IMG/VR virus record: IMGVR_UViG_3300020470_003365
Span: 1-64,000 of that record
From: a virus
Length of the DNA stretch: 64,000 nt
Direction: 5' to 3' (one strand)
A model generated the notes under the pieces. It worked only from the letters and a program-made list of their open reading frames with translations. It ran no database searches and was not told the DNA's origin. Positions within the stretch are counted from its first letter, which is position 1. Every line of letters starts with the position of its first letter. A program made the translations under genes and the position numbers. Shown here piece after piece: positions 1-64,000 of this stretch.

Positions 1-597
1 ATGATGCCTTTTGATGCATATCGTTGTTATCTCTCGTTAAAGAACCACTTTACTAAAGATAAGTATGATTATCATAAGTATGCTGGTAAAACTAGAGCAA
101 CAGTTCAAGCCTTTTATAAAAGGAAGGATAGGTTCTGGTTTGAAAAGTTTGCAAGAAAGAAGAATGATAAAGAGGTAGAAGAGTTTTTTGTATCTAATTT
201 TATTAGTAGCACTGATCCTAGTACAATGTGGATTGGTGATATGATAAAGAATGGAGAAGCACGATATGTGGACTGGAAGAAAAAGGTACAGTCATTAACA
301 TATACTTTTAAAGAAGAAGCAAATGAACTCTTTGATAATCAGAAGGTTGATGATGTATTTGATTGTTCTAAAGGACATCCACAAATATTAAAGAGTTATC
401 TTGGTGGTAATACATCACTTGAAACTATGGTAATATGTGATAGAATACTTGAGTATAGGAAGGATTTTGATAAACGATTGAATGACCCTGTGTGGGAAAC
501 CGTCAGTCGTAAAATAAAAAAGTATTCTCCCTTCCTAAATATAGATAGATCCCGTTACAAAAAAATTCTGAAGGAGGTTATTATTAATGGCACTTGA
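1..597 (+). CDS. gp59: Loader of gp41 helicase (T4 gp59-like), 5' end possibly incomplete
   Basis: T4 gp59 binds fork DNA and gp32 and loads the replicative helicase gp41. The 198-residue product matches the family along its length: an N-terminal segment ending YLSLKNHF, then YKRKDRFWFEKFA, the FVSNFI...WIGD block near residues 64-80, and a C-terminal half ending in an NIDRSRYKKILK-like helix (T4 has a similar NIDSQKAKNVF). T4 gp59 is 217 residues and carries about 15 extra N-terminal residues. Because this ORF begins at base 1, the true start may lie upstream of the window. It overlaps the next gene by 11 nt. Neighbouring gp32 fits the known gp59-gp32 partnership. Confidence 0.9.
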   Translation: MMPFDAYRCYLSLKNHFTKDKYDYHKYAGKTRATVQAFYKRKDRFWFEKFARKKNDKEVEEFFVSNFISSTDPSTMWIGDMIKNGEARYVDWKKKVQSLTYTFKEEANELFDNQKVDDVFDCSKGHPQILKSYLGGNTSLETMVICDRILEYRKDFDKRLNDPVWETVSRKIKKYSPFLNIDRSRYKKILKEVIINGT

Positions 598-778
598 AAA
601 TGCAGAAGTATTAAAGAATCTAAAAGAACAAAAAGTTCAGATAGAAACAAATCTTGAAACACTTCGTGGTACTTATCAAAAAGTTCTTGGAGCAATTGAT
701 GTTCTAGAACAGATTGAAGAAAGTAAAGTTGAAAGTGAAACTACTGAAACAGAAGTTGTTTCTGACGAGGAAGAATGA
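587..778 (+). CDS. Small acidic coiled-coil protein, unknown function
   Basis: A 63-residue product. Residues 5-45 are heptad-like and rich in Lys, Glu and Leu (LKNLKEQKVQIETNLETL), suggesting a coiled coil. The tail is strongly acidic and ends EEE. The start is well supported: a perfect AAGGAGG at 571-577 lies 9 nt before the ATG. Its 3' end overlaps the next start by ATGA. It sits where gp33, the late-transcription coactivator, lies in T4. It lacks the hydrophobic C-terminal clamp-binding tail known for gp33, so I do not assign that name. Confidence 0.75.
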   Translation: MALENAEVLKNLKEQKVQIETNLETLRGTYQKVLGAIDVLEQIEESKVESETTETEVVSDEEE

Positions 779-1110
779 GTTTCTTTGATTCCGAATTAGT
801 AAGAGCTGAACTGGCACATATTGGAGAACTCCAACAGGAGGTCTATGGTAATGCTTTCAAGTTTCCTACTATGTCAATGGAGGATAAGAAATATCATGTT
901 GATCTTTTAGAGCAACTTATTGATAAGCAAAAAATCTTGTATACAAGATTAAGTTTATCTGATGATCCTGCAGCACAGGAGATGAAACAAGGTATTATTA
1001 ATTCTACCGAAATGTTTGGGTTGCCAAAAAATGTTGACATGAATATAGTATTTGATAATATGAATCAGATGGTTGATGTTATGAAAAAAGAATTTGACAA
1101 ACCAGAATAA
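775..1110 (+). CDS. DUF1825 family protein
   Basis: This 111-residue product begins MSFFDSELVRAEL and contains KKYHVDLLEQLIDKQKILYTRLSLSDDP followed, near the C-terminus, by MNIVFDNMNQMVDVMKKE. That pattern is typical of DUF1825, a small helical family of unknown function found in cyanobacteria and T4-like cyanophages. It is translationally coupled to the upstream gene (ATGA overlap) and lies between gp59 and gp32, so a role in replication or late transcription is possible. Position alone would suggest gp33, but I see no similarity to T4 gp33. The family membership points to a cyanobacterial host. Confidence 0.8.
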   Translation: MSFFDSELVRAELAHIGELQQEVYGNAFKFPTMSMEDKKYHVDLLEQLIDKQKILYTRLSLSDDPAAQEMKQGIINSTEMFGLPKNVDMNIVFDNMNQMVDVMKKEFDKPE

Positions 1111-1163
1111 ACCATCTACAATAAAAACAACACAAGCCAAATCTAACAAATCAGAGGTAATCA

Positions 1164-2081
1164 ATGTCTTTCAAAGACCTAAAAAAACAGTCCTCTCTAG
1201 GATCTTTAACATCTAAACTAGTTAAAGAAGTGGAGAAGATGAACAATACTGGTGGCGGTGCAGATGACCGTCTATGGAAACCAGAATTGGACAAAGCAGG
1301 TAATGGTTATGCCGTTATCCGTTTCTTACCAGCACCAGAAGGTGAAGATATTCCTTGGGCAAAGGTTTATTCACATGCTTTCCAAGGACCAGGTGGTTGG
1401 TATATTGAGAACTCTTTAACCACAACAGGTGGTAAAGATCCTGTCTCCGAGCACAATCGTGAACTCTGGAACAGTGGTAATGAAGCAGACAAAGATACTG
1501 TACGTAAGCAGAAGCGTAAGCTTTCTTACTATGCAAACATCTATGTCGTAAAAGATCCTACCAATCCTCAGAACGAGGGTGGAGTATTCCTCTACAAGTT
1601 TGGTAAGAAGATCTTTGACAAAGTAATGGAAGCAATGCAACCAGAGTTTGAGGATGAAACTCCAATTAATCCTTTTGACTTCTGGCAAGGTGCTAACTTC
1701 AAGTTGAAGATCGTTAAGAAGGATGGTTACTGGAACTATGACAAGTCAGAGTTCGATACAGTATCCCCTCTACTTGAAGATGATGATGCACTAGAAGCAT
1801 TGTGGAAGAAGCAGTATTCACTTGCTGCTGTAACTGCACCAGACCAGTTCAAATCATATGAAGATTTGAAGAAGCGTTTGGATTATGTTCTAGGACATAA
1901 GCAACCAACACGTCGTGTATTCGATGAAGAGGTTGCAGATGAGGATAACAGTCGTGGTTCTTATGCACCAGATTTTAATTCTCGCAAGGCAGAAGCAACA
2001 GTGGCTGCAGCAGTTTCATCACCAGCATCGGAAGATGAAGATGATGCACTGAAGTACTTTCAGAAACTAGCTGAAGAGTAG
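1164..2081 (+). CDS. gp32: Single-stranded DNA-binding protein gp32
   Basis: gp32 coats ssDNA during replication, recombination and repair and binds cooperatively. The 305-residue product has the gp32 order: a basic N-terminal segment (FKDLKKQSSLGSLTSKL), an OB-fold core with RFLPAPEG near residue 52 and VYSHAFQGPGGWYIENS near residues 69-85, FLYKFGKKIFDKV near 140-155, FDFWQGANFKLK near 170-182, and an acidic tail (SEDEDDALKYFQKLAEE) that in T4 recruits partner proteins. The protein has no cysteine, so the zinc site of T4 gp32 (one His, three Cys) is absent. AGAGG at 1152-1156 precedes the ATG. The gene ends directly against convergent gp53. Confidence 0.95.
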   Translation: MSFKDLKKQSSLGSLTSKLVKEVEKMNNTGGGADDRLWKPELDKAGNGYAVIRFLPAPEGEDIPWAKVYSHAFQGPGGWYIENSLTTTGGKDPVSEHNRELWNSGNEADKDTVRKQKRKLSYYANIYVVKDPTNPQNEGGVFLYKFGKKIFDKVMEAMQPEFEDETPINPFDFWQGANFKLKIVKKDGYWNYDKSEFDTVSPLLEDDDALEALWKKQYSLAAVTAPDQFKSYEDLKKRLDYVLGHKQPTRRVFDEEVADEDNSRGSYAPDFNSRKAEATVAAAVSSPASEDEDDALKYFQKLAEE

Positions 2082-2801
2082 TTATTGATATAGTTTAATA
2101 TTTTCTGCTTTCTTAAGGGATTTACTGATATATTCAGTAGATCCTTTTTTATATTTCATCATTTCTGATAAGTCATCAATGACTAATGAAACATAGAGTG
2201 GTTTTAATAAAAATATATTTCGTTTATCATCTTCAATTTTTTCTTCATATTCATAATTGGTTATTGGAGTAATTAATGTTGTATTATATGGTTCATCATC
2301 ACCTTTAGCTAGAGTCACATAACCATCAACTAACCAATCATAATATGTAAGAGTATATTCTGGAGAAACTGTTAATCCCTCTGCTAATATCTCTACGTTA
2401 GCAGTATTTTTAATTTGTTTTGTTTCATAATGATGAACTCCATTGTAAATTCTATTATAGGTATCCGTATCTGAGTCACCTGATTGAGTATATTTGTTAA
2501 TAAGATAATTATCAAATGACTGTTGAGACATAGGCCATTCTGATTGAATATTAATAATATTATTACATAATAATACTAACCAATCTAAATTTGAATCATC
2601 ATAGAAATCAAATGCAACATTGTCTGGTCGATCATCACCACTGACTTTATACTTTGTGAAGACAGAAAGGTCTTGGAAAATATCATCTCTTAATGTTCCT
2701 CTTTTAAAGAGGTTTTTTACTGGCATGTACTCACCTATTTTAGCATTAGGTAATCTGCTAACGTAATCGAAATCTGGAATTCGTTTAAAGTAATTTGACA
2801 T
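2082..2801 (-). CDS. gp53: Baseplate wedge protein gp53
   Basis: gp53 is a T4 baseplate wedge protein that helps join wedges around the hub. The 239-residue product begins MSNYFKRIPDFDYVSRL and carries the family block NVAFDFYDDSNLDWLVLLCNNI near residues 61-82, followed by a WPMSQQSFDNYLINKY segment. It is the last gene of a minus-strand operon. One base separates it from gp48, and its stop codon directly abuts the gp32 stop. Its distal coding sequence carries the + strand terminator of gp32, so those codons serve two constraints. Confidence 0.88.
   Translation of the reverse strand: MSNYFKRIPDFDYVSRLPNAKIGEYMPVKNLFKRGTLRDDIFQDLSVFTKYKVSGDDRPDNVAFDFYDDSNLDWLVLLCNNIINIQSEWPMSQQSFDNYLINKYTQSGDSDTDTYNRIYNGVHHYETKQIKNTANVEILAEGLTVSPEYTLTYYDWLVDGYVTLAKGDDEPYNTTLITPITNYEYEEKIEDDKRNIFLLKPLYVSLVIDDLSEMMKYKKGSTEYISKSLKKAENIKLYQ
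2115..2150 (+). terminator. Rho-independent terminator for the gp59-gp32 transcript
   Basis: An 11-bp stem (2118-2128 with 2134-2144) has a single G-U wobble and a 5-nt TATAT loop, and is followed by six T (2145-2150). It lies 36 nt past the gp32 stop, wholly within the 3' coding part of gp53 on the other strand. Read from the minus strand there is no T-run after the stem, so it should act only on + transcripts. Confidence 0.85.
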
Positions 2802-2802
2802 T

Positions 2803-4188
2803 TTAGTAACCTATACCTGCTGCATCTGTCTGAGTTGCGTTTGCTAATGGACCAAATCCTGCATTAAATTGTTCTCCATCATCAAGTACATCGTAATCAT
2901 CATTAAAGATAGGATCAAGTTCAGTGAATGACATTTGAATTTTGTATTGAGTCATTGTACCATCACGGAATGTTGAATAGTTTCCATTGGGTGTATAGTC
3001 TGTTTGGAAACTGGTCATTGCACATTCCTTAAATCTATTTAAGTTATATGCATTATTGATATATTCTATTTGATAAATCAATGGTGTTCTTAAGAAGTAA
3101 CCCTTCACAGTTCTTCTTGGAGCTGATGCTTGTTTAAATGTTCTTATGATTTGTTTGACAGTTTGTGCTTCTTTTGCATTACGTGGAGATAGATTAAAAC
3201 TAAATTGAAAATTTCTTAGTTCAGGTTTGTTGAATAGTAATTCTACATTAGGATTAATTAACGCACCTGATCTTTTTATTAATTGTCCACCAGCACCTGT
3301 GATTTGTCCTGCAATTAATTGTTGTGCAGTATCTTTCATATCACTAGAACCTATATCATTTACTAGGTTTTTTAGAAGACCTCCTGCTGCATCAGCACTA
3401 TTAAATGATGCTAGTGCTAGTTGTGCTCCTACTGCTTGGATAGGGTTCAGTTCTGCATTACCCCAACTCTGTTGATTATTATCTTTTAATCCACCTGGCA
3501 TAGGTAATGTCACAGACCCCATATTAAATTTATGAAGAGCTGCATTACTACGATCTCTCTCTTTTAAAACTCCTGGTTGATCTTTATCCCATTCTCTTGG
3601 TTTAAAATCTCTGATTGTAAATTTAATAGCATCTTGTTCCTCATCCATTTTCTCTGGGTATCTGAGATTAGGGAAGAATTTTCTACCTTTAACTGTCATT
3701 AAGGCATCTTGTTCTTCCTTTGACATCCCCCTCATGGTGCTTCCATCAGTTGGATCTATATCTGTTGTTCCATCATTTAATAAATCGTTAGCTATTTTTT
3801 TACTAGAAGCTAATCTATCTGCTTCACTAACTCCATTTGCTTCTTTAGTGGCATCATTAAAACTTTCTTTTTGAACCATGTTCTTGGAGTTTTTGATCAC
3901 AGATTCCATTGCACCACTTTCAGGATCTCCGAAAGCTTCTTTTTCATATTCTCTTGCTCCAGATTCTATAGTTGTTGTTTTAGTTTTGGGATCATATACT
4001 CCTACCTTTCTATCTTTACCAAATTCATTGTTATATATTTCTACTTCTCCAGTCTTTTTATTAACAAGCGTGAAATATTTCTCATTCCGACCTTTACCGC
4101 TTTTTATCGGTTGGAATTTATTCTTATTATCATCGTTACCAAAATGGGTTTCTGGCTTAGCCGTACGTCCAAGACCTATTAATGCCAT
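2803..4188 (-). CDS. gp48: Baseplate tail-tube cap protein gp48
   Basis: gp48 caps the baseplate hub and, with gp54, starts tail-tube polymerisation. The recognisable core is C-terminal, about residues 310-435: NKPELRNFQFSFNLSPRNAK, then VKQIIRTFKQASAPRR, FLRTPLIYQIEYI, and TQYKIQMSFTELDPIF. The product has 461 residues, longer than T4 gp48 (364). The excess is in a polar N-terminal half with low-complexity Lys/Glu/Asn/Gly sequence. In T4, genes 48 and 54 are adjacent and co-oriented. Here they are on opposite strands, separated by gp4 and an unknown gene. Confidence 0.85.
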   Translation of the reverse strand: MALIGLGRTAKPETHFGNDDNKNKFQPIKSGKGRNEKYFTLVNKKTGEVEIYNNEFGKDRKVGVYDPKTKTTTIESGAREYEKEAFGDPESGAMESVIKNSKNMVQKESFNDATKEANGVSEADRLASSKKIANDLLNDGTTDIDPTDGSTMRGMSKEEQDALMTVKGRKFFPNLRYPEKMDEEQDAIKFTIRDFKPREWDKDQPGVLKERDRSNAALHKFNMGSVTLPMPGGLKDNNQQSWGNAELNPIQAVGAQLALASFNSADAAGGLLKNLVNDIGSSDMKDTAQQLIAGQITGAGGQLIKRSGALINPNVELLFNKPELRNFQFSFNLSPRNAKEAQTVKQIIRTFKQASAPRRTVKGYFLRTPLIYQIEYINNAYNLNRFKECAMTSFQTDYTPNGNYSTFRDGTMTQYKIQMSFTELDPIFNDDYDVLDDGEQFNAGFGPLANATQTDAAGIGY

Positions 4189-4208
4189 TTATTCTAAAAC
4201 TTTTTTAT

Positions 4209-4216
4209 TATTTAGC
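4209..4216 (-). promoter_or_regulatory. Possible late promoter GCTAAATA before gp48
   Basis: Read on the minus strand the octamer is GCTAAATA, one base from the T4-type late consensus TATAAATA at its second position. It lies 21 nt before the gp48 ATG and overlaps the end of the upstream gene. The same CTAAATA form occurs before several other late genes in this window. Confidence 0.45.
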
Positions 4217-4613
4217 GAGGATTAAGTATGTATTTTCCATAGGGTATGGCAAGCAAATCATCTAGTTCATTTCGTTGAACGATATAGAGTTGTCCTGCTA
4301 GTTCATTCCATGTATAATTTCTATATTTTTGCCAATGAAAGTTAAGTCCTCTGAATCCCCATGAGAATAATTCCACACAGGCAATCAAAGGATGCTGATC
4401 ATATGATTCACCAGGAGTTTTTGCATTATATACAAAGGTATAGAAATTTCCTACATCAGGGACAGGAGTAACTGTTTCATTTAGAACACTCATAATCTCT
4501 AGCATCATTTCTTCTGGATCATTAGTTCTATTGTTTAAGTCACTAAGATATTGTCGAATACGATTATCTTCTGTTTGTTGTTCTAGTCCATCGAAACCGA
4601 AAGAGTTTGTCAT
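4212..4613 (-). CDS. Conserved-looking virion-operon protein, unknown function
   Basis: I do not recognise this 133-residue protein. It has an acidic helical N-terminus with DNRIRQYLSDLNNRTNDPEEMM, then an aromatic-rich centre (FYTFVYNAKTPG, LFSWGFRGLNFHWQKYRNYTW) and ends QRNELDDLLAIPYGKYILNPR. No signal peptide or membrane span is seen. It lies between gp4 and gp48 and overlaps gp4 by 4 nt (ATGA), so it is probably co-translated with head-completion and baseplate proteins. A role in virion assembly is inferred from position only. Confidence 0.8.
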   Translation of the reverse strand: MTNSFGFDGLEQQTEDNRIRQYLSDLNNRTNDPEEMMLEIMSVLNETVTPVPDVGNFYTFVYNAKTPGESYDQHPLIACVELFSWGFRGLNFHWQKYRNYTWNELAGQLYIVQRNELDDLLAIPYGKYILNPR

Positions 4614-5053
4614 GATGCTACACCAAGTTCTCTTTCAGTAATAATTTTAAATTCAATTCTTTTATCTTTGCACCATTCATTAGCTGCTTGCCATTTTGCT
4701 TGATTGGTAGCATATGTTTTACATTCGTAAAGGTATGATGGAGTCACCTTTTTTCTTTTCCTCGGTGGTTTAGTTTGCTTAAATGGTTTGACTTCAATTA
4801 CATAGGTTTTAATTTCACCTGAGTTTTCTTTTACCTTAATGATAAAGTCTGGATAGTATCTACGAACTTTGCCATCAGGAGCAAGGTATGGTATATAAAA
4901 TTCTTCACTTCCCCATTGTATAATATTTTCATTTAGATCACAGTAACCACAGAACTTACTTTCCCAAGAACTACGACAGATGATATTGTTAACATCACCT
5001 TTATATTTCTTTGGATTTCTTGGCTTGTAAATACTCTTTTTACTCTCTGACAT
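4610..5053 (-). CDS. gp4: Head completion protein gp4 (nuclease-like fold)
   Basis: T4 gp4 (also gp50) is needed to complete filled heads before tail joining. The 147-residue product is near the T4 length (150). It carries PD-(D/E)xK-like residues in the expected order: E31 in SWESKF, D69 in YYPDFII, and E87/K89 in VIEVKP. These resemble the TnsA/restriction-endonuclease fold noted for this family. Several cysteines cluster at residues 26-38. It is the first gene of the minus-strand operon, divergent from gp54, with only 37 nt between the two starts. Confidence 0.87.
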   Translation of the reverse strand: MSESKKSIYKPRNPKKYKGDVNNIICRSSWESKFCGYCDLNENIIQWGSEEFYIPYLAPDGKVRRYYPDFIIKVKENSGEIKTYVIEVKPFKQTKPPRKRKKVTPSYLYECKTYATNQAKWQAANEWCKDKRIEFKIITERELGVAS

Positions 5054-5057
5054 ACAT

Positions 5058-5065
5058 AATAAATA
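5058..5065 (+). promoter_or_regulatory. Late promoter AATAAATA for gp54
   Basis: The octamer AATAAATA matches the NATAAATA late consensus of T4-like phages and ends 25 nt before the gp54 ATG, in the 37-nt divergent spacer. Confidence 0.6.
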
Positions 5066-5083
5066 ACATAGTAAGTCAAATAT

Positions 5084-5091
5084 TATTTAGA
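5084..5091 (-). promoter_or_regulatory. Possible late promoter TCTAAATA for the gp4-gp53 operon
   Basis: On the minus strand the octamer reads TCTAAATA and lies 30 nt upstream of the gp4 start. It overlaps the first base of gp54. Together with the + site at 5058 it would make a compact divergent late promoter pair. Confidence 0.45.
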
Positions 5092-5984
5092 TGGCAAAGT
5101 TGGGGGTAACACCAACCCATAAAACGGTAGATGATTTAAAGAGTACTATATTATCACCCTCATTAACTCCGTATTTTGAGGTTCAATTTCCTGTGCCAGA
5201 TTTTTTATCTAATTTGAGAACAGGATCAAATTCTCCTTATAATTATTTGACATTATTATGTACGGAAGCAGTATTACCAGGAAATAATTTAATAACCTTT
5301 AATGTAGATAATGATTACACTGGTGTCACAGAGAAGATGCCACATAGAAAAGTATATGATCAGGAGTTACAGTTAACTTTTTATGTTAATTCAGGAGAGA
5401 ATGCTTATTATCCTATAAGATTTTTTGAAAGTTATATATCATATGTCGCAGGAGAAGATCCTAGTAATTCGGATTCATTAGAGAAATTAAAAAATCAAAA
5501 TTATTTTTATAGATTATCTTACCCTGATGAGTATATGTTAGATGGGTTGATAATTAAAAAGTTTGAGAAAGGTGGACAGTTTATTTCTCCTACACCTGGT
5601 CATGAGGTAGCTCAGGAATTATCATATGAGTTTATTAGATCTTATCCTACGGCTATTAATAGTATGCCAGTTACATTTGGAGAAGCAGATGTTCTAAAAT
5701 GTACAGTTACTTATTCTTATATTAGGTATATACAGCATAATACATTTTCTACAAGTAGGAAAGGAGTATTTACTGCTCAACCAATTGCTAGTGTTCCTGA
5801 TACTGATCCAAAAAGTCCAAACACTACATTGAGTAAATCTGAAGTAAGAAAAGCAATACATGGCGAAACTGGTTCAAGGGAAGATCCTAGTACACCATAT
5901 GGTCAAATAAAAACTGTAATTAAAAATAATAAAAGCAATGCTGAGAAAGTTATGGATCCTAAGTTCATGCCAAACATTAAATAA
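5091..5984 (+). CDS. gp54: Baseplate tail-tube initiator gp54
   Basis: gp54 sits on gp48 and nucleates the tail tube. The 297-residue product (T4: 320) has the tube-like beta-barrel pattern: PYFEVQFPVPDFLSNL near residue 27, YLTLLCTEAVLPGN near 53-66, HRKVYDQELQLTFYVNSGENAYYPIRFFESYI near 85-116, and the C-terminal strand block DVLKCTVTYSYIRYI near 204-218. A polar tail of about 70 residues follows. It is monocistronic between its own late promoter and the one preceding gp26. Confidence 0.82.
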   Translation: MAKLGVTPTHKTVDDLKSTILSPSLTPYFEVQFPVPDFLSNLRTGSNSPYNYLTLLCTEAVLPGNNLITFNVDNDYTGVTEKMPHRKVYDQELQLTFYVNSGENAYYPIRFFESYISYVAGEDPSNSDSLEKLKNQNYFYRLSYPDEYMLDGLIIKKFEKGGQFISPTPGHEVAQELSYEFIRSYPTAINSMPVTFGEADVLKCTVTYSYIRYIQHNTFSTSRKGVFTAQPIASVPDTDPKSPNTTLSKSEVRKAIHGETGSREDPSTPYGQIKTVIKNNKSNAEKVMDPKFMPNIK

Positions 5985-5988
5985 CCCC

Positions 5989-5996
5989 TATAAATA
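5989..5996 (+). promoter_or_regulatory. Late promoter TATAAATA for the hub operon
   Basis: A perfect T4 late octamer TATAAATA starts 4 nt after the gp54 stop and ends 28 nt before the gp26 ATG. It is the likely driver of the long hub operon that follows. Confidence 0.75.
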
Positions 5997-6024
5997 AATA
6001 CACTGAACTTGTTATAAGCATATT

Positions 6025-6744
6025 ATGCCTTTACCAAAGATTGCGACTCCGACATATGAGTTGGAACTACCTTCTACCCAAAAGAAAGTTAGATATAGAC
6101 CTTTTTTAGTTAAAGAAGAAAAGGTATTGTTGATAGCTCTTGAAAGTGAAGATACAAAAGAAATTACTAATGCTATTAGAGCAGTAATTAAAAGTTGTGT
6201 TTTGACAAAGGGTATTAAGGTTGAGACATTACCTACTTTTGATATAGAGTATTTGTTTTTGAACATTCGTGGTAAGTCTGTAGGTGAAACTATTGAAGTT
6301 AATTTAATATGTCCTGATGATGGTGTTACTGAGGTTAAAAAGAATATTCCTATTGATAATATTAAAATTCAACGCACTGATGGTCATACCAATCAGATAA
6401 AACTTGATGATAATATTATGATGGAATTGAAGTATCCTTCCTTAGATCAATTTATTAAAAATAATTTTGATTTTACTGAAGGAAATCAAATGGATCAATC
6501 ATTTGAATTGATTGGTACATGTATTGATAAGATCTATACTGAAGAAGAGGTATGGACAGCATCTGATTGTACTAAGAAAGAGTTGACTGAATTTCTTGAG
6601 TCAATGAATTCATCTCAGTTTAAAGAGATTGAAAATTTCTTTGAAACCATGCCCAAATTATCTCATACTATTAAGGTTAAAAATCCTAATACTGAAAAAG
6701 AAAGTGATGTGGTTCTTGAAGGGTTAGCATCTTTTTTCGCTTAG
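6025..6744 (+). CDS. gp26: Baseplate hub assembly protein gp26
   Basis: The 239-residue product matches the T4 baseplate (gp26-type) family: LPKIATPTYELELPSTQKKVRYRPFLVKEEKVLL at residues 3-36, TLPTFDIEYLFLNIRGKSVGE near 73-93, and a C-terminal acidic helical part (KKELTEFLESMNSSQF). T4 gp26 is required for hub assembly. Its last codons contain the slippery heptamer TTTTTTC just before the stop, with a co-directional ORF in the -1 frame. That is the arrangement of tail assembly chaperones that produce a frameshift fusion upstream of the tape-measure gene. Confidence 0.82.
   Translation: MPLPKIATPTYELELPSTQKKVRYRPFLVKEEKVLLIALESEDTKEITNAIRAVIKSCVLTKGIKVETLPTFDIEYLFLNIRGKSVGETIEVNLICPDDGVTEVKKNIPIDNIKIQRTDGHTNQIKLDDNIMMELKYPSLDQFIKNNFDFTEGNQMDQSFELIGTCIDKIYTEEEVWTASDCTKKELTEFLESMNSSQFKEIENFFETMPKLSHTIKVKNPNTEKESDVVLEGLASFFA
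6732..6738 (+). other. Candidate -1 ribosomal frameshift site (TTTTTTC)
   Basis: The heptamer fits X XXY YYZ in the gp26 frame (zero-frame codons TTT TTC, then GCT TAG). A -1 slip would avoid the stop at 6742-6744 and read through 6923, appending about 62 residues beginning RLALVHLSLEGYF after the two slipped Phe codons. Confidence 0.55.
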
Positions 6745-6749
6745 CTCTA

Positions 6750-6923
6750 GTGCATTTGAGTCTTGAGGGTTACTTCAAACTCAATTTTTCGTTAATGCAA
6801 TATCATAAATATAGTTTGACTGAAATTGAAAATATGATGCCGTGGGAGCGAGACATTTATGTGATACTTCTTCAACAACATCTTGAAGAGGAAGAAAGAA
6901 AGCAAAAGCAACAACAATCTTAA
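6750..6923 (+). CDS. Small hub-assembly partner, GTG start or -1 frameshift extension of gp26
   Basis: From the GTG at 6750 the ORF gives 57 residues: HLSLEGYFKLNFSL, then YHKYSLTEIENMMPWERDIY, then an acidic/Gln-rich end (LEEEERKQKQQQS). The MPWERDIY...LL pattern resembles the second part of phage tail assembly chaperones, where aromatic-Glu motifs precede a helix. The reading frame is open back through the slippery site, so the product may be made mainly as a gp26 fusion. No good Shine-Dalgarno precedes the GTG, which favours frameshifting. It ends 1 nt before the ATG of the tape-measure-like gene. Confidence 0.65.
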   Translation: MHLSLEGYFKLNFSLMQYHKYSLTEIENMMPWERDIYVILLQQHLEEEERKQKQQQS

Positions 6924-9314
6924 ATGGCCGTTAGTAGTCCTCCAATTTTAAAGATACTATCAGATCTTGATATTGATTTGATGGATATTGATAATGATGT
7001 GGATTATTTACGTGCATTGATGGAAGCAACTAACATGCTTACCATTACTAATGCAAGTGATAAAAGGATACCAATATTACAAGAAGAAATACAAAGAGTA
7101 AGAGCAGATAGAAAAAAAGCAGATCCTAAGTTTAAAGAAAGAAAAACAAAAATAAACATAGGCAGTTTTTTAGGTAGAGATACTGATGATGAATCTCAAA
7201 AACTTTTGGGGCCTGCTAAAGATAGTAAAGAACAAAAGAAGAAAGCAGCATCAGGTGGGTTAGTTGATACTATTAATGTAATTGCAGAAACAGTTGCAAG
7301 AATAGAAGATACATTAATAAGTCAGAAAAAACTTGATGAAGATAAACAAAAAAATGATAAACAACTTTTAGAGAATTTAAAGAGAGATGATGAGGAGAGT
7401 AGATTAGGTAAAGTAACTGGATTTTTAAAGAAGACAGGTGATAAAATCATTGCTCCTGTTCAAAATATCTTTGGTCAGATATTTGGTTTTATAAAGAAAT
7501 TAATTTTAGGAAAAATATTTTTAAACATACTTGATTGGTTTGGTAATCCTGCTAATTCTGGTAAGATTGATAGTATTGTTAAATTTTTTAGTAATAACTG
7601 GACTAAATTATTATCTTTATATCTTATCTTTGGAACAGGTTTAGGTAGATTTGTACAATTCATAACCAAAGTAGCAATAAAAGGTACAATTAAATTAATT
7701 GCACTTCTTGCTAAGCTTGCATGGGCAAAGAAGATTAAGGGAGCATCAGGAATTGCTAAATTTTTTGGTGGTAAAAAAGGAAAAATTTTAGGAACTGCTC
7801 TCACTGCTGTAGGTACAGTTGGTATGTATGCTGGCATGAATAAGATGTTAGGTGGTGGTGAAGAAGAACCACAGAAGTTTAATAAGGGTGGAAAGGTTCG
7901 TGGACAAGGTGATAAGGATACTGTTCCTGCTATGCTAACTCCTGGTGAGTTTGTTATGTCTAAGGGTGCTGTACAGCAGTATGGTATTGATACAATGGAG
8001 GCAATGAATGCAGCTGCTGGTGGAACAAATGTCCCTGTCTTGATGCCAGATAAGAAACGCAAAGGGTTTCCTGGTGGTGGTAGGCCTTATGCTCCTACTT
8101 CTAACACAGGTGTTGTAACTGATCCAAAAGAGAGGCAACAACAAGAAGCATATATGCTTAAGTATGTTAATGAAGAAAGAGCATTTCAGGGATTACCTCC
8201 TTTAACTAATCTAACTTATGCTCCAAATGTGGAACTTACAAAGATGAGGGGTCCAGGTCCAAGAACAAATGAAATATCAAATACTAATATAGATTTTGAT
8301 AAGGGTTTCAAGACCACAACAAAATCAAAAACAGTCGATGGTAAAACCACTTTTTCTGGAGGAATGAGTTTAATAACACAGGAAGATAGGGATAAGTTTT
8401 TTGCAGAAAACCCACATGCAAAAGCATTATTAGATCTTAAGGATCAGGTTGAACTGGATAATTTAGGTGCTGATATATCTGCTAGTGCTAAAATGAAGGG
8501 TGGTGGTTTAGTTCAGCATCTTAATAATGGAGGAAGAGTATATACGCAAGAAGAAGCAAATGCTATGGCGGCTTCTTTTGATAACCGACTATTGGCACAA
8601 ATTCAAAAGTTAAGAAATGAGAGAGATCAACTTTCAAATAATAGAGGTTCTGATGGTAAACTATCAAGAAAGGATAGGAAGAGATGGAATGAGATCTCAG
8701 CAGAAATAGCTGCAATCCAGAAAAAAATAATATCAAGTCAGAAATCGACTACCACACCTACAGTAACACCTAAAAAACCAAGAAGTGGTGGATTTGGATT
8801 GAAACGTATGATTGGTGGTGCTGCTGATCATCTTACAGGCAATCTATTTGACTTCGATAAACGAAGTGGTGGTGGACTCATAAGAAAGACTGCAGGTGCT
8901 CTTGCCCGTCCTATGGGTGGTCTTGCTGATATGTTGACAGGTAATCTATTTGACTTTGACAATAGGAGTGGTGGTGGACTCATAAGAAAGACTGCTAATG
9001 CAATTGGTGGTTTGTTTGGTGGTTCTAAACCTAGTGCTGATAAAGTAATGGCTAAAGAACCTAAGATAAAGGAAATAAAAATTCCTGCTGAAGGTCTTGA
9101 TAGTCTTTTGATAAAGATAGCTTCTAAGCAAGATATTAAAACACCAGTAGGTCAACCCTCATTGTCGGGGCCAAAGATTACTGTGATTCCAGAAAATAAA
9201 CAATTCAATACTGCTCCTAATTCATCAAATCCTGATGGCGGTAAGTCTATTCCTAAGTTTGATGTTGGTTATGGGTCGCAAAGAAAAATGAAGCAACTAG
9301 GAATATCAAGATAA
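6924..9314 (+). CDS. Large tape-measure-like baseplate hub/tail protein
   Basis: A 796-residue product. The N-terminal third is charged and helical. Residues about 180-300 are strongly hydrophobic (IFGFIKKLILGKIFLNIL, LYLIFGTGLGRFVQFI). Around residues 321-347 comes KGGKVRGQGDKDTVPAML followed by TPGEFVMSK, a motif common in phage tape-measure proteins. The C-terminal part carries two copies of a TGNLFDFD..RSGGGLIRKTA unit, 34 residues apart. Being first after gp26 and its frameshift partner also fits a tape measure or the gp29-equivalent. The next protein shares the FDFD motif, so the roles may be split between the two. Confidence 0.7.
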   Translation: MAVSSPPILKILSDLDIDLMDIDNDVDYLRALMEATNMLTITNASDKRIPILQEEIQRVRADRKKADPKFKERKTKINIGSFLGRDTDDESQKLLGPAKDSKEQKKKAASGGLVDTINVIAETVARIEDTLISQKKLDEDKQKNDKQLLENLKRDDEESRLGKVTGFLKKTGDKIIAPVQNIFGQIFGFIKKLILGKIFLNILDWFGNPANSGKIDSIVKFFSNNWTKLLSLYLIFGTGLGRFVQFITKVAIKGTIKLIALLAKLAWAKKIKGASGIAKFFGGKKGKILGTALTAVGTVGMYAGMNKMLGGGEEEPQKFNKGGKVRGQGDKDTVPAMLTPGEFVMSKGAVQQYGIDTMEAMNAAAGGTNVPVLMPDKKRKGFPGGGRPYAPTSNTGVVTDPKERQQQEAYMLKYVNEERAFQGLPPLTNLTYAPNVELTKMRGPGPRTNEISNTNIDFDKGFKTTTKSKTVDGKTTFSGGMSLITQEDRDKFFAENPHAKALLDLKDQVELDNLGADISASAKMKGGGLVQHLNNGGRVYTQEEANAMAASFDNRLLAQIQKLRNERDQLSNNRGSDGKLSRKDRKRWNEISAEIAAIQKKIISSQKSTTTPTVTPKKPRSGGFGLKRMIGGAADHLTGNLFDFDKRSGGGLIRKTAGALARPMGGLADMLTGNLFDFDNRSGGGLIRKTANAIGGLFGGSKPSADKVMAKEPKIKEIKIPAEGLDSLLIKIASKQDIKTPVGQPSLSGPKITVIPENKQFNTAPNSSNPDGGKSIPKFDVGYGSQRKMKQLGISR
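8835..8993 (+). repeat. Direct repeat pair encoding TGNLFDFD...SGGGLIRKTA
   Basis: Two copies of about 57 bp (8835-8891 and 8937-8993), spaced 102 bp start to start, encode near-identical peptides in frame. It is an internal in-gene duplication. Confidence 0.8.
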
Positions 9315-9315
9315 G

Positions 9316-11454
9316 ATGGCAATATTAAAAGCACTTCCAGGTTCTGCAAAGATTAATGGGAAACCTGTTAAAGGTAAACTCATTCAGATAAAAAAATCTG
9401 TTATTAATATTGATAAATTTCTTGAAAAAAGAAAGGAAAGATCAATAAAAGAGATTGAAAAGGCTCAAAAACAAAATCAAAATTTTAAAAGAAAAAAGAA
9501 GGAAGAAAAGTTAGAAGAACCTAAGAAGGAATGGAAGAAATTAGTTCCAAAGAAAATTCCTGGTTTAAGTTTTTTAGATAGTATTAAAAAATTTATTAGT
9601 GGATGGATATTTGGATTCATTGCAATTAAATTGATACCATTATTACCTAGTTTAATTCCTGTGGTAATTAACTTAGGTAAGATGGTTAACTTCATTATTG
9701 ATATTGGTGGTAAATTTTTGAATGGGTTTATAAGTTTTGTAGATTTTGGAGTTAAAGCTTCAGAGGCAACCATTGGATTCATAAAGAATCTTGGTGGGGA
9801 AAAATTTGCTGAGAATTTTGAAAAATTTGCCAAGACATTTGGTTTTGTTATTGATAGTATGTTAATACTTGGTGCTTTAATGATTAAGGATGCACTAAGT
9901 GGTGATAGTGGATTTGGAGTAGGGGATTTACTTGGAAAGAAAGGACTTGGAAAATTCTTTGGAAAGAAAGCAGTAGCATCAGGACTTACTAAAACAGCAG
10001 CAAGCACTACAGCAACAGCAGGTGGAGCAGCAGGTGGTACTGCATCAACAGCAGCAGGTATAGGAGCAGGTGCAGCTGCTGGTATTGTAGCTGGTGCTGG
10101 TCTTCTTGCTTCTGGATTGGGTGAGGGTATCTTCCAAATGTTGAGGGAAGCTCGAAAGCAAGAAGCGGATAGTTATAAAAGGTTTAAAGATAAGGGTTGG
10201 TGGAACCCCATGAAATATTTCTGGGGTGCTGCACATTTAGGACAGAAATTTAGTAATTTCCAGATACAAATTCTGGGTACTATATTAGATATTGTTGGAG
10301 CACCATTTAGATATATCATAGAGTTAATAAGATATCCTTTCTTAAGTAAAGAAGATAAGAAAAAGCAACAGGAAAATCTTGCTAAATTTGATGCAAGAAT
10401 CCGAGAAAGTTTTAGAGAAATAGTAAATACATTGTCTTTGGGAATGCTTGCTAAAGAGAAGGGTTCATTTGGTAGTTTGTTTGGGAAGAAAGGAACTGAT
10501 GCGATGGGTTATACCAAGGATGGTAAATCAGTAACAGAGAAGAAAGATGTCACCCCTGCTGTAGCCCCAACCCCCAAGACTACTGATGGAACCTTCAGAT
10601 CTAATGTCAAGGATCCTGTATCAGATCGCATCGGTGGAACATTTCATAAAAATAAAGGTGCTATTATTGGTGGTGCATTAGGTTCTGCTCTTGGTCCTCT
10701 TGGTGTTGTTGCAGGTGCTGCTATTGGTAGTAGCATTCAGAAAAGAGGAATCAAAGGTGTTATTGGAGGTGCTGCTGATTTTGTGACAGGTGGTATGTTT
10801 GATTTTGATAAGAAGAATCCCAAAGGAAGTCCAAAAGGTTTTGGAATTAAAAGAGTAATGGGTGGCGTTGCTGATTGGGCAACAATGGGTCTTACTGATT
10901 TTGATAAGAGGGGTGCTGGTATTTTACAATTTAATCCTATAAGTGGTGGTAAAGATAAGAGATGGGGTAAAGAATATAAAATACCTCAACGTATACTGGA
11001 TCATAGAGATAAAGTAAATAAATTGAGGAATATGTCTCAATTTGCAACCAAAGACGGAAGAACTATTAGTATGGTTGATATGCTTACGTCAGGTGATAGA
11101 AGTCAGATTGAAGAAGCATTGTATATGCAACGTGCAAAGGAAAGAGATCCATCAGAAGGACATTCTGATTGGGTTGGTAATCCAAAATATGAAGCAGAAA
11201 CTCTTAAATATTTAAAACCACCATCAACAAGTGAGTCACCACTCAAAATGGGTACACAAGAAGTTAAATTTGATGAAGAGTTGTTGGGTGTGAGTGCATC
11301 TTATGAAACTAATGGTGGGCAGAAAGAGTATACAATCTATGCTCCTACCACTCAGATAAATATGTTACCAGGTAATAATTCTGGTCAGGTAGTTACTAGT
11401 GGAGCAACAGTATCTTCTGGAGATGATCCTTATGAAATTTTAGAGAAGGGATAA
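9316..11454 (+). CDS. Second large tape-measure-like tail/hub protein
   Basis: A 712-residue product that begins with a very basic, Lys-rich helical region (residues 25-80, KRKKKEEKLEEPKKEWKK). Hydrophobic segments follow (FISGWIFGFIAIKLIPLLPSL near 96-116), then an Ala/Gly/Thr low-complexity membrane-like stretch at about 230-270. Glycine-zipper sequence (GAIIGGALGSALGPLGVVAG) lies near residues 450-470. VIGGAADFVTGGMFDFDKK and a related VMGGVADW...FDKRG copy link it to the preceding protein. One base separates the two genes. Its hydrophobic and Gly-rich content suggests a tail-lumen or membrane-penetrating protein; function is inferred. Confidence 0.65.
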   Translation: MAILKALPGSAKINGKPVKGKLIQIKKSVINIDKFLEKRKERSIKEIEKAQKQNQNFKRKKKEEKLEEPKKEWKKLVPKKIPGLSFLDSIKKFISGWIFGFIAIKLIPLLPSLIPVVINLGKMVNFIIDIGGKFLNGFISFVDFGVKASEATIGFIKNLGGEKFAENFEKFAKTFGFVIDSMLILGALMIKDALSGDSGFGVGDLLGKKGLGKFFGKKAVASGLTKTAASTTATAGGAAGGTASTAAGIGAGAAAGIVAGAGLLASGLGEGIFQMLREARKQEADSYKRFKDKGWWNPMKYFWGAAHLGQKFSNFQIQILGTILDIVGAPFRYIIELIRYPFLSKEDKKKQQENLAKFDARIRESFREIVNTLSLGMLAKEKGSFGSLFGKKGTDAMGYTKDGKSVTEKKDVTPAVAPTPKTTDGTFRSNVKDPVSDRIGGTFHKNKGAIIGGALGSALGPLGVVAGAAIGSSIQKRGIKGVIGGAADFVTGGMFDFDKKNPKGSPKGFGIKRVMGGVADWATMGLTDFDKRGAGILQFNPISGGKDKRWGKEYKIPQRILDHRDKVNKLRNMSQFATKDGRTISMVDMLTSGDRSQIEEALYMQRAKERDPSEGHSDWVGNPKYEAETLKYLKPPSTSESPLKMGTQEVKFDEELLGVSASYETNGGQKEYTIYAPTTQINMLPGNNSGQVVTSGATVSSGDDPYEILEKG

Positions 11455-11455
11455 T

Positions 11456-12934
11456 ATGGCTAAAGGAGATAAAACAGTTTTAGCAAAGGCATCAGATCCT
11501 GCTATAATATCAGAATTATTGGTGCTTTCTAATAAAGATCCGAATCGTGCAGTAGATTTAGCTGGAGGTATTAGTATCCTTCAATATTATGAAAGTATTT
11601 TGGCAGATACTGTAAGAGTATCAGTTAATTATACTGACACGGGACATACTATTAAATCTGAGGATGATGATACTGTAATGACAGCAGTAGAAGGTCTTCC
11701 TATAGTTGGAACTGAAACCTGTAAGGTTATTATTGAAGATAATAATGAAAATGAAATTGAATTAGAACTATTTGTTAATAAAGTTACACCTATACAAGAA
11801 ACTTCTAAAATCAATACTGTAAATTTAGAGTTGGTATCTAAGGAGTATATTTTAAATGAAAAGATAAGAGTTAATACTAGGTTTGATGGTAAAATTGCTA
11901 ATGGTACAACTTCTGGAAATAAAACGAGAGCAGTAGCAACAGGTCAAACTAAAGGTGGTCATATAGAAAAAATAATAAAATCAGAAAAAAATTTTTTAAA
12001 TACTGATAAAGAAATTGATATTGAGGCAACTGCAAATAATTATAATTTTATAGGTAATAATAAAAAACCTTTTTATGTTTTGAATACTTTATCTAAGAAG
12101 TCTGTGCCAGATGGAAAACTTGGAAAGAGTGCAGGGTTTTTCTTTTGGGAAACATCAGAGGGATTTCATTTTAAATCTATTGATACATTATTAGATCCAG
12201 AAAAGAATAAAATTAAGAAAGCTATATTGTTTGATAATACTTTTGATGAGGATGGTGCAAGTATTCCTCCAGCATATGATATGAAAGCACTTGAATATTC
12301 AGAGGATAATAGAGTTAATATAAAGGATAAGATGTTATTGGGTGCATATTCTACAAAAATAATTACCTTTGATCCATGTACTTGTGAATATAAAGTTACA
12401 ACTCGAACAGTAAAGGATGAGGCTACTAAAGTTGGTGGAGGAACACCAGAGGATGAGGGATCTGAAAAGAATTTAACAACTGGTGGTGAAGAACTTCCTG
12501 TATTAAATCCTATATTTGATAGAGAAGGTTTTGATAAAGAATATAGTCGTGTTACTTATTATGTTAATGATACTGGAACTCTTCCTGCAGGATCTGGATT
12601 GGGTGAGGAACAACAGCAGTTGGATAAGTCACGAGATCCAAATTTTGTTCAGTCACAGATTGTCAATCAGTCTATAAGAAGGTATAATCAATTTTATGCC
12701 TCTCAAGTAAAGGTTACTATACCAGGAGACTTTTCACTTCATGCAGGAGATGCTTTATTTGTAGATGCACCATCAGTAGCTGCAGATAAAAGTAAAGGTG
12801 AAGTAAACCAGCGAACTGGTGGTCTATATATTATAACTGATCTTTGTCATTATGTTTCAAGTGATGGAACATACACAAAACTGAATTTAGTAAGAGACTC
12901 TTTTGGTAGACAAGGCACTCCATTAAAAGGTTAA
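11456..12934 (+). CDS. Baseplate hub protein, gp27-like
   Basis: The 492-residue product has the features of phage hub proteins. An N-terminal barrel-like part includes ISILQYYESILADTVRVSVNYTDTG and IELELFVNKVTPIQETSKINT. A C-terminal domain has YNQFYASQVKVTIPGDFSLHAGDALFVDAP, then GGLYIITDLCHYVSSDGTYTKLNLVRDSF. The final portion is the usual hub strand pattern of gp27/gpD/Mu gp44 proteins (size-of-step, then recovery-of-original-form readout). It lies just upstream of the gp5-like OB protein, as hub and spike genes usually do. Length exceeds T4 gp27 (391), so I leave the symbol open. Confidence 0.68.
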   Translation: MAKGDKTVLAKASDPAIISELLVLSNKDPNRAVDLAGGISILQYYESILADTVRVSVNYTDTGHTIKSEDDDTVMTAVEGLPIVGTETCKVIIEDNNENEIELELFVNKVTPIQETSKINTVNLELVSKEYILNEKIRVNTRFDGKIANGTTSGNKTRAVATGQTKGGHIEKIIKSEKNFLNTDKEIDIEATANNYNFIGNNKKPFYVLNTLSKKSVPDGKLGKSAGFFFWETSEGFHFKSIDTLLDPEKNKIKKAILFDNTFDEDGASIPPAYDMKALEYSEDNRVNIKDKMLLGAYSTKIITFDPCTCEYKVTTRTVKDEATKVGGGTPEDEGSEKNLTTGGEELPVLNPIFDREGFDKEYSRVTYYVNDTGTLPAGSGLGEEQQQLDKSRDPNFVQSQIVNQSIRRYNQFYASQVKVTIPGDFSLHAGDALFVDAPSVAADKSKGEVNQRTGGLYIITDLCHYVSSDGTYTKLNLVRDSFGRQGTPLKG

Positions 12935-12940
12935 ACAACT

Positions 12941-13204
12941 ATGACTATTAAGCACGATTTAGATCACGAGGTCTACATTGACCCTAAAGATGGTAAGGAG
13001 CATACTAATCATGGTATGCATGAATACACTAAAGAAGATTTAGAAAACTCTCATGCTTATTATGAAGAGTATCATAAGGATGATGTAGTTGATGCGAATG
13101 AAGGTAAAATAAATGATTATCATACACGACATGAAGATAGTCACCTAGAAATTTATTGTGATAATCATCCAGATGCAGATGAGTGTAAGGTATACGACGA
13201 TTAA
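12941..13204 (+). CDS. Small His/Asp/Glu-rich protein
   Basis: This 87-residue product is dominated by His, Asp, Glu and Tyr (KHDLDHEVYIDPKDGKEH, YHTRHEDSHLEIYCDNHP) with two cysteines near the C-terminus (C79 and C87 region). I do not recognise the family. The composition could bind metal ions, and T4-like spikes do hold a metal at their tip, but this is speculation. It sits between the hub and the OB-fold spike-base gene, 6 nt after the former and overlapping the latter by TAATG, so it is probably made in step with them. Confidence 0.75.
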   Translation: MTIKHDLDHEVYIDPKDGKEHTNHGMHEYTKEDLENSHAYYEEYHKDDVVDANEGKINDYHTRHEDSHLEIYCDNHPDADECKVYDD

Positions 13205-16173
13205 TGGTAGCAGATTCAGGTTTATTTAATCCAGAAGTTTATGGTAATTCGTCCAGATGGCAAGGGCAAATTGCCGATGATTCTGGGTGGAGAGATAACA
13301 TAAGTCCTGGTAAAATAGAGAATCCTGGTGCAACTAAGGGATGGGGAAGAAGATATAAAGTAAGAATCATGGGCATCCATGACAAGGAAGAAGAAAGTAT
13401 TAGTTCTGATCAACTTCCTTGGGCTCAGGTTGAGATGCCCATTACTGGTGGTGGAGGGCAAGCAGGAGCATATATGACTCCTAATCTCCGTCAGGGGATG
13501 TTTGTATATGGTTATTTCCAAGATGGGCCTGAACAGCAAGTACCTATTATTACAGGTGTCTTAGGTCATAATGCGACTACAAAATTAAAACAGAAGATAG
13601 GTGAAACAGATTCTAATTTTGCACCTACCAGTGGATATGCAGAAGGAAAAGTACCAAAAACATATAGGACTAAAGAAGTTGTTCCAAAGTATGATCAAGT
13701 AACATCAAGACCAAAGACAGCATCTGAAGAAAAAGATGTTGAAGTTGCAGAAGCTGTAGGTAATGAGAAAAATTTAATAAATCAGTTTGGATTAAAGAAA
13801 GATTTAGCCGCTACTGCAGAACAGTTAAAAGATATTACTAATGCACAATCTCAAGCGGATCTATTAGGTTTACTTGGTGAAGCAAAAGAAGTTTTTGTTA
13901 AGAGTAAAGTACATCAAGAATTAAGAAATAGGGTAAAGAGAGCAAATTCTCCTATAAAGAAACCAGAACCAGGTGCTACTTGTGAGAGTGCTGATGCTCC
14001 TCATAGATTAAATGCTGGTCAGGTACAGAGAGAAGATAAGTATAGAGAAAAAATAGTTGTTGCTAAACCTGATGATCCAGTTGGATCTTCAATGAAAGCT
14101 ATGCAAACTGTCATTGATAATATTACTAATAAAATTGACAAGTATCAAAAAGCAGTTCAGGGTGGTGGATATATTGATATGGTTTCTTTGAAGAATCCTA
14201 TGGCTGATTTAGAAAAAGAAATAGAGGGTGCTTCTCAAGAGATGTCGAAATATATGAAGGTTGTTACTGATAAGATGATGGAGTTTGTGAATAAAACAAC
14301 TAATAAAGAATTATCTAGTGCTGTATCTGCAATGCCATCGAGTATGAGATTTATGTTTGCTGATATGAAAGAATTGACTGGACAAACAACTCATTCAATG
14401 TATCTTGATATTGGTAACAATCTAAGTGAGACAATTGGCCCTATATTAAAGGAATCATTGAATGTTAATAATATATTAGATAAGGCGAAGGAAAGAGCAC
14501 TTGGTATGGATATGTTAGATATTAATATTCCTTTACCTAAGATTAGTGATCTTGCTAATGAGGCTATAGGTGTTCTTGATTCAGTTAAAAGTAATGTTGC
14601 TTTCCCAATTAGAAGATCCACAGGAAAGACACCACCACCAGGAGTAATTAGTGGTAATGGAACCAAAGAAGATCCTTGGATTAGTCCTGCTAGTGAAGCA
14701 CAAGGAGATATACCAATGCCACCACAGGAAGTATTGTTGCCACCTCCACCTCCACCTCAACAGATTCCTCCACTACCAGAATGGATCGCACAGTTTGGAC
14801 CTGAAGAGGGTAAAATAAAATATAAAGAAGCAAAGAGAGGTCTAGTTACTTCAACACCAGACACATCTTTACCTCCTGTAGTTAGACAAGCTGTTTTAAT
14901 TCCACCATCGGTTTCAGAGTTTTCGGAACAGATTGTATCAAATGCTAATAGTGATGGTATTGCTGATTTAACAATCAATTCTTCTGTTGATGTATTGACA
15001 AAACCAACTGTTCCCATTTGCTATGCTGAAGATGTTGCTGCTAAAATAATCTATGCAAATAAAAAAATTATTGATGATGCTAATAATAAAATTATCAATA
15101 ATATGAATGATTTTATTGGGGATATGCAAACTATGATGGGTATAGAACAACAAAAGGCTAGTGATTTACTTCCAGGATTGGAACCAGGTGCGATTGTTAA
15201 TATAACTGATGAAGAAGTGTTGGATCAAGTTAGAGGTGGTAGTAATTATCTCACCGCTAAAGGAGTTGGTATAACATTCTTTAAAAATATTAAACCAGGC
15301 ATTACTACTTCACCAGGATCTGGAGCTCTTGTTGATATAACTGTATCATCAGGTGGACTTGCTGGTTTTGGTAATGGAAGTGGTGCTCAACACTTTACTT
15401 GGATTAGTCAGGGAACAAATTATACTAACGGTAATCAGAATGCTACTGATGTTGATACTGATGGTGATGGTACTGGTATGAAAATTAATATGGTTGTTAG
15501 TGGAGGAGCAATACAAACTATATTTGTTCATACAATAGGTACAGGATATAAAGTAGGAGATACTATCATTCCACATATGGCAGGAGGTGGAAGTTCTGTT
15601 GCAGGTAATGGTAGTTTTAAATTAGATATGGTTGCAGGTGCTATTGATGCTGATGGTATTGTGATTGCAAAGAATGGTGGGAATTACCAGACAGGAGATG
15701 TATTAAAGATTAATGGTGGTGGATTTGATGCTAGTTTCACTCTTACTGCAGTTAATGATGTACCAAAACCCAAGGAAAAAAGTGCTAAGAAACCAAATGA
15801 TTTATCAGGATTGCTTAGTAAATTGAATGGTATTCAGGGCAACTTAAGTAAGGCATTGAATTTTGAGAATATGAAAACTAATTTGTTCCCCTTTGAATTA
15901 CCACCTAATCCTGCAGTTTCTGATTTCTATCAATTAGTAAGAGGTGGTGCTGCAGCAGCAGAGACTCAATTACCTAGTCTTGAAGCTCTTGCGAAGAATG
16001 TTAATGTAGATCAACTTATTCCTGATCCTGAACAGGCATTAAGTTTTGTACAACCACAAAAAGGACAACCTAATATCACTAAGTTAGCTGAATTGAGAAA
16101 TACTGCAGAAGATCTAGTAGATACTGCAGAGGGTTTGGTGGATGATGTAACAGATACCTTTGGAATTGGGTAA
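13204..16173 (+). CDS. gp5-like baseplate spike-base protein with N-terminal OB fold, no lysozyme domain
   Basis: A 989-residue product. Residues about 46-121 (GWGRRYKVRIMGIHD, LPWAQVEMPI, NLRQGMFVYGYFQDGPEQQVPIITGVLGH) are a gp5/VgrG-type OB domain. A long helical, charged middle follows, then a proline run (LPPPPPPQQIPPLPEW) at about residues 510-530. A Gly-rich beta region at about 655-850 contains DVDTDGDGTG, which looks like a Ca-binding loop, and GTGYKVGDTI-type turns. No lysozyme motif is visible, unlike T4 gp5. The trimeric beta-helix needle that follows the lysozyme in T4 appears to be supplied by the gene at 21440-22060. Confidence 0.7.
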   Translation: MVADSGLFNPEVYGNSSRWQGQIADDSGWRDNISPGKIENPGATKGWGRRYKVRIMGIHDKEEESISSDQLPWAQVEMPITGGGGQAGAYMTPNLRQGMFVYGYFQDGPEQQVPIITGVLGHNATTKLKQKIGETDSNFAPTSGYAEGKVPKTYRTKEVVPKYDQVTSRPKTASEEKDVEVAEAVGNEKNLINQFGLKKDLAATAEQLKDITNAQSQADLLGLLGEAKEVFVKSKVHQELRNRVKRANSPIKKPEPGATCESADAPHRLNAGQVQREDKYREKIVVAKPDDPVGSSMKAMQTVIDNITNKIDKYQKAVQGGGYIDMVSLKNPMADLEKEIEGASQEMSKYMKVVTDKMMEFVNKTTNKELSSAVSAMPSSMRFMFADMKELTGQTTHSMYLDIGNNLSETIGPILKESLNVNNILDKAKERALGMDMLDINIPLPKISDLANEAIGVLDSVKSNVAFPIRRSTGKTPPPGVISGNGTKEDPWISPASEAQGDIPMPPQEVLLPPPPPPQQIPPLPEWIAQFGPEEGKIKYKEAKRGLVTSTPDTSLPPVVRQAVLIPPSVSEFSEQIVSNANSDGIADLTINSSVDVLTKPTVPICYAEDVAAKIIYANKKIIDDANNKIINNMNDFIGDMQTMMGIEQQKASDLLPGLEPGAIVNITDEEVLDQVRGGSNYLTAKGVGITFFKNIKPGITTSPGSGALVDITVSSGGLAGFGNGSGAQHFTWISQGTNYTNGNQNATDVDTDGDGTGMKINMVVSGGAIQTIFVHTIGTGYKVGDTIIPHMAGGGSSVAGNGSFKLDMVAGAIDADGIVIAKNGGNYQTGDVLKINGGGFDASFTLTAVNDVPKPKEKSAKKPNDLSGLLSKLNGIQGNLSKALNFENMKTNLFPFELPPNPAVSDFYQLVRGGAAAAETQLPSLEALAKNVNVDQLIPDPEQALSFVQPQKGQPNITKLAELRNTAEDLVDTAEGLVDDVTDTFGIG

Positions 16174-16179
16174 TAAATA
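16172..16179 (+). promoter_or_regulatory. Weak candidate late promoter AATAAATA
   Basis: The octamer matches NATAAATA but ends only 6 nt before the next ATG, leaving almost no leader. It may be chance in AT-rich spacer. Confidence 0.2.
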
Positions 16180-16185
16180 TTAATT

Positions 16186-19100
16186 ATGGCAGATACTAAA
16201 CCTACATTTAATATTTTTGGTCCAGTTACCAATAATGAAATACGAGTTGGTTACATATCCACTGATAGAGGATATGTTACACCTATTGATATTTGTGAAG
16301 CTAATAGATATGAGAAGAATAATCCAGGAACTATATTCATATATGAAAACAGGGATAAAGTATTATACTTAGATATTGATCAACTTAATACTTTAAATAT
16401 TGATGAATTAATACCATCTAAAACAGCATCTGATGGTAGTTGTGATGGATTGCAATTAGAATCACCATGTAATAAAGAAACAGTTGCTAATTTTTATGGT
16501 GGTGGAGGTGTTGGTGTACTTGGAAATCCAATTATAGGAACTGATGGTGCTGTATTAGCAGTTGATATTGTTGAAGGTGGTTTTGGATATCAATATCCTC
16601 CTATTGTAGAAGTTAAAAATGGTTGTGATATTGGTGATGGATCTCTTTTTGAATCTGTTTTATCTGATGATGGATATACAATAGACACATTAAAATATTA
16701 TGATGAGTGTCCTGGTATAGAAAGAGTAATTGAATTATGTCCTGAAACTCCTGTAGAGAAGGCAGGTTGGGGAAGAATGTTTAATAAAGAAGGTGTAGAT
16801 ATAGGGCCTTGGGATCCGACAAAATATACTGATAATATATTAGGAGATCCAATTGATTTGGAGATGGCTGCTTATGAGAAACAACTTGCTGAATTTAAAA
16901 ATCCTTTTTGGACTCCAAGAAGTAATACTCCAGTAACTATAACATCTGATGATAAAGTTTCTAGTTTAAAATATGACGTTTACCATTGGGCATGGGGTGC
17001 AAAAGCAGGGATTAATCCTGAAGGTGAAATTGATAACCTTTATATAAAATTATTTGGAAGAAGGGGTGAACCAAGTGGACTGAAATATTGGAGGGATATA
17101 CAAGCTAGTGGTAAAAATCTTACTCAAGTAGAGGCATCAATGAAGACCTTTCCTGAGTGGAAACGTGTTTGTGAAGGTGAATGTAAACCTGTTATGCCAG
17201 ATGTTACTTATCTTGCTGGTTCATATTGGGAGTATGATAAAAATAACTTCATGAATAAGTATGCTATATCACCTCTTCCAATGTCTAATGTACTTGGTTC
17301 TGATGGTGGTGGAGATTTATATTCTATGGAATGGGATGTGGAGTTTCCTTATGATGGTAATTATACTTTCATAGTTCAATGCGATAATGAGGGAACTTTA
17401 TTTGTTGATGGTGAAAAACAAAGTGAGTATAATATAGGTGCTGGTGGTGCTTCAGGAGCTACATTATCTCCTCCAGAGAAAAAGATGTTGAATTTGACTA
17501 AAGGAAATCATAAAGTTAGATTTGATCTTTTAAATTTAGTAAGTAAAAAGAAAGTTGTTAAACCAGATGAGTTTACTGCAAAAACAAATGATGTAGATTT
17601 TAAATTTAATACTTCATCATATCATGGTGCTACTGCATCTATTGAAGGATTGGATATGTATATTGAGAAAGAATATGGTCCTGATAAAGATGTTAGTAAA
17701 GATTTTAATCGAAAGGTTGAGTATGGAAGAGTATATGATGTTATATTAACAAGCAATACTTTTAGATCAGAAACTAGACCTTCTAATAATAGAGATATTA
17801 TATTTGAAGGTCTTCATCCTGTTAATAATCCTATTAATGTTAGTGCCAACAGGAAGAGACTTAATTTAAGGGATGGTGACGGTAGAGATACCAATGCATC
17901 TTTTACAATTGATAGTGGTAATGTTAAATTTTCTGCTGATGGTAAAAGATTGGAAGGTAATGGTGAAGTAACTATAAATTTAACATGGAATGATAATCCT
18001 AGAAGAGCTGGAGTTGCAGTAAGAAGAATTAAGATAGGAACTACAATTTGGACACAATCTGGTAGAAGTGGTAGTGAAAGTCATAAGATTACTCTTGGTA
18101 ATATCACACAGCAATTAGGAAGTGATGCTAGTGCAAGTATTAAGTTAAGAACTAAAGGAGAAAGAGTTCTTCAAATGGAAGATATTCCTCATGTACCTAT
18201 AGAAGATCAAAAGGTTCTTTTTGATGATGTAGTTCTAACTGCATCTCAAGGTAGATTTTTTAATATTCAAGGTAATAAGGCAAAATATACTTTAGATGCA
18301 CCATTACCTGTAGATAGATCATCAAGTGATGATCTAAAAGTATTTGATACTCTCTCATTCATAGATAAGTCTTCTAGAAAGTTATGGAAAACAAATAATT
18401 TAAGTCCTCAACAGAGAAAAGATAGTTCCAATTCTTTTAGTAATCGATATGGTATAACACCATTCAATCCTACTATTGAACATAATACAAATTATCCAGG
18501 ATTTCATAAAATTGTTTGGGATAATGTTACTTTCCCTGCGACTGCTGACTATGATATTACTATTGCTGTTGATGATAATGTAAGATTAAGAATTGGTGAT
18601 CAGGTTGATATTCAGAAGGATGGTTTCTCTGTAAGAGGTGACTGGAGAACATCAACTGGAACAACTGTTTATAGTAAGAGAGTTAAGGAGGGAACATATA
18701 CTTTAACTGCTGACTTGGAGCAAATACGAGGTGGTAAGTATGGGATGAATGCAAATTCAATGTTACTTGCTATTGATATAAGATCTAGAGGTAGTTTGAG
18801 AACTGAAGTTGAGAAGAAGAGTTGGAATCAAAATCCTTTTGCTGTTGCATTAGCGATTGAATCTCCACCACCACCTCCACCAAAAAGAGAATTGCCAGAT
18901 TCGGGTGATGGAGGATGTCCTGAGAATCCAATTTGGTCAACTATGACACCAGGTTCTAGTGAATCATGGTATCCAGCTAATCATAAATCTTGGAGTGAAT
19001 TTACGAATACATATGCTCTTTCTCCAGTTCCACCTTTAGATACTCCTGGAAGTGATGGAGTTGGTGCATTATATAAAACTTCTTGGAAGATGAATGCTCC

Positions 19101-21438
19101 TTATGCAGGAAATTATATGATAAAGGGTACAGTAGAAGATACTGGAAAACTTCTTGTTAATGGGAGAGAAATTGGTGGTTTAACTTCACCAACTGAGTTA
19201 TGTCCTAAGATACAATCTACAAAAGTTTATTTAGAAGAGGGTACTCATGATATTGAAGTTCAAGTTGAAAATAAAAAAGATTATGAGACACCCAAGTTCT
19301 TTATAGATCAAAAGATATTTAATACACAAGATTGGCAAAATCAAGTATCAAGAGCATCGGGTAGAACAAAAGATATTGATTTTAAAATAACCACTGCAAC
19401 ATACCACGGTGCTACTGCATCTATAGAAGCATTAGGAATATATCATGAAAAACCATTTGGTGGTGAATATGACCCACCAAAAGATTTTAAAAGAACAGTT
19501 GAGTATGGTAGAATATATGATGTGATATTGACGAGTAATACCTTTAGATCAGTTAATGTACCTGTTAATAGTAATCAAATTAATGTTATTAATATGAAAG
19601 ATCCTGTAAATGGATTTAAATGGATAAGTAGTACAAGAATTGAATATGATGAAGATCCTATTAAAAATGGATGGGATTGTAATGCTGCTTTTACTATTGA
19701 TAATGTTGTTGGAGGAACAGCTAAATTTAATCCAAATGGTCAGAGAATAGATTATACAGGAGATAATGTTCAAGTTACATTAACATTATCCTATAGAGAT
19801 AGACGTGCTGCTGATGGATTTGCTTTAGATGCTATTAGGATGGGGAATATTCAATGGACTAGAAATGGTGAAGTGGGTTCTGAAACTCATACCATAACCT
19901 TGGGTTCAGGAACTACACAGATTGGGGAGGATATGACTTTTGCAACAGGATCAAATCCAGAAGGTATTAAGTTAAGAACTAAAGGTGAAAGAGTTCTTCA
20001 GATGGAGGATATTCCTCATGTACCTATAGAAGATCAAAAGATTCTTTTTGATGATGTTATTATAACTGTAACAGAAGGAAAATTTTTTGGAATAAACGGT
20101 AATAAGGCCAAGTATGTGCTTCCTGAACCTCATAATACAAATTTAGATAGAGGTGGTGTTACTTATAAAGGGCCTGCTCTTTTCCACTATACTTTTAAAA
20201 GTTGGGGATCATTTATGAATAAGAGTAGTGTTTCACCTGATTATCCTAAGTTTGGTGGTGGAGAACTTGTCACATATGAATGGAGTAATGTTGATTTTCC
20301 AAGAGATGGTGAGTACGCAATTAAATTTCAGATGGATCATTCAGCAACTCTTTATCTTGATGGTCAGAAAATACAACAAAATAGTTATATTGGGGTGGAA
20401 GGAACTCATGGTCAAGACTTGACTGGTGAGGGAACTGCTAAATTAGTGAAAGTAAAAAAAGGTAAGCATACTCTTTCAGTAAGACCAACTGTTTATACTG
20501 AAGAGTCTGGAGGCCCAATAGGATTTATAGATGCTTTGTTCCGTAAACCAAGTCAAGATTATTATAGAGGTACAGCAGCGTTTGATGCTAACCCAAGTGG
20601 TTTTGCGATAGGAATTACAATCAAGACCGAAACTGCTCCAGCATTTGGATCAAAAGAAGAGATAGCACAGAGAGGAAAATCATGGAAAGATAATCCTACA
20701 GCAATCTCAGCAATAATGATTCCTCCTCCTTGTCCTAAGAAAATAAAAGGAAAGGGTGTTGTTGTTGATGTAATTGTTGATGATCCTGGCGGCCCATATC
20801 CAACTCCTGAAGAACCACCTGAAGTAAGTTATCCTGTTACTTTGAAATTGAAAAAGGTAATTCCTGATGGAGGAATTAATTACGATCCTGGTGATAATCC
20901 AATTGTATTTCCACCTTATTCTACCGAAGAACCTAATACTCCTAATGATGGCACTGGTGATCAAATTATCATAGATCCTCCTAATGGAGCTAAATTGACT
21001 CCTGTATTTGGTCCTCATGGAGTACCTATTGCTGTTAATATAGAGAATCCTGGTCTTGGGTGGACAAAGTATCCTACAATTCGTATGCCATCTGATACTG
21101 GTGTTGGTGTTGTCTTCAAACCACAATTTGAAATTGTAAGAGATCCATTAGATGTTGCACCTGATAAATTATTACAGGTTACGGATTTAGTTGGATTGAA
21201 ACAGACTGGTTATGTTGATGGTAGACCATATTATGGTGCAATATATTATGAAAATGATTTGAAATATGCTGGATTATATGAAACTGTTGGACAAAAGATA
21301 CGTATCTATGATACACTACAAGATAGCATAGATGCTATGGATAGATCAGATCCATCTGCAATTCAACGTTCAGGAACTGATGTATCAAGTAATGATCCTA
21401 GACTTGATATCCCAAACACCCCAGATAATTTAATCTAA
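16186..21438 (+). CDS. Giant tail protein with DUF4214-like and repeated PA14-like domains
   Basis: A 1750-residue product. Residues about 283-326 (YIKLFGRRGEPSGLKYW...FPEWK) look like DUF4214. Three PA14-like carbohydrate-binding-type units follow, each with a pattern such as W..F...YA.SP.P...SDG.G.LY...W....P..G.Y and a turn like GTLFVDGEK. Two longer repeats also share SYHGATASIE and GERVLQMEDIPHVPIEDQK. A polyproline linker (ESPPPPPPKREL) separates the first and second halves, and the C-terminus holds NPGLGWTKYPTIRMPSDTG-like beta turns. It is probably an adhesin or baseplate-associated fibre. Its place between the OB spike protein and the needle suggests a position at the tail tip. Confidence 0.65.
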   Translation: MADTKPTFNIFGPVTNNEIRVGYISTDRGYVTPIDICEANRYEKNNPGTIFIYENRDKVLYLDIDQLNTLNIDELIPSKTASDGSCDGLQLESPCNKETVANFYGGGGVGVLGNPIIGTDGAVLAVDIVEGGFGYQYPPIVEVKNGCDIGDGSLFESVLSDDGYTIDTLKYYDECPGIERVIELCPETPVEKAGWGRMFNKEGVDIGPWDPTKYTDNILGDPIDLEMAAYEKQLAEFKNPFWTPRSNTPVTITSDDKVSSLKYDVYHWAWGAKAGINPEGEIDNLYIKLFGRRGEPSGLKYWRDIQASGKNLTQVEASMKTFPEWKRVCEGECKPVMPDVTYLAGSYWEYDKNNFMNKYAISPLPMSNVLGSDGGGDLYSMEWDVEFPYDGNYTFIVQCDNEGTLFVDGEKQSEYNIGAGGASGATLSPPEKKMLNLTKGNHKVRFDLLNLVSKKKVVKPDEFTAKTNDVDFKFNTSSYHGATASIEGLDMYIEKEYGPDKDVSKDFNRKVEYGRVYDVILTSNTFRSETRPSNNRDIIFEGLHPVNNPINVSANRKRLNLRDGDGRDTNASFTIDSGNVKFSADGKRLEGNGEVTINLTWNDNPRRAGVAVRRIKIGTTIWTQSGRSGSESHKITLGNITQQLGSDASASIKLRTKGERVLQMEDIPHVPIEDQKVLFDDVVLTASQGRFFNIQGNKAKYTLDAPLPVDRSSSDDLKVFDTLSFIDKSSRKLWKTNNLSPQQRKDSSNSFSNRYGITPFNPTIEHNTNYPGFHKIVWDNVTFPATADYDITIAVDDNVRLRIGDQVDIQKDGFSVRGDWRTSTGTTVYSKRVKEGTYTLTADLEQIRGGKYGMNANSMLLAIDIRSRGSLRTEVEKKSWNQNPFAVALAIESPPPPPPKRELPDSGDGGCPENPIWSTMTPGSSESWYPANHKSWSEFTNTYALSPVPPLDTPGSDGVGALYKTSWKMNAPYAGNYMIKGTVEDTGKLLVNGREIGGLTSPTELCPKIQSTKVYLEEGTHDIEVQVENKKDYETPKFFIDQKIFNTQDWQNQVSRASGRTKDIDFKITTATYHGATASIEALGIYHEKPFGGEYDPPKDFKRTVEYGRIYDVILTSNTFRSVNVPVNSNQINVINMKDPVNGFKWISSTRIEYDEDPIKNGWDCNAAFTIDNVVGGTAKFNPNGQRIDYTGDNVQVTLTLSYRDRRAADGFALDAIRMGNIQWTRNGEVGSETHTITLGSGTTQIGEDMTFATGSNPEGIKLRTKGERVLQMEDIPHVPIEDQKILFDDVIITVTEGKFFGINGNKAKYVLPEPHNTNLDRGGVTYKGPALFHYTFKSWGSFMNKSSVSPDYPKFGGGELVTYEWSNVDFPRDGEYAIKFQMDHSATLYLDGQKIQQNSYIGVEGTHGQDLTGEGTAKLVKVKKGKHTLSVRPTVYTEESGGPIGFIDALFRKPSQDYYRGTAAFDANPSGFAIGITIKTETAPAFGSKEEIAQRGKSWKDNPTAISAIMIPPPCPKKIKGKGVVVDVIVDDPGGPYPTPEEPPEVSYPVTLKLKKVIPDGGINYDPGDNPIVFPPYSTEEPNTPNDGTGDQIIIDPPNGAKLTPVFGPHGVPIAVNIENPGLGWTKYPTIRMPSDTGVGVVFKPQFEIVRDPLDVAPDKLLQVTDLVGLKQTGYVDGRPYYGAIYYENDLKYAGLYETVGQKIRIYDTLQDSIDAMDRSDPSAIQRSGTDVSSNDPRLDIPNTPDNLI
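18139..18230 (+). repeat. Long direct repeat, copy 1
   Basis: 92 bp matching 19966-20057 with four mismatches, in the same frame. It encodes the LRTKGERVLQMEDIPHVPIE block of the PA14-type protein. Spacing is 1827 bp, or 609 codons. Confidence 0.9.
19966..20057 (+). repeat. Long direct repeat, copy 2
   Basis: Second copy of the 92-bp element at 18139-18230 with four mismatches, three of them at third codon positions. This suggests domain duplication followed by purifying selection. Confidence 0.9.
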
Positions 21439-21439
21439 T

Positions 21440-22060
21440 ATGGCAGGACAAGGTAACAAAGGTAGAAATAACAAACGAGAGGGAAGTGCCAAGCAGAATT
21501 ACACTGCATTAAAATATGGTAACAACCAAGGATCAATCTCCTTTGGACAGATTCATAAGCAAGGAGATGTTACATCTTCTGTTATGATTGAGACTCCAGA
21601 TGGTGAACATCAATTATCTCTTGATTTAGACGGTGAAAGAACAGGGTGGACTTGTTCTAGTAGTCCTGGTAATTTTCAGGTAGAGTGTGGTTCTGCTAAT
21701 CAAGAAGCACAAGATAGTCTTCTTTTAAATGCTAAGAATGGTAATATCATTTTATTAGCCACTAATGGTAAGATTAGAATGCAAGCAACTGATATTGAGT
21801 TAGTTGCAGTAGGTGAGGGTGGTGCTAAAGGTAATATTAAAATGACTGCTACAGAATCTATTACAACTGATTCTAAAAAGTTATTGATGACTGCTAAATC
21901 ATTTTATAGAATTGCTTCTCCACAGACAGGAGAGGTTGTTGCAAACGGAGTATTAAAATTGTATAGTTCTATTATTAGGGGAGTTACTGATGCCGTGGCA
22001 GTAAAAGATTCTAAGGTAGGTGGACAAAGATTCCAAAAACAAATGAACGAGGGGGTTTAA
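21440..22060 (+). CDS. Beta-helix spike (needle) protein, gp5 C-terminal/VgrG-like
   Basis: The 206-residue product begins basic and polar. From about residue 50 it contains short repeated strands: SVMIETPDGEHQLSLDLDG, DSLLLNAKNGNIILLATNGK, IRMQATDIELVA, KGNIKMTATESIT. The NAKNGNI..A..GKI pattern is that of the triple-stranded beta-helix at the end of T4 gp5 and VgrG proteins. It would form the membrane-piercing needle attached to the OB-fold spike base. It is one base downstream of the PA14-type gene and one base upstream of the fibre gene, consistent with a co-translated spike assembly. Confidence 0.68.
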   Translation: MAGQGNKGRNNKREGSAKQNYTALKYGNNQGSISFGQIHKQGDVTSSVMIETPDGEHQLSLDLDGERTGWTCSSSPGNFQVECGSANQEAQDSLLLNAKNGNIILLATNGKIRMQATDIELVAVGEGGAKGNIKMTATESITTDSKKLLMTAKSFYRIASPQTGEVVANGVLKLYSSIIRGVTDAVAVKDSKVGGQRFQKQMNEGV

Positions 22061-22061
22061 C

Positions 22062-22850
22062 ATGTCATACAATGTAGATGATATTAATGTAGGAGGTCAG
22101 TTAAAGGTTGGTACAGGTATTGATGTTGCTCCTATACAAGAAGGTGATAGTAAGATCAATGGATCAATGTTTGCAGAAGGCCCTGTAGTGATGGGTAGAC
22201 CTGATGCTTTCTCCGAGATAGAGGGAACATTGATGGTTGGTCCTATTGGTAATGATGATCCTAATATGCCAGAGGACACTGTTCCTTACAGGACAGTGCT
22301 TGGACTTTCTGGTGCTCAACCACAAGCAATATTTTCTAAAGGAAATATGTATGTGCAAGGAGATTTATTTGTTACAGGATCTGTTGATTGTTTTTCATCT
22401 GGAAGACTAGAAGCAAGACATAAGGCAGCAGATGCCTCTCCTAAGAAGTTTGATATGGAGCATCCTTCTAAGGGTGAGGGTCATCGTCTTGCACATGCCT
22501 GTATTGAAGGCCCAGAGGTGGGAGTTTACTATAGAGGTAGACTTAAGAACAGTAATGTGATAGAGTTACCTACATACTGGAAGGATTTAGTACATGCTGA
22601 CAGTATCTCTGTTCAACTTCAACCAATTGGTGCTCATCAGGATATTATTATAAAAAGATGGGATGATGAGCAAGTACATCTACAGTCAAGAGGCCCTATC
22701 CCTATTGATTGTTTCTATCATGTTTATGCTGAGAGAAAGGATGTAAATGCTTTGATTGTAGAATATGAAGGGAAGGATTGGGATGATTATCCTGACAAAG
22801 ATAACCATGACCCTAAATATGCAGAGGTGATCAACACTAGGACTCGTTAA
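22062..22850 (+). CDS. Short tail fibre protein with EGPE-type C-terminal domain
   Basis: A 262-residue product. The N-terminal half has beta-repeat shaft sequence (INGSMFAEGPVVMG, IEGTLMVGPIG, FSKGNMYVQGDLFVTGSV). Around residues 128-160 it carries KKFDMEHPSKGEGHRLAHACIEGPEVGVYYRG. This HPxK...LxHACxEGPExxVYYRG pattern is common in cyanophage fibre proteins and related to autoproteolytic or chaperone-like fibre ends. The C-terminus is rich in Trp, Asp and Tyr. It probably trimerises. Location after the spike gene fits a baseplate-attached short fibre. Confidence 0.65.
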   Translation: MSYNVDDINVGGQLKVGTGIDVAPIQEGDSKINGSMFAEGPVVMGRPDAFSEIEGTLMVGPIGNDDPNMPEDTVPYRTVLGLSGAQPQAIFSKGNMYVQGDLFVTGSVDCFSSGRLEARHKAADASPKKFDMEHPSKGEGHRLAHACIEGPEVGVYYRGRLKNSNVIELPTYWKDLVHADSISVQLQPIGAHQDIIIKRWDDEQVHLQSRGPIPIDCFYHVYAERKDVNALIVEYEGKDWDDYPDKDNHDPKYAEVINTRTR

Positions 22851-22851
22851 A

Positions 22852-23034
22852 ATGATTGATGAATACCTTACAAGGTGTGTAGTAGACACATTAAGAAGAA
22901 CAATTACAATTTATTCTTCTGAAGGAGATGAAAAGGTAGTTAAGTGTGATACGGTAGATGAATTTATGAATGTATTGAATTTAGTACGTGAAACTTGTCC
23001 AGAAGATGTGTTAGTGTATTCTGATCCTCTCTGA
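22852..23034 (+). CDS. Small conserved-looking protein, unknown function
   Basis: A 60-residue product, MIDEYLTRCVVDTLRRTITIYSSEG then VDEFMNVLNLVRETCPEDVLVYSDPL. It looks like a compact alpha/beta protein with two cysteines and no membrane segment. It starts 1 nt after the fibre stop and closes this long operon, just before an A/T-tract spacer. I do not recognise the family. Confidence 0.7.
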   Translation: MIDEYLTRCVVDTLRRTITIYSSEGDEKVVKCDTVDEFMNVLNLVRETCPEDVLVYSDPL

Positions 23035-23061
23035 GGGAAATTAGCTTTTAATTCCAAAAAT

Positions 23062-23091
23062 GTCGGGAAAAAAATCCCCAGGTTTTTTTAC
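23062..23091 (+). terminator. Possible weak terminator
   Basis: GGGA and TCCC (23065-23068, 23075-23078) can pair around an A6 loop and are followed shortly by T7 (23083-23089). A second T7 lies at 23111-23117. The stem is short, but the position after a long operon and before a new late promoter fits a terminator. Confidence 0.35.
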
Positions 23092-23122
23092 CCCCATTAG
23101 ATCGGCAGAGTTTTTTTGTTAT

Positions 23123-23130
23123 GCTAAATA
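23123..23130 (+). promoter_or_regulatory. Late promoter-like GCTAAATA
   Basis: The octamer GCTAAATA ends 31 nt before the giant structural gene at 23162. It follows the possible terminator, so it would restart transcription here. Confidence 0.5.
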
Positions 23131-23161
23131 ATCCATAACAAGAACTATAAGTACGAATACA

Positions 23162-26100
23162 ATGGGTCTTTCCAGGTTAGATAATTTTCTAAAGTCAGCG
23201 AGAGGGACGATTCTCTATGTTAACCCTAATGATTTAGATGCAACTGATAGTATTGAAAATCAGGGAAACTCATTGACCCGTCCTTTTAAAACTATTCAAC
23301 GTGCATTAATTGAATCTGCAAGGTTTTCATATCAGAAGGGTTTAGAAAATGATCGTTTCGCAAAAACGACTATATTAATATATCCAGGCGATCATGTGAT
23401 CGATAATAGACCTGGTTATATACCAATTGCTGCAAATCAGTATCGTTTGCGTAATGGGTCAACAACAAATAATTTACCTCCATTTGATTTAACATCGAAT
23501 TTTGATCTTTCTACATCAGACAATGAATTATACAAACTTAATAGTGTTCATGGTGGTGTAATTGTTCCAAGAGGAACTTCACTTGTTGGACTAGATTTAA
23601 GAAAGACAAAGATAAGACCAAGATATGTTCCAAATCCAACAAATGATGATATAGAGAGATCTGCTCTATTCAGAGTTACTGGTGGTTGCTATTTCTGGCA
23701 ATTTTCAATGTTTGATGCTGATCCTAATGGTCAGTGTTTTAAGGATTATAGTGAAAACCTCTTTGTTCCTAATTTTTCACATCATAAGCTAACTTGTTTT
23801 GAATATGCAGATGGTGTTAATAATGTAAAAATCAATGATTCCTTCATTAGTGGTACTGATGGAGAATTTGATAGAACAGACCTTCAAATGTATTATGAAA
23901 AGGTTGGTCTAGTTTATGGTGCTTCTTCTGGTCGTGCTATTGAGCCAGATTATCCAAGTTCTGGTCTTGACATTCAACCAAAAATTGATGAATATCGCAT
24001 AGTTGGGTCTCAAGGTAAAACTGTTGGTATTTCTAGTATCTTCTCTGGAGATAGTGTAATTGCAAATACAACTGTTACCGTTTCTACCAATACTCCTGTT
24101 CCAGAATTGCAGGTAGATACTCCATTCAGTATTAAGGATGTTGGAGTAGATGAATATAATGGTCAATTTGTTGTATCTGAGGTTATTAATCCTAGTAAGA
24201 TTAAATATCAAGTACAGAATGCCCCAATTGTTGCAAATCCAAGTTCTGCAGGTTCTGAATTAAGTTTAACTGCAAATACTGTTACATCTGCATCTCCATA
24301 TATTTTCAATGTATCTTTAAGATCTGTATTTGGTACATGTGGACTTCTTGCTGATGGTAAGAAAGCAACTGGATTTAAATCTATGGTGGTTGCTCAATTT
24401 ACTGGTATTGGTTTACAAAAGGATGATAATGCATTTGTATTATATAATACAACTAATGGTGAATATGATGATAGTACAGCAGTAACTTCTGTTTTAAGTA
24501 ATAATTCAAAGGCAATCTATAAACCTTCTTATAGAAACTTCCATATTAGAGTAACTAATGATGCCTTTATTCAGGCCGTTTCTATATTTGCTATTGGTTA
24601 TGCAGAGCATTTTTCATCTCAGAATGGTGCTGATATAAGTCTTACAAACTCTAACTCTAATTTTGGTTCTAAGTCATTATCTGCATCTGGATTTAAGAAG
24701 GATGCATTTACCCAAGATGATAAGGGTTATATAACTCATATTATTCCACCAAAACAATTACCTCTTTCTGAAGTATCTGTAGAGGTTGAATCTTTAGATG
24801 TTCAGAAAACTGCTGTTGGTGTTGCATCTACAGGTAATCTTTACTTATATGGTAAGACTAATCCAGATACCCCACCCGAAAATGTTATTGAAGGATATAG
24901 AGTTGGTGCAAGAAAGAATGATGATCTTAAGGTTCTAATTTCTGATGCTGGTGCAGTAACAGAGAAGAAAGCAAGAATTGTTATGGCTGGATCTCAGTCT
25001 AGTTCTGAGAAATCTTTTGATGTTGCTAGAACTGCAACAGGTAATACAATTACAAATAACGTAATTCGTTTAGATGCTGCTCATGACTTTATTAATGGAG
25101 AATCCGTTAGAGTTATTAGTGATAATGGACATCTTCCTGATGGTTTAGATGCGAATACCTTATACTATGTAATTACAACTGGTAGTGGTATTAATACAAA
25201 TACTGATGTTAAATTATCTAAGACATTAAGTGATGCACTAATCACAACTGCTGGACAAGAACTAACAATCAATAACCGTGGTGGTTCTTTAAAGGTTGTA
25301 AGTAGAGTATCTGATAAGAATTCTGGTGAGTTAGGTCACCCAATTCAGTTTGATACTACAAATAGTCAGTGGTATGTAAATGTTTCTACCACTCCAAGTG
25401 AGAATACCATTTATCCAAGTCTTGTAAGCTTAGGAACAACTGTTCTTGGTAGTGCAACTCCTAGAACATTTATTACTAGAATACCTGATGCAAGAAATGC
25501 TGATGACACCATTTATCGTGCAAGATATGTAATTCCAAAGGATGCAGGAACCGCAAGACCACCAAGTGATGGATTTATTCTTCAGGAATCAAATACTGGT
25601 ATTGGTGCAACTGATGCAGAAGTTCAATCATACTTCGGATCAGGAACTCTTACGAATGAAAATCAATTAAGGAATTTTAGAATTGTTGCTGATGCAAATT
25701 GGAGTGGAACAGAAGTTTCCGTTCAGACTGAATTACCACACAATTTAACGGTTGGTTCTGAAGTTGAACTTGTTAATGTTAAGAGTACAACTAATACAAC
25801 TGGTGTAGGTAACTCTGGATTTAACAGAACATTTGCCGTTACTGGTATTAGTAGTGCAAAGAACTTTACTGTAGGATTAACAACAGATCCAGGTACATTT
25901 ACAAGTGATGTTACTTCAAGAACAGTATCACTACCATACTTTAAGAGAAAGAGATTTAAGGATACTTATTATATTCAAGGAAGTCATGAAGCTCAGAAAT
26001 TTATTGCAGGAAGTCAGGATGGTATCTACTACTTAACAGTGGTAAATGCTTCAAACTCTCCTACTATATCTGAGTTTGCTGGTGATAAGTATTCACAACC

Positions 26101-29029
26101 TGTTAAGGAACTATTCCCACAAACAAATAGGGATAATCCAGTATCTGATCCAGAAGAGACAAAATCATTTGCCGTTCCTGATATGATCGGTAAAGTTGTT
26201 GTTAATGATGTTCAGAAGAGTGTAACAAAAGAAACTCTTACCAAATTCAATAGGGATGTTGATACAGGTATTGCACTTACTAATATTGTTTCAAGTACAA
26301 CAGGTATTGCACATACTCTTCATTCAAGTGTAGATCATGGATTAAATAAGGCAACACTTGTAAGTATTGCAAATAGTGGAAATGGATATGGTATTGGATC
26401 TGCTGTTGAAGAAACATATTATAATGCTAACTTAGTATCCATAGGTGCTTCTGTAACTGGTGTTAATGCTACTGCAAAAGTTACTGTTGCTCCAACAGGT
26501 GGTATTACTGCTATCGAATTGATGGATGGTGGTAGTTCATTTAATGTTGGAAATACATTAGCAGTTGTTGGTATTGCAACTACAACTGGATATAGTCAAG
26601 CAACTGTTACTGTAAGTAAGGTATATGATAATACTGGTGACTCCATTAGGGTTGTTGGTGTATCATCTGCAACTTATGCTGGATACAATTCAACATATAG
26701 GATTACTGGTGTTGGTACACAGGGTAAAGAGATCTATGTAACATCTACGTCTGCTATTAGTGGAGTTTCTACCACTGGTATTGGAGCAACAGCAGCTGCA
26801 GGATCATATTCATACTTAACGGGAGAATCACTAAGAGTCAGTTCAATTGTTTATAACAATGTTGTTGGACTTGCAACAGTTACAACAGTAAATAATCATG
26901 GATTAAAAGTTGATAATAGAGTTGAATTTGTAGGTGCAGATCAGGCATTATATAATGATTCATTTGTTGTAACTGAGAATGTAGGATTATCTACTTTTGT
27001 TGTTAATATTGGTGTTAATGCATCATCACCAGCAACAACAGGAACTATCTTTGCATATCGTGATGGTTATGCATCAAATGGTGGATTAATTACTGTTGAC
27101 GATGAAAATCTAAATGGTCGTATGATTCCATCTTATGCTGGAATTACAACTACATTGGCAGCTGCTGTTACAAATACAACAACAGAAACTGTAGCACTTA
27201 ATGGTAGATCTGGTCTTGATATAAGGAATGGTGATTACTTTACAATTGATGATGAGATTGTAAGAGTTAAGACCGCACCATCAGGAGTAGGTGATTCTGT
27301 AAGTGTATTCCGTGGAGTATTAGGTTCTAAGAGAGCTACTCATATTAGTGGTTCTTTAGTTAGAAGGATACATATTAATCCAATTGAACTTAGAAGACAC
27401 TCTATTATTCGTGCATCTGGTCATACATTTGAATATGTTGGATATGGTCCAGGTAACTACTCAACTGCACTTCCTGACAAGCATGATAGGGAAATAACTC
27501 CTGAAGAGGAACTATTAGCACAGTCAATCCGTAAGGATGGTGGTGTTAACTTCTATACTGGTATGAATGCTAAGGGTATATCATTCACTGGTAATAAGAA
27601 GTCAAGTAGTATTACAGGAAAAGAAGAAATCTTTGATACACCAGTTCAAACAGTAACTGGTGAGGATATTGGAAATCTTGAAGATCTTAATGTAACTCAG
27701 GCAACTGAAGGTGTATTCTCAAGATCAATTAGAGTTGAGGGTGGTCCTGATAACAAGGTAGCAACTGAGTTTAATGGTCCTATTATTGTTAACAATAAGT
27801 TGACTGTTAATTCTAGTGAAGGATTTGAGGCTAACTCATTATTCTTACAGGGTGATAAGACTGTATCTAGAAAGTATACTCTTTCTGGATCAACTCCTAT
27901 TCTTGCAGGTAATCCTGGTGATATCACATACTTCTCTGATCCATCACAAGGTGGATATGCTGGATGGATCTATAGTGTAGATAATGAGTGGAGAAGATTT
28001 GGTAGTGTTGGTCTTGCTAAGGATGCAAATATAAATGTATTCGATCAAGTAGGAATTGGAACTACCACACCTGGCACAAATACACTTCAAGTAGGTGCTG
28101 GAACATCTCTTATTGCAGTAAGTGGTGCTGGTGATGTTGGTTTTGGAGTAACCGCTAGTGGCTTTAAGTTTAATGTATCTGGTAATTCTAATATTACTGG
28201 TATATTAACTGCAACTAAATTTGTTGGTGATGGTTCTGGATTAACTGGAATCAATGCAGCAGCAACTGGATGGACTAATTATGTTGGTAGTGGATCATCT
28301 ATAACATACAATACAAACTTATCTAGTAACGGCCGAGTTGGTATAGGAAGTACAATTCCTAGTTTCCTTCTTGAGGTTGGTACTGTAGGAACAGGTGATA
28401 CCACATTAAATGTGAATGGTCATGCAAGATTTGTAGATCAAATTGATGCCAATACTGTAAATATTACTGGTATTCTTACATCAGTAAATTATAATTTACA
28501 AAGTGCAACTGGTAAGATAACAGTTGGTGTTATTACCACAACTGATCTTAAGGTTGGGTCTGGATCAACTATTCTAGCAACATCTGCTGGTGGAATAGGT
28601 ATCGGAATATTAAATGCAAGAGCTAATTTGGATGTTGAAGGTCATACAAGACTTAAGACTTATTCTGAAAATGTTGGAACACTTTCAGTTGATTCAAATG
28701 TAGCAACAATTGATTTGAGTACTGCACAAACATTTGATTATACTTTATCTGATAATATTACAAGTTTCAAGGTAATTAATGCACCTGCAGGATCTTCATC
28801 CTTTGTTTTAAAAATAACTCAGGATGGTGCTGGATCTAGAACAGTTGGTATAGATACATTTGTAGATGGATCATCAACTACAGTACCAGTTTATTGGCCT
28901 GGAGGAGTAGCACCTATTGTCACATCTACACCAAATAGAAGTGATATTATATCATTTAAGATTATAGATGGTTCTAATTTAGCCGCAAATGGATTATTTG
29001 GAGTTATTACTGGTCAAAATTTTAGTTAA
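23162..29029 (+). CDS. Giant virion structural/tail fibre protein with N-terminal beta-helix-like domain
   Basis: A 1955-residue product. The N-terminus (GLSRLDNFLKSARGTILYVN, then SLTRPFKTIQRALIESARFS and TTILIYPGDHVIDNRPGY) is the hallmark of a large structural protein found in T4-like cyanophages. It resembles a pectin-lyase-type beta-helix start (PFKTIQ.A). Residues 100-260 continue with GGVIVPRGTSLVGLDLRKTK and CYFWQFSMFDAD. The middle is Thr/Val/Gly-rich beta repeat sequence with many Asn. The final 500 residues are fibre shaft with GIGTTTPGTNTLQVGAG and NITGILTATKFVGDGSGLTG. It is likely a baseplate-anchored fibre; no enzyme motif is seen. Confidence 0.75.
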   Translation: MGLSRLDNFLKSARGTILYVNPNDLDATDSIENQGNSLTRPFKTIQRALIESARFSYQKGLENDRFAKTTILIYPGDHVIDNRPGYIPIAANQYRLRNGSTTNNLPPFDLTSNFDLSTSDNELYKLNSVHGGVIVPRGTSLVGLDLRKTKIRPRYVPNPTNDDIERSALFRVTGGCYFWQFSMFDADPNGQCFKDYSENLFVPNFSHHKLTCFEYADGVNNVKINDSFISGTDGEFDRTDLQMYYEKVGLVYGASSGRAIEPDYPSSGLDIQPKIDEYRIVGSQGKTVGISSIFSGDSVIANTTVTVSTNTPVPELQVDTPFSIKDVGVDEYNGQFVVSEVINPSKIKYQVQNAPIVANPSSAGSELSLTANTVTSASPYIFNVSLRSVFGTCGLLADGKKATGFKSMVVAQFTGIGLQKDDNAFVLYNTTNGEYDDSTAVTSVLSNNSKAIYKPSYRNFHIRVTNDAFIQAVSIFAIGYAEHFSSQNGADISLTNSNSNFGSKSLSASGFKKDAFTQDDKGYITHIIPPKQLPLSEVSVEVESLDVQKTAVGVASTGNLYLYGKTNPDTPPENVIEGYRVGARKNDDLKVLISDAGAVTEKKARIVMAGSQSSSEKSFDVARTATGNTITNNVIRLDAAHDFINGESVRVISDNGHLPDGLDANTLYYVITTGSGINTNTDVKLSKTLSDALITTAGQELTINNRGGSLKVVSRVSDKNSGELGHPIQFDTTNSQWYVNVSTTPSENTIYPSLVSLGTTVLGSATPRTFITRIPDARNADDTIYRARYVIPKDAGTARPPSDGFILQESNTGIGATDAEVQSYFGSGTLTNENQLRNFRIVADANWSGTEVSVQTELPHNLTVGSEVELVNVKSTTNTTGVGNSGFNRTFAVTGISSAKNFTVGLTTDPGTFTSDVTSRTVSLPYFKRKRFKDTYYIQGSHEAQKFIAGSQDGIYYLTVVNASNSPTISEFAGDKYSQPVKELFPQTNRDNPVSDPEETKSFAVPDMIGKVVVNDVQKSVTKETLTKFNRDVDTGIALTNIVSSTTGIAHTLHSSVDHGLNKATLVSIANSGNGYGIGSAVEETYYNANLVSIGASVTGVNATAKVTVAPTGGITAIELMDGGSSFNVGNTLAVVGIATTTGYSQATVTVSKVYDNTGDSIRVVGVSSATYAGYNSTYRITGVGTQGKEIYVTSTSAISGVSTTGIGATAAAGSYSYLTGESLRVSSIVYNNVVGLATVTTVNNHGLKVDNRVEFVGADQALYNDSFVVTENVGLSTFVVNIGVNASSPATTGTIFAYRDGYASNGGLITVDDENLNGRMIPSYAGITTTLAAAVTNTTTETVALNGRSGLDIRNGDYFTIDDEIVRVKTAPSGVGDSVSVFRGVLGSKRATHISGSLVRRIHINPIELRRHSIIRASGHTFEYVGYGPGNYSTALPDKHDREITPEEELLAQSIRKDGGVNFYTGMNAKGISFTGNKKSSSITGKEEIFDTPVQTVTGEDIGNLEDLNVTQATEGVFSRSIRVEGGPDNKVATEFNGPIIVNNKLTVNSSEGFEANSLFLQGDKTVSRKYTLSGSTPILAGNPGDITYFSDPSQGGYAGWIYSVDNEWRRFGSVGLAKDANINVFDQVGIGTTTPGTNTLQVGAGTSLIAVSGAGDVGFGVTASGFKFNVSGNSNITGILTATKFVGDGSGLTGINAAATGWTNYVGSGSSITYNTNLSSNGRVGIGSTIPSFLLEVGTVGTGDTTLNVNGHARFVDQIDANTVNITGILTSVNYNLQSATGKITVGVITTTDLKVGSGSTILATSAGGIGIGILNARANLDVEGHTRLKTYSENVGTLSVDSNVATIDLSTAQTFDYTLSDNITSFKVINAPAGSSSFVLKITQDGAGSRTVGIDTFVDGSSTTVPVYWPGGVAPIVTSTPNRSDIISFKIIDGSNLAANGLFGVITGQNFS

Positions 29030-29031
29030 TA

Positions 29032-31452
29032 ATGAATCAAATTTTTAGAAATAAGCAAACAGACTTGGATCTTAATGGTCCAAATCTGTCATTTACAACT
29101 AACCCATCAAATCAAAATGGTAATACAGGTGATAGTGTATCATTTGTAGGAATTGCGACAGCAACATTTCCTAATGCTGCTGATAATTCAGGATCAATTG
29201 ATTATCAATGGTATGAAGTTGGTGTTGGTAAGTTAAGTGATGGTGGAAAATTAGCAGGAACTGCTACGACTACTTTGACTCTTAGTAATTTAGTAACACC
29301 AGGTGATAATGGAAGACAGTTTTATCTAGAGGCTGACTATACACCATCATATTATCAAACAGGAAATGCAATTAATGAACCTTTAAATTCTGGAATTGGT
29401 AGTGTCACTGTTGCCGATGTAATTCAAATTACAACACAACCAATTCCAATTACAGGAATAACAACAACAAATAATACATTTAATGTTGTATCTAACGTAA
29501 ATGGAGATACGCAAAATTTATCATATCAATGGCAAGTGGATGGAACTAATGTAAGTGATGGGACAATTACAAAACAAAGTGTAGAAACTGTAGGTAGTAA
29601 TGTAAGAGTAACAGAACAAACATTTACAACTGGATCATTTACTATACCTGCAAATGCTACTGATATTAGAATAGATCTTGGATCTGGTTGTGGTGGTCGT
29701 GGTGCGGATACTCATCTCAATAGTGGTGGTGATGGTGGTGATGGAATGGCTGCATGGTTTACTATTCCATCAAGTTCATCTGCAAGAACAGTTTTTATTG
29801 AGGTTGGTAGGAATGGAAATGATGGATTGGTAGGAACAGAAAGTATTGGTGGATTTGGTGGTGCTATTGATGGAAGTTCTTTGGCAGGAGGTAATGGTGC
29901 AAAATCTGGTTCTACAGGATTAAATGGATCTGGAGGTGGTGGCGGTGCTCCTACTACTGTAACAATTGATGGAACACTTGCAATTGTTCTAGGTGGTGGT
30001 GCTGGTGGTGGTGGAGCTAGTGAATCTGGTGCTGGAACTAATGGTGGTGATGCAGGTCCAACATCTGGAAGTGTAATTTTCTATGGTTTATCTGATAGTG
30101 ATTCTTTTTCATCTGTGAATGGTGTATCTGCTGTTACATCAACTGGAGCTGGTGGAGGTGGAGGTGGAGCAGGAGCTTCGTTTACATATAATTCTACTAC
30201 TTATGGTGCAGCTAATGCAGGAACTTCGGGATCATCTGCAACTGGTGGTGAGTATGGATTGAGTGCATATAAAACTAGTTTAGCAACTCTTGATGGTGGT
30301 TCTTATAATAGATATGAGAAGTTTCGTGGTGCTGGTTCTGGTTGGGCATTTCTTACATATACTACTACTTCAACTACAAACACAAATGATACTAAAACTA
30401 CCACTGTAACTGGTGCTCAAACTGCGTCTTTAACATTAAATACTGATAAGGTAGGTGTAGCATATACTGTTGGAGTTCAAATTACAGCAACTGCAAGTAA
30501 TTCTCCATTAACATCTGATATTGTTGGGTATAATGTAGTATCACAGTTTGATCAAGCTATTGTTAATATAGAGGCAATTGGAATTACAACTTCTGCTTCT
30601 CTTTCAACAATTAATTTGAGTAATGGTGAAATTACTTTTACTTCATCAGATACTAGAACAGATAATACAAATACTATAAGAGAATATGTATTATACTCTC
30701 CAGAGAGAGATATTGATGTTGAGATGGATATGTATGGTGGGAAGGGGTATGATAATTTTGTAAATGGAACATCTTTTGGTGGTCAAGGTGGATATGGTAG
30801 GATTAGATTTACTTTAGAAAAGAATGTTGAATATGTATTAACTGGAATATCTACTGCAATTGGTTCCCCTGCATTGTATAGAAAAGCATCTTTACTTGCT
30901 ATTGTTGGTCAAGGTGGATCTGGTGGTCAGCAAGGTGGTGTAGGTGGAAGAGGAGGTGGACATAATATTGCTGGACAAAATGGTGGTGGTAATATAGGTG
31001 GTTCGGGTGGAACTACTTCTACTCCAGGAGTAAATGGTAGTTTTGGTTCTATAATCAATGCTTCTTTACAAACAGGAGATTCTCAATCAGTTGCACCGAA
31101 CGGTGGAATAATACTTTCTTGTCCAAAAGGTATTTACTGGGCTCAACAAGGTGTGACACAATGTAGTGATGTTGGTAATGTTCAATATAGATTATCTGAT
31201 GGATCTATAGTTACTAATACTTCTTCTTCTATAACTAGAGGATATAAAACTGGATATAATATTATCGAAACTGCAGGAGCAGCAGTTGGTAATGGTGGTA
31301 TTGGTGGTAATGGAGCGAATGGTGGTAATGGTGGATCTGGTCAAGGTGGTGGAGGAGGTGGTTCTGGATATGCTAGTGGTGTAACTATTGTTTCTTCGCA
31401 ATTGGGTGGTAATCAATTTAACGAACCTAGAGTAATACTTAGAGTTGTCTGA
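29032..31452 (+). CDS. Adhesin with Ig-like domains and glycine-rich regions
   Basis: An 806-residue product. Residues about 20-110 form an Ig-like unit (IDYQWYEVGVGKL, TTTLTLSNLVTPGDNGRQFYLEA), with a second at about 135-185 (LSYQWQVDGTNVSDGT). Glycine-rich regions at about 220-385, 620-665 and 745-785 contain runs such as GGGGGAP, AGGGGGGAGASF and GQGGGGGGSGYASG. Such poly-Gly segments occur at receptor-binding tips of phage fibres, where they can form polyglycine-type helix bundles. It begins 2 nt after the giant structural protein. No catalytic motif is seen; a cell-surface binding role is inferred. Confidence 0.7.
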   Translation: MNQIFRNKQTDLDLNGPNLSFTTNPSNQNGNTGDSVSFVGIATATFPNAADNSGSIDYQWYEVGVGKLSDGGKLAGTATTTLTLSNLVTPGDNGRQFYLEADYTPSYYQTGNAINEPLNSGIGSVTVADVIQITTQPIPITGITTTNNTFNVVSNVNGDTQNLSYQWQVDGTNVSDGTITKQSVETVGSNVRVTEQTFTTGSFTIPANATDIRIDLGSGCGGRGADTHLNSGGDGGDGMAAWFTIPSSSSARTVFIEVGRNGNDGLVGTESIGGFGGAIDGSSLAGGNGAKSGSTGLNGSGGGGGAPTTVTIDGTLAIVLGGGAGGGGASESGAGTNGGDAGPTSGSVIFYGLSDSDSFSSVNGVSAVTSTGAGGGGGGAGASFTYNSTTYGAANAGTSGSSATGGEYGLSAYKTSLATLDGGSYNRYEKFRGAGSGWAFLTYTTTSTTNTNDTKTTTVTGAQTASLTLNTDKVGVAYTVGVQITATASNSPLTSDIVGYNVVSQFDQAIVNIEAIGITTSASLSTINLSNGEITFTSSDTRTDNTNTIREYVLYSPERDIDVEMDMYGGKGYDNFVNGTSFGGQGGYGRIRFTLEKNVEYVLTGISTAIGSPALYRKASLLAIVGQGGSGGQQGGVGGRGGGHNIAGQNGGGNIGGSGGTTSTPGVNGSFGSIINASLQTGDSQSVAPNGGIILSCPKGIYWAQQGVTQCSDVGNVQYRLSDGSIVTNTSSSITRGYKTGYNIIETAGAAVGNGGIGGNGANGGNGGSGQGGGGGGSGYASGVTIVSSQLGGNQFNEPRVILRVV

Positions 31453-31453
31453 C

Positions 31454-31461
31454 TATAAATA
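31454..31461 (+). promoter_or_regulatory. Late promoter TATAAATA
   Basis: A perfect octamer begins 1 nt after the adhesin stop and ends 35 nt before the fibre ATG at 31497. A purine-rich AGGGGGAGAG follows at 31472-31481. Confidence 0.72.
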
Positions 31462-31496
31462 ATAAAAAAATAGGGGGAGAGTGAACCCGAAATAAC

Positions 31497-34409
31497 ATGG
31501 CTGTAAACAAGAATTTTGTAGTAAAGAATGGGTTAGAGGTAGGAACCGACCTTATTCTTGCTAATACTACTAACAGCAGAGTTGGTATAGGGACATCCTT
31601 ACCAACAGATACCCTCCATGTGAACGGAGGAATCGCTGGTACAGATTTTGTTATTTCGGGTATAGCAACAATACCAACGTTGAATTCAACGACTGGTACG
31701 ATTACTAACCTTTCTGCTACTACCATTTCGATGGGTAGCACGGCAGTAATAAATTCCGCAAGACAGTTACAAAATATTGCATCATTAGATGCCACAACTA
31801 CAGCAACTATTGAAGCTGCTATCGAAGCAGGCCCAAATACGTTTGCTAATTTAAATATTACAGGTGTATCTACATTTGTTGGACTTGCTACATTTGGTAG
31901 TGGATTAGAAGTTCAATCTGGTGTATCCACATTTACAGGAGCAGTTGATATTAATGGTGGTATTACTGCTAATACACTTCAAGTAGAAGATTTAACTATT
32001 AATAAAGTAGTAACTGTTGGTGCTGGTGGAGAATTACAAGATAGTGCTAATTTAGGATTTGATGGATATACACTTACACCTGCTGGTGTGCTTGTTACAG
32101 GTGTAACTACTTCTACTGGACTGATAGACGCTAATGGTGGACTTAGTGTTTCAGGAAATACTACTCTTGACTCAGCAGTTATTGGAGGAATTGGTACTTT
32201 CAATAGTGATGGTGCAAATATACTTGGTATTGTAACTGCAACTGCTTTCCACGGAGATATTTCTAATGCTACTGGTGTTAGTTCGTCTATTGTTGCATCT
32301 GTTGGTATTCAATCTGGTGGTGTAGTAGTTGGTGCAGGTATTACGGGACTTAACTTTGTTGGTGCTGGTAATTCTATACTTGTAAATGGATCTGATGCTG
32401 GTATAGTTGATATTAGTATTGCTGGTGGAGGCGGTGCTGGTGCTGCAACTAGTGTTGGTGGTAATGCTCCTGTTGATCCTGAATTGGGACAACTTTGGTA
32501 TAATAATACAACTGCGAGAACATTTGTTTATTATGATGAGGTACAACTTGGTATAGGTGCTAGTTCATACTGGGTTGATGCTTCACCATTTGATATGCAA
32601 GGTCAGTTTATTGAGAAAACTGGCGATAATATGGGTGGAGCTCTTGGATTTGCAGCAGGAACAACAGGTAATCCAGGACTTTTTGTTAATGGTTCAACGA
32701 ATACTGGTATATATTCTCCAGCTGCAAATGAATTTGGATTTGTTACATCAGGAGTAGAGAGAATTCGCATTAATGCGACTGGTACAAATATTGTAGGAAC
32801 AACTACTGTTACTGGAAATATTAATGCAGTAGACGGTGTATTCACTGGTAACGTCACTGTTGGGGGTACATTAACTAAGCAAGATGTAACCAATGTAGAT
32901 TCTATTGGTGTTGTTACTGCAAGACAAGGTGTTTACTTTGGTAATGCTGGAGCAGGAACATTAATTCAAGGTACTTCAGGTGGTATAGGTATTAACTCTT
33001 CATCTCCAGTTGGTACTCTTGATGTTACGACTACTGCTGGAACTGGTTCAACTGTATTCATTTATGCTGCTAATCATAATACAAGTGTTGCATCACAGGC
33101 AGAATTGAGATTTGGTTATGCACACTCAGGTTCTCCTGAAGGTATTGGTTATATAAAATTAAAAGAAAATGGTACTAATGCTTTTGATGGAAATTTAACA
33201 TTTGGTGTTCCTACTAATAATGGGTCTGGTGGTAGTGTAACAAATGATGTTTTAACCATTAAGGGTAGTAACCAAAATGTTGGTATTGGAACTGATATTC
33301 CTCAAAATAGTTTGCACATCGAACAACCAGGTGGTGCAACAATAAGACTTACTAGATTAACAAATAATGCTTCTAATAATGCTCAAATTAGTTTCAGTGG
33401 AACTGATGTAAATTTCGCAAATAATGGTGGAGCTAGTGGTAATATTAAATTTAGTAATAATGGTTCAGAAAAACTTCGTATAGGTGCATCAGGCCAACTT
33501 GGTATTGGTGGTGCTAACTACGGAACAGCAGGGCAAGTACTTAAATCAGCAGGAAACTCTACAACTGTTACTTGGGGTGATGCAACTGTTGGTGTATCAT
33601 CTGCAGGAACTTCAATAGGAAATGCAACTGTACTAAACTTTATTGGTGCTGGTAATACATTTGCTGTTGATGGTTCTACGGTTGATATTAGTATCGCTGG
33701 TGGAGGCGGTGGTGGATCAGGTGACTTCAATACTGGATTGTCTGGGGAATTCCACGGAACTGCAGTTGGTATTGGTTCTACTGTATTCACATTCCCATCA
33801 ACTGCTGGTAAGAAGTACATTCTTCGTTCACTTCTTGCTACTAACGTGGCCACAGCAAATACTGAAGTTAATGTAATTGGTGCATTTGACTTTAATGGAG
33901 GAGAAAGAAGTTATATGGGATATAACCTTCCAATTCCTGTAGGTATGGCTGCTGAATTACTACGTCAACCACAAGTTTTAAATCCATCAGATAAGATTCT
34001 ACTTAGATCTACTGACATTGATAGAAATGGTGTTGACAGTGTTGTTGAATATTATGGAACATATGAAACCCTTGATAGTGGAACTGATTATGTTGGAGTT
34101 GGATTGGGAGCTAATACATTGAATAATACAAATCTAAACACTCTATATACTTCAACTGGAGCACCAAGTGTATTACAATCTATTAGAATCGCTAATATAA
34201 GTGATGCTGGTCCTAAACCAATTACTGTTCAGGTTGTTGATGGTGGAGAAACCATAAGACTTGTTGAGAATCTAATAATTCCAAAATATGGATCTGTTGA
34301 AATATTAGATAATCAGAAGAGAATTGCTTCTGGTGCGATTATTAAAGTACAATTGGATGAGGCAAGCACAATGGGTGTTCAATTATCTGCTAAGAAAATA
34401 ACTGTTTGA
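31497..34409 (+). CDS. Tail fibre protein (shaft type)
   Basis: A 970-residue product beginning MAVNKNFVVKNGLEVGTDLI, a usual start for cyanophage fibres. Repeated shaft phrases include GVSTFVGLATFGSGLEV, GSLDANGGLSV-type repeats and VGIGTSLP. It includes the block VGGTLTKQDVTNVDSIGVVT near residue 460, shared with the fibres at 50741 and 59547, and two copies of a LNF(I/V)GAGN...VDISIAGGGG module. The C-terminal 200 residues (EFHGTAVGIGSTVFTFPS, KYILRSLLATNVA, PIPVGMAAELLRQPQVL) look like a globular jelly-roll-type domain. A role in host recognition is inferred. Confidence 0.78.
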   Translation: MAVNKNFVVKNGLEVGTDLILANTTNSRVGIGTSLPTDTLHVNGGIAGTDFVISGIATIPTLNSTTGTITNLSATTISMGSTAVINSARQLQNIASLDATTTATIEAAIEAGPNTFANLNITGVSTFVGLATFGSGLEVQSGVSTFTGAVDINGGITANTLQVEDLTINKVVTVGAGGELQDSANLGFDGYTLTPAGVLVTGVTTSTGLIDANGGLSVSGNTTLDSAVIGGIGTFNSDGANILGIVTATAFHGDISNATGVSSSIVASVGIQSGGVVVGAGITGLNFVGAGNSILVNGSDAGIVDISIAGGGGAGAATSVGGNAPVDPELGQLWYNNTTARTFVYYDEVQLGIGASSYWVDASPFDMQGQFIEKTGDNMGGALGFAAGTTGNPGLFVNGSTNTGIYSPAANEFGFVTSGVERIRINATGTNIVGTTTVTGNINAVDGVFTGNVTVGGTLTKQDVTNVDSIGVVTARQGVYFGNAGAGTLIQGTSGGIGINSSSPVGTLDVTTTAGTGSTVFIYAANHNTSVASQAELRFGYAHSGSPEGIGYIKLKENGTNAFDGNLTFGVPTNNGSGGSVTNDVLTIKGSNQNVGIGTDIPQNSLHIEQPGGATIRLTRLTNNASNNAQISFSGTDVNFANNGGASGNIKFSNNGSEKLRIGASGQLGIGGANYGTAGQVLKSAGNSTTVTWGDATVGVSSAGTSIGNATVLNFIGAGNTFAVDGSTVDISIAGGGGGGSGDFNTGLSGEFHGTAVGIGSTVFTFPSTAGKKYILRSLLATNVATANTEVNVIGAFDFNGGERSYMGYNLPIPVGMAAELLRQPQVLNPSDKILLRSTDIDRNGVDSVVEYYGTYETLDSGTDYVGVGLGANTLNNTNLNTLYTSTGAPSVLQSIRIANISDAGPKPITVQVVDGGETIRLVENLIIPKYGSVEILDNQKRIASGAIIKVQLDEASTMGVQLSAKKITV

Positions 34410-34415
34410 TAAATC

Positions 34416-37400
34416 ATGGCTGAAAATAGAGGTGTTTTTAGACTTAGAACTCTAAGAACAGAAAATGTACAAGGAGATGGAGTAGCAGTTACTGATGCTT
34501 GGGTTCCTCCTGCCCCCATAGCAACAGAAGATGCCTCCTATATGGTTGGTGGTCTGAGGAATGAGTATGACTCCACTAACAGTGCTTCTAATGTAAGTAG
34601 TGAGACATATAAGATTACATATGCCACAAGCACGACTTCAAGATTGCCAGGATCTAATCTTAATAATCCAATGTATGGTGGACTGGGAATGTCCTCTCTT
34701 GTTGCTATGTATTCTGGAGGTGGTCCTAATGTACCTGGATTAAACCCTAACCAGACAAATGTTCGTAAATTAACTTATGCAACTGGAGCTTGGGCTCTTC
34801 TACCAGGTTCTAATGGACTTAAAGTTGAACCTAAACAATCTACTCAAGGAGTAGGTGATGGTATGAACTTTGGATATTATTTTGGTGGTGTGAATCAGAT
34901 GGATGGTTCTTCAAGAACCAGTTATACCCAGAAATATACTTTTGCTTATGATACTTCAGAACGAATACCTGGTGCAAATCTTTCTTATGATTTTTATGGA
35001 GCAACAGCAGCAGGAAATCAGGAAAAAGCAATTGTAACGGGTGGGAATATTGGTTCTCCTTCTTCACTAAGCACAAAAATTAGTAAGTTAACATATTTAA
35101 ATGAGACTATGGTGCAAGCACCAGGTATTTACTTAGGTAATAGTAAGTATAAAGGAGATGGTGAAGCAGCAGCTGCGAATAATCAATATATCTGGTATGC
35201 AGGTGGTATGCAAATAGGGCCTCAAGGTGGTTCATTAATAGGTCAGACAACAGTGTCGAGACTTACTATGTCAATTGATTCGATTGAGTATAGTCTTCCA
35301 TCTACTCAATTAACTTATGCGACATTTAGACATGGTGGAGTAGATAATGGGTCTGATGGATATTTTGCAGGTGGAAATAGTTGGAATAATGCTGCACCTG
35401 CTGGACCTGGTGGCCCTTATAGTAGTGCTAATAAATTAACTTTTAGTAATGGTACTATGGCAGCAACGCCAGGTGCTAATTTGGGTCAAGCAACGTCTCT
35501 AATGCAGACTGCGGGCCCTAGACAATACTCAACTCCAAGTCCTGCACCTGGTGGAGCTCCTTATAGATGGATAGATGATCTTGATCCTAAAACCTTAAAT
35601 GTAGGATACTGGTCAGGTGGTGGAGGATCTCCATCTCAAACTAGTAGTACTGATCAGATAGATTTCAATTCTAATACTCGTTCAGCACTTCCTTCTAGTA
35701 CGATGCCTAGAGATGGATCAAATTATGCTGGTGTTCTTTCTGATACTACAAAAGTATTGGTAAGTGGTGGAGAACCAAGTGGTGGTAATAATGATTTTAT
35801 TAAATTTACATATGCCACTAAAACTTATTCATTCCTTCCTGGTGCTTATCCTGGTGTAAAAAGAACAAGAAATAATGATAATAATAGTATAGTACAACCA
35901 TCAGTGGGATATATTGTTGCTGGTCAAAATGATTCAGGTAATGTATTAATATCTAGTACTGATAAAATCACATTTGCTACAGATACAGCAACAACAGTTC
36001 CAGGAGCAAATTATTCTCATGCTGCAAATTATATAGCTTCATGGGGAGATGTTAATTTGGCACATGGATATGCTTATGGTGGAAATCGTGATGCTCCATC
36101 TAGTTCAAATGTAGCAGTATCAACGATCAATAAACTTACTTATGCTACTGAAACTGTATCAAACATTCCTGCAAATATAGGTACAAATCCTGGTTCTTTT
36201 ATGCATTCATCAATGTCCAGTTCTACTCATGGATATATTATGGGTGGAAGATATTATCCTGGATCTAATGAAATACCTGGTGATGTAGAGAAGTTTAATT
36301 TTTCTACCGAGACTAGATCTACGGTTCCACAACCAGGTCCAGCATATCGGGTCTATAGTGCTAATGCAACTGGCAATTCAACTGATGGATATTCTGGAGG
36401 TGGACAAGCTACTAATTACCCACAAAGATATAGCACTGTTAGAAAATTGAGTTTTACAACTGAAACTTTTTCAGTTTTAGGTGAAGCTAGTAGTTTTTCT
36501 CCAGGTTCAGGTAGAAATAGATCAGCTGCATTTAGTCAGATGTCAAATGGTAAACCTGTTCCAACTGCACCAACAGCAACACCAACTTCTCAAACTGTTC
36601 CTCTTCTTAGCCCTTCTGCTACTAATACTGCTCTTACTGCGTTTGGTTACAATCCTAAAAGTGGTAGTAATCCGATGGCAATCTATAAAACTAATTTAGC
36701 TACTGATACCAATCAGGGAGAAGCAGCTACTCTATCGATAAGAAGATTTGAATATGCGTCAAATAGCACTGAGACAAATGGATACTTCCATGCAGGAAAA
36801 GATCCAGCAGGTAGTTATGCTCCAAATAGTGATAAAGTAAATTATGCGACTGATAGTAGATCTCAAATACCAGGTTTAATGGGTGGTACTACAGGTAACT
36901 GGAGAGGATTTGGTGCAACTGGTAATCCTACTCATGGATATTCTGCAGGTGGACTTAATTGGCCAAGTGGATATTCTACTCATTTCTTAAAAATGACCTG
37001 GTCGAGTGATTCTACACAACAAATACCAGCAACTCTTAATCAAGGAAGAATTTTTATAAATGCAACAGGTAATCGTGAAATAGGTTATTGGATAGGTGGA
37101 GAAGGAAATTCTCCAGCAGCTTTTAATACTACTGATAAAATGGTTTATTCTTCAGATACAGCATCAGTTTTACCTAGTATAACTGCAGGAAGATCTAAGG
37201 CAGGAGCCGTATCAGGAAGTCCTTATAGTGGATATCTTTTAGGTGGTGAAGATACTCCTTCTTCAAATACTAATTCTGGTTATAAAATTAATATGAGTAA
37301 TGAAACAGGATCAGTTGTCCCATCAATTTCTTTAAATGGACATCCAAGTTATATGAAATATTTTGCTCAAGCAAGTGGAAATACTACTGATGGTTATACT

Positions 37401-37583
37401 TTTGGTGGTGCTTCAAGTAACCCTTCTGGTCATGATAACACTGGAGTTCAAAAATTGACTTATAGTTCAGAAACTGTTGCATATGCTCCTGGTGCAGCAT
37501 TACCATTACCTTTAAGTGCTGGAGCTAGCACAACAGCAAGAGATCATTCAATTTCTCAAAATCCATCTCCAGTAAATCTTTAG
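34416..37583 (+). CDS. Tail adhesin of three predicted six-bladed beta-propellers
   Basis: A 1055-residue product with a short N-terminal anchor (RGVFRLRTLRTENVQGDGVAV). After it come about 18 repeats of 45-60 residues with the pattern GY..GG, then (D/N)K(L/I)TYAT(E/D)T, then a short loop ending PGANL. By counting I find six units, a Pro-rich linker (STPSPAPGGAPYRW), six units, a second linker (GKPVPTAPTATPTSQTVP), then about six units, the first of which is degenerate. The repeat resembles kelch-type blades. Two paralogs lie at 40715 and 43516. Likely role: glycan or receptor binding at the tail; the fold is a prediction. Confidence 0.75.
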   Translation: MAENRGVFRLRTLRTENVQGDGVAVTDAWVPPAPIATEDASYMVGGLRNEYDSTNSASNVSSETYKITYATSTTSRLPGSNLNNPMYGGLGMSSLVAMYSGGGPNVPGLNPNQTNVRKLTYATGAWALLPGSNGLKVEPKQSTQGVGDGMNFGYYFGGVNQMDGSSRTSYTQKYTFAYDTSERIPGANLSYDFYGATAAGNQEKAIVTGGNIGSPSSLSTKISKLTYLNETMVQAPGIYLGNSKYKGDGEAAAANNQYIWYAGGMQIGPQGGSLIGQTTVSRLTMSIDSIEYSLPSTQLTYATFRHGGVDNGSDGYFAGGNSWNNAAPAGPGGPYSSANKLTFSNGTMAATPGANLGQATSLMQTAGPRQYSTPSPAPGGAPYRWIDDLDPKTLNVGYWSGGGGSPSQTSSTDQIDFNSNTRSALPSSTMPRDGSNYAGVLSDTTKVLVSGGEPSGGNNDFIKFTYATKTYSFLPGAYPGVKRTRNNDNNSIVQPSVGYIVAGQNDSGNVLISSTDKITFATDTATTVPGANYSHAANYIASWGDVNLAHGYAYGGNRDAPSSSNVAVSTINKLTYATETVSNIPANIGTNPGSFMHSSMSSSTHGYIMGGRYYPGSNEIPGDVEKFNFSTETRSTVPQPGPAYRVYSANATGNSTDGYSGGGQATNYPQRYSTVRKLSFTTETFSVLGEASSFSPGSGRNRSAAFSQMSNGKPVPTAPTATPTSQTVPLLSPSATNTALTAFGYNPKSGSNPMAIYKTNLATDTNQGEAATLSIRRFEYASNSTETNGYFHAGKDPAGSYAPNSDKVNYATDSRSQIPGLMGGTTGNWRGFGATGNPTHGYSAGGLNWPSGYSTHFLKMTWSSDSTQQIPATLNQGRIFINATGNREIGYWIGGEGNSPAAFNTTDKMVYSSDTASVLPSITAGRSKAGAVSGSPYSGYLLGGEDTPSSNTNSGYKINMSNETGSVVPSISLNGHPSYMKYFAQASGNTTDGYTFGGASSNPSGHDNTGVQKLTYSSETVAYAPGAALPLPLSAGASTTARDHSISQNPSPVNL

Positions 37584-37611
37584 TTGCATATTAGTGTAAG
37601 TATGTTATAAT
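37584..37611 (+). promoter_or_regulatory. Sigma70-type promoter with extended -10
   Basis: TTGCAT (37584-37589), 16-nt spacer, TATAAT (37606-37611) preceded by TGT, giving TGnTATAAT. It begins directly after the fibre stop and lies 18 nt before the glycosyltransferase start. Confidence 0.75.
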
Positions 37612-37628
37612 ATAAAAAAAGATAATTT

Positions 37629-38345
37629 ATGAGTGTCGTGATTGCCCTCCCAGCTCATGGGGGAATTGTAATGGAAAAAACAACTCTGGGGTTATTCAAT
37701 CTCGGTAAACTTTTTTTGAGAAATAATATTGATCATGGATTATTAACACTTACTAATTCTTCCCTGATTACACAGGCAAGATCAAAATGTGCTAATTTCT
37801 TTATTAATAATACAGAGTTTGAATATTTGTTCTTTTTAGATAGTGATATAGGTTTTGAACCAACTGATGTAGTAAAGTTATTAAATTATAAATTGCCAAT
37901 GGTATCTGGGACATATCCCATGAAAACGATACCTATGAGATATTGTGTTAATGTTAAACAACCAGAAGAAAGAAAGGGAGATTTGCTTAAAATTGATGGG
38001 AATGGAATGGGATTTTGTTTGATACATCGTAAAGTTTTTCTTGATGTTGCAAAAGCCCATCCTGAATTAAAATATACACCTGAACTGAAGGATAGTGATG
38101 TTCCTCCTACAGAGGCAGAAATGGATAATTCATATCATTATTTTGCTGAATTGAAGAAAGGTGATGGATTTGTTGCGGAAGATAAAAGTTTCTTTGCAAG
38201 AGCTGAGGCAGTGGGTTATGAGATGTGGTTAGATACTAGTATTGCATTGAATCATTGTGGGTTTCATATTTACGAAGGTGCTGCTCAACCAACAGTAGAA
38301 CCTGTACCTAAACCACTTCAAAAGTGGGGATACTATAACGGATAA
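37629..38345 (+). CDS. GT-A fold glycosyltransferase-like protein
   Basis: A 238-residue product starting MSVVIALPAHGGIVM. It has TNSSLITQARSKCANFFIN and then FEYLFFLDSDIGFEPTDV, with D71-S72-D73 as the DxD-type metal and nucleotide-sugar motif. NGMGFCLIHRKVF near residues 125-137 and VAEDKSFFARAEAVGYEMWLD near 181-201 (acidic catalytic-type ED, then a terminal Trp-Leu-Asp strand) complete the GT-A order seen in GT2/Anp1-like enzymes. Donor and acceptor are unknown. It is first in a three-gene group behind its own sigma70-like promoter and 2 nt from a GT4 gene. Confidence 0.78.
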   Translation: MSVVIALPAHGGIVMEKTTLGLFNLGKLFLRNNIDHGLLTLTNSSLITQARSKCANFFINNTEFEYLFFLDSDIGFEPTDVVKLLNYKLPMVSGTYPMKTIPMRYCVNVKQPEERKGDLLKIDGNGMGFCLIHRKVFLDVAKAHPELKYTPELKDSDVPPTEAEMDNSYHYFAELKKGDGFVAEDKSFFARAEAVGYEMWLDTSIALNHCGFHIYEGAAQPTVEPVPKPLQKWGYYNG

Positions 38346-38347
38346 TT

Positions 38348-40180
38348 ATGAAATCAGGAGCAACCGAGACATCATATATGTATTTACATGAGCATTATCA
38401 ATTTCCTGATAATGTTTTTGTATCTCATTTACCTGATCAGATAAAATTATCAGATCATGCATATAAAATTTTATGGGCTCATCATGCATACGATCAACAT
38501 CTTTTCTATGAATTTGATCATAATATAGTTAATCATATTGTATCTCCTTCGGAATGGAATAGACAGATGTTTATTCGATATCATAAGGTTCCAGAAGATA
38601 AGATTAGTGTAATTCCTAATGGAGTTGCTGAAATGTTTTCCTATTCAGATAAGAAGACAAAGAGTATGATTTATACTTCTATACCATATAAAGGTTTGGA
38701 AGTGCTTGCTAAAGTGATTCCTATTGTCCATAAAAAGCATCCTGATACTAAATTTAAGATATTTTCATCAATGTCTTTGTATGGTGATGATCAATTAGAT
38801 ACTTATATTGACACATATGATTTACTTAAATCACTTTCTAATGTAGAATACTCAAGAGCAATCGATAGAGAAAACTTAGTAGAGCATTATCAAGAGGCTG
38901 CATTCTTTGTTCATCCTAATAAATGGGAAGAAACATTTTGTGTTTCAATGACCGAAGCAATGAGGTGTGGTGCATTTCCAATCATTACTGATATTGGAGC
39001 ACTTGCTGAAGTCGCTGGTGAAAACAATGCACAAATAGTTCCCATAGAGGGAAACCCTACAAATAAAGGGTATGAGGTTACAGACAACTTCATAAATAAC
39101 TTTGCTGAAACTTGTTGCTTGATTTTAGATCATTATGATAAGGATAAGTCTTATCATAAACAAGTCTCAAAAAGAATTTCTGATTATGTTATTGAAAAAT
39201 ATAATTGGAAGACCATTTCCAACCAATGGAAAACTTTAATACATAGCATTACTGGAGAATCAATTACTATGACTGAATCAAATGAAAACATTGTAGAAAC
39301 AACTGCAAAGAAAGAAACTTCAATGTTGCCTTATGATCCAATTAATGCACATCAAGCAGTAACTGATGAAGATTATTTGCAGATTGCTTCTGAGAATGTT
39401 TTTAGGTGGGAGCAAAGTGATAGAGAGATGGCTCAAGGAAGAACTAACTTCCAACTTGAGAAATTTATTGGTTTGAATACTCATAACCTATCTGTTACTT
39501 TTGAGCATATTTTGAAAGAACGCAGAATTATGGCAAGTGGTTATATGCAGAAACTTATTGAAATGAAAGAAAGAGTTCGTGAGTTTGATTGGAAGTGGGC
39601 AAATCATGAGGATAAAACACAACCTTTGATTTATGATGTTGGAACTGATGGTGGTAGAAAAAATCTTTGTTGGTATGATTTAGAGGAACTTAATCTTACA
39701 CATTACTTAAGATCTAGTGAACTTGAAATTCGTGATCGTCTTCATCAAATGGAGCATATGGATAAGATGATGGATAAGTTGGTGGAACAAAATGGTGGTG
39801 TACCTCCAAATAGAGCACAGTTCTTAGAAGAGAATGAGGAATATTGGGATACTCGTCTTGCAGAACAGGCTCTTGATGATCTTATGGCATCACGTACTGG
39901 TATTTCTATAGGTAACATTCAGGCAATGCGTCGTGCATCTGGCCCTGCTATTGTAGATCCTAAGAATGAATTGAAAGAAGGTTATCTTCCTATGGATACT
40001 TTGCTTACACAAGCAGGAAAAGATGAATTTGTAAAAGATCTTCAGAATAAGGTTCTTCGTGGATATGAGAAATTATCTGGTAAAAATCTTGGTGCAATAA
40101 AACCTGCAGAAGAGAAAAAGCAGATAGAAGGAGAAAAGAAAGGAGGTTATTATTCAACAGGTGAAGGATTTGGTCGTTAA
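38348..40180 (+). CDS. GT4 glycosyltransferase fused to an unknown C-terminal domain
   Basis: A 610-residue product. Residues about 1-300 are GT-B, family-4-like: VSPSEWNRQMF, VIPNGVAEMF, SIPYKGLEVLAKVIPIV, then FVHPNKWEETFCVSMTEAMRCGAFPIITD with the E-x7-E-type acceptor site. The N-terminal Rossmann half is short for GT4. From residue 308 an unrelated charged helical domain of 303 residues follows (MTESNENIVETTAKKETS, RWEQSDREMAQGRTNFQLEKFIG, ERRIMASGYMQKLIEMKERV). An in-frame ATG at 39269 has GGAGA at 39254-39258, so the C-terminal domain may also be made alone. The stop overlaps the next start (TAATG). Confidence 0.75.
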   Translation: MKSGATETSYMYLHEHYQFPDNVFVSHLPDQIKLSDHAYKILWAHHAYDQHLFYEFDHNIVNHIVSPSEWNRQMFIRYHKVPEDKISVIPNGVAEMFSYSDKKTKSMIYTSIPYKGLEVLAKVIPIVHKKHPDTKFKIFSSMSLYGDDQLDTYIDTYDLLKSLSNVEYSRAIDRENLVEHYQEAAFFVHPNKWEETFCVSMTEAMRCGAFPIITDIGALAEVAGENNAQIVPIEGNPTNKGYEVTDNFINNFAETCCLILDHYDKDKSYHKQVSKRISDYVIEKYNWKTISNQWKTLIHSITGESITMTESNENIVETTAKKETSMLPYDPINAHQAVTDEDYLQIASENVFRWEQSDREMAQGRTNFQLEKFIGLNTHNLSVTFEHILKERRIMASGYMQKLIEMKERVREFDWKWANHEDKTQPLIYDVGTDGGRKNLCWYDLEELNLTHYLRSSELEIRDRLHQMEHMDKMMDKLVEQNGGVPPNRAQFLEENEEYWDTRLAEQALDDLMASRTGISIGNIQAMRRASGPAIVDPKNELKEGYLPMDTLLTQAGKDEFVKDLQNKVLRGYEKLSGKNLGAIKPAEEKKQIEGEKKGGYYSTGEGFGR

Positions 40181-40722
40181 TGAAACAAAAAATCTTTGTT
40201 ATTGATAATTTTATTGAATTTCCTATTGCATATTATGATAAAATTATTAAACCTGAATTTAGATTAAAGATAGAGGAGCAATATCCTGAGAGTAAAATCT
40301 TTCAGAATATATCCTCTATTCTTAAATCTGAGATTCAAGTATTAGAATGTAACGATCATATTCTAAAAGAAAATGATAGATACCCAATCTGTTGTCATCA
40401 GGGAAGTGATTATATTGGAGTTTTATATTTAAGTTTACCTCTTGTCAACTGGGGTGAGGTTGGTATTAAATTTTATTCTCATAAAGAAACTGGTCTTGAT
40501 TCATTTCCAACTCAAGAACAAATAAAAAAACATAATATTACTGATATATCTAAAACATTTGATTGTAATGCAAAGTATTGGAAAGAATATGGATCTATAC
40601 CAATTAAACATAATAGATTGATTCTATTTCGTAGTGATTTATGGCATTCTTATGGTAATGGATTTGGTTCAGATCTAAATACTTCTATGCTTTACAAGAA
40701 GATTATTATAAAAAATGGCTAG
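40180..40722 (+). CDS. DUF6445/2OG-dioxygenase-like protein
   Basis: A 180-residue product beginning MKQKIFVIDNFIEFPIAYYD. It shares overall order with the protein at 42850: a KQ(K/N)I.VID(N/D)F start, a GVLYLSLP strand, SISKTF-type linker, and a C-terminal NRLILFRSDLWHSYGNGFG block that matches the distal His strand. The proximal metal motif is weak: CCHQGSD rather than HxD. It may be an inactive or variant member. It overlaps the following fibre gene by 8 nt, so enzyme and adhesin are translated in series. Confidence 0.6.
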   Translation: MKQKIFVIDNFIEFPIAYYDKIIKPEFRLKIEEQYPESKIFQNISSILKSEIQVLECNDHILKENDRYPICCHQGSDYIGVLYLSLPLVNWGEVGIKFYSHKETGLDSFPTQEQIKKHNITDISKTFDCNAKYWKEYGSIPIKHNRLILFRSDLWHSYGNGFGSDLNTSMLYKKIIIKNG

Positions 40723-42829
40723 TACTACCAGAAACATTTTTACTTTAGGTGAGTATAATGATGCCACCATAGAAGGTGAAGGTGTGCCACTGCCTTCTGT
40801 TTGGGCTGGAGATACAAGATTTGTAGATGGTAAAGCAAAACTACCTTCTAATATGTATTTTACTGGAGGTAATGGGTATCAACCTGGATATCCATCAAGT
40901 CTTCCAGAAAAAACAACATATGCTGATAAAATTGATATATCAACTGATACTAATTCTAGTGTACCAAGTGCTCAATTGCCATTTACTATAGGTGCAACTG
41001 ACGATGGTTTCAATACTCCATCAACTACTATATCATGGTATGCTGGAAATCAGAGAACTAGGGTTTATAAATTAACTTATTCCACTGAGTCGCAGTCGTC
41101 TAGTCCGAGTGGAACATTTGCAAATGGACCTGGTGGATCTGATGAATGGACGCAGAAGGCTGCAGTAGGAAATGATGAAACTGGTTATTTTGCTGGTGGA
41201 GATCAATCAAATGCTACTTCTGTAGTTCAAAAAATAGTTTTTTCTGAAGAGACTTTTTCCAATTTACCTTCAACTGCTAATTTGCCTGGTAATAGAACTA
41301 GGCAATCAAGTATTGGACATGAGACACGAGGTTATTTTGTAGGAGGATTTCCTACTACTGCAGACGCATCAAGAATGGAGTATAGTACTGATACTATGAC
41401 TCAAATTGGAAATAGTAATATGAGTTATTTCTCTATGGGTTCGACTGGAAATGATACTCATGCATATTTTGCTGGTGGTACATCAGGTCCACATAATGGT
41501 TTTACTGGTGGCGAAGTTCAAGCACAGAAATTGACATATGCAACTGAAACTTTTGCAGCGTCTCCAACCATATATGGTAGTTATAATTATAATCTACCCT
41601 CTTATTGGGGACCAGGAGAAAGAAGAGGGTTAGCTGGTTCGGGTGATAAACAATCTGGGTATTTTGCAGGTGGATTGTATCCTGCTCCTGGTACTCCAGG
41701 TGATATGAGAAGTTGGGTTGATAAAATAAATTTTGCTACTGACACAGTTGAAAGAAGAAAAACTACTCTTCAAAATGCTAGAGCAGTTGGTCAGATGGGA
41801 ACAGGTGCAAGAAAGAATGCACTTGCGACATTTGATCCACCAACACCAACTCCAACGGATACTACTCCTCGACAGGAAGCAAAAGGAGGAGTTCCTAATT
41901 TTGGATACTGGGGTACTGGTTCTTATGATAATAATTCAAATAAATTAAATTATGCGACTGAAACTGTTACTGGTTTGGGTAATCTAAGTAAAGATCTTGC
42001 TGATGCTGCAGTGGTATCTAGTGATACTACTTGGTATCAAGCTGGTGGATATTCTCACCCAAGTTCTCCTGCAAGATGGTCTGGAACTGATAAGATAGTA
42101 TATTCCACTGATACAAAAACTCTTAATTTCTTAAATATGCCATCAGCTAGAAATACTCCAAGTCATAATCATTTTGGTAGTAATAATATGACAGGATTTT
42201 CATATCCTGCTGGTGGAAAAGGATATTTCTCTGGTGGAAGTGATGGTTGGTTTGGTGGTAGATCTATTACCACTAAACTTACTTATTCATCTGAAACTTA
42301 TTCAGACATGCCATCAGCAAATGTACCACATGCAAGATCAGATGCATTTGGTAGATCTAGCACAACAGCAGGATACCGTGGTGGTGGTGCAGATGCTCCT
42401 AGTCCATCTAATGTTTCAAATACTTCAAAATTAACTTTTTCTAATGAAACATGGTCACTCATACCAGGAGCAAAATTAGAATTAGGGCCTAGTCAACCAA
42501 TGCGTGGAGCATCAGCAGGAAATATTAATGATGCATATTGGATGGGAACAAATGATAATACTTCTATAACAAATAAGTTTAATTATAGTACCGAAACTAT
42601 TTCAATAGGAGGTAATCTGACAAGAGGTGAAGGAGACTGGGCTGCATCTGGTAATGTTACAAATGCATTTATGTCAGGTGGTGATCATACCAGTTATATG
42701 AAATATATTTATTCTACTGATACTACTTCAGAATCTCCTGCAAATATGACTTTCACTGCTATTTACAATACAGCAGGATCTGCACAAGATGATACTAATG
42801 GTATGGTAAGTGTACCATATGTTGTTTAA
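40715..42829 (+). CDS. Tail adhesin of two predicted six-bladed beta-propellers
   Basis: A 704-residue paralog of the protein at 34416. After an anchor containing NIFTLGEYNDATIEGEGVPL there are exactly six blade-like units (YFAGG..., then KLTYSTE(T/S) or KI.FSEET, then P(S/G)ANL), a Pro/Thr linker (FDPPTPTPTDTTPRQEAKGG) near residues 374-393, and six more units ending MKYIYSTDTTSESPANM. This clean 6+6 count is the best evidence for six-bladed propellers. The stop codon lies in a 34-bp element repeated after the third paralog. Confidence 0.78.
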   Translation: MASTTRNIFTLGEYNDATIEGEGVPLPSVWAGDTRFVDGKAKLPSNMYFTGGNGYQPGYPSSLPEKTTYADKIDISTDTNSSVPSAQLPFTIGATDDGFNTPSTTISWYAGNQRTRVYKLTYSTESQSSSPSGTFANGPGGSDEWTQKAAVGNDETGYFAGGDQSNATSVVQKIVFSEETFSNLPSTANLPGNRTRQSSIGHETRGYFVGGFPTTADASRMEYSTDTMTQIGNSNMSYFSMGSTGNDTHAYFAGGTSGPHNGFTGGEVQAQKLTYATETFAASPTIYGSYNYNLPSYWGPGERRGLAGSGDKQSGYFAGGLYPAPGTPGDMRSWVDKINFATDTVERRKTTLQNARAVGQMGTGARKNALATFDPPTPTPTDTTPRQEAKGGVPNFGYWGTGSYDNNSNKLNYATETVTGLGNLSKDLADAAVVSSDTTWYQAGGYSHPSSPARWSGTDKIVYSTDTKTLNFLNMPSARNTPSHNHFGSNNMTGFSYPAGGKGYFSGGSDGWFGGRSITTKLTYSSETYSDMPSANVPHARSDAFGRSSTTAGYRGGGADAPSPSNVSNTSKLTFSNETWSLIPGAKLELGPSQPMRGASAGNINDAYWMGTNDNTSITNKFNYSTETISIGGNLTRGEGDWAASGNVTNAFMSGGDHTSYMKYIYSTDTTSESPANMTFTAIYNTAGSAQDDTNGMVSVPYVV

Positions 42830-42857
42830 TATGATATAATGATTTTATTATGAAACA
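42824..42857 (+). repeat. Fibre/enzyme junction repeat, copy 1, with extended -10 promoter
   Basis: 34 bp identical to 46513-46546 except for one base. It spans the last Val codon and stop of the fibre, an extended -10 TGATATAAT (42832-42840), and the ATGAAACA start of the next gene. No good -35 is seen. Confidence 0.8.
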
Positions 42858-43470
42858 AAATATTATTGTTATTGATGATTTTCATCATAATGCTGAAGAA
42901 GTCCGTCAATTTGCATTAAATGCTGGATATCCACCTCCAAGTGACGGATACACATATCCTGGTAGAAATTCTGAAAGAGCATATTATCCAAAAGAATTGC
43001 ACCAGAAATTTGAAGATGTATTAAATAAAAAGTTAATTCCTGCTAAACCTAATGGATATTTTAGGTTGTCGTTAGAGAAGGATAGTTTTAAGCAGGATAT
43101 TCATGTAGATCCATCTTGGGAATATGGTGCAGTATGCTATATGAATACACCAGAACAATGTATTGATGAAGGCGGTACATCATTTTGGGTTCATAACAAA
43201 ACCAATATGGATTACATTTCTATGAATCCAAAAGAATCTGAAAATGTTTATGGATATGGAAGTTTAAAAGAACAATGGCATAGTACTGTATATGGAGGTG
43301 GTCTTGATAGATCTCAGTGGACAAGATATTTTTTATCTGCAATGAAGTTTAATAGGATAGTAATATTCAGAGCTGACATGTGGCATTCTCATAATTATAA
43401 TTTTGGAGACTGTCTTGAAAATGGAAGAATTGTTCAATTATTCTTTTTTAATCCTATAGACTGGGATTAG
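42850..43470 (+). CDS. DUF6445-like putative 2OG-Fe(II) dioxygenase
   Basis: A 206-residue product starting MKQNIIVIDDFHHNAEEVRQFAL. YFRLSLEKDSFKQDIHVDPSWEYG contains a plausible iron-binding HVD. Around the middle is DEGGTSFWVHNKT, and the C-terminal RIVIFRADMWHSHNYNFGD has the distal His, followed by GRIVQLFFF. This is the order of small 2OG-Fe(II) oxygenase-like proteins (DUF6445). Substrate unknown; by location it may hydroxylate a fibre residue or a sugar. It is a single gene between two propeller adhesins, behind an extended -10 promoter. Confidence 0.68.
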   Translation: MKQNIIVIDDFHHNAEEVRQFALNAGYPPPSDGYTYPGRNSERAYYPKELHQKFEDVLNKKLIPAKPNGYFRLSLEKDSFKQDIHVDPSWEYGAVCYMNTPEQCIDEGGTSFWVHNKTNMDYISMNPKESENVYGYGSLKEQWHSTVYGGGLDRSQWTRYFLSAMKFNRIVIFRADMWHSHNYNFGDCLENGRIVQLFFFNPIDWD

Positions 43471-43471
43471 T

Positions 43472-43479
43472 TCTAAATA
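43472..43479 (+). promoter_or_regulatory. Late promoter-like TCTAAATA
   Basis: TCTAAATA starts 1 nt after the dioxygenase-like stop and lies 36 nt before the third propeller adhesin. Confidence 0.5.
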
Positions 43480-43515
43480 CATATAGTAATTTAGAGTAGT
43501 AATAACTCTTTAGAT

Positions 43516-46500
43516 ATGACAACTAGAGGAATCTTCATACTAGAAACTGTAAGGACTCGCCAGAGAGAAGGTGAGTGGGTTCCTTTGGATGATGTTTATG
43601 GTAAAGATAGTTTACAAGAAGTTGGATATATTGTTGGTGGCCAAAATTCGAGTAATCAATCAACTTCTAATTACCAAACTATTAATTATAGTACAGAGAC
43701 TAAAGGAAATATATCACCATTATCTATAGCAAAAATAGGAGTATTTGGAACTGCGAGTCCTTCTGCAGGATATACTTATGGTGGAATGGCCAATCCTAGT
43801 ACCCATTACAGCAGTATTGACAAATTAACTCTTTCTACTCAAACACATGCTGCACTCCCAAGTGCTAATATGACTGCAGCATATTCAAAGGGTGGAAGTT
43901 GTGGTAGTTCAACGATTGGATATCTTTGTGGTGGAATTGGCCCTAGCGAACCAAATGGTTATACACGATTAGAGAAATTAACATATTCTACTGAAACTTT
44001 AGAACGTATTCCTGGAGCTAATATGCCAGGATATCCTAGTGGTGCATGGAATAATTCTGCATCTGGTGATGGAGATAATGCTGGATATTGGGTTGGTGGT
44101 GCAACACAAAGTGGAAGTAGAGTTAATAAATTTACATATTCTAGTGATTCTTGGGGTTCTCTTCCAAACCTTCCTGGTTTACCAAACTTAAATAGAAATC
44201 AAAAAGCAGGTCAGGCTTCAAGTGATACTGGATTTTATTTGGTTGGTGGTTCAAACCCATATAGTAGTAGAGTGCAAAAAGTTACTTTTGCATCTGGAAC
44301 TAGTAGTATTGTAACTAATAGTACTGTTCCTACTAACAATGGAAGAATGAGACTGACTGGTACAGGAAGTCATAGTAGAGGATATTTTGCAGGGGGAACA
44401 GAGACATCTATTGTTGAAAGAATGCAATTCTCAACCAATAGTATGACTAGACTTCCTGCATTGGATTTGTCACAGGGAGTACAAGATTTAGGATCATTAT
44501 CGTCAGTTGCAGATAATAAAGCACTTCCAAAACCAACTCAAACATTTACTGGTAAGGTAGCATCTTTTGATTTTGGATATGTCACTGGAGGAGAGCAAGT
44601 ATCACCATATCCAGGTAGTGGAAACACAAGAACATTTAAAATTAATTATTCAACAGATACTAGTGCTAGAATTCCATCAGCTGATCAGAATATTGCTACT
44701 AGATATCAATTTGCTGCAGGAAATTCATCAACAGGGTATATAGCAGGAGGACAATCTGGTTCAACTCCAGGTGATGGGTCAGAATCGATGGACAAATTCC
44801 ATTATTCTACGGACACTAGAGGTAGTAGTCCTAATTGGGGTAACAGGAGATTTGATTCATTTGCAATGACTGATGGGCCTCAAACAGCTTTTTATGGTCT
44901 TGGAGGTAAAGGGCAACCTGGTAGTAGTTTAAAGGATAATTCATATAAGATGGATTATGCCACTGAGAGTCCAACTACATTACCATCTAATGCATATCTT
45001 AGTATCGCAAGAAGAGCAGGTTCATCATATGTAAACAATGCACATGGTTATATGGCTGGTGGTGGACAATATCCTGGAACTGCTAGAACTAAGGTAGATA
45101 AAATACATTTTAGTAGTGAAACGACATCTCAGGTTCCTAGTGCTGATTTACCAACAATGTTAAACAATAATTATGGAACTAGTGAAGCTTCTGCAGGATA
45201 TAGTTATGGTGGAATTGATAACGGTAGCACTTGGTATAGCTCTGTTTTCAAAACAACATTTGCAACAGAGACAACATCAACTAATCCAGCTGCACTTCCA
45301 GCAATTAATGCCAAGATAACAACAGTGGGTAATCCTACTAATGCTTATCTTGTAGGAGGTTGGTCTAGTAATCCAAATCCAGCTTATCATAGAAGTGATA
45401 TTTACAAATACACTTATTCTACTGAAACTTTCTCACAATTACCTAATTTAGCGAGTGTAATGGTTTCTGGAGCAGGAATGAGTGCTAGTGATGATAATAT
45501 GCCATTCCAAACACCTCCAGTAGAAACACCAACTAATCCTGAATTTCTTAGTTATCCTACAGGAGCTACAGCTCATGGTTATTTTACTAGTGGAAATGGT
45601 CCTTCAGCTCCTGGTTATTCTAATACAGAGAGATTGGATTTCTCTAGTGAAACGTATACAACCATGCCTGGAATGGTAATGCCTGGTTTGCCTGGATTAC
45701 CAGGAAGTGCAAGTAAATTTACTGATGGATCTTCTAATAGAAGTGCCACTCATGGATATATGATGGGAGGACAATTCCAAGGAAATTATTATAGTACAAT
45801 TTATAAATCAACATATTCGAGTAGTACAACGTCAAGATCTCCTTCAAATATGATTAGTGCCAGATACCATAACTTTTCATCTGGATCTACTACTCATGGA
45901 TATACTATTGGTGGTAATGCACCTAGTGGTAGATCTAGTGTTGAAAAATTGAATTACTCTAATGATACAAGTGAGAGTTTATCAAATCTGTCAAATAATA
46001 GACAAAGAGGTGGAGCTGCTTCTTCTCCAACTGCATTATATGCTTCTATGAGTTATTATAGAACTGGTTTTGCAAAAGTAACATTTTCTAATGATGATGT
46101 TCAGGAATACGTTCCTTCGATAGGAAATGTACCAAATCCTGGTTCATCTCCATCTAATTATTGGGGATATGGTCAGATAGCAGGAACAGGAAATAAAACA
46201 CAGGGATACTTTGGTGGTGGTGTATGGGCTACTCCTGGAAGTCAAAATACTTTATTATTTAAAGTGACTTATGCAACTGAAACTCTTTCCCCTGCTCCTA
46301 ATTTGAATGCAAATGCTTATAAAGTAAATACTGGAGATAATGAAAAAGGTTATTTTATGGGTTCAAATAATCCATATCCTGGTACTCAAAAATTAGTTTT
46401 TTCTACCGAGACTATGAGCACTGTACCTGCAGGAGCTCCAACTAATAGAACTAATGGATTTGGATATGGACCAAGAGACCAAGGAATTACTGAGGTAGGA

Positions 46501-46518
46501 ACTCCTAATGTAGTTTAA
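43516..46518 (+). CDS. Tail adhesin of three predicted six-bladed beta-propellers
   Basis: A 1000-residue third paralog. N-terminal anchor TTRGIFILETVRTRQREGEW, then 18 blade-like units in three sets of six. Linker one is near NKALPKPTQTFTGKV and linker two contains TPPVETPTNPEF. Typical units read YIVGG, YKYTYSTETFSQLPNL and YFAGG...ERMQFSTNSMTRLPAL. One unit in the third set (YRTGFAKVTFSNDDVQEYVP) lacks the GG. Anchor similarity to 34416 and 40715 suggests all three dock at the same kind of virion site. It ends within the second copy of the 34-bp junction repeat. Confidence 0.78.
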   Translation: MTTRGIFILETVRTRQREGEWVPLDDVYGKDSLQEVGYIVGGQNSSNQSTSNYQTINYSTETKGNISPLSIAKIGVFGTASPSAGYTYGGMANPSTHYSSIDKLTLSTQTHAALPSANMTAAYSKGGSCGSSTIGYLCGGIGPSEPNGYTRLEKLTYSTETLERIPGANMPGYPSGAWNNSASGDGDNAGYWVGGATQSGSRVNKFTYSSDSWGSLPNLPGLPNLNRNQKAGQASSDTGFYLVGGSNPYSSRVQKVTFASGTSSIVTNSTVPTNNGRMRLTGTGSHSRGYFAGGTETSIVERMQFSTNSMTRLPALDLSQGVQDLGSLSSVADNKALPKPTQTFTGKVASFDFGYVTGGEQVSPYPGSGNTRTFKINYSTDTSARIPSADQNIATRYQFAAGNSSTGYIAGGQSGSTPGDGSESMDKFHYSTDTRGSSPNWGNRRFDSFAMTDGPQTAFYGLGGKGQPGSSLKDNSYKMDYATESPTTLPSNAYLSIARRAGSSYVNNAHGYMAGGGQYPGTARTKVDKIHFSSETTSQVPSADLPTMLNNNYGTSEASAGYSYGGIDNGSTWYSSVFKTTFATETTSTNPAALPAINAKITTVGNPTNAYLVGGWSSNPNPAYHRSDIYKYTYSTETFSQLPNLASVMVSGAGMSASDDNMPFQTPPVETPTNPEFLSYPTGATAHGYFTSGNGPSAPGYSNTERLDFSSETYTTMPGMVMPGLPGLPGSASKFTDGSSNRSATHGYMMGGQFQGNYYSTIYKSTYSSSTTSRSPSNMISARYHNFSSGSTTHGYTIGGNAPSGRSSVEKLNYSNDTSESLSNLSNNRQRGGAASSPTALYASMSYYRTGFAKVTFSNDDVQEYVPSIGNVPNPGSSPSNYWGYGQIAGTGNKTQGYFGGGVWATPGSQNTLLFKVTYATETLSPAPNLNANAYKVNTGDNEKGYFMGSNNPYPGTQKLVFSTETMSTVPAGAPTNRTNGFGYGPRDQGITEVGTPNVV

Positions 46519-46546
46519 TATGATATAATAATTTTATTATGAAACA
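46513..46546 (+). repeat. Fibre/enzyme junction repeat, copy 2, with extended -10 promoter
   Basis: One mismatch to 42824-42857. Contains TGATATAAT (46521-46529) 10 nt before the sulfotransferase-like ATG, which itself is inside the repeat. Confidence 0.8.
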
Positions 46547-47375
46547 TGAATATTATTTTATGGCAGGTCTTCCAAGATCTGGTGTGACTTTATTAAAAAC
46601 TCTTTTGGATCAAAATCCAAAAATACATAGTGGACCTATAAGTCCAGTGGTTGAATTATTATATTATAATAATAAATATTTTATTGATAGTGAATCTTAT
46701 GATGCTTTTCCAAAACCTAAAGCAGCACATAGAATTGTTAGTAGTATAATTGATAATTATTATTATGATATTGAAAAACCGATAATTATAGATCATAATC
46801 GTGCATGGCCTGGTAATATTGAAAGAATAAAAACTTATATAAATCCTAATCCTAAAATTATTTGTACTGTTAGGAATGTATTGGATATACTTACATCTTT
46901 TATAACCTTAGTTCATAAAAATAATGATCAAGTTTCATATCTTGATGAATTTTTAATAGAAAAGGGATATCCATGTACCGATGAGCTGAGGTGTCAGCAT
47001 TTAATGAGTATGGAAGGAATAGTAGGACAATCTCTTTATGTTTTATATAAATCTCTTTTTATATGTCATGACGATTCTCATTTATTATTAGTAGAATATG
47101 AGGATATAGTTAATAATCCTGATGTTACTATGAAAAGGATATATGATTTTTTAGAACTTGATTATTATCAGCATAATTATACTTATATTGATAACAAACA
47201 TCCTGAGAATGATAAGGAATGGAATTTAAAAGATATGCATAAAGTTAGAAAAGAACTTAAAAAAATATCAAAAGATCCTAAAGATATTTTAAATGAGGCT
47301 GTATTGTATAATTTTAGTGATTTTGAGTTTTGGAAGAATAATAATCACAAGTATATTTTTCAGGAGATTGCATAG
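46539..47375 (+). CDS. Sulfotransferase-like protein
   Basis: A 278-residue product. Residues 9-18, GLPRSGVTLL, match the 5'-phosphosulfate loop of PAPS-dependent sulfotransferases. KIICTVRNVLDILTSFITLV near residues 107-126 matches the 3'-phosphate-binding segment (R..LD...S). A later LLVEYEDIVNNPDVTMKRIYDFLEL stretch is the usual family C-terminal strand-helix. It would transfer sulfate from PAPS to a hydroxyl or tyrosine; the acceptor is unknown. It directly follows the third propeller adhesin and precedes the hydroxylase and heptose genes, with which it may share substrates. Confidence 0.78.
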   Translation: MKHEYYFMAGLPRSGVTLLKTLLDQNPKIHSGPISPVVELLYYNNKYFIDSESYDAFPKPKAAHRIVSSIIDNYYYDIEKPIIIDHNRAWPGNIERIKTYINPNPKIICTVRNVLDILTSFITLVHKNNDQVSYLDEFLIEKGYPCTDELRCQHLMSMEGIVGQSLYVLYKSLFICHDDSHLLLVEYEDIVNNPDVTMKRIYDFLELDYYQHNYTYIDNKHPENDKEWNLKDMHKVRKELKKISKDPKDILNEAVLYNFSDFEFWKNNNHKYIFQEIA

Positions 47376-47396
47376 TATGTTTTTTTGTGATATAAT
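47368..47396 (+). promoter_or_regulatory. Sigma70-type promoter with extended -10
   Basis: TTGCAT (47368-47373), 17-nt spacer, TATAAT (47391-47396) preceded by TGA. The -35 overlaps the end of the sulfotransferase gene. It should drive the hydroxylase-heptose operon and resembles the promoter at 37584. Confidence 0.8.
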
Positions 47397-47413
47397 TTAA
47401 AAAAAAATATAAT

Positions 47414-48106
47414 ATGGCATATACTTTTGAGAATCGTTACAATACTAGGAATCCTCTTGAATGGGTTCTTATAAGAAGGAATGTGATAAATCCAGAGGGA
47501 CTTAAAGAAATAGTTCGACATATGGAAGATTCTCAAAAGAATGATCTTCAAGTGTTTGATCCTAAAAAATCTAATGAAACTGGAGATACTCATTGGAGAA
47601 CTGATAAAGAAATAAGAGATACTCAAGTTGTGGATCATGGTCCTCTAGCTTCTAAGATAGAAGAATTGTTGAGGAATACTGTAAAAGATATAATTAATCC
47701 TTTTTATGAGTTAGAAATCAGTTATAGTGAAGTGCCTCAATTACTTTCGTATGGTGTGGGTGGTCATTATCAACCACATATTGATGCAGAGAGTTTATGG
47801 AAAACACCTGAAGGTGAGTTGATATGGAAGAAATCAACAGACCGTGATATTTCTATGGTATTTTATTTGAATGATGGATATGAGGGTGGTGATTTTCTTT
47901 TTCCAGATATGGGTGTAAGAGTAAGACCAGAACCAGGAATGTTGGTTGCATTTCCATCTACATATCTTTATAAACATGGAGTGGAACCTGTAAGAAAAGG
48001 AATGAGATATTCTATGGTATGTTGGGCTGAGGTAAAAGGATTTCCTACACTTGCGGATATTAATGCAGATTTATCTAAAAGATATAATATTGAGGTAACA
48101 AACTAA
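47414..48106 (+). CDS. Prolyl-4-hydroxylase-like 2OG-Fe(II) oxygenase
   Basis: A 230-residue product with the full facial triad: H122 and D124 in YQPHIDAE, H188 in YKHGVEPV, and R198 ten residues later to bind 2-oxoglutarate. The surrounding sequence (PQLLSYGVGGHY, DISMVFYLNDGYEGGDFLF, VRPEPGMLVAFPS) is typical of P4H-type enzymes. Such proteins occur in many T4-like cyanophages. Target unknown; Pro-rich linkers of the neighbouring adhesins are one possibility. The stop overlaps the next start by 1 nt. Confidence 0.88.
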   Translation: MAYTFENRYNTRNPLEWVLIRRNVINPEGLKEIVRHMEDSQKNDLQVFDPKKSNETGDTHWRTDKEIRDTQVVDHGPLASKIEELLRNTVKDIINPFYELEISYSEVPQLLSYGVGGHYQPHIDAESLWKTPEGELIWKKSTDRDISMVFYLNDGYEGGDFLFPDMGVRVRPEPGMLVAFPSTYLYKHGVEPVRKGMRYSMVCWAEVKGFPTLADINADLSKRYNIEVTN

Positions 48107-48510
48107 TGGAGAATAACATAGTATGGTGTAATGGTACATTTGATATACTTCATCCAGGACATATTCAACTGTTTAAGGTTGCAAGGTCACTTGGTAATAA
48201 AGTTATTGTTGCTACCGATACAGATGAAAAGATAAAGGCAGATAAAGGAGATCATAGACCAATTAATAATCTATGTTATAGAGTTGCAATGCTTGAGGCA
48301 ATTAAGTATATTGATGTAGTTCACACATTTGGTAGTAGACAAGAGTTAGAAGACTTGATAGAATTGTATGCACCTGATATACTATTACTTGGTGATGATT
48401 GGAGGGATGGTGATGTAGTTGGATGGGAACATGCAGGTGAAGTCAGGCATCTTCCAAGAGTTGGTGGATATGCAAGCAGTAAAACTATTGAAAGGATTAA
48501 AAACTTATGA
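48106..48510 (+). CDS. hldC: Heptose-1-phosphate nucleotidyltransferase-like (HldE C-domain type)
   Basis: A 134-residue cytidylyltransferase-superfamily enzyme. VWCNGTFDILHPGHIQLF has the HxGH motif at H16-H19. KGDHRPINNLCYRVAML, PDILLLGDDW and VGGYASSKTIERI match, in order, the adenylyltransferase half of bifunctional HldE (KGDSRP, PDLLVKGGDY, GCSTTNII). It would join heptose-1-phosphate to ATP giving ADP-heptose. In Escherichia coli kinase and transferase are one protein; here they are two genes in reversed order with a 4-nt overlap. Related enzymes use glycerol-phosphate or other substrates, so specificity is inferred from its neighbours. Confidence 0.8.
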   Translation: MENNIVWCNGTFDILHPGHIQLFKVARSLGNKVIVATDTDEKIKADKGDHRPINNLCYRVAMLEAIKYIDVVHTFGSRQELEDLIELYAPDILLLGDDWRDGDVVGWEHAGEVRHLPRVGGYASSKTIERIKNL

Positions 48511-49238
48511 AAGTATTATTGATTGGTGATAGTTGTATTGACAAATATGTTTATGGAGATGCAAAAAGATTGAGTCCAGAAGCTCCTGTTCCTGTTTTAG
48601 ATTATATTAAAACAGATAGTACGGAAGGAATGGCATATAATGTTTTTAATAATTTAAATGCTTTTGGTATAGAGGTTCATCTATTGACAAATGAAGAAGA
48701 GATCGTTAAGACCAGATATATTGATGAGAAGGCTAATCAACAGATACTTCGAGTAGATGAAGAATCTGAAATTAAACCTTTTGATAATGAAGAAGTTGAT
48801 TCTGATTATGATGCTCTTGTCATATCTGATTATAATAAAGGATTTATAACTCAAGAGAAGTTATTTGAAATTTCTTCTACATTTGTAGGCCCTGTTTTTA
48901 TTGATACTAAGAAGACATGTGTACCAGAAAATGCATTTATAAAGGTTAATGAGTCTGAGTTCAAAAAGATTACTCATTTTATTCCTGATAATATGATTAT
49001 AACTAGGGGTGGAGAAGGAACAGAGTATCAAGGTAAATTATATCCAGCAGAGAAGGTAAAAGTCTTTGATGTTGTAGGTGCAGGTGATACATTTCTTGCT
49101 GCACTTACCTATGGATATTTAAAGTATGGTACAATAGATAGAGCAATTCCACTTGCTAATAAAGCAGCAGCAATTGCTGTTTCGCACACAGGAACTTATG
49201 TATTAAAGGAGGAAGATGTCAAAACGTTATTGTGTTGA
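48507..49238 (+). CDS. hldA: Heptose-7-phosphate kinase-like (PfkB family, HldE N-domain type)
   Basis: A 243-residue PfkB-type kinase. LLIGDSCIDKYVYGDAKRLSPEAPVPVL matches the HldE start (DRYWYG..SRISPEAPVPV). KTRYIDEKANQQILRVDEE matches the sugar lid region, and ALVISDYNKG follows. DVVGAGDTFLAALTYG carries catalytic D194 in the GAGD motif. It is about 75 residues shorter than the E. coli kinase domain; the loss lies between residues 60 and 110 and in the central region, but catalytic parts remain. It would phosphorylate heptose-7-phosphate at O1. It overlaps the next gene by 23 nt. Confidence 0.8.
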   Translation: MKVLLIGDSCIDKYVYGDAKRLSPEAPVPVLDYIKTDSTEGMAYNVFNNLNAFGIEVHLLTNEEEIVKTRYIDEKANQQILRVDEESEIKPFDNEEVDSDYDALVISDYNKGFITQEKLFEISSTFVGPVFIDTKKTCVPENAFIKVNESEFKKITHFIPDNMIITRGGEGTEYQGKLYPAEKVKVFDVVGAGDTFLAALTYGYLKYGTIDRAIPLANKAAAIAVSHTGTYVLKEEDVKTLLC

Positions 49239-49566
49239 TATTGATGGTACGATTTGTAGTCCAACTGTAGGTAGAGATTACCATAAAGCAAAACCTTGGA
49301 AAGATCGTATTGCAACAATAAATAAACTTTATGATGAAGGTAATTATATTATCTACTTCACTGCAAGGGCTATGGGTAGATTTTCTGATAAACCTCATTC
49401 TGTTGCATCTGTATCAGCAGAGGCAGCTTTATTTGATCTTACAAAACAGCAATTAGATGATTGGGGTGTAAAGTATCATGAATTAATCATGGGCAAACCA
49501 CATGCAGATCTTTTTATTGATGATAAAGGTATAAATTCTGATGAGTTCTTCCTCAACAAATATTAA
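49216..49566 (+). CDS. Small HAD-superfamily phosphatase-like protein
   Basis: A 116-residue product with D8-I-D10-G-T-I as HAD motif I, YIIYFTARAMGR as motif II (FTAR), a K in IMGKPHADLFIDDKGI as motifs III and IV with the second acidic pair. This capless type is common in polysaccharide clusters beside nucleotidyltransferases. It could dephosphorylate a sugar phosphate. A better GmhB candidate lies at 58785, so its role here is unclear. It overlaps both neighbours (23 and 26 nt), showing tight coupling in the operon. Confidence 0.72.
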   Translation: MSKRYCVDIDGTICSPTVGRDYHKAKPWKDRIATINKLYDEGNYIIYFTARAMGRFSDKPHSVASVSAEAALFDLTKQQLDDWGVKYHELIMGKPHADLFIDDKGINSDEFFLNKY

Positions 49567-49909
49567 ACACGTTCCCAAAGGATGGGGATATGAGAAGTGG
49601 ATAGTCAATACTGATGAGTATTGTGGTAAGCTGCTGTTCTTTAATAAAGGTAAGAGATGTTCATGGCACTATCATAAATTAAAAGATGAGACATTCTATC
49701 TACAGTCAGGTAGTATTCTTTTATTTTATGGTGAGACAGATTCTTTAGAAGATGCCAATACTATTGTATTAGAACCAGGCGATAAGTTTCATATCCATAG
49801 AGGATTGCGTCATCAAATGATTGCACAAGATGACTCTGAATTATTTGAGTTTTCTACGCAACACTTTGATGAAGATTCTCATAGAGTTATAACTGGAGAT
49901 ACTCTTTAA
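49541..49909 (+). CDS. Cupin-fold protein, possibly sugar-nucleotide related
   Basis: A 122-residue single-domain cupin. The metal ligands are visible: H43 and H45 in SWHYHKLKDE, E50, and H91 in RGLRHQM. VLEPGDKFHIHRG fits cupin motif 2. The start GWGYEKWIVNTDEYCGKLL resembles cupins of mannose-6-phosphate isomerase and capsule gene clusters. It could act as a sugar isomerase or epimerase; reaction unknown. It is the last gene of the + operon and overlaps the convergent epimerase gene by 23 nt. Confidence 0.72.
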   Translation: MSSSSTNIKHVPKGWGYEKWIVNTDEYCGKLLFFNKGKRCSWHYHKLKDETFYLQSGSILLFYGETDSLEDANTIVLEPGDKFHIHRGLRHQMIAQDDSELFEFSTQHFDEDSHRVITGDTL

Positions 49910-50669
49910 TAGTAGTAAATTTATAATCACCCCATTCCTTTTTAGCACAAGTGTAGGTTTGATACTTACCTTTTAAGTGTTCTGGGAATGGGATATATTT
50001 TATGATGCCATTATATTTTTCTGCTACCAATTCTCCTACTTCTTGGAAACTGGTAGGATTACTTGTACCTAAATCATAGATACCAGAAGGTTTATCATTA
50101 TTCAATACAATATCTACAATATCATCTACGCATATAAAGTCTCTGAGGAATTTATCAGACCCTTCAAATAGTTTGAGTGCTCCTGTGTCTTTAACTTGCT
50201 TAGTGAATTTAGATACAGGACTTGCTTGGTCTTCCTTATGCTCTTCTCCTTCTCCATAGACATTAAAGTATCTGAATCCTTGTACTAATTTAAATCTATC
50301 AATATTATCCTGAACCCAATAGTCTGAGATGACTTTGGATATTGCATAGTAATTAAGTGGATTGATTATATCAGAGGTATTGCCATAGACAGATGCAGAT
50401 GATGCATATTTAATAGGAATTTGATACCTTATAGCTTGTTCGCATAACCATTCAGTGAACTCAACATTAAAGTGATTGATTGCTTTTAGATTGGTGCATG
50501 TGGTATCAGAGATTGCACCTTGATGAATTATTAGTTCTACTTTATGCCATTCATTAAAGGTACGAAAATGCCAACTGTTATTTTTTTCAACTTTAATAAC
50601 TTCTTTATCCTTTAATTTTTCAAGAAATTTCTTTCCAATAAACCCTTCGTGACCTGTAATTATTATCAT
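49887..50669 (-). CDS. hldD: ADP-heptose 6-epimerase-like protein (HldD)
   Basis: A 260-residue extended short-chain dehydrogenase/reductase. G6-HE-G9-FI-G12 is the NAD(P) loop. IIHQGAISDTT near residue 50, YASSASVYG followed by the Y-x3-K in YYAISK near residue 130, and FRYFNVYGEGEEHKEDQASPV near 155-175 match HldD (YFNVYGPREQHK...AS), as does KFLRDFICVDDIVDIV. HldD converts ADP-D-glycero-D-manno-heptose to the L-glycero form. E. coli HldD is about 310 residues. It has its own minus-strand promoter yet faces the kinase and transferase genes. Confidence 0.82.
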   Translation of the reverse strand: MIIITGHEGFIGKKFLEKLKDKEVIKVEKNNSWHFRTFNEWHKVELIIHQGAISDTTCTNLKAINHFNVEFTEWLCEQAIRYQIPIKYASSASVYGNTSDIINPLNYYAISKVISDYWVQDNIDRFKLVQGFRYFNVYGEGEEHKEDQASPVSKFTKQVKDTGALKLFEGSDKFLRDFICVDDIVDIVLNNDKPSGIYDLGTSNPTSFQEVGELVAEKYNGIIKYIPFPEHLKGKYQTYTCAKKEWGDYKFTTIKEYLQL

Positions 50670-50683
50670 AGTTTTTAATGAAT

Positions 50684-50712
50684 ATTATAACCTAACTAAA
50701 TAGGAAAAGCAA
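50684..50712 (-). promoter_or_regulatory. Sigma70-type promoter for hldD-like gene
   Basis: On the minus strand TTGCTT (complement of 50707-50712), 17-nt spacer, TATAAT (complement of 50684-50689), ending 14 nt before the epimerase ATG. It interleaves with late octamers on the + strand. Confidence 0.75.
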
Positions 50713-50722
50713 TAGATAAATA
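50695..50722 (+). promoter_or_regulatory. Two late promoter octamers before fibre gene
   Basis: ACTAAATA (50695-50702) and GATAAATA (50715-50722) lie 38 and 18 nt before the fibre ATG at 50741. The second fits NATAAATA. Confidence 0.55.
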
Positions 50723-50740
50723 CTTTAAAGAGTATCTATA

Positions 50741-52024
50741 ATGTCAGCAATTAATTTTCCCGATAATCCGTCCTTAAATCAGACATATACTGATAAAGGA
50801 TTTACCTACAAGTGGAATGGTACGGTATGGATCAGTGTTGGTATAAGTACGACAAGAATATCCAACATTCGAGAGATTGATGATATATCTTCTAGTTTTA
50901 ATGGATCAACTACACAATTTCCACTAAAGGTTGGTGGTACTGATGTTACACCTGTAACCGCACAGCAACTGATCATCACCATTGGTGGTGTTATTCAAGA
51001 TCCTAATCAGGATTATTCATTATCTGGTGCTAATATAGTATTCTCTACTGCTCCTGCAGCTGGTCTTACTTTTATTGGAACGATCCTTGGAACAGATCTG
51101 CCATTAAATACGATTGCGGATGATTCAGTAACACCTGCTAAAATTTCAACAGGTGGGCCTAGTTGGGCAACTGATGGTACGGTTGGGATAACAAGTGGTA
51201 TTAATATTGTAGGTGTTGCTACAGTCGGTGGAAATGCAATTATAGGTGGTGTTGCTACTATAGCAGGTACTACTCAATCAACCAATAAAGATACAGGATC
51301 TCTTGTACTTGAAGGTGGATTAGGTCTTGAAGGTAATATTAATGCAGGTGGAAATATTACTGCTGTTGGCAATTTATCTGCTGTAGATGGAACCTTTAGT
51401 GGTGACGTTAGTATCGGTGGAACATTAACCAAACAGGATGTTACTAACGTTGATTCTGTTGGTCTTATTACTGCAAGATCAGGTATTAAAGTAAATACTG
51501 GTGGTGTTGATATCTCTGCTGGTGGTATAACTGCTGCTGGTATTGCTAGTGTCTCTGCTGGTGCTGCTGGTACAGTTACTATTGGATATGGTAACACTAC
51601 TCTTATTGTTGATGGTGGAGCAAGAATAACTGGTATTCTTACCGTTGGAACAAGTAGTTTAACACTAGATGGTACTAATAATAAGGTTAATATCGGAACA
51701 GGTGTAACAGTAGATGCTACTGGTTATAGAGTTGGTGGTGATACCTTCTTACATGCAACTGGTGCTGCACTTCCATTCTTGAATGTTAGTGGAGTAACTA
51801 CCAGTACTGGTGGTTTTATGATTGGTATCACATCAGGTGCTACTAACATAACTAATGGCCCAATAAAGACATTAAATTTTGTTGGTGTTGGTAATACATT
51901 CTTAGTATCAGGAACTACAGTTGACATTAGCATCGCTGGCGGTGGTGGTGGCGGTGGCGGTAACGCTAGTGCAAGTTTCTTTGCTAGTGGATATGGTGGA
52001 GCTACATTAAGAACTGTAGAATAA
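50741..52024 (+). CDS. Tail fibre protein (shaft type, Gly-rich tip)
   Basis: A 427-residue product. It begins INFPDNPSLNQTYTDKGFTYKWNGTVW, a frequent cyanophage fibre anchor. Shaft repeats follow (GINIVGVATVGGNAIIGGVA, GSLVLEGGLGLEGNINAGGN). IGGTLTKQDVTNVDSVGLIT near residues 226-245 is shared with fibres at 31497 and 59547. LNFVGVGNTFLVSG and VDISIAGGGGGGGG near the C-terminus match the module seen twice at 31497. The end after the Gly run is only about 20 residues, so a separate tip protein, perhaps the Cys-rich one downstream, may complete it. Confidence 0.75.
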   Translation: MSAINFPDNPSLNQTYTDKGFTYKWNGTVWISVGISTTRISNIREIDDISSSFNGSTTQFPLKVGGTDVTPVTAQQLIITIGGVIQDPNQDYSLSGANIVFSTAPAAGLTFIGTILGTDLPLNTIADDSVTPAKISTGGPSWATDGTVGITSGINIVGVATVGGNAIIGGVATIAGTTQSTNKDTGSLVLEGGLGLEGNINAGGNITAVGNLSAVDGTFSGDVSIGGTLTKQDVTNVDSVGLITARSGIKVNTGGVDISAGGITAAGIASVSAGAAGTVTIGYGNTTLIVDGGARITGILTVGTSSLTLDGTNNKVNIGTGVTVDATGYRVGGDTFLHATGAALPFLNVSGVTTSTGGFMIGITSGATNITNGPIKTLNFVGVGNTFLVSGTTVDISIAGGGGGGGGNASASFFASGYGGATLRTVE

Positions 52025-52044
52025 ATTTATAAATGTAAAAAGAT

Positions 52045-52052
52045 GCTAAATA
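52045..52052 (+). promoter_or_regulatory. Late promoter-like GCTAAATA
   Basis: GCTAAATA lies 56 nt before the Cys-rich gene, which also has a strong Shine-Dalgarno (TAGGAGG at 52092-52098). Confidence 0.45.
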
Positions 52053-52108
52053 GAAAAAGAATATACTTAATTGTAATGCGTGATTTACAGGTAGGAGGAT
52101 TTAAGTAA

Positions 52109-54382
52109 ATGGCTAGTGGAAGACTAGGTAGATGTATCTTAGGAAACAGAAGTGGGGCTGAGGTATATCATAACCAATCTGGTAAGGAGGTTTCGGTTAC
52201 TATATTTTCTCAAGCCCTTAGCACAACCTTAAATTCTGAATTAACAACTGTTGTTGGAGTTGCTGCTACTGTTTTAGGTAGTACTGTAATAGTAGCAAAT
52301 TCAGGGCAAACAGGCACGTATCAAAGTACAACAGCAATAAATTATTCTTGTGCATTTTGTCGTTGTGATACTGCAAGTAGCGAATATCCAGCACCATCGA
52401 TAGCATCAACAATCCAAGGAGCATATAGAACATGGAGATGTTGTTGTGCTCTTGCAGGTGATTATGGTGGAGCATATCCTACAATGGGTCCAGCATTCAT
52501 TTCTACAGAAGGTAATATAACAGATGTATCTCGTTGTACTACGGGATACAGTTGTCAATGTAATAATTGTTGTGTTCCTATTGTATATGGTGGTAATGAA
52601 ATACAAAGTCCTTCAGTATGGATAGATGCTCAAGAACCAAGAGTATGTTGGGATTCGACTCATGGGCCAATGTATCAGTCCAATGTGGTTGGATGGTTTC
52701 CTCTCGCATACTGTTCTGGAGGTATGTGCTGTAGGAGATGTTGTTGGCCTCAAGCAGCTGGTAGTTTTATAACACAAAGGCAAATTGGAACTGGTGTAAC
52801 TGCAGCACAAAGAGCAGCACAGTTCATGGCTAATCCTATGTGTCAGTGTGCTCAGAATGATACTTGGTTCATGCCTAATGGAGGAACGAATAATACATTC
52901 CCACTTCAGAATTACCAAGGATGTGATTCAAATAATGGGTGTAGGTGTCGGGGTGGATCTCATTGCAACATTCAAGGTTGTAGGTTGTGTTATTATGGAG
53001 ATTATGAGGGAAGACAAACATATACTTTATTTAATTATTATGCATTATGTAATACCCCTGCATGGACTGGTAGATCTTTCAGCCAAGGTGTTAGATGTTG
53101 TTTGACAAATTCTAATTGTGATGACTGGAATACTTGTTTTGATTGTGGTGCAGGTGCTTGTGGATGGCCAGGTCTTAATGAACAAGGGCCATATAAAATT
53201 CCATGTGGAAAGTATGGATCTCCTATGTGGTGGATGATAGCTTGGTGTGGAGATAGTCCTCACACTTGTTGTGATCATGGATTCATAGTGCAAGGTAATG
53301 GATATAGAGTAAGAACTCACTGCAATGAACCATGTTGTGGATGTGTATGTTGGCATAGAAATGCAGATAAATGCCTTAGACACAATGGATGTCATACAGT
53401 TGCTTCTAGAGTATTCCATGCAGTATGTCATTGGACTTGTAAAATCCAATGTGAGTGTAGACCAAGAAATTGTCCAAATAATAGTAAGAGGATGAGTCCT
53501 TATGGATACATGTTTGGAATGACAAACTGTTTTGCTATGATGTATTCAGAGAATTCAACTGCTACATGTCAAGATTATTACTTTGGATTTAATGATATTT
53601 GTTTATGGAATTGTTGTTGGTGTCAGTTCTGTCCTTGTTTATTTACTACTGGATTCAGATTCCATATTCCTGATGAAAACCTATCTCCTCAGAACGATGA
53701 ATTTACTGTAAAATATGTTGCATTTAACCCACATGATTGTTATGTTTATACTGCAATTAGATCTAGTTCTACTCTTGACTGTGGTATCTGGCGAATTGAT
53801 CCTCATGAAATAAGACGACAGGCTGGTTTGTTCTGTGGTTGTTCTAGTGCTAACTGTCATTGTTGTGGTGGTGTCTGTGGAATGTATTCCATGGCTCCAA
53901 GTGATCCAAATTGGGCTGTAGCATTAGCACATGATGGTGGTGGTGGTGCTTGTGCATTGTGTAGATCATCAGTATGGCCTGCAGTTTGGGATTGTGAGCA
54001 TTACACTCGTGGAGGATTCTGTGTAAGTTGTCTTTATAGATCAGGAAAATGTTTATGGACAATGGGAGTCTATAATCATCAAACTAAGAAATGGGATGGT
54101 TTTAGTACTAAAAACCTTTGGCAATGGGATGCTTCTGGAGATCCTTTAGTTCAAAAAGTTAATGATACTTTAACTAGATCTATTACTGATGATTATAGAT
54201 GTGTTGTTGAAGTTTGTAATTGTTTCTTTGCTAATATGGATTGTAGTGGACTTATTGATTATAAAGTAAGTGCTAATCAATATGAAAGAACTGGTATAGT
54301 TCTTTCTAATGGTGATCGAGTTATGGTTAATAACAATAGCGATCATAAAACAAACGTTCAAGTTTGGGGGTTTGAAGGTTAA
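52109..54382 (+). CDS. Very cysteine-rich virion-type protein (about 75 Cys)
   Basis: A 757-residue protein I cannot assign to a family. The first ~75 residues are ordinary (GRLGRCILGNRSGAEVYHNQ, then a Thr/Val-rich stretch) and may anchor it. From about residue 80 to 745 I count roughly 74 cysteines, close to 10%, in patterns CC, CxC, CxxC and CCxC (RCCCALAG, CSGGMCCRRCCWPQ, LWNCCWCQFCPC, CSSANCHCCGGVCG), with many Trp and Gly. Beta-strand stretches such as FRFHIPDENLSPQND and VKYVAFNPHDCYVYTAIRSS suggest propeller or lectin-like folds. It follows a fibre gene behind a late-type promoter. Disulphide or metal stabilisation is inferred. Confidence 0.8.
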   Translation: MASGRLGRCILGNRSGAEVYHNQSGKEVSVTIFSQALSTTLNSELTTVVGVAATVLGSTVIVANSGQTGTYQSTTAINYSCAFCRCDTASSEYPAPSIASTIQGAYRTWRCCCALAGDYGGAYPTMGPAFISTEGNITDVSRCTTGYSCQCNNCCVPIVYGGNEIQSPSVWIDAQEPRVCWDSTHGPMYQSNVVGWFPLAYCSGGMCCRRCCWPQAAGSFITQRQIGTGVTAAQRAAQFMANPMCQCAQNDTWFMPNGGTNNTFPLQNYQGCDSNNGCRCRGGSHCNIQGCRLCYYGDYEGRQTYTLFNYYALCNTPAWTGRSFSQGVRCCLTNSNCDDWNTCFDCGAGACGWPGLNEQGPYKIPCGKYGSPMWWMIAWCGDSPHTCCDHGFIVQGNGYRVRTHCNEPCCGCVCWHRNADKCLRHNGCHTVASRVFHAVCHWTCKIQCECRPRNCPNNSKRMSPYGYMFGMTNCFAMMYSENSTATCQDYYFGFNDICLWNCCWCQFCPCLFTTGFRFHIPDENLSPQNDEFTVKYVAFNPHDCYVYTAIRSSSTLDCGIWRIDPHEIRRQAGLFCGCSSANCHCCGGVCGMYSMAPSDPNWAVALAHDGGGGACALCRSSVWPAVWDCEHYTRGGFCVSCLYRSGKCLWTMGVYNHQTKKWDGFSTKNLWQWDASGDPLVQKVNDTLTRSITDDYRCVVEVCNCFFANMDCSGLIDYKVSANQYERTGIVLSNGDRVMVNNNSDHKTNVQVWGFEG

Positions 54383-55254
54383 TGGCTAGAATTATAAAAA
54401 CAGTATCTTCTACTGGAGAAGCCAGTAGCGGTGGTGCAGGATTACAGGCATCAGATGTTTGTAATATTATATGTAAAAGTATAGTAGGTACAGCATCTAC
54501 TTCTTTGCTTCCAAGATGCCAAGGAGAAACAGGATGGGAATTGATATGTAACTGTGATCATTGGGGAGATTGTTATTCAAGCCCTATAGAATGGGATGTA
54601 GATACTAGTAAATATAGAGCATTTAGATGGTGTATCAGAGGAATTACACACTGTGGATGTTGTGATTCTACTTTTTGCCTGTATCTAGTGGATAATAGTG
54701 GTACATGTCAGGGTAGTGTTTACTATCGTAATTGGGATATGAGGAATAAAACTTGGCCAAATGGTTCATGTTGTTGTTGGTGTTGGCAAAGTAGTTTTGA
54801 TTGTATTTGTTTCTGCTGGTACTGCTGTAGCACTAATTGTGCGATGCCTCAAGCAATAGCAATAGAAATAGGTCAAGCTGCGTCTAAAGCAAATTGTATG
54901 AGTGGTCAACAATCTACTGCAGGAATATGTTATGATATATGTTATGGTCATAGATGGGCTTATTGCGATTGTTCTCCAGATTGGGGTGGTGCAAATAGAA
55001 TGGTAGGATATACCTGGTGTCATCCAATAGTATGGGCTGAGACTCAAAATGCTTGTTATTTTAAGAAACTTAAACTAACTGCTAAATATGGATTAATACC
55101 TACAGATGTAACTTCTTTTAATTGGCAGGCAAAATGGGGTACTGAACCACAAGGACAACCCTGTTGGTCAATGTATGGAATACCATGCACTAGACCAAAT
55201 GTTGCTGGTTCCTATGGTGGAGAAGAAAATGTACAAACCACATCATTCGGATAA
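54382..55254 (+). CDS. Cysteine-rich virion-type protein (about 31 Cys)
   Basis: A 290-residue protein with about 31 cysteines (near 11%). Examples: ELICNCDHWGDCYSS, CCDSTFCLYLVD, and the dense CCCWCWQSSFDCICFCWYCC. It starts MARIIKTVSSTGEASSGGAG, which could be a docking segment, and ends with a Cys-poor LKLTAKYGLIP...GEENVQTT part. It overlaps the 757-residue protein by 1 nt. Trp is unusually frequent. The layout resembles a jelly-roll (strands ending at IEWDVDTSKYRAFRWCIRG and YFKKLKLTAKYG) in which loops have been filled with Cys. Family not recognised; probably a fibre tip or its partner. Confidence 0.8.
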   Translation: MARIIKTVSSTGEASSGGAGLQASDVCNIICKSIVGTASTSLLPRCQGETGWELICNCDHWGDCYSSPIEWDVDTSKYRAFRWCIRGITHCGCCDSTFCLYLVDNSGTCQGSVYYRNWDMRNKTWPNGSCCCWCWQSSFDCICFCWYCCSTNCAMPQAIAIEIGQAASKANCMSGQQSTAGICYDICYGHRWAYCDCSPDWGGANRMVGYTWCHPIVWAETQNACYFKKLKLTAKYGLIPTDVTSFNWQAKWGTEPQGQPCWSMYGIPCTRPNVAGSYGGEENVQTTSFG

Positions 55255-55270
55255 TACGGAGGTAATATAA

Positions 55271-56008
55271 ATGGCAACTCACTTTAAGTTAGACGGAACA
55301 ACGTCAACCACTTCAGAAGATGTAAATTCACAAGAAGAACTTAAAAATGAAGTTATTGAATTTGCATCTAAACATAATGATAATATGGATGTGTTGAGAG
55401 ATTGGAGAACTTCTCAATTAAAAGAAACTGACTGGATGGCATATGAAGATTCTCCACCTATGTCTGATGAATGGAAAACTTATCGTCAAAAATTGCGTAA
55501 TCTTCCTGTATCTACTGATGCAAACCTTTTTCGTATTCCAGATGCTGATTTTCCAATAGCACCAGGAGAATCTGAGATTGCTTCAGATGCTCTTAAATTT
55601 TGTAAAAGTTCAGATCCTTTAGGCATTGCTACTACATCTTGGATTGGTATCACCACTACTGGTGAATATTTTAGACAAAACAAACCAACTATAGATGCTA
55701 CTGTAAGTAGTGCTAGTACTATCTACAGTGCTGCATCAACTACTAATATTGAATTTAAAGTTAATACCGTTAATATGGCTGTAGAGGCAGAATATCCTTG
55801 GCGAACAATGGGTAGTGATCCTGTAGTTGATAAATTATTTGGATATGTAAAAATTGTTCCTGATCCAACAACACACCAAGGTATTGGTACAGTATCTGTT
55901 GCTATTGGATCAAGTATCTATGGTCAAGTAACTATGGATGGTAATATTGAGTTCAATGTGAATGTGGATGGATTAGATAGGGCGTATACTGTAGGGGTTA
56001 CCACATAA
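55271..56008 (+). CDS. Tail assembly chaperone-type (Phage_tail_APC-like) protein
   Basis: A 245-residue product. Residues about 41-75 (VLRDWRTSQLKETDWMAYED, then SDEWKTYRQKLRNLP) match the phage tail assembly chaperone motif (R..LL..TDW...D.P....W..YRQ.LRD.P). The N-terminal 40 residues are polar. The C-terminal 150 are beta-rich (IEFKVNTVNMAVEAEYPWRT, VSVAIGSSIYGQVTMDGN) and look structural. It may fold or attach the Cys-rich proteins encoded just before it (16-nt gap, GGAGG at 55259-55263). It has one cysteine, so the Cys-rich trait stops sharply here. Confidence 0.72.
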   Translation: MATHFKLDGTTSTTSEDVNSQEELKNEVIEFASKHNDNMDVLRDWRTSQLKETDWMAYEDSPPMSDEWKTYRQKLRNLPVSTDANLFRIPDADFPIAPGESEIASDALKFCKSSDPLGIATTSWIGITTTGEYFRQNKPTIDATVSSASTIYSAASTTNIEFKVNTVNMAVEAEYPWRTMGSDPVVDKLFGYVKIVPDPTTHQGIGTVSVAIGSSIYGQVTMDGNIEFNVNVDGLDRAYTVGVTT

Positions 56009-56011
56009 GGG

Positions 56012-56045
56012 TTGCACAAATAAGTATTTGATTGTATAATAAATA
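56012..56045 (+). promoter_or_regulatory. Sigma70-type promoter overlapping a late octamer
   Basis: TTGCAC (56012-56017), 17-nt spacer, TATAAT (56035-56040). AATAAATA (56038-56045) overlaps it. The glycosyltransferase-carbamoyltransferase-phosphatase operon starts 41 nt downstream. Confidence 0.75.
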
Positions 56046-56086
56046 CCAGTGTATGAATTACATTCACAGGTATTTGGCTTTTACTT

Positions 56087-57034
56087 ATGGAACGAAAGAA
56101 AGTATTTCACCTTGATGGTGGAGCAGGTAGGGTTATATGTGCTCTTCCAGCATTAGAAAAATATGCAAAGAAGAATCCAGATAAAGATTTTAATATTATT
56201 GTAGGTGGATGGGATAGTTTAACATATGGCAATCGTCTTCTTCAAAATAAGACGTATAGTATGGATACTAAAGGTATCTTTAACCTTTTAATTAAAGATA
56301 ATCAGATTATTCATCCAGAACCATATTTGCTTTGGGAATATTATAATCAGAAATGTTCTTTAGTAGAAGGATTTGATAAGATTATCAACGAAACTGATGA
56401 TCATTCAGATTTGGAACCACCTCATCTGTACTTAGCTAAAGCAGAAGAAAAGAGTGCTGCTAATTTAATAGCCCAAGTAGAATCAAAGCAAAATAAAAGC
56501 ACTACGATTGTAATTCAACCATTTGGAAGGTCAGCAAGAGTTGATAATGGAGACATTATTGATGATAGTACAAGATCACTAGAACAAGATGTTTATCAGA
56601 AGTTAGTTAAGAAGTTATCACAGAAATATAATATTATATTCATGGGTGATCCTGAGTTTGCACAGGCAGTATCTGAAGAAGATCAAATATCAGAAAAACC
56701 ACAAATACCTGACATTCGTGCATGGGCCGCTATTATTGAAGCATCTGATTACTTTATTGGATGTGATAGTATGGGTCAGCATATGGCAAGAGCATTTAAT
56801 ATTCCAGGTACAGTTATTCTTGGATCAACTTATGCTGAGAATATTACTTACTCTGATTATTTCCAAATAATAGAGAATGAAAACGTAGAGAAAACTTATT
56901 CACCAATTCGTGCAGTTGGGTTTGATTCTCATCTTGCGGATAGATTGAATGATGGTTTAATGAATTTTGATGATGATCAAATTAATCAAATTTATACTAA
57001 AATTGTAAAAGATATTAAGGAGAAAGTATCATGA
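56087..57034 (+). CDS. GT9 heptosyltransferase-like protein
   Basis: A 315-residue GT-B protein. The N-terminus KVFHLDGGAGRVICALPAL corresponds to the GDxxxxxPAL start of GT9 enzymes. A donor-side block, IIEASDYFIGCDSMGQHMAR then AFNIPGTVILGST near residues 216-250, matches the GT9 pattern (A....G.DSG..H.A...G.P...L.G.T). TIVIQPFGRSARVDN near 140-155 corresponds to the ligand-binding start of the C-domain. GT9 enzymes mostly use ADP-heptose, which fits the heptose genes nearby. The acceptor is unknown. It overlaps the carbamoyltransferase gene by 4 nt. Confidence 0.76.
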   Translation: MERKKVFHLDGGAGRVICALPALEKYAKKNPDKDFNIIVGGWDSLTYGNRLLQNKTYSMDTKGIFNLLIKDNQIIHPEPYLLWEYYNQKCSLVEGFDKIINETDDHSDLEPPHLYLAKAEEKSAANLIAQVESKQNKSTTIVIQPFGRSARVDNGDIIDDSTRSLEQDVYQKLVKKLSQKYNIIFMGDPEFAQAVSEEDQISEKPQIPDIRAWAAIIEASDYFIGCDSMGQHMARAFNIPGTVILGSTYAENITYSDYFQIIENENVEKTYSPIRAVGFDSHLADRLNDGLMNFDDDQINQIYTKIVKDIKEKVS

Positions 57035-58785
57035 CATATAATGTAATGGCTATCAATCCAAATCATAATGGATCAGTAGCACTTGTAGTTGATGGTAAGT
57101 TAGAATATTACATTGAAGAAGAAAGATTGACTCGTTATAAGCATGATGCCAATCCTTTTCGAGGTATGCTTTATTTGATGGAAACTTATCATATTGATGA
57201 GTTGATAATAGGGGGACAAGGACAAGAAGCACATCGTCTTCCTTGGACAGGTAAGGATTCTTATGAATCTTTGGTAGAAAAATTTAATCCAGATGTAAAG
57301 ATTACTAAATGTCCTGAAGATCATCATCTAAGTCATGCTGCAGCCACTTTTTACGGTTCTGGATTTGACACTGCGGCTGCATTAATAGTTGATGGTTGTG
57401 GATCTTTGCATAGTTTGGAGAAAGGTCAAATTAATGCATTTGAAACAGAAAGTATCTATAAATGTTCTTTTCCTGGTGAATTTGAACCAGTATTTAAAAG
57501 ATATGGTGGAAATGATTTACCAAGAATAATTGATTCTGATCGTGAAATTGATGGTGGGGTAACCTTAGTCAAGGCATATGAAGCAGTTACACAATATCTT
57601 GGATTTGGTTTTATTGAAGCAGGAAAAACTATGGGTCTTGCTCCTTATGGAAAAAAAGATGATAAAATTCCTGAGTTATTTCTTGGTGATAGTATGAGAG
57701 GAGATAAGAATGTTTTTATGGCTAAATATCCTGGAGGAGCATTAATTGATACTGAAAGATATGATTATCTTAGATATAAATTTCCTGCAAATGTTTCTCG
57801 TGATAGCTGGAAAACATTTGAAGATATGATATCTACATGGCATAAACATCCAGAACTGCTTACTAATTCTGCAAAGAATCTTGCATGGAAGGTTCAGAAT
57901 GACACACAGGAAGCTATGTGTAATTTTATTGAAAAAGCAGTTGATATGACTGGTGAGAAAAATATTGTAATTTCTGGTGGATATGGATTAAATGTTATAG
58001 CAAATTATTATTATAAGAAAAAATTTCCTGAGTTAAACATTTATATTGATCCTATATCTCATGATGGTGGAACTGCCATTGGTCTTGCAAAAATGTATGC
58101 TAACAAACATATAGCAGAAGAGGGTGGGGAACACTTAAGAGATCCTTTAACTACTTTATATCTTGGGCCAAAATATGATATAAGATCTGAAGATGTAGAA
58201 GATCTCATTGAAGATAATATGGAACTTACAGATGCTACAGATGTAGATATAGCACAACTAATTAAAGATCGTAATATTGTTTCTATTTTTCAAGGTAGAT
58301 CAGAAGCAGGCCCTAGAGCATTAGGTAATCGTTCTATTGTCTATGATCCAACAGATCCTGATGGTAAGGCTAAGGTTAACACTGTTAAACGTAGAGAATT
58401 TTTTAGACCTTTTGCAGGTTCTATCATGAAAGAACATGCAAAGGAATGGTTTGATCTTCGTGGTTTGGATGAAACACCATACATGATGTATGCTATGGAA
58501 ATGCAAGATAAGCATATAGGTGAATTACCTGCTGTTACACATGTAGATGGAACTTGTAGAATACAAACTGTATCACAAGAACAGAATGAAAACTATTATA
58601 ATCTTATAAATGAGTTTTATAAATTAAGTGGTATTCCTCTTTTGTTTAATACAAGTTTTAATCTAGGTGGTCAACCTTTAGTTGAAACTATATTTGATGC
58701 TATTCATACTTTGAAGAATAGTCAATTAGAATATCTTTACTTACCTGAACTAGGTAAATTATTGAAAGTACCTAATCAAGAATAA
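57031..58785 (+). CDS. NodU/CmcH-family carbamoyltransferase
   Basis: A 584-residue, full-length member. N-terminal Kae1-like half: AINPNHNGSVALVVDG, EEERLTRYKHDANPF, metal site H98-H99-L-S-H102 in EDHHLSHAAATFYG, ALIVDGCGS, and GKTMGLAPYG near residue 200. C-terminal half: FQGRSEAGPRALGNRSIVYDP, FRPFAGSIM and IPLLFNTSFNLGGQPL. This family transfers a carbamoyl group from carbamoyl phosphate to a sugar hydroxyl or antibiotic. Between a heptosyltransferase-like gene and a heptose phosphatase-like gene it may decorate the same glycan. The stop overlaps the next ATG by 1 nt. Confidence 0.9.
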   Translation: MTYNVMAINPNHNGSVALVVDGKLEYYIEEERLTRYKHDANPFRGMLYLMETYHIDELIIGGQGQEAHRLPWTGKDSYESLVEKFNPDVKITKCPEDHHLSHAAATFYGSGFDTAAALIVDGCGSLHSLEKGQINAFETESIYKCSFPGEFEPVFKRYGGNDLPRIIDSDREIDGGVTLVKAYEAVTQYLGFGFIEAGKTMGLAPYGKKDDKIPELFLGDSMRGDKNVFMAKYPGGALIDTERYDYLRYKFPANVSRDSWKTFEDMISTWHKHPELLTNSAKNLAWKVQNDTQEAMCNFIEKAVDMTGEKNIVISGGYGLNVIANYYYKKKFPELNIYIDPISHDGGTAIGLAKMYANKHIAEEGGEHLRDPLTTLYLGPKYDIRSEDVEDLIEDNMELTDATDVDIAQLIKDRNIVSIFQGRSEAGPRALGNRSIVYDPTDPDGKAKVNTVKRREFFRPFAGSIMKEHAKEWFDLRGLDETPYMMYAMEMQDKHIGELPAVTHVDGTCRIQTVSQEQNENYYNLINEFYKLSGIPLLFNTSFNLGGQPLVETIFDAIHTLKNSQLEYLYLPELGKLLKVPNQE

Positions 58786-59513
58786 TGGGACGTTTTAAAT
58801 CTAAAAAACCACCAACACAACCTGTTCAATTTGCACCTTCACAACCTACTGGTGCATGTCCTACTGGGGGGATGCGACCTCAACAACAGATGGGCCCACC
58901 TCAACAGAATATGGATCCAAATGGATGGCAAGGTCAATATGATCCAAAAGATTGGCCTACTTCTTTTCCAAAACCAATGATTGGAATTGATAGAGATGGT
59001 GTAATTCTTGAGTGGAGGAATATGATTAAAAGATATGAGGATATAAAGTATATACAAGGGTCACTTGAAGCCATCCGTAAATTGAGGTTGAAGGGACATA
59101 AGATGTTTATGTTATCAGATCAACCTAATATCTATAGAGGTTTAATGAAGGATCAAGATGTTCAGAATATTATGAATATTATGATGCAAAACTTTGGTCA
59201 GCATGGTATTTTTAGTATTGATGGTTTTTTATATAATCAATCTGATGATATTAGAGATCCGTATGCAAAACCAAATATTGGAATGTTAAATCGTTCTAAG
59301 AATGAAATGGGTCTTGATTGGACTGATGGATATTATGTTGGTGATACGATAGAAGATATTAAAATGGCAATTAAGTTTGGTGTTACTCCAGTATTAGTAA
59401 GAACAGGTAAAGGAAAAACCACTGAGAAAGAATATCTTAAAGGTATGAATAATAAATATCAAGGAGTAAAGGTATTTGATAACCTACTTTCATTTGTAGA
59501 TTCCTTAGATTAG
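58785..59513 (+). CDS. gmhB: GmhB-like heptose-bisphosphate phosphatase with Pro/Gln-rich N-terminal extension
   Basis: A 242-residue HAD phosphatase. GIDRDGVI (nucleophile D69, acid D71), YIQGSLEAIRKLRLKGHKMF, LSDQPNIYRGLM (TNQxGIxRG in GmhB), KPNIGML and YYVGDTIEDIKMAIKFGVTPVLVRTG follow HisB/GmhB order. The zinc-loop cysteines of GmhB are not present. About 60 extra N-terminal residues are rich in Pro, Gln and Met (QPTGACPTGG, RPQQQMGPPQQNMDPNG) and are absent from usual GmhB. GmhB removes the 7-phosphate (or 1,7-bis) of heptose before nucleotide transfer. This supplies the phosphatase step lacking in the 48106-50669 group. Confidence 0.75.
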   Translation: MGRFKSKKPPTQPVQFAPSQPTGACPTGGMRPQQQMGPPQQNMDPNGWQGQYDPKDWPTSFPKPMIGIDRDGVILEWRNMIKRYEDIKYIQGSLEAIRKLRLKGHKMFMLSDQPNIYRGLMKDQDVQNIMNIMMQNFGQHGIFSIDGFLYNQSDDIRDPYAKPNIGMLNRSKNEMGLDWTDGYYVGDTIEDIKMAIKFGVTPVLVRTGKGKTTEKEYLKGMNNKYQGVKVFDNLLSFVDSLD

Positions 59514-59519
59514 TTATGA

Positions 59520-59527
59520 CATAAATA
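59520..59527 (+). promoter_or_regulatory. Late promoter CATAAATA
   Basis: CATAAATA fits NATAAATA and ends 19 nt before the fibre ATG at 59547. Confidence 0.6.
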
Positions 59528-59546
59528 TCTAAAAAAGTGTCAGAGA

Positions 59547-62500
59547 ATGAGCCAGACTAAAGCCCAATTATTAGATCCAAAAGGGGATGTAACATATTCA
59601 GGACATATAACTGGAGTTGGTGCAACTTTTACTGGAAATATCACAGCAGCAGACGGTATATTCAGTGGTAATGTTTCGGTTGCAGGGACACTAACTAAGC
59701 AAGATGTAACCAATGTAGACTCAGTTGGACTTATAACAGCAAGAAGTGGTGTTAGGGTAACTGCTGGTGGATTAGATGTAACTGGTGTCTCTACATTTGC
59801 TGGTTATATCAATCTTGCACAAAAAATAGTTCACACAGGAGATCCAGATACTTCTATAGAGTTTGATACTAATATAATAAAATTTGAAACTGCTGGTGGT
59901 CAAAGACTTCGCATATCTGATGATGGTAAAATTGGTATTGGAACAGATATTATAAGAGGTGGAATAGATGTATTTGGTGATGGTAGTTCATATCCTACTT
60001 TACGGTTGGGTACAGAATTATATCAAACAGAGGGAGAAGATATAAGATTTGGTAGAATTGATGCTGGTGCTACTGATGTTCGATATCATTCAATTTGGAC
60101 TAGACATGATGGAAGTGATAGTGGTAATAATATACAGTTTAGAATACATGATGCTACAGGAGCTCCTCATACATCTCAAGCAAAAGTTCTAACTTTAACA
60201 GGAGCTGGAGATGCATCTCTAAGTGCTTCTGGAGATGTTATGGGTGTCTCTAGATTAACCATATTACCTGCGGATAGAACATCTGCATTTGATGCAAGTG
60301 ATGGAGATACATGGCACGATGTTGTTCTAAAACAAACTGGAAGTGCTGGAAATAATGCAGTAGGTATTGCATTTGAAACTAGTACCTCTGGTTATCATAA
60401 AAACGCTGGAACTGGTATTGCAGCAGTCAAGAATGGAACCAATAATGATTATGGTTCTCATTTAGTATTCATTACAAGACCACAAAGTGGTGCTGCAAGT
60501 GAAAAACTTCGTATAAGTGATGCAGGTGCGTTGGGTATTGGTGGTGCTACCTATGGTAATGCAGGTCAAGTATTAACTTCTGGTGGTAGTGGTGCTGCTA
60601 TTTCATGGGCTGATGCTGCTGGTGGTGCAGAATATGCTGGTATTGCTTCTGGTTCTATTAGTACTGGTAATCCAGTTATAGTTCACCCTGACGGTAAATT
60701 AGAAAAAGTTAAAAACAGTTATACGCAAGATATACAAATAGGTGGTGCTGCTAATGGTGATACTGAAATAGATGATCCTGGTGTTAGACCACTTTACTTC
60801 CCTGATGAAGATGGTACTGAAAGATATCTATTCCTGTATCGTAAGAGCATGAGTCCTTATTATAGGACAGCAACAAGGGCAGGTAATAGTTTATCACTAT
60901 CTAGTAGAAACCAGTGGAATGGTGGTAATGGTGCTGGAAATTTCGCAGTAGGATATAATCCAGATCGTAAAAGAGCTGTAATGATATTCTACCAGCAAAG
61001 TCCAGGTGGTTACTGTGCTGTGCAAATAATAAGACCTAACGGTTCATCAATAGCTCAAGGTTCAACAGTTCAAGTAGATACTGGAGGTAGTGTTAATGGT
61101 GTAGGTGTTGCTTATCATGGTGATGATAAATTCATCATTGCATGGTCTAGAGGTGGCACAGTATATTCAAAAATATTAACAAATACTAGTTCAAGTAACT
61201 ATACAGGAATTAGTTTAGGAAATACAGTCACCGTTGGAAGTGCAGGTGGAAATATTGGATCACGAATTTCTATTTCAGAGAAAGATAATAATGGAAAACA
61301 TATGCTGTTTTATCCAGTATTCCCAACTGGATCAAGATATTCTGGTTTCGGAATAAATTATACGGTTATCAGTGTTAGTGGCACAACCCCTTCTTTTGGA
61401 TCTATTTCACATTTAGGTGGAAATGCTGAGAGAGAATATGAAGCTAATAATATGCTTGTTGATTCTTCTTTTGATAGTTCTCAAAATAGGTATCTAGTAG
61501 TTTATAAGCAAGTGCATGATGGTACAGGTACTTATATTAATAAAACCTATGTGGTAAATGCAACTATTAGTGGTACAAGTATAACAATGAGTTCTCAGGT
61601 AGAACTAACAAATAATATAACTGAAACTACACCATCTACAGCTTTTGATTCAAATTTAAATAAACATTTTGTATTTCTTTATAGTACTGCTAACAGTAAC
61701 TCAGTTGTAGCTCACCCATTTACTATTACTGGTAGTGCTGCTCCTAGTGCAGGATCTACATTTAATGTATCAACAGGTGAAAAGGTATGGTATGGTAAAG
61801 TAATATTTAATGCAACTATTGGTAAATTAATTTTTGGTGCTAGAAATGCAAGTTCTTCTGGTGCTGGTAATTGGTTAAGAGCTCGTGTTATCAGCACGTC
61901 ACAAGTCGAAACAAACCTCAAGCGAGAAAATTTCATTGGATTATCTAAGGGTAATTATACTGATGGTAATACAGCAAAAGTAAATGTTAATGGTAGTGTT
62001 GATGAAAATCAGTCTAGCCTTACACCAGGTCAAACATACTTTGTTCAAAAAGATGGTACATTAGCTCTTACTTCTGATACTGAAAGAGTTGTAGCTGGAC
62101 AAGCAGTAAGTTCTACTAATTTGATAGTGAGAGATGAGAATCCTAGACAAGGAATTTTAGGATATTGGAAATATCATTTGAGAAACTGTGGTAATTATAA
62201 ATCTTGGTGTACTTGTGGATGGGTTGGTGCATATGATAGAGATGCTAATAATAGTTGTAATTTCTGTGTAGGTAAATGGCAACCTTGGTGTTGTACCAGT
62301 TATGGAGCAAATAATAAATTTATTGACGCATATAATCTTTCAGATGAAAATGGTGGAAATATGTGTATAGGTTGTGGTGGGATGAGTTGTAATACTCCAT
62401 TCTGTGTAAGTCCTAATGCATGTAATAATAGTTGTCCTGATGGAAGATTCTGGTTCCCTTCTGAAGGATTGTATTGTTATAACTTCAATATGATGTGGTT

Positions 62501-62861
62501 GAATTGTCAGGGTATGGCTCAAGGTGGATGTTGGGCTGTCGTTACGAATTATGCAGCAAAGTGTTGTGCTAATAGAGCATGTAATACAGGTATGCTGCAA
62601 ATTGATACATGGCGAGGAAATCCAAATATGTGTCTCTACTGTGATAGTAAGAAGTATGCAAATAATATACGATTATCTGGTATGGTTTCCGTTCCTGATA
62701 AAGATATAAATTTCATCGCATGGAAACTTTGTAACTATAGTCTTGGAGCTCAGGTTCAATCTGATGGTTTCATACAATGTGAAAATGGGATGCAATGTTG
62801 GTATAATTATGTAAGTTTCACTAAATTGAGCAATAATCCTGGAATGTGTTATATTAACTAA
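59547..62861 (+). CDS. Chimeric tail fibre: shaft, propeller-like middle, cysteine-rich head
   Basis: A 1104-residue product. The N-terminal 130 residues are shaft (FTGNITAADGIFSGNVSVAG) with TLTKQDVTNVDSVGLITARS shared with two other fibres. GIGGATYGNAGQVLTSGGSG near residue 331 matches a block in the 31497 fibre. Residues about 415-865 hold seven repeats with a ...R/K..(V/L)(F/V)(Y/F/W)... strand (YLFLYRKS, AVMIFYQQ, FIIAWSRG, HMLFYPVF, YLVVYKQV, HFVFLYST, KLIFGARN), possibly a seven-bladed propeller. Residues 869-1104 contain about 25 cysteines (CGNYKSWCTCGW, CIGCGGMSCNTPFC), like the 52109 and 54382 proteins. The head position supports an adhesive role for this Cys-rich fold. Confidence 0.78.
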   Translation: MSQTKAQLLDPKGDVTYSGHITGVGATFTGNITAADGIFSGNVSVAGTLTKQDVTNVDSVGLITARSGVRVTAGGLDVTGVSTFAGYINLAQKIVHTGDPDTSIEFDTNIIKFETAGGQRLRISDDGKIGIGTDIIRGGIDVFGDGSSYPTLRLGTELYQTEGEDIRFGRIDAGATDVRYHSIWTRHDGSDSGNNIQFRIHDATGAPHTSQAKVLTLTGAGDASLSASGDVMGVSRLTILPADRTSAFDASDGDTWHDVVLKQTGSAGNNAVGIAFETSTSGYHKNAGTGIAAVKNGTNNDYGSHLVFITRPQSGAASEKLRISDAGALGIGGATYGNAGQVLTSGGSGAAISWADAAGGAEYAGIASGSISTGNPVIVHPDGKLEKVKNSYTQDIQIGGAANGDTEIDDPGVRPLYFPDEDGTERYLFLYRKSMSPYYRTATRAGNSLSLSSRNQWNGGNGAGNFAVGYNPDRKRAVMIFYQQSPGGYCAVQIIRPNGSSIAQGSTVQVDTGGSVNGVGVAYHGDDKFIIAWSRGGTVYSKILTNTSSSNYTGISLGNTVTVGSAGGNIGSRISISEKDNNGKHMLFYPVFPTGSRYSGFGINYTVISVSGTTPSFGSISHLGGNAEREYEANNMLVDSSFDSSQNRYLVVYKQVHDGTGTYINKTYVVNATISGTSITMSSQVELTNNITETTPSTAFDSNLNKHFVFLYSTANSNSVVAHPFTITGSAAPSAGSTFNVSTGEKVWYGKVIFNATIGKLIFGARNASSSGAGNWLRARVISTSQVETNLKRENFIGLSKGNYTDGNTAKVNVNGSVDENQSSLTPGQTYFVQKDGTLALTSDTERVVAGQAVSSTNLIVRDENPRQGILGYWKYHLRNCGNYKSWCTCGWVGAYDRDANNSCNFCVGKWQPWCCTSYGANNKFIDAYNLSDENGGNMCIGCGGMSCNTPFCVSPNACNNSCPDGRFWFPSEGLYCYNFNMMWLNCQGMAQGGCWAVVTNYAAKCCANRACNTGMLQIDTWRGNPNMCLYCDSKKYANNIRLSGMVSVPDKDINFIAWKLCNYSLGAQVQSDGFIQCENGMQCWYNYVSFTKLSNNPGMCYIN

Positions 62862-62863
62862 AC

Positions 62864-62871
62864 GATAAATA
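62864..62871 (+). promoter_or_regulatory. Late promoter GATAAATA
   Basis: GATAAATA starts 2 nt after the chimeric fibre stop and ends 15 nt before the next ATG. Confidence 0.55.
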
Positions 62872-62886
62872 TCTAAAAACAAAACA

Positions 62887-63075
62887 ATGCCTTTTCATAT
62901 TAAAAAACCAGCTGCATTAGGGTCGGGTGATGTCTACTATGAAAGTGGATCTACATGGACTAGTACCTATGCAGACAGGAAGGTTTATTCATCTAAGTCA
63001 ACTGCTGATGCACAAGCAACAAATTATGATGGAAGTAATGGTGGATTTGCTGGATCAACCGTAGTTAGTGAGTGA
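62887..63075 (+). CDS. Small late protein, unknown function
   Basis: A 62-residue product, MPFHIKKPAALGSGDVYYES then WTSTYADRKVYSSKSTADAQ. Rich in Ser, Thr, Ala and Tyr with no Cys, no membrane span. It has its own late-type promoter, suggesting a virion or assembly protein. It is the last gene in the fibre region before the promoter class changes to sigma70-like. Family not recognised. Confidence 0.7.
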   Translation: MPFHIKKPAALGSGDVYYESGSTWTSTYADRKVYSSKSTADAQATNYDGSNGGFAGSTVVSE

Positions 63076-63098
63076 CGATAATTAAACTGTCATAGTAT

Positions 63099-63128
63099 TT
63101 GGTTTTTGTATGGTTCATCTGATATGAT
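63099..63128 (+). promoter_or_regulatory. Sigma70-type promoter with extended -10
   Basis: TTGGTT (63099-63104), 18-nt spacer, TATGAT (63123-63128) preceded by TGA. It precedes the small membrane-protein gene by 23 nt. Confidence 0.55.
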
Positions 63129-63151
63129 GGCCTCATAAATTATTTTATTCT

Positions 63152-63256
63152 ATGCAGTTAACTGGATCTGAAAAATTGGTTTTCATCGCCTCATTCATGG
63201 TTCTCATGAACTGGGGTGTTCGTGTATCTAACCTTGTTATTTCTAACTTATTATGA
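63152..63256 (+). CDS. Small single-span membrane protein (34 aa)
   Basis: An unreported-length ORF of 34 residues: a polar MQLTGSEK start, then one hydrophobic segment (LVFIASFMVLMNWGV) and a second apolar end (VSNLVISNLL). Its TGA overlaps the next ATG (ATGA), which supports it as a real, translationally coupled gene. Shine-Dalgarno is poor. Small membrane proteins of this size are common in T4-like phage early regions, where roles range from superinfection exclusion to lysis timing; none can be assigned here. Confidence 0.6.
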   Translation: MQLTGSEKLVFIASFMVLMNWGVRVSNLVISNLL

Positions 63257-63459
63257 AAACTGCTATTAAAACTGAGTTTATTTGTGTTAAACCTAAGTCT
63301 AATGAGGCTGAGTATAGGTTTGAGCATGATATGTATAAACTACACTCTTGTAGGGTGGTAAATAGAGAGAACGGAAAAGTATCTCTTGCTTCAATCACTA
63401 ATCGTTATTCATTTGAGATGTTTGAAGGAGGGGATGATCATTGGGAGATTATTAAATGA
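63253..63459 (+). CDS. Hypothetical small protein
   Basis: A 68-residue product (FICVKPKSNEAEYRFEHDMY, LHSCRVVNRENGKVSLASIT, ending DDHWEIIK). It looks like a small beta-rich soluble protein, with one or two Cys. It is coupled by ATGA at both ends (with the 34-aa gene and with the next gene). No recognised domain. Confidence 0.7.
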   Translation: MKTAIKTEFICVKPKSNEAEYRFEHDMYKLHSCRVVNRENGKVSLASITNRYSFEMFEGGDDHWEIIK

Positions 63460-63770
63460 AAGAGACTGAGACTGAACTTGAAAGGTGGGATAGAGCAAAG
63501 ACTCTAATGTTAGAGTCATTGTATAAACCTGATAGTAAACTACGAGGTTGTGCATATAATCAAGGATGTAAAGACTATTTGATGGAGATAAGGGATGAGG
63601 TAATTGAGATGGTAAGAGATATGCCAAATCCACATGCAGAAAAATTAGAATTTGGTAAGAAGAATAGTCATGTAGAACCTACAATTACTACACCAAATGG
63701 TGAGATTAGTGAAACTTTAATGAGTGGAACTTTAGGTGATTATTACATGTCAGAGAAGAGAGAGTACTAG
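63456..63770 (+). CDS. Hypothetical protein
   Basis: A 104-residue product with a helical first half (ETELERWDRAKTLMLESLY, YNQGCKDYLMEIRDEVIEMV) and a polar, likely disordered second half (HVEPTITTPNGEISETLMSG). It is the last gene of a three-gene coupled operon (4-nt overlap upstream). Family not recognised. Confidence 0.7.
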   Translation: MKETETELERWDRAKTLMLESLYKPDSKLRGCAYNQGCKDYLMEIRDEVIEMVRDMPNPHAEKLEFGKKNSHVEPTITTPNGEISETLMSGTLGDYYMSEKREY

Positions 63771-63793
63771 GCATAAATTTTTATTACATAAGG

Positions 63794-63824
63794 TTGTCAA
63801 ACCAGGACATTTATGTTATAAATA
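63794..63824 (+). promoter_or_regulatory. Strong sigma70-type promoter overlapping a late octamer
   Basis: TTGTCA (63794-63799), 17-nt spacer, TATAAA (63817-63822) preceded by TGT. The same bases form a perfect late octamer TATAAATA (63817-63824). About 95 nt of leader precede the next ATG. The leader also contains an imperfect GTGC...GCAC inverted repeat near 63872-63887. Confidence 0.7.
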
Positions 63825-63918
63825 ATATTAGTCACCGAAAGGTACAATAAGAGGTACAAAATGAGTTAAAGGTGCTATATTATGCACTTTGTTATAGAAA
63901 AGTTCATGGAGTAGATTA

Positions 63919-64000
63919 ATGCACAATTTAATTTCATACAATCAATTAGCAGGAGAGGAAACTTTCGATCCCAATAATGATTTAATAGCAGACTACTACG
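63919..64000 (+). CDS. Partial CDS cut by the window end
   Basis: From ATG 63919 the frame stays open to the end (27 residues: MHNLISYNQLAGEETFDPNN then DLIADYY). GGAG at 63908-63911 with 7-nt spacing supports the start. Too short to assign. It lies behind the strong promoter at 63794. Confidence 0.65.
   Translation, partial: MHNLISYNQLAGEETFDPNNDLIADYY

Follow-up and report, generated by a model that had tools for sequence, protein, structure and literature searches.

A conserved, probable −1 frameshift site at the end of gene 26 in T4-like phages and a predicted gp26-51 fusion protein

Does the 3′ end of gene 26 in a cyanophage-like virus give rise to one protein or to two? The question arises from a 64,000-nucleotide stretch of DNA (positions 1 to 64,000 of IMG/VR virus record IMGVR_UViG_3300020470_003365; hereafter the window), in which a slippery heptamer lies just ahead of the stop codon of gene 26 and a −1 frame stays open beyond it. 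We consider it very likely that gp26 and a fusion protein, gp26-51, are the T4-superfamily equivalent of lambda gpG and gpGT, the longer form being made by −1 frameshifting. It is also very likely, though inferred from sequence alone, that the virus of the window and most of its T4-like relatives use this frameshift. Both the occurrence and the rate of the frameshift are inferred, and the absence of protein-level evidence for the fusion product counts against our reading.

Gene 26 and the frame that overlaps its end

The locus has the following features.
6025..6744, + strand: gene 26, encoding the unshifted, gpG-like product of 239 aa (PF12322 T4_baseplate, 1.8e-76; phrog_150 baseplate hub, 2.2e-80)
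6718..6723, + strand: Shine-Dalgarno-like GAAGGG, 8 nt 5′ of the heptamer, a candidate 5′ stimulator
6732..6738, + strand: slippery heptamer T_TTT_TTC, in phase, conserved in 168 distinct loci and in other T4-like families
6742..6744, + strand: zero-frame stop TAG of gene 26, one codon past the slip site
6738..6923, + strand: −1 extension corresponding to the C-terminal domain of gp51, 61 aa RLALVHLSLEGYFKLNFSLMQYHKYSLTEIENMMPWERDIYVILLQQHLEEEERKQKQQQS plus stop (phrog_634, 5.6e-29; phrog_150 positions 244-281, 8.4e-5)
6924..9314, + strand: next gene, 796 aa, tape-measure-like by weak matches, a possible client

Gene 26 ends with the codons TCT TTT TTC GCT TAG, and the heptamer is in the phase X_XXY_YYZ. 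The −1 frame has no stop codon from 6720 until 6921-6923, continues for 59 codons past the zero-frame stop, and is followed immediately by ATG 6924 of the next gene, which matches phrog_35029 (3e-70; unknown function) and, weakly, tape measure families (best 1.8e-7). TTTTTTC by itself is common by chance, with 22 copies on both strands of the 67.6-kb AT-rich record. Unlike the bare heptamer, the gp26 heptamer is not chance-like in its phase, place and conservation. Among the 42 window genes modelled, only gp26 has both a slippery heptamer in phase close to its 3′ end and a −1 frame of at least 40 codons past the stop. The sole start codon near the slip site is GTG 6750, and no Shine-Dalgarno sequence precedes it.

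In the mechanism that we propose, most ribosomes would terminate at the TAG at 6742 and release gp26 of 239 aa, and some would slip by −1 on T_TTT_TTC to make gp26-51, a predicted fusion of about 299 aa that has the gp51 domain as its C-terminal part.

A preliminary description of this locus had stated that TTTTTTC is in the correct phase at the end of gp26 and that the −1 frame is open through 6923, just before a tape-measure-like gene. Both statements held, the likeness of that gene resting on weak matches. The distance from the heptamer to where the stop codon ends, given there as nine bases, did not hold; it is six. Three points had escaped that description: the −1 frame encodes the known gp51 domain, T4 gp51 is this fusion in a single frame, and a conserved Shine-Dalgarno-like element lies upstream of the heptamer.

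Conservation of the slippery site and its surroundings

T_TTT_TTN was present in phase in all 168 distinct loci, as TTTTTTC in 159, TTTTTTT in seven and TTTTTTA in two. These loci consist of 95 close to the window, with a median pairwise protein identity of 74%, and those from two further scans; three viral scans using distant queries gave few loci. The site is also present in Cr30, phiN3, phiM9, Atu_ph04, IC12, Astolliot, BUCT608, Aeh1, AS-zj, KVP40, Bakedbeans and XG4. Outside cyanophages, the hosts of T4-like phages with the site are Caulobacter, Sinorhizobium, Agrobacterium, Rhizobium, Pseudomonas, Stenotrophomonas, Aeromonas, Vibrio and Pseudoalteromonas.

Codon choice at the site is strict. 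All 95 close loci have TTTTTTC: the first Phe codon is always TTT, and the second is always TTC, compared with 285/1085 (26%) at the other Phe codons of gene 26. The codon before Phe-Phe, be it one for Ser, Ala, Gly or Asp, has T as its third base in 95/95. We left these counts without a probability because the 95 loci are related to each other. Phe-Phe is also kept at the protein level in the close loci. When synonymous conservation was calculated per codon over 211 columns, both Phe codons of the heptamer were among the most constrained; a few other columns equalled or exceeded them, and the plot alone is not decisive. The gp26 stop codon is TAG in 84 of the 95 close loci, compared with 8 of 42 window genes. 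The −1 codons that overlap the stop might account for this preference, or the stop itself might take part in slippage.

Exceptions were found in the Ackermannviridae examined and in two Vibrio phages, K357 and VPALA (loci L015, L130, L131, L123 and L132), where the junction is the non-canonical A ATT TTC or A CTT TTC and the −1 ORF is kept. These might slip non-canonically or use some other coupling, and they count against our reading. Separately, it was observed that the zero-frame stop adjoins the heptamer in S-CREM2 (L127) and Astolliot (L121), as TTT TTC TAG and TTT TTC TAA, and gp26 terminates right at the slip site.

Upstream of the heptamer by 8 nt, a Glu-Gly pair is spelled with GAGG or AGGG in 94/95 close loci, compared with only 6/25 Glu-Gly pairs elsewhere in these genes, and a Shine-Dalgarno-like tetramer occupies this position in 152/168 loci. 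The element is more than 20 nt from any downstream start, too far, and is therefore unsuited to initiation. GAAGGG is likely a helper of the tandem −1 slippage, as far as can be inferred from sequence alone. In E. coli dnaX, a Shine-Dalgarno-like element lies 5′ of the slippery heptamer. The gp26 element is at a similar distance; in contrast to dnaX, however, the gp26 heptamer is T_TTT_TTC rather than A_AAA_AAG, and no conserved 3′ stem-loop was found. RNAalifold predicted no pair in 32 loci, and the local hairpin downstream of the site in the window had a z of −1.59. Therefore, we do not claim a 3′ stimulator, and the lack of a conserved 3′ structure counts against our reading.

The gp51 domain, T4 gp51 and rival explanations

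One match of the −1 frame is to phrog_634 ('baseplate hub assembly catalyst'), over the last half of that family, and another is to C-terminal columns 244-281 of phrog_150, which is the gp26 family. Pfam and NCBIfam gave no credible family for the −1 ORF, and the extension is predicted to be helical. A separate gp51 is annotated in P-SSM2, S-PM2, Cr30, phiM9 and KVP40, always in the −1 frame, and in P-SSM7 the annotation is shortened to 31 codons. gp51 is present but unannotated in Aeh1, AS-zj, S-CAM1 and ACG-2014b. In the last two, it was probably missed through the absence of a conventional start near the beginning of the frame. As a side observation, the annotation of S-CAM1, ACG-2014b and similar cyanophage records shows an intergenic gap of ~180 nt (L242:904-1089, L243:904-1085).

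Protein-level constraint on the −1 frame begins immediately after the slip, ahead of any start. The first codon there encodes Arg in 151/166 loci. Codon 4 is ATG in 95 of the 166 loci, a Leu codon in 69 and Phe in two, and it encodes Leu in all 54 loci in which the first ATG, GTG or TTG comes at codon 7 or later. At codon 4, it is a hydrophobic residue that is conserved and not a start codon. Furthermore, ATG, GTG and TTG are absent within 14 codons in 18/168 loci, and inspection showed that Aeh1, AS-zj, IC12 and Astolliot likewise have no such start.

Comparison with T4 connects the two segments. Both match the profiles of the T4 gp26/gp51 family (PF12322, phrog_150, phrog_634). In T4, the match to PF12322 covers residues 1-206 of 208 in gp26 (8.8e-64) and residues 1-201 of 249 in gp51 (3.9e-52), and the two are therefore paralogues. 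T4 gp51 has a further ~48 residues, which are covered by phrog_634. A profile built of predicted fusions only aligned without a break across the junction with gp51 of RB49 (columns 23-291, 7.6e-20) and with that of T4 (columns 75-283, 3.5e-14). T4 gp51 is a gp26-like protein with a gp51 tail in frame, and it is homologous to the predicted fusion.

The window's pair thus has the PF12322 family and the C-terminal gp51 domain in common with T4, whereas in T4 genes 26 and 51 are on opposite strands and gene 26 has neither a slippery site nor a −1 ORF. The T4-lineage genes 26 examined do not have the heptamer and read GAG TTC TTT (T4), CAA TTT TTA (KP15) or AGT TTC CTT (RB49) instead; the short form in these three has a gene 26 of its own, which still ends in Phe-Phe or Phe-Leu. 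T4 and its close relatives make the equivalent proteins from paralogous genes, the short one from gene 26 and the fused one, in a single frame, from gene 51. The two-protein output is probably common to both groups, with different routes to it, frameshift or two genes. Among the phages examined, the frameshift form occurs in many families and the split form only in the T4 lineage. A bolder reading, which we also hold likely, is that the T4 superfamily ancestrally made gp26 and gp26-51 by −1 frameshifting in gene 26, that gene 26 was then duplicated in the T4 lineage, with the shifted form becoming fixed as gene 51, and that gp51 is of the gpGT type and T4 no exception. The direction of this change, from frameshift to two genes, is likely as well, but it is inferred from the distribution without a tree.

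Could a separate small gp51 be made without any frameshift, by termination and reinitiation at an ATG or GTG just past the gp26 stop? In favour of this, ATG lies two bases past the stop in many loci (the 95/166 with ATG at codon 4), stop and start overlap as TAATG or TGATG in KVP40, Cr30 and phiM9, and a separate gp51 has been deposited for P-SSM2, S-PM2 and others. However, reinitiation leaves the invariant heptamer and its codon choice unexplained, and it has no usable nearby start in the 18 loci and the four phages mentioned above; the window itself offers only GTG 6750. The residues ahead of the start are conserved as protein, and the T4-type gp51 is itself a fusion. We regard reinitiation as very unlikely and exclude it as the shared mechanism; coupled reinitiation might still add some free gp51 where an ATG is well placed.

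The remaining alternatives concern the T run itself. RNA polymerase, rather than the ribosome, could slip on T6 and add one U, which would give the same fusion frame, and runs of T6-T7 are homopolymeric in an AT-rich genome. However, the reported bacterial cases involve A or T runs about nine long (PMC5009743), most loci have only six T, and the phase of the heptamer and the conserved Shine-Dalgarno-like element indicate the ribosome, so that this explanation is also very unlikely. Alternatively, the heptamer could be conserved merely through a conserved C-terminal Phe-Phe of gp26, since FF is conserved in T4 gp26 too, despite the lack of a −1 gp51 frame there. This is all but excluded by the exclusive TTC at the second Phe and T before the pair, by the other codons that T4-lineage genes choose for FF, and by the absence from all 168 loci of TTC TTT or xxC TTT TTC with an intact gp51 frame. 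Ribosomal −1 frameshifting remains the reading that we prefer.

Comparison with frameshifted tail chaperones, and the putative client

Two features by which gpG/gpGT systems are recognized are met: a slippery heptamer that lies in phase close to where the first ORF ends (168/168 distinct loci and other families), and an overlapping −1 ORF that is continuous with the first and under protein-level selection. As in lambda gpG/gpGT and P2 gpE/gpE+E′, a short protein would be accompanied by a −1 extended form, with the shift a few codons ahead of the zero-frame stop. P2 E+E′ uses T_TTT_TTG, which is also the heptamer of phiM9 gene 26, and the P2 genes precede the tape measure gene, a position that the window's pair may share, the genes after it being tape-measure-like by weak matches. 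On the other hand, sequence homology of the lambda and P2 proteins to gp26/gp51 is undetectable, gp26 is larger with extra parts beyond the chaperone-like N-terminal domain, and only the gp26 site has the conserved upstream Shine-Dalgarno-like element. Profiles of the gp51 domain and P2 E′ gave no significant match when compared directly; this counts against our reading, and homology with P2 E′ is therefore not claimed. P2 gpE+E′ is annotated as frameshifted, whereas gp26-51 is not so annotated in the records viewed. According to a 2016 review (PMC5009743), all long-tailed phages 'except T4' have conserved G-T frameshifting. No report of a gp26-51 frameshift was found in the open-licence literature searched, and it may have been described elsewhere. 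Our results suggest that 'except T4' would hold only for T4's own lineage, where two genes do the job.

The fold of gp26 was modelled with AlphaFold2 (pLDDT 85.7) from the unshifted translation; there is no model of the fusion. Residues 1-96 of the model resemble solved tail assembly chaperones over ~85-90 aligned residues, with Z-scores of 7.8 for HK97 gp14 (2ob9), 8.0 for 3fgx, 7.3 for YqbN (3klu) and 5.5 for 5ir0; the next unrelated row had a Z of 2.4. Foldseek alone gave no significant match of the model in the PDB, and no sequence-similar solved structure was found for gp26 or T4 gp51. The Z-scores are middling, and a chaperone fold of gp26, which rests on a predicted model, is suggestive only.

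By analogy with gpG/gpGT, gp26 and gp26-51 would be tail assembly chaperones that are not part of the virion; gp26 would coat a hub protein or the tape measure, with the gp51 tail linking it to the next tail component. In a review of the T4 tail (PMC3004832), gp26 and gp51 are both counted among the hub assembly chaperones, and gp51 is described as needed for assembly and not in the particle. Genetic work cited in that review assigns gp26 to the hub, and the absence of gp26 from virions is disputed. If the bolder reading is true, gp51, a long-puzzling essential hub assembly protein of T4, is a gpGT-type chaperone. The client may be a tape-measure-like or hub protein, with candidates directly downstream, but this is held by analogy and only tentatively. 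In Cr30, the annotated tape measure gene lies two genes downstream of gp51.

The preliminary description had proposed that a −1 frameshift joins gp26 to the frame downstream, to be checked by conservation of the heptamer and the −1 ORF and to be refuted by a heptamer that is not conserved or by relatives with a clear Shine-Dalgarno and ATG for a separate small gene. The heptamer proved conserved in phase in 168/168 loci; in some relatives the −1 ORF does have an ATG close to its beginning, and a separately started gp51 may also be made there, but many have none. Comparative evidence strongly supports the frameshift. Its view of a chaperone pair is supported by the fold similarity and by the listing of T4 gp26 and gp51 as hub-assembly chaperones, whereas its large hub or tape-measure client rests on analogy only, without client data.

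Two minor observations were made on neighbouring genes and names. One Acinetobacter phage record names gp51 'tape measure protein assembly chaperone'. In the window, two large tape-measure-like genes lie back to back (6924-9314 and 9316-11454), and their matches are mostly to families of unknown function.

Follow-up and report, generated by a model that had tools for sequence, protein, structure and literature searches.

Cysteine-rich candidate adhesins of T4-like cyanophages are closely linked to a glycosyltransferase and a carbamoyltransferase

We analyzed a stretch of viral DNA of 64,000 nucleotides (the window), part of a 67.6-kb IMG/VR record (IMGVR_UViG_3300020470_003365), that encodes two adjacent proteins of very high cysteine (Cys) content, here called A and B. 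Cys-rich proteins occupying this position are almost always found with the same glycosyltransferase and carbamoyltransferase, and this nearly constant linkage suggests that the virus's grip is built or decorated in a manner not yet described. Our reading, which we hold tentatively, is that A, B and the Cys-rich tip of a nearby fibre are variable host-recognition adhesins of the virion, in which Cys residues are selected individually and are most likely modified by the linked enzymes.

In GenBank, Marine virus AG-345-O18 is the record's nearest relative; T4-like cyanophages, S-SM2 and P-SSM2 among them, come next, and the window is itself from a T4-like cyanophage. A and B lie inside its host-recognition cluster, among fibre genes, as does the tip of the fibre encoded at 59547-62861. 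The relevant features are:

48106-48510, + strand: cytidylyltransferase-like nucleotidyltransferase, annotated in P-SSM2 as heptose 1-phosphate adenylyltransferase
48507-49238, + strand: PfkB kinase (HldE kinase-like)
49541-49909, + strand: cupin sugar enzyme of the module
49887-50669, - strand: NAD-dependent nucleotide-sugar epimerase (HldD-like position)
50741-52024, + strand: tail fibre protein immediately 5' of A, Cys-free and slowly evolving
52046-52052, + strand: CTAAATA motif, shortly 5' of the start of A
52109-54382, + strand: protein A; residues 1-80 and 713-757 each supply one half of a tail beta-sandwich domain and flank a Cys-rich insert (residues 81-712)
54382-55254, + strand: protein B, predicted to be beta-rich and jelly-roll-like, with a one-base overlap with the end of A
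55271-56008, + strand: tail-fibre assembly chaperone-like protein
56087-57034, + strand: GT9/heptosyltransferase-like glycosyltransferase, the marker gene of the cassette
57031-58785, + strand: NodU/CmcH-type carbamoyltransferase
58785-59513, + strand: HAD phosphatase (GmhB-like position in a heptose pathway)
59547-62126, + strand: Cys-poor fibre shaft, 860 residues (PHROG 18345 tail fibre)
62127-62861, + strand: Cys-rich tip of the same fibre, 244 residues

A preliminary description of this DNA had placed A and B behind a late-type promoter and directly before a tail assembly chaperone-like gene. Both neighbors are present: the CTAAATA motif, which we take to be a cyanophage late-promoter-like motif, is followed by a good ribosome site at about 52093, and the gene at 55271-56008 matches Pfam Phage_tail_APC (E 2.6e-8). 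The Cys counts reported there are likewise exact, with 75 Cys in the 757 residues of A and 31 in the 290 residues of B, about 10% compared with a mean of 1.09% for window ORFs of at least 250 amino acids. The chance of such counts (binomial tail) is about 10^-45 for A and 10^-20 for B. Tryptophan is also frequent (25 in A, 16 in B), and A contains 9 CC and 13 CxC motifs. A mutational or compositional artefact, either TG-rich drift or a wrong reading frame, has practically no chance of explaining this excess, has only the odd composition itself in its favor, and can be regarded as refuted. TG is enriched at codon positions 1-2 only and not at 2-3, which indicates that the Cys excess is selected at the protein level; in addition, an independent genome preserves the long frames, with a dN/dS of less than 1 and Cys conservation above average.

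A third Cys-rich stretch, overlooked in the preliminary description, occupies residues 861-1104 of the 59547-62861 fibre, with 25 Cys in 244 residues; residues 1-860 contain only one.

By profile comparison, A is a small tail beta-sandwich protein carrying a Cys-rich insert of about 640 residues. Its two ends, when joined, match a 106-residue tail beta-sandwich protein (hhalign P 1.5e-12), the middle gives no match, and 74 of the 75 Cys fall within the insert. AlphaFold models of A and B are of low confidence (pLDDT 40-46) and too poor to place Cys pairs or metal sites. The model of A is confident only at the termini and, partly, in strand-rich stretches near residues 476-570 and 618-676, and Foldseek retrieves with it one full-length homologue from an uncultured phage (E 2.3e-10). 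B is modeled with a beta-rich core (pLDDT 46, pTM 0.53) that has weak Foldseek matches to phage proteins and to lectin or lyase beta-sandwiches (best E 0.014), and thus looks beta-sandwich-like. Recognized fibre or tail domains are accordingly the fibre shaft and the ends of A, with B contributing only the weak fold matches. Profile searches found no Pfam or PHROG family fitting A or B, in agreement with the earlier statement that they belong to no named family. PDB profile searches returned nothing for A or the tip and only chance-level matches for B, and BLASTP detected no mutual similarity between A, B and the tip.

This architecture bears on whether the proteins are part of the particle at all. 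They could instead be secreted or intracellular Cys-rich late products that act, say, as a thiol sink or to block superinfection, and their counterparts in cultured phages are all annotated as hypothetical proteins, as such a role would allow. We consider it very unlikely: a tail-type beta-sandwich, split in two, is present in A, a fibre is covalently continuous with the third Cys-rich unit as its tip, and the next gene encodes a fibre chaperone. From these features we infer a virion location for all three.

Among 50,697 phage records, AG-345-O18 was the only match to A, B and the tip. Peptide patterns derived from A, B and the tip had no match in IMG/VR, nor had those of B in GTDB contigs, since such patterns require near-identical words. 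Gene order in AG-345-O18 is identical to that of the window, and A and B are 74% and 78% identical, respectively. In all three units Cys is retained more often than other residues: 68/75 versus 488/680 in A (Fisher 1.7e-4), 31/31 versus 196/259 in B (Fisher 4e-4) and 18/24 versus 94/213 in the tip (Fisher 0.005). The same comparison gives dN/dS values of 0.51 for A, 0.62 for B, 0.54 for the tip and 0.69 for the chaperone; the values are 0.10 for the glycosyltransferase, 0.22 for the carbamoyltransferase and 0.17 for the fibre upstream of A. Rapid evolution around a guarded set of Cys is expected of receptor-binding parts. The adhesin role proposed earlier gains support from synteny, fibre-type domains, the adjoining chaperone gene, fast evolution and the covalent Cys-rich fibre tip. 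Conservation of the Cys positions, which had been proposed as a check, depends on distance: few residues are retained as well as Cys between proteins that are 74-78% identical, while at about 30% identity the Cys density is kept and most positions have shifted.

The genes downstream of A and B provide the second line of evidence. An IMG/VR search with the glycosyltransferase (56087-57034) yielded 450 relatives, from which 80 loci were kept, 73 of them with enough flank (at least 2.2 kb upstream). An ORF with at least 6% Cys lies within 6 kb upstream on the same strand in 69 of these 73. Two further loci (L034 and L066) carry Cys-rich ORFs on the opposite strand, and in another (L046) a Cys-enriched protein of 734 residues (28 Cys, 3.8%) adjoins the enzyme. 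Only one locus (L081), on a 9-kb contig, has no Cys-rich or Cys-enriched ORF, giving 72/73 in total, a figure that overstates independence because the loci share ancestry. The carbamoyltransferase is present in all 80 loci. The glycosyltransferase is found in 23 GenBank records, each representing a marine cyanophage or a virus of a single marine cell. Cys-rich ORFs lie beside it in all nine distinct phages (S-CAM1, S-CAM3, S-SSM7/S-SSM6a, Sf-FS3, P-SSM2/P-SSM5 and AG-345-E02, -F15, -P14 and -O18), where S-SSM6a is counted through its possession of the S-SSM7 protein, its genome being outside the scan. These ORFs are annotated, if at all, as hypothetical proteins.

The Cys-rich proteins in this slot are of several kinds. 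A-type proteins occur in the window, in AG-345-O18 and in loci L012-L016, L095, L097, L101, L102 and L105/L106, usually with a B-type protein next (absent in L016; the L095 contig ends there). Most loci instead encode one to three Gly- and Cys-rich proteins of PHROG 4205/35878, which are Gly_rich_2-like (PF21722) and include PSSM2_304 and 306 of P-SSM2, SSSM7_114-116 of S-SSM7 and proteins of S-CAM1 and S-CAM3. Like A and B, these are Trp-rich proteins with 7-14% Cys that share the cassette position and the same two enzymes. They differ in their Gly-rich fold, their one to three tandem copies and their length of about 240-380 residues; their sequences show no detected similarity to those of A or B, and neither A and B nor their relatives in L012 and L014 match the Cys-rich Gly_rich_2 profile of PHROG 4205. 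Across 77 representatives the mean Cys content is 10.2% (range 7.4-14.3%), and some pass the Pfam Gly_rich_2 cut-off. The stand-alone 106-residue protein that matches the ends of A (PSSM2_302 type) precedes the Cys-rich genes in other phages; unlike A, it is mostly Cys-poor and lacks the insert. L013 encodes RCC1-repeat proteins that are also Cys-enriched (2.9-3.2%), and L016 two such Gly-rich proteins. Enrichment across A, B, the Gly_rich_2 proteins, the L013 RCC1-repeat proteins and the fibre tip indicates that the trait follows the cassette and not the fold.

The enzyme-free relatives that we found show no such excess. We found no Cys-rich proteins in S-SM2 (99% scanned), Bellamy (all) or SynMITS9220M01 (about 93%), all of which lack the enzyme. 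The single Cys-rich call in S-SM2 was rejected as an antisense shadow ORF of the helicase gene. Two short contigs, in neither of which the enzymes were found, encode A homologues with 1.1% (L107) and 0.7% (L104) Cys; the next protein in both is of the Gly_rich_2 type, with a Cys content of 1.0% in L107 and 1.6% in L104. Thus A-type and Gly_rich_2 proteins also exist in Cys-poor form in two short contigs where the enzymes were not found; a further IMG/VR scan for Cys-poor A homologues returned none beyond the query, leaving two enzyme-free A homologues.

The preliminary description had suggested that Cys harden the proteins through disulphides. In this explanation, bonds within or between chains would form on cell exit or by oxidation in light or seawater and so harden the variable-looped tips, while the enzymes modify host LPS or another target and merely co-travel. 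The retention of Cys amid fast change resembles other disulphide-framed variable proteins, the Cys are concentrated in inserts and tips that would be exposed, and glycosyltransferases of marine host-recognition clusters have been proposed to change the host surface (PMC7029224). A strict disulphide frame predicts paired gain and loss of Cys, which we assessed in the analogous Gly-rich Cys family, A and B having too few sequences. On the family tree, and within the limits of the alignment, the best-partner Jaccard index averages 0.12 for Cys columns and 0.10 for columns of other residues. When sites were simulated on this tree, the index ranged from 0.11-0.14 if they changed independently to 0.13-0.23 if weakly paired and 0.42-0.60 if strongly paired. 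Of 139 Gly-rich Cys proteins, 66 have an even and 73 an odd Cys count, which is by itself weak evidence since simulated strong pairing lifts the even fraction to 0.62 only. The lack of paired changes favors sites that are selected one by one over a strict disulphide frame, with weak pairing or inter-chain bonds still compatible. Disulphide hardening as the main role is therefore unsupported. Assembly moreover takes place in the reducing cytoplasm, and the near-constant enzyme pair is left unexplained, so that we regard this explanation as possible but somewhat unlikely.

The second role suggested earlier was that of metal-loaded tips, in which Cys, together with His, would hold zinc or iron, either stabilizing the fold or exploiting host metal uptake. 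The very high Cys density does include CxxC and CxC spacings, and a marine phage has been proposed to have tail fibres that bind iron (PMC11705849). His, by contrast, makes up just 0.4-2.5% of A, B and the tip, in which we saw no consensus ligand motif. There is no conserved ligand set either, as Cys positions move between relatives and those of the Gly-rich family change singly. Metal binding would also leave the enzyme linkage unexplained, and we judge it improbable.

Taken together, the unpaired Cys changes and the near-obligate enzyme pair make modification of the adhesins the best single reading, with Cys as the likely acceptor. The cassette comprises a fibre, one or more Cys-rich candidate adhesins, a fibre chaperone or other small protein, a GT9-like glycosyltransferase, the carbamoyltransferase and an ADP-heptose-type sugar pathway. 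Most likely, enzymes made by the phage would modify the Cys of A, B and the fibre tip ahead of assembly, attaching, for instance, carbamoylated heptose through sulfur. Tips modified in this way would present a stable surface that tolerates variation in the binding loops. Weighing against adhesin modification, the enzymes may alter host LPS and only travel with the adhesins, as PMC7029224 proposes for glycosyltransferases of host-recognition clusters; the loci that establish the linkage are related, and the enzyme-free A homologues are only two, in short contigs.

As for the enzymes themselves, the glycosyltransferase is probably a divergent GT9/heptosyltransferase-like protein. Within its family, TIGR02201 is matched by 20/20 (best 6e-6) and Glyco_transf_9 by 12/20 (best 4.6e-4), a weak GT9 match; for the window member, TIGR02201 scores far below its cut-off and Glyco_transf_9 gives no match. 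C226 is the sole invariant Cys in its alignment, and C90 is nearly invariant. Relatives of the window's sugar enzymes adjoin the same glycosyltransferase in other cyanophages, where they are annotated as heptose genes. We know of no GT9 enzyme that uses Cys as an acceptor. A dedicated Cys-modification system, in which the GT9-like enzyme, phage-made ADP-heptose and the carbamoyltransferase decorate surface Cys by the dozen on receptor-binding proteins that differ in fold, several unrelated folds being involved, appears to us a doubtful version of adhesin modification.

The arrangement recalls the bacterial autotransporter heptosyltransferase systems TibC-TibA and AAH-AIDA-I, which pair an adhesin with a dedicated ADP-heptose-type heptosyltransferase (PMC4358343). 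The phage glycosyltransferase adjoins putative adhesins and heptose-type genes, the adhesin role being probable and the GT9 match weak. In the bacterial systems, Ser residues of autotransporters serve as acceptors, and a four-Cys iron finger is part of the enzyme (PMC4358343). The phage enzyme lacks this finger, and the cassette is therefore not classed with them. Two further systems share with the cassette the same genome region and the same kinds of enzyme: the glycosyltransferases in host-recognition clusters of cyanophages and pelagimyophages (PMC7029224), and the LPS gene clusters that large cyanophages carry, for which a role as 'stuffer DNA' has been considered possible (PMC3037559). 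A text search found no mention of cysteine in the main text of either paper. The cyanophage virion proteomes named in PMC3037559 are those of S-SM1, S-PM2 and Syn9, none of which is among the phages where the enzyme was found. Literature searches, confined for the most part to open-access papers, turned up no description of Cys-rich adhesins in cyanophages.

The genes are already present, as hypothetical proteins, in the cultured phages P-SSM2, S-SSM7, S-CAM1 and S-CAM3, so that adhesin modification is testable on existing virions. The glycosyltransferase and carbamoyltransferase also form a marker pair with which receptor-binding genes, long a gap in annotation, could be sought in contigs of marine viruses. 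Should the adhesins prove to be modified by the enzymes, a portion of the 'LPS gene clusters' (PMC3037559) would serve the building of the virus particle and, if Cys are indeed the acceptors, this would represent cysteine-directed glycosylation of a viral adhesin, with sugar-coated tips.

The window encodes three large proteins with kelch-like repeats, which are likely beta-propeller parts of the fibre, together with two DUF6445 proteins located among them and, in the cluster of fibre genes, two phage-encoded enzymes:

34416-37583, large protein with kelch-like repeats ('GYxxGG ... TETxSxxP')
40180-40722, DUF6445 protein
40715-42829, large protein with the same kelch-like repeat
42850-43470, DUF6445 protein
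43516-46518, large protein with the same repeat, matching Kelch_1 and PHROG 19111
46539-47375, sulfotransferase
47414-48106, 2OG-Fe(II) oxygenase

The sulfotransferase and the oxygenase that follows it are possible additional modifiers of fibre or host glycans.

Cysteine enrichment is also found in the fibre-like RCC1-repeat (propeller) proteins of viral contig L013 (positions 423-3958), where the cysteines apparently lie in the blade loops. P-SSM2 (L010) encodes a Gly-rich structural-type protein of 1147 aa (36318-39761) that is Cys-rich over one short segment, where 80 residues include 8 Cys; its locus is distant from the cassette of fibre, Cys-rich adhesin and sugar genes.

The small cupin of the heptose-type sugar module is labeled 'cysteine dioxygenase' by RefSeq in L091, L092 and L093 (S-SSM7). 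A cysteine-oxidising role is putative and unproven, since the window copy (49541-49909) matches only generic cupin profiles and, weakly, D-lyxose isomerase models.

Both S-SSM7 and Sf-FS3 (L131) carry cassettes enlarged by a second carbamoyltransferase and by several prolyl-hydroxylase-like 2OG oxygenases. The S-SSM7 cassette additionally includes a tryptophan halogenase, of note given the Trp-rich proteins. The two Cys-rich proteins (A and B), chaperone, glycosyltransferase and carbamoyltransferase also occur together in phage contigs that are more distant, IMGVR_UViG_3300026094_000189 (L105) and 3300008963_000068 (L106). The fibre-type genes around them are different ones and a neck-like gene is present, which suggests that the cassette has spread outside the cyanophage group of the window.
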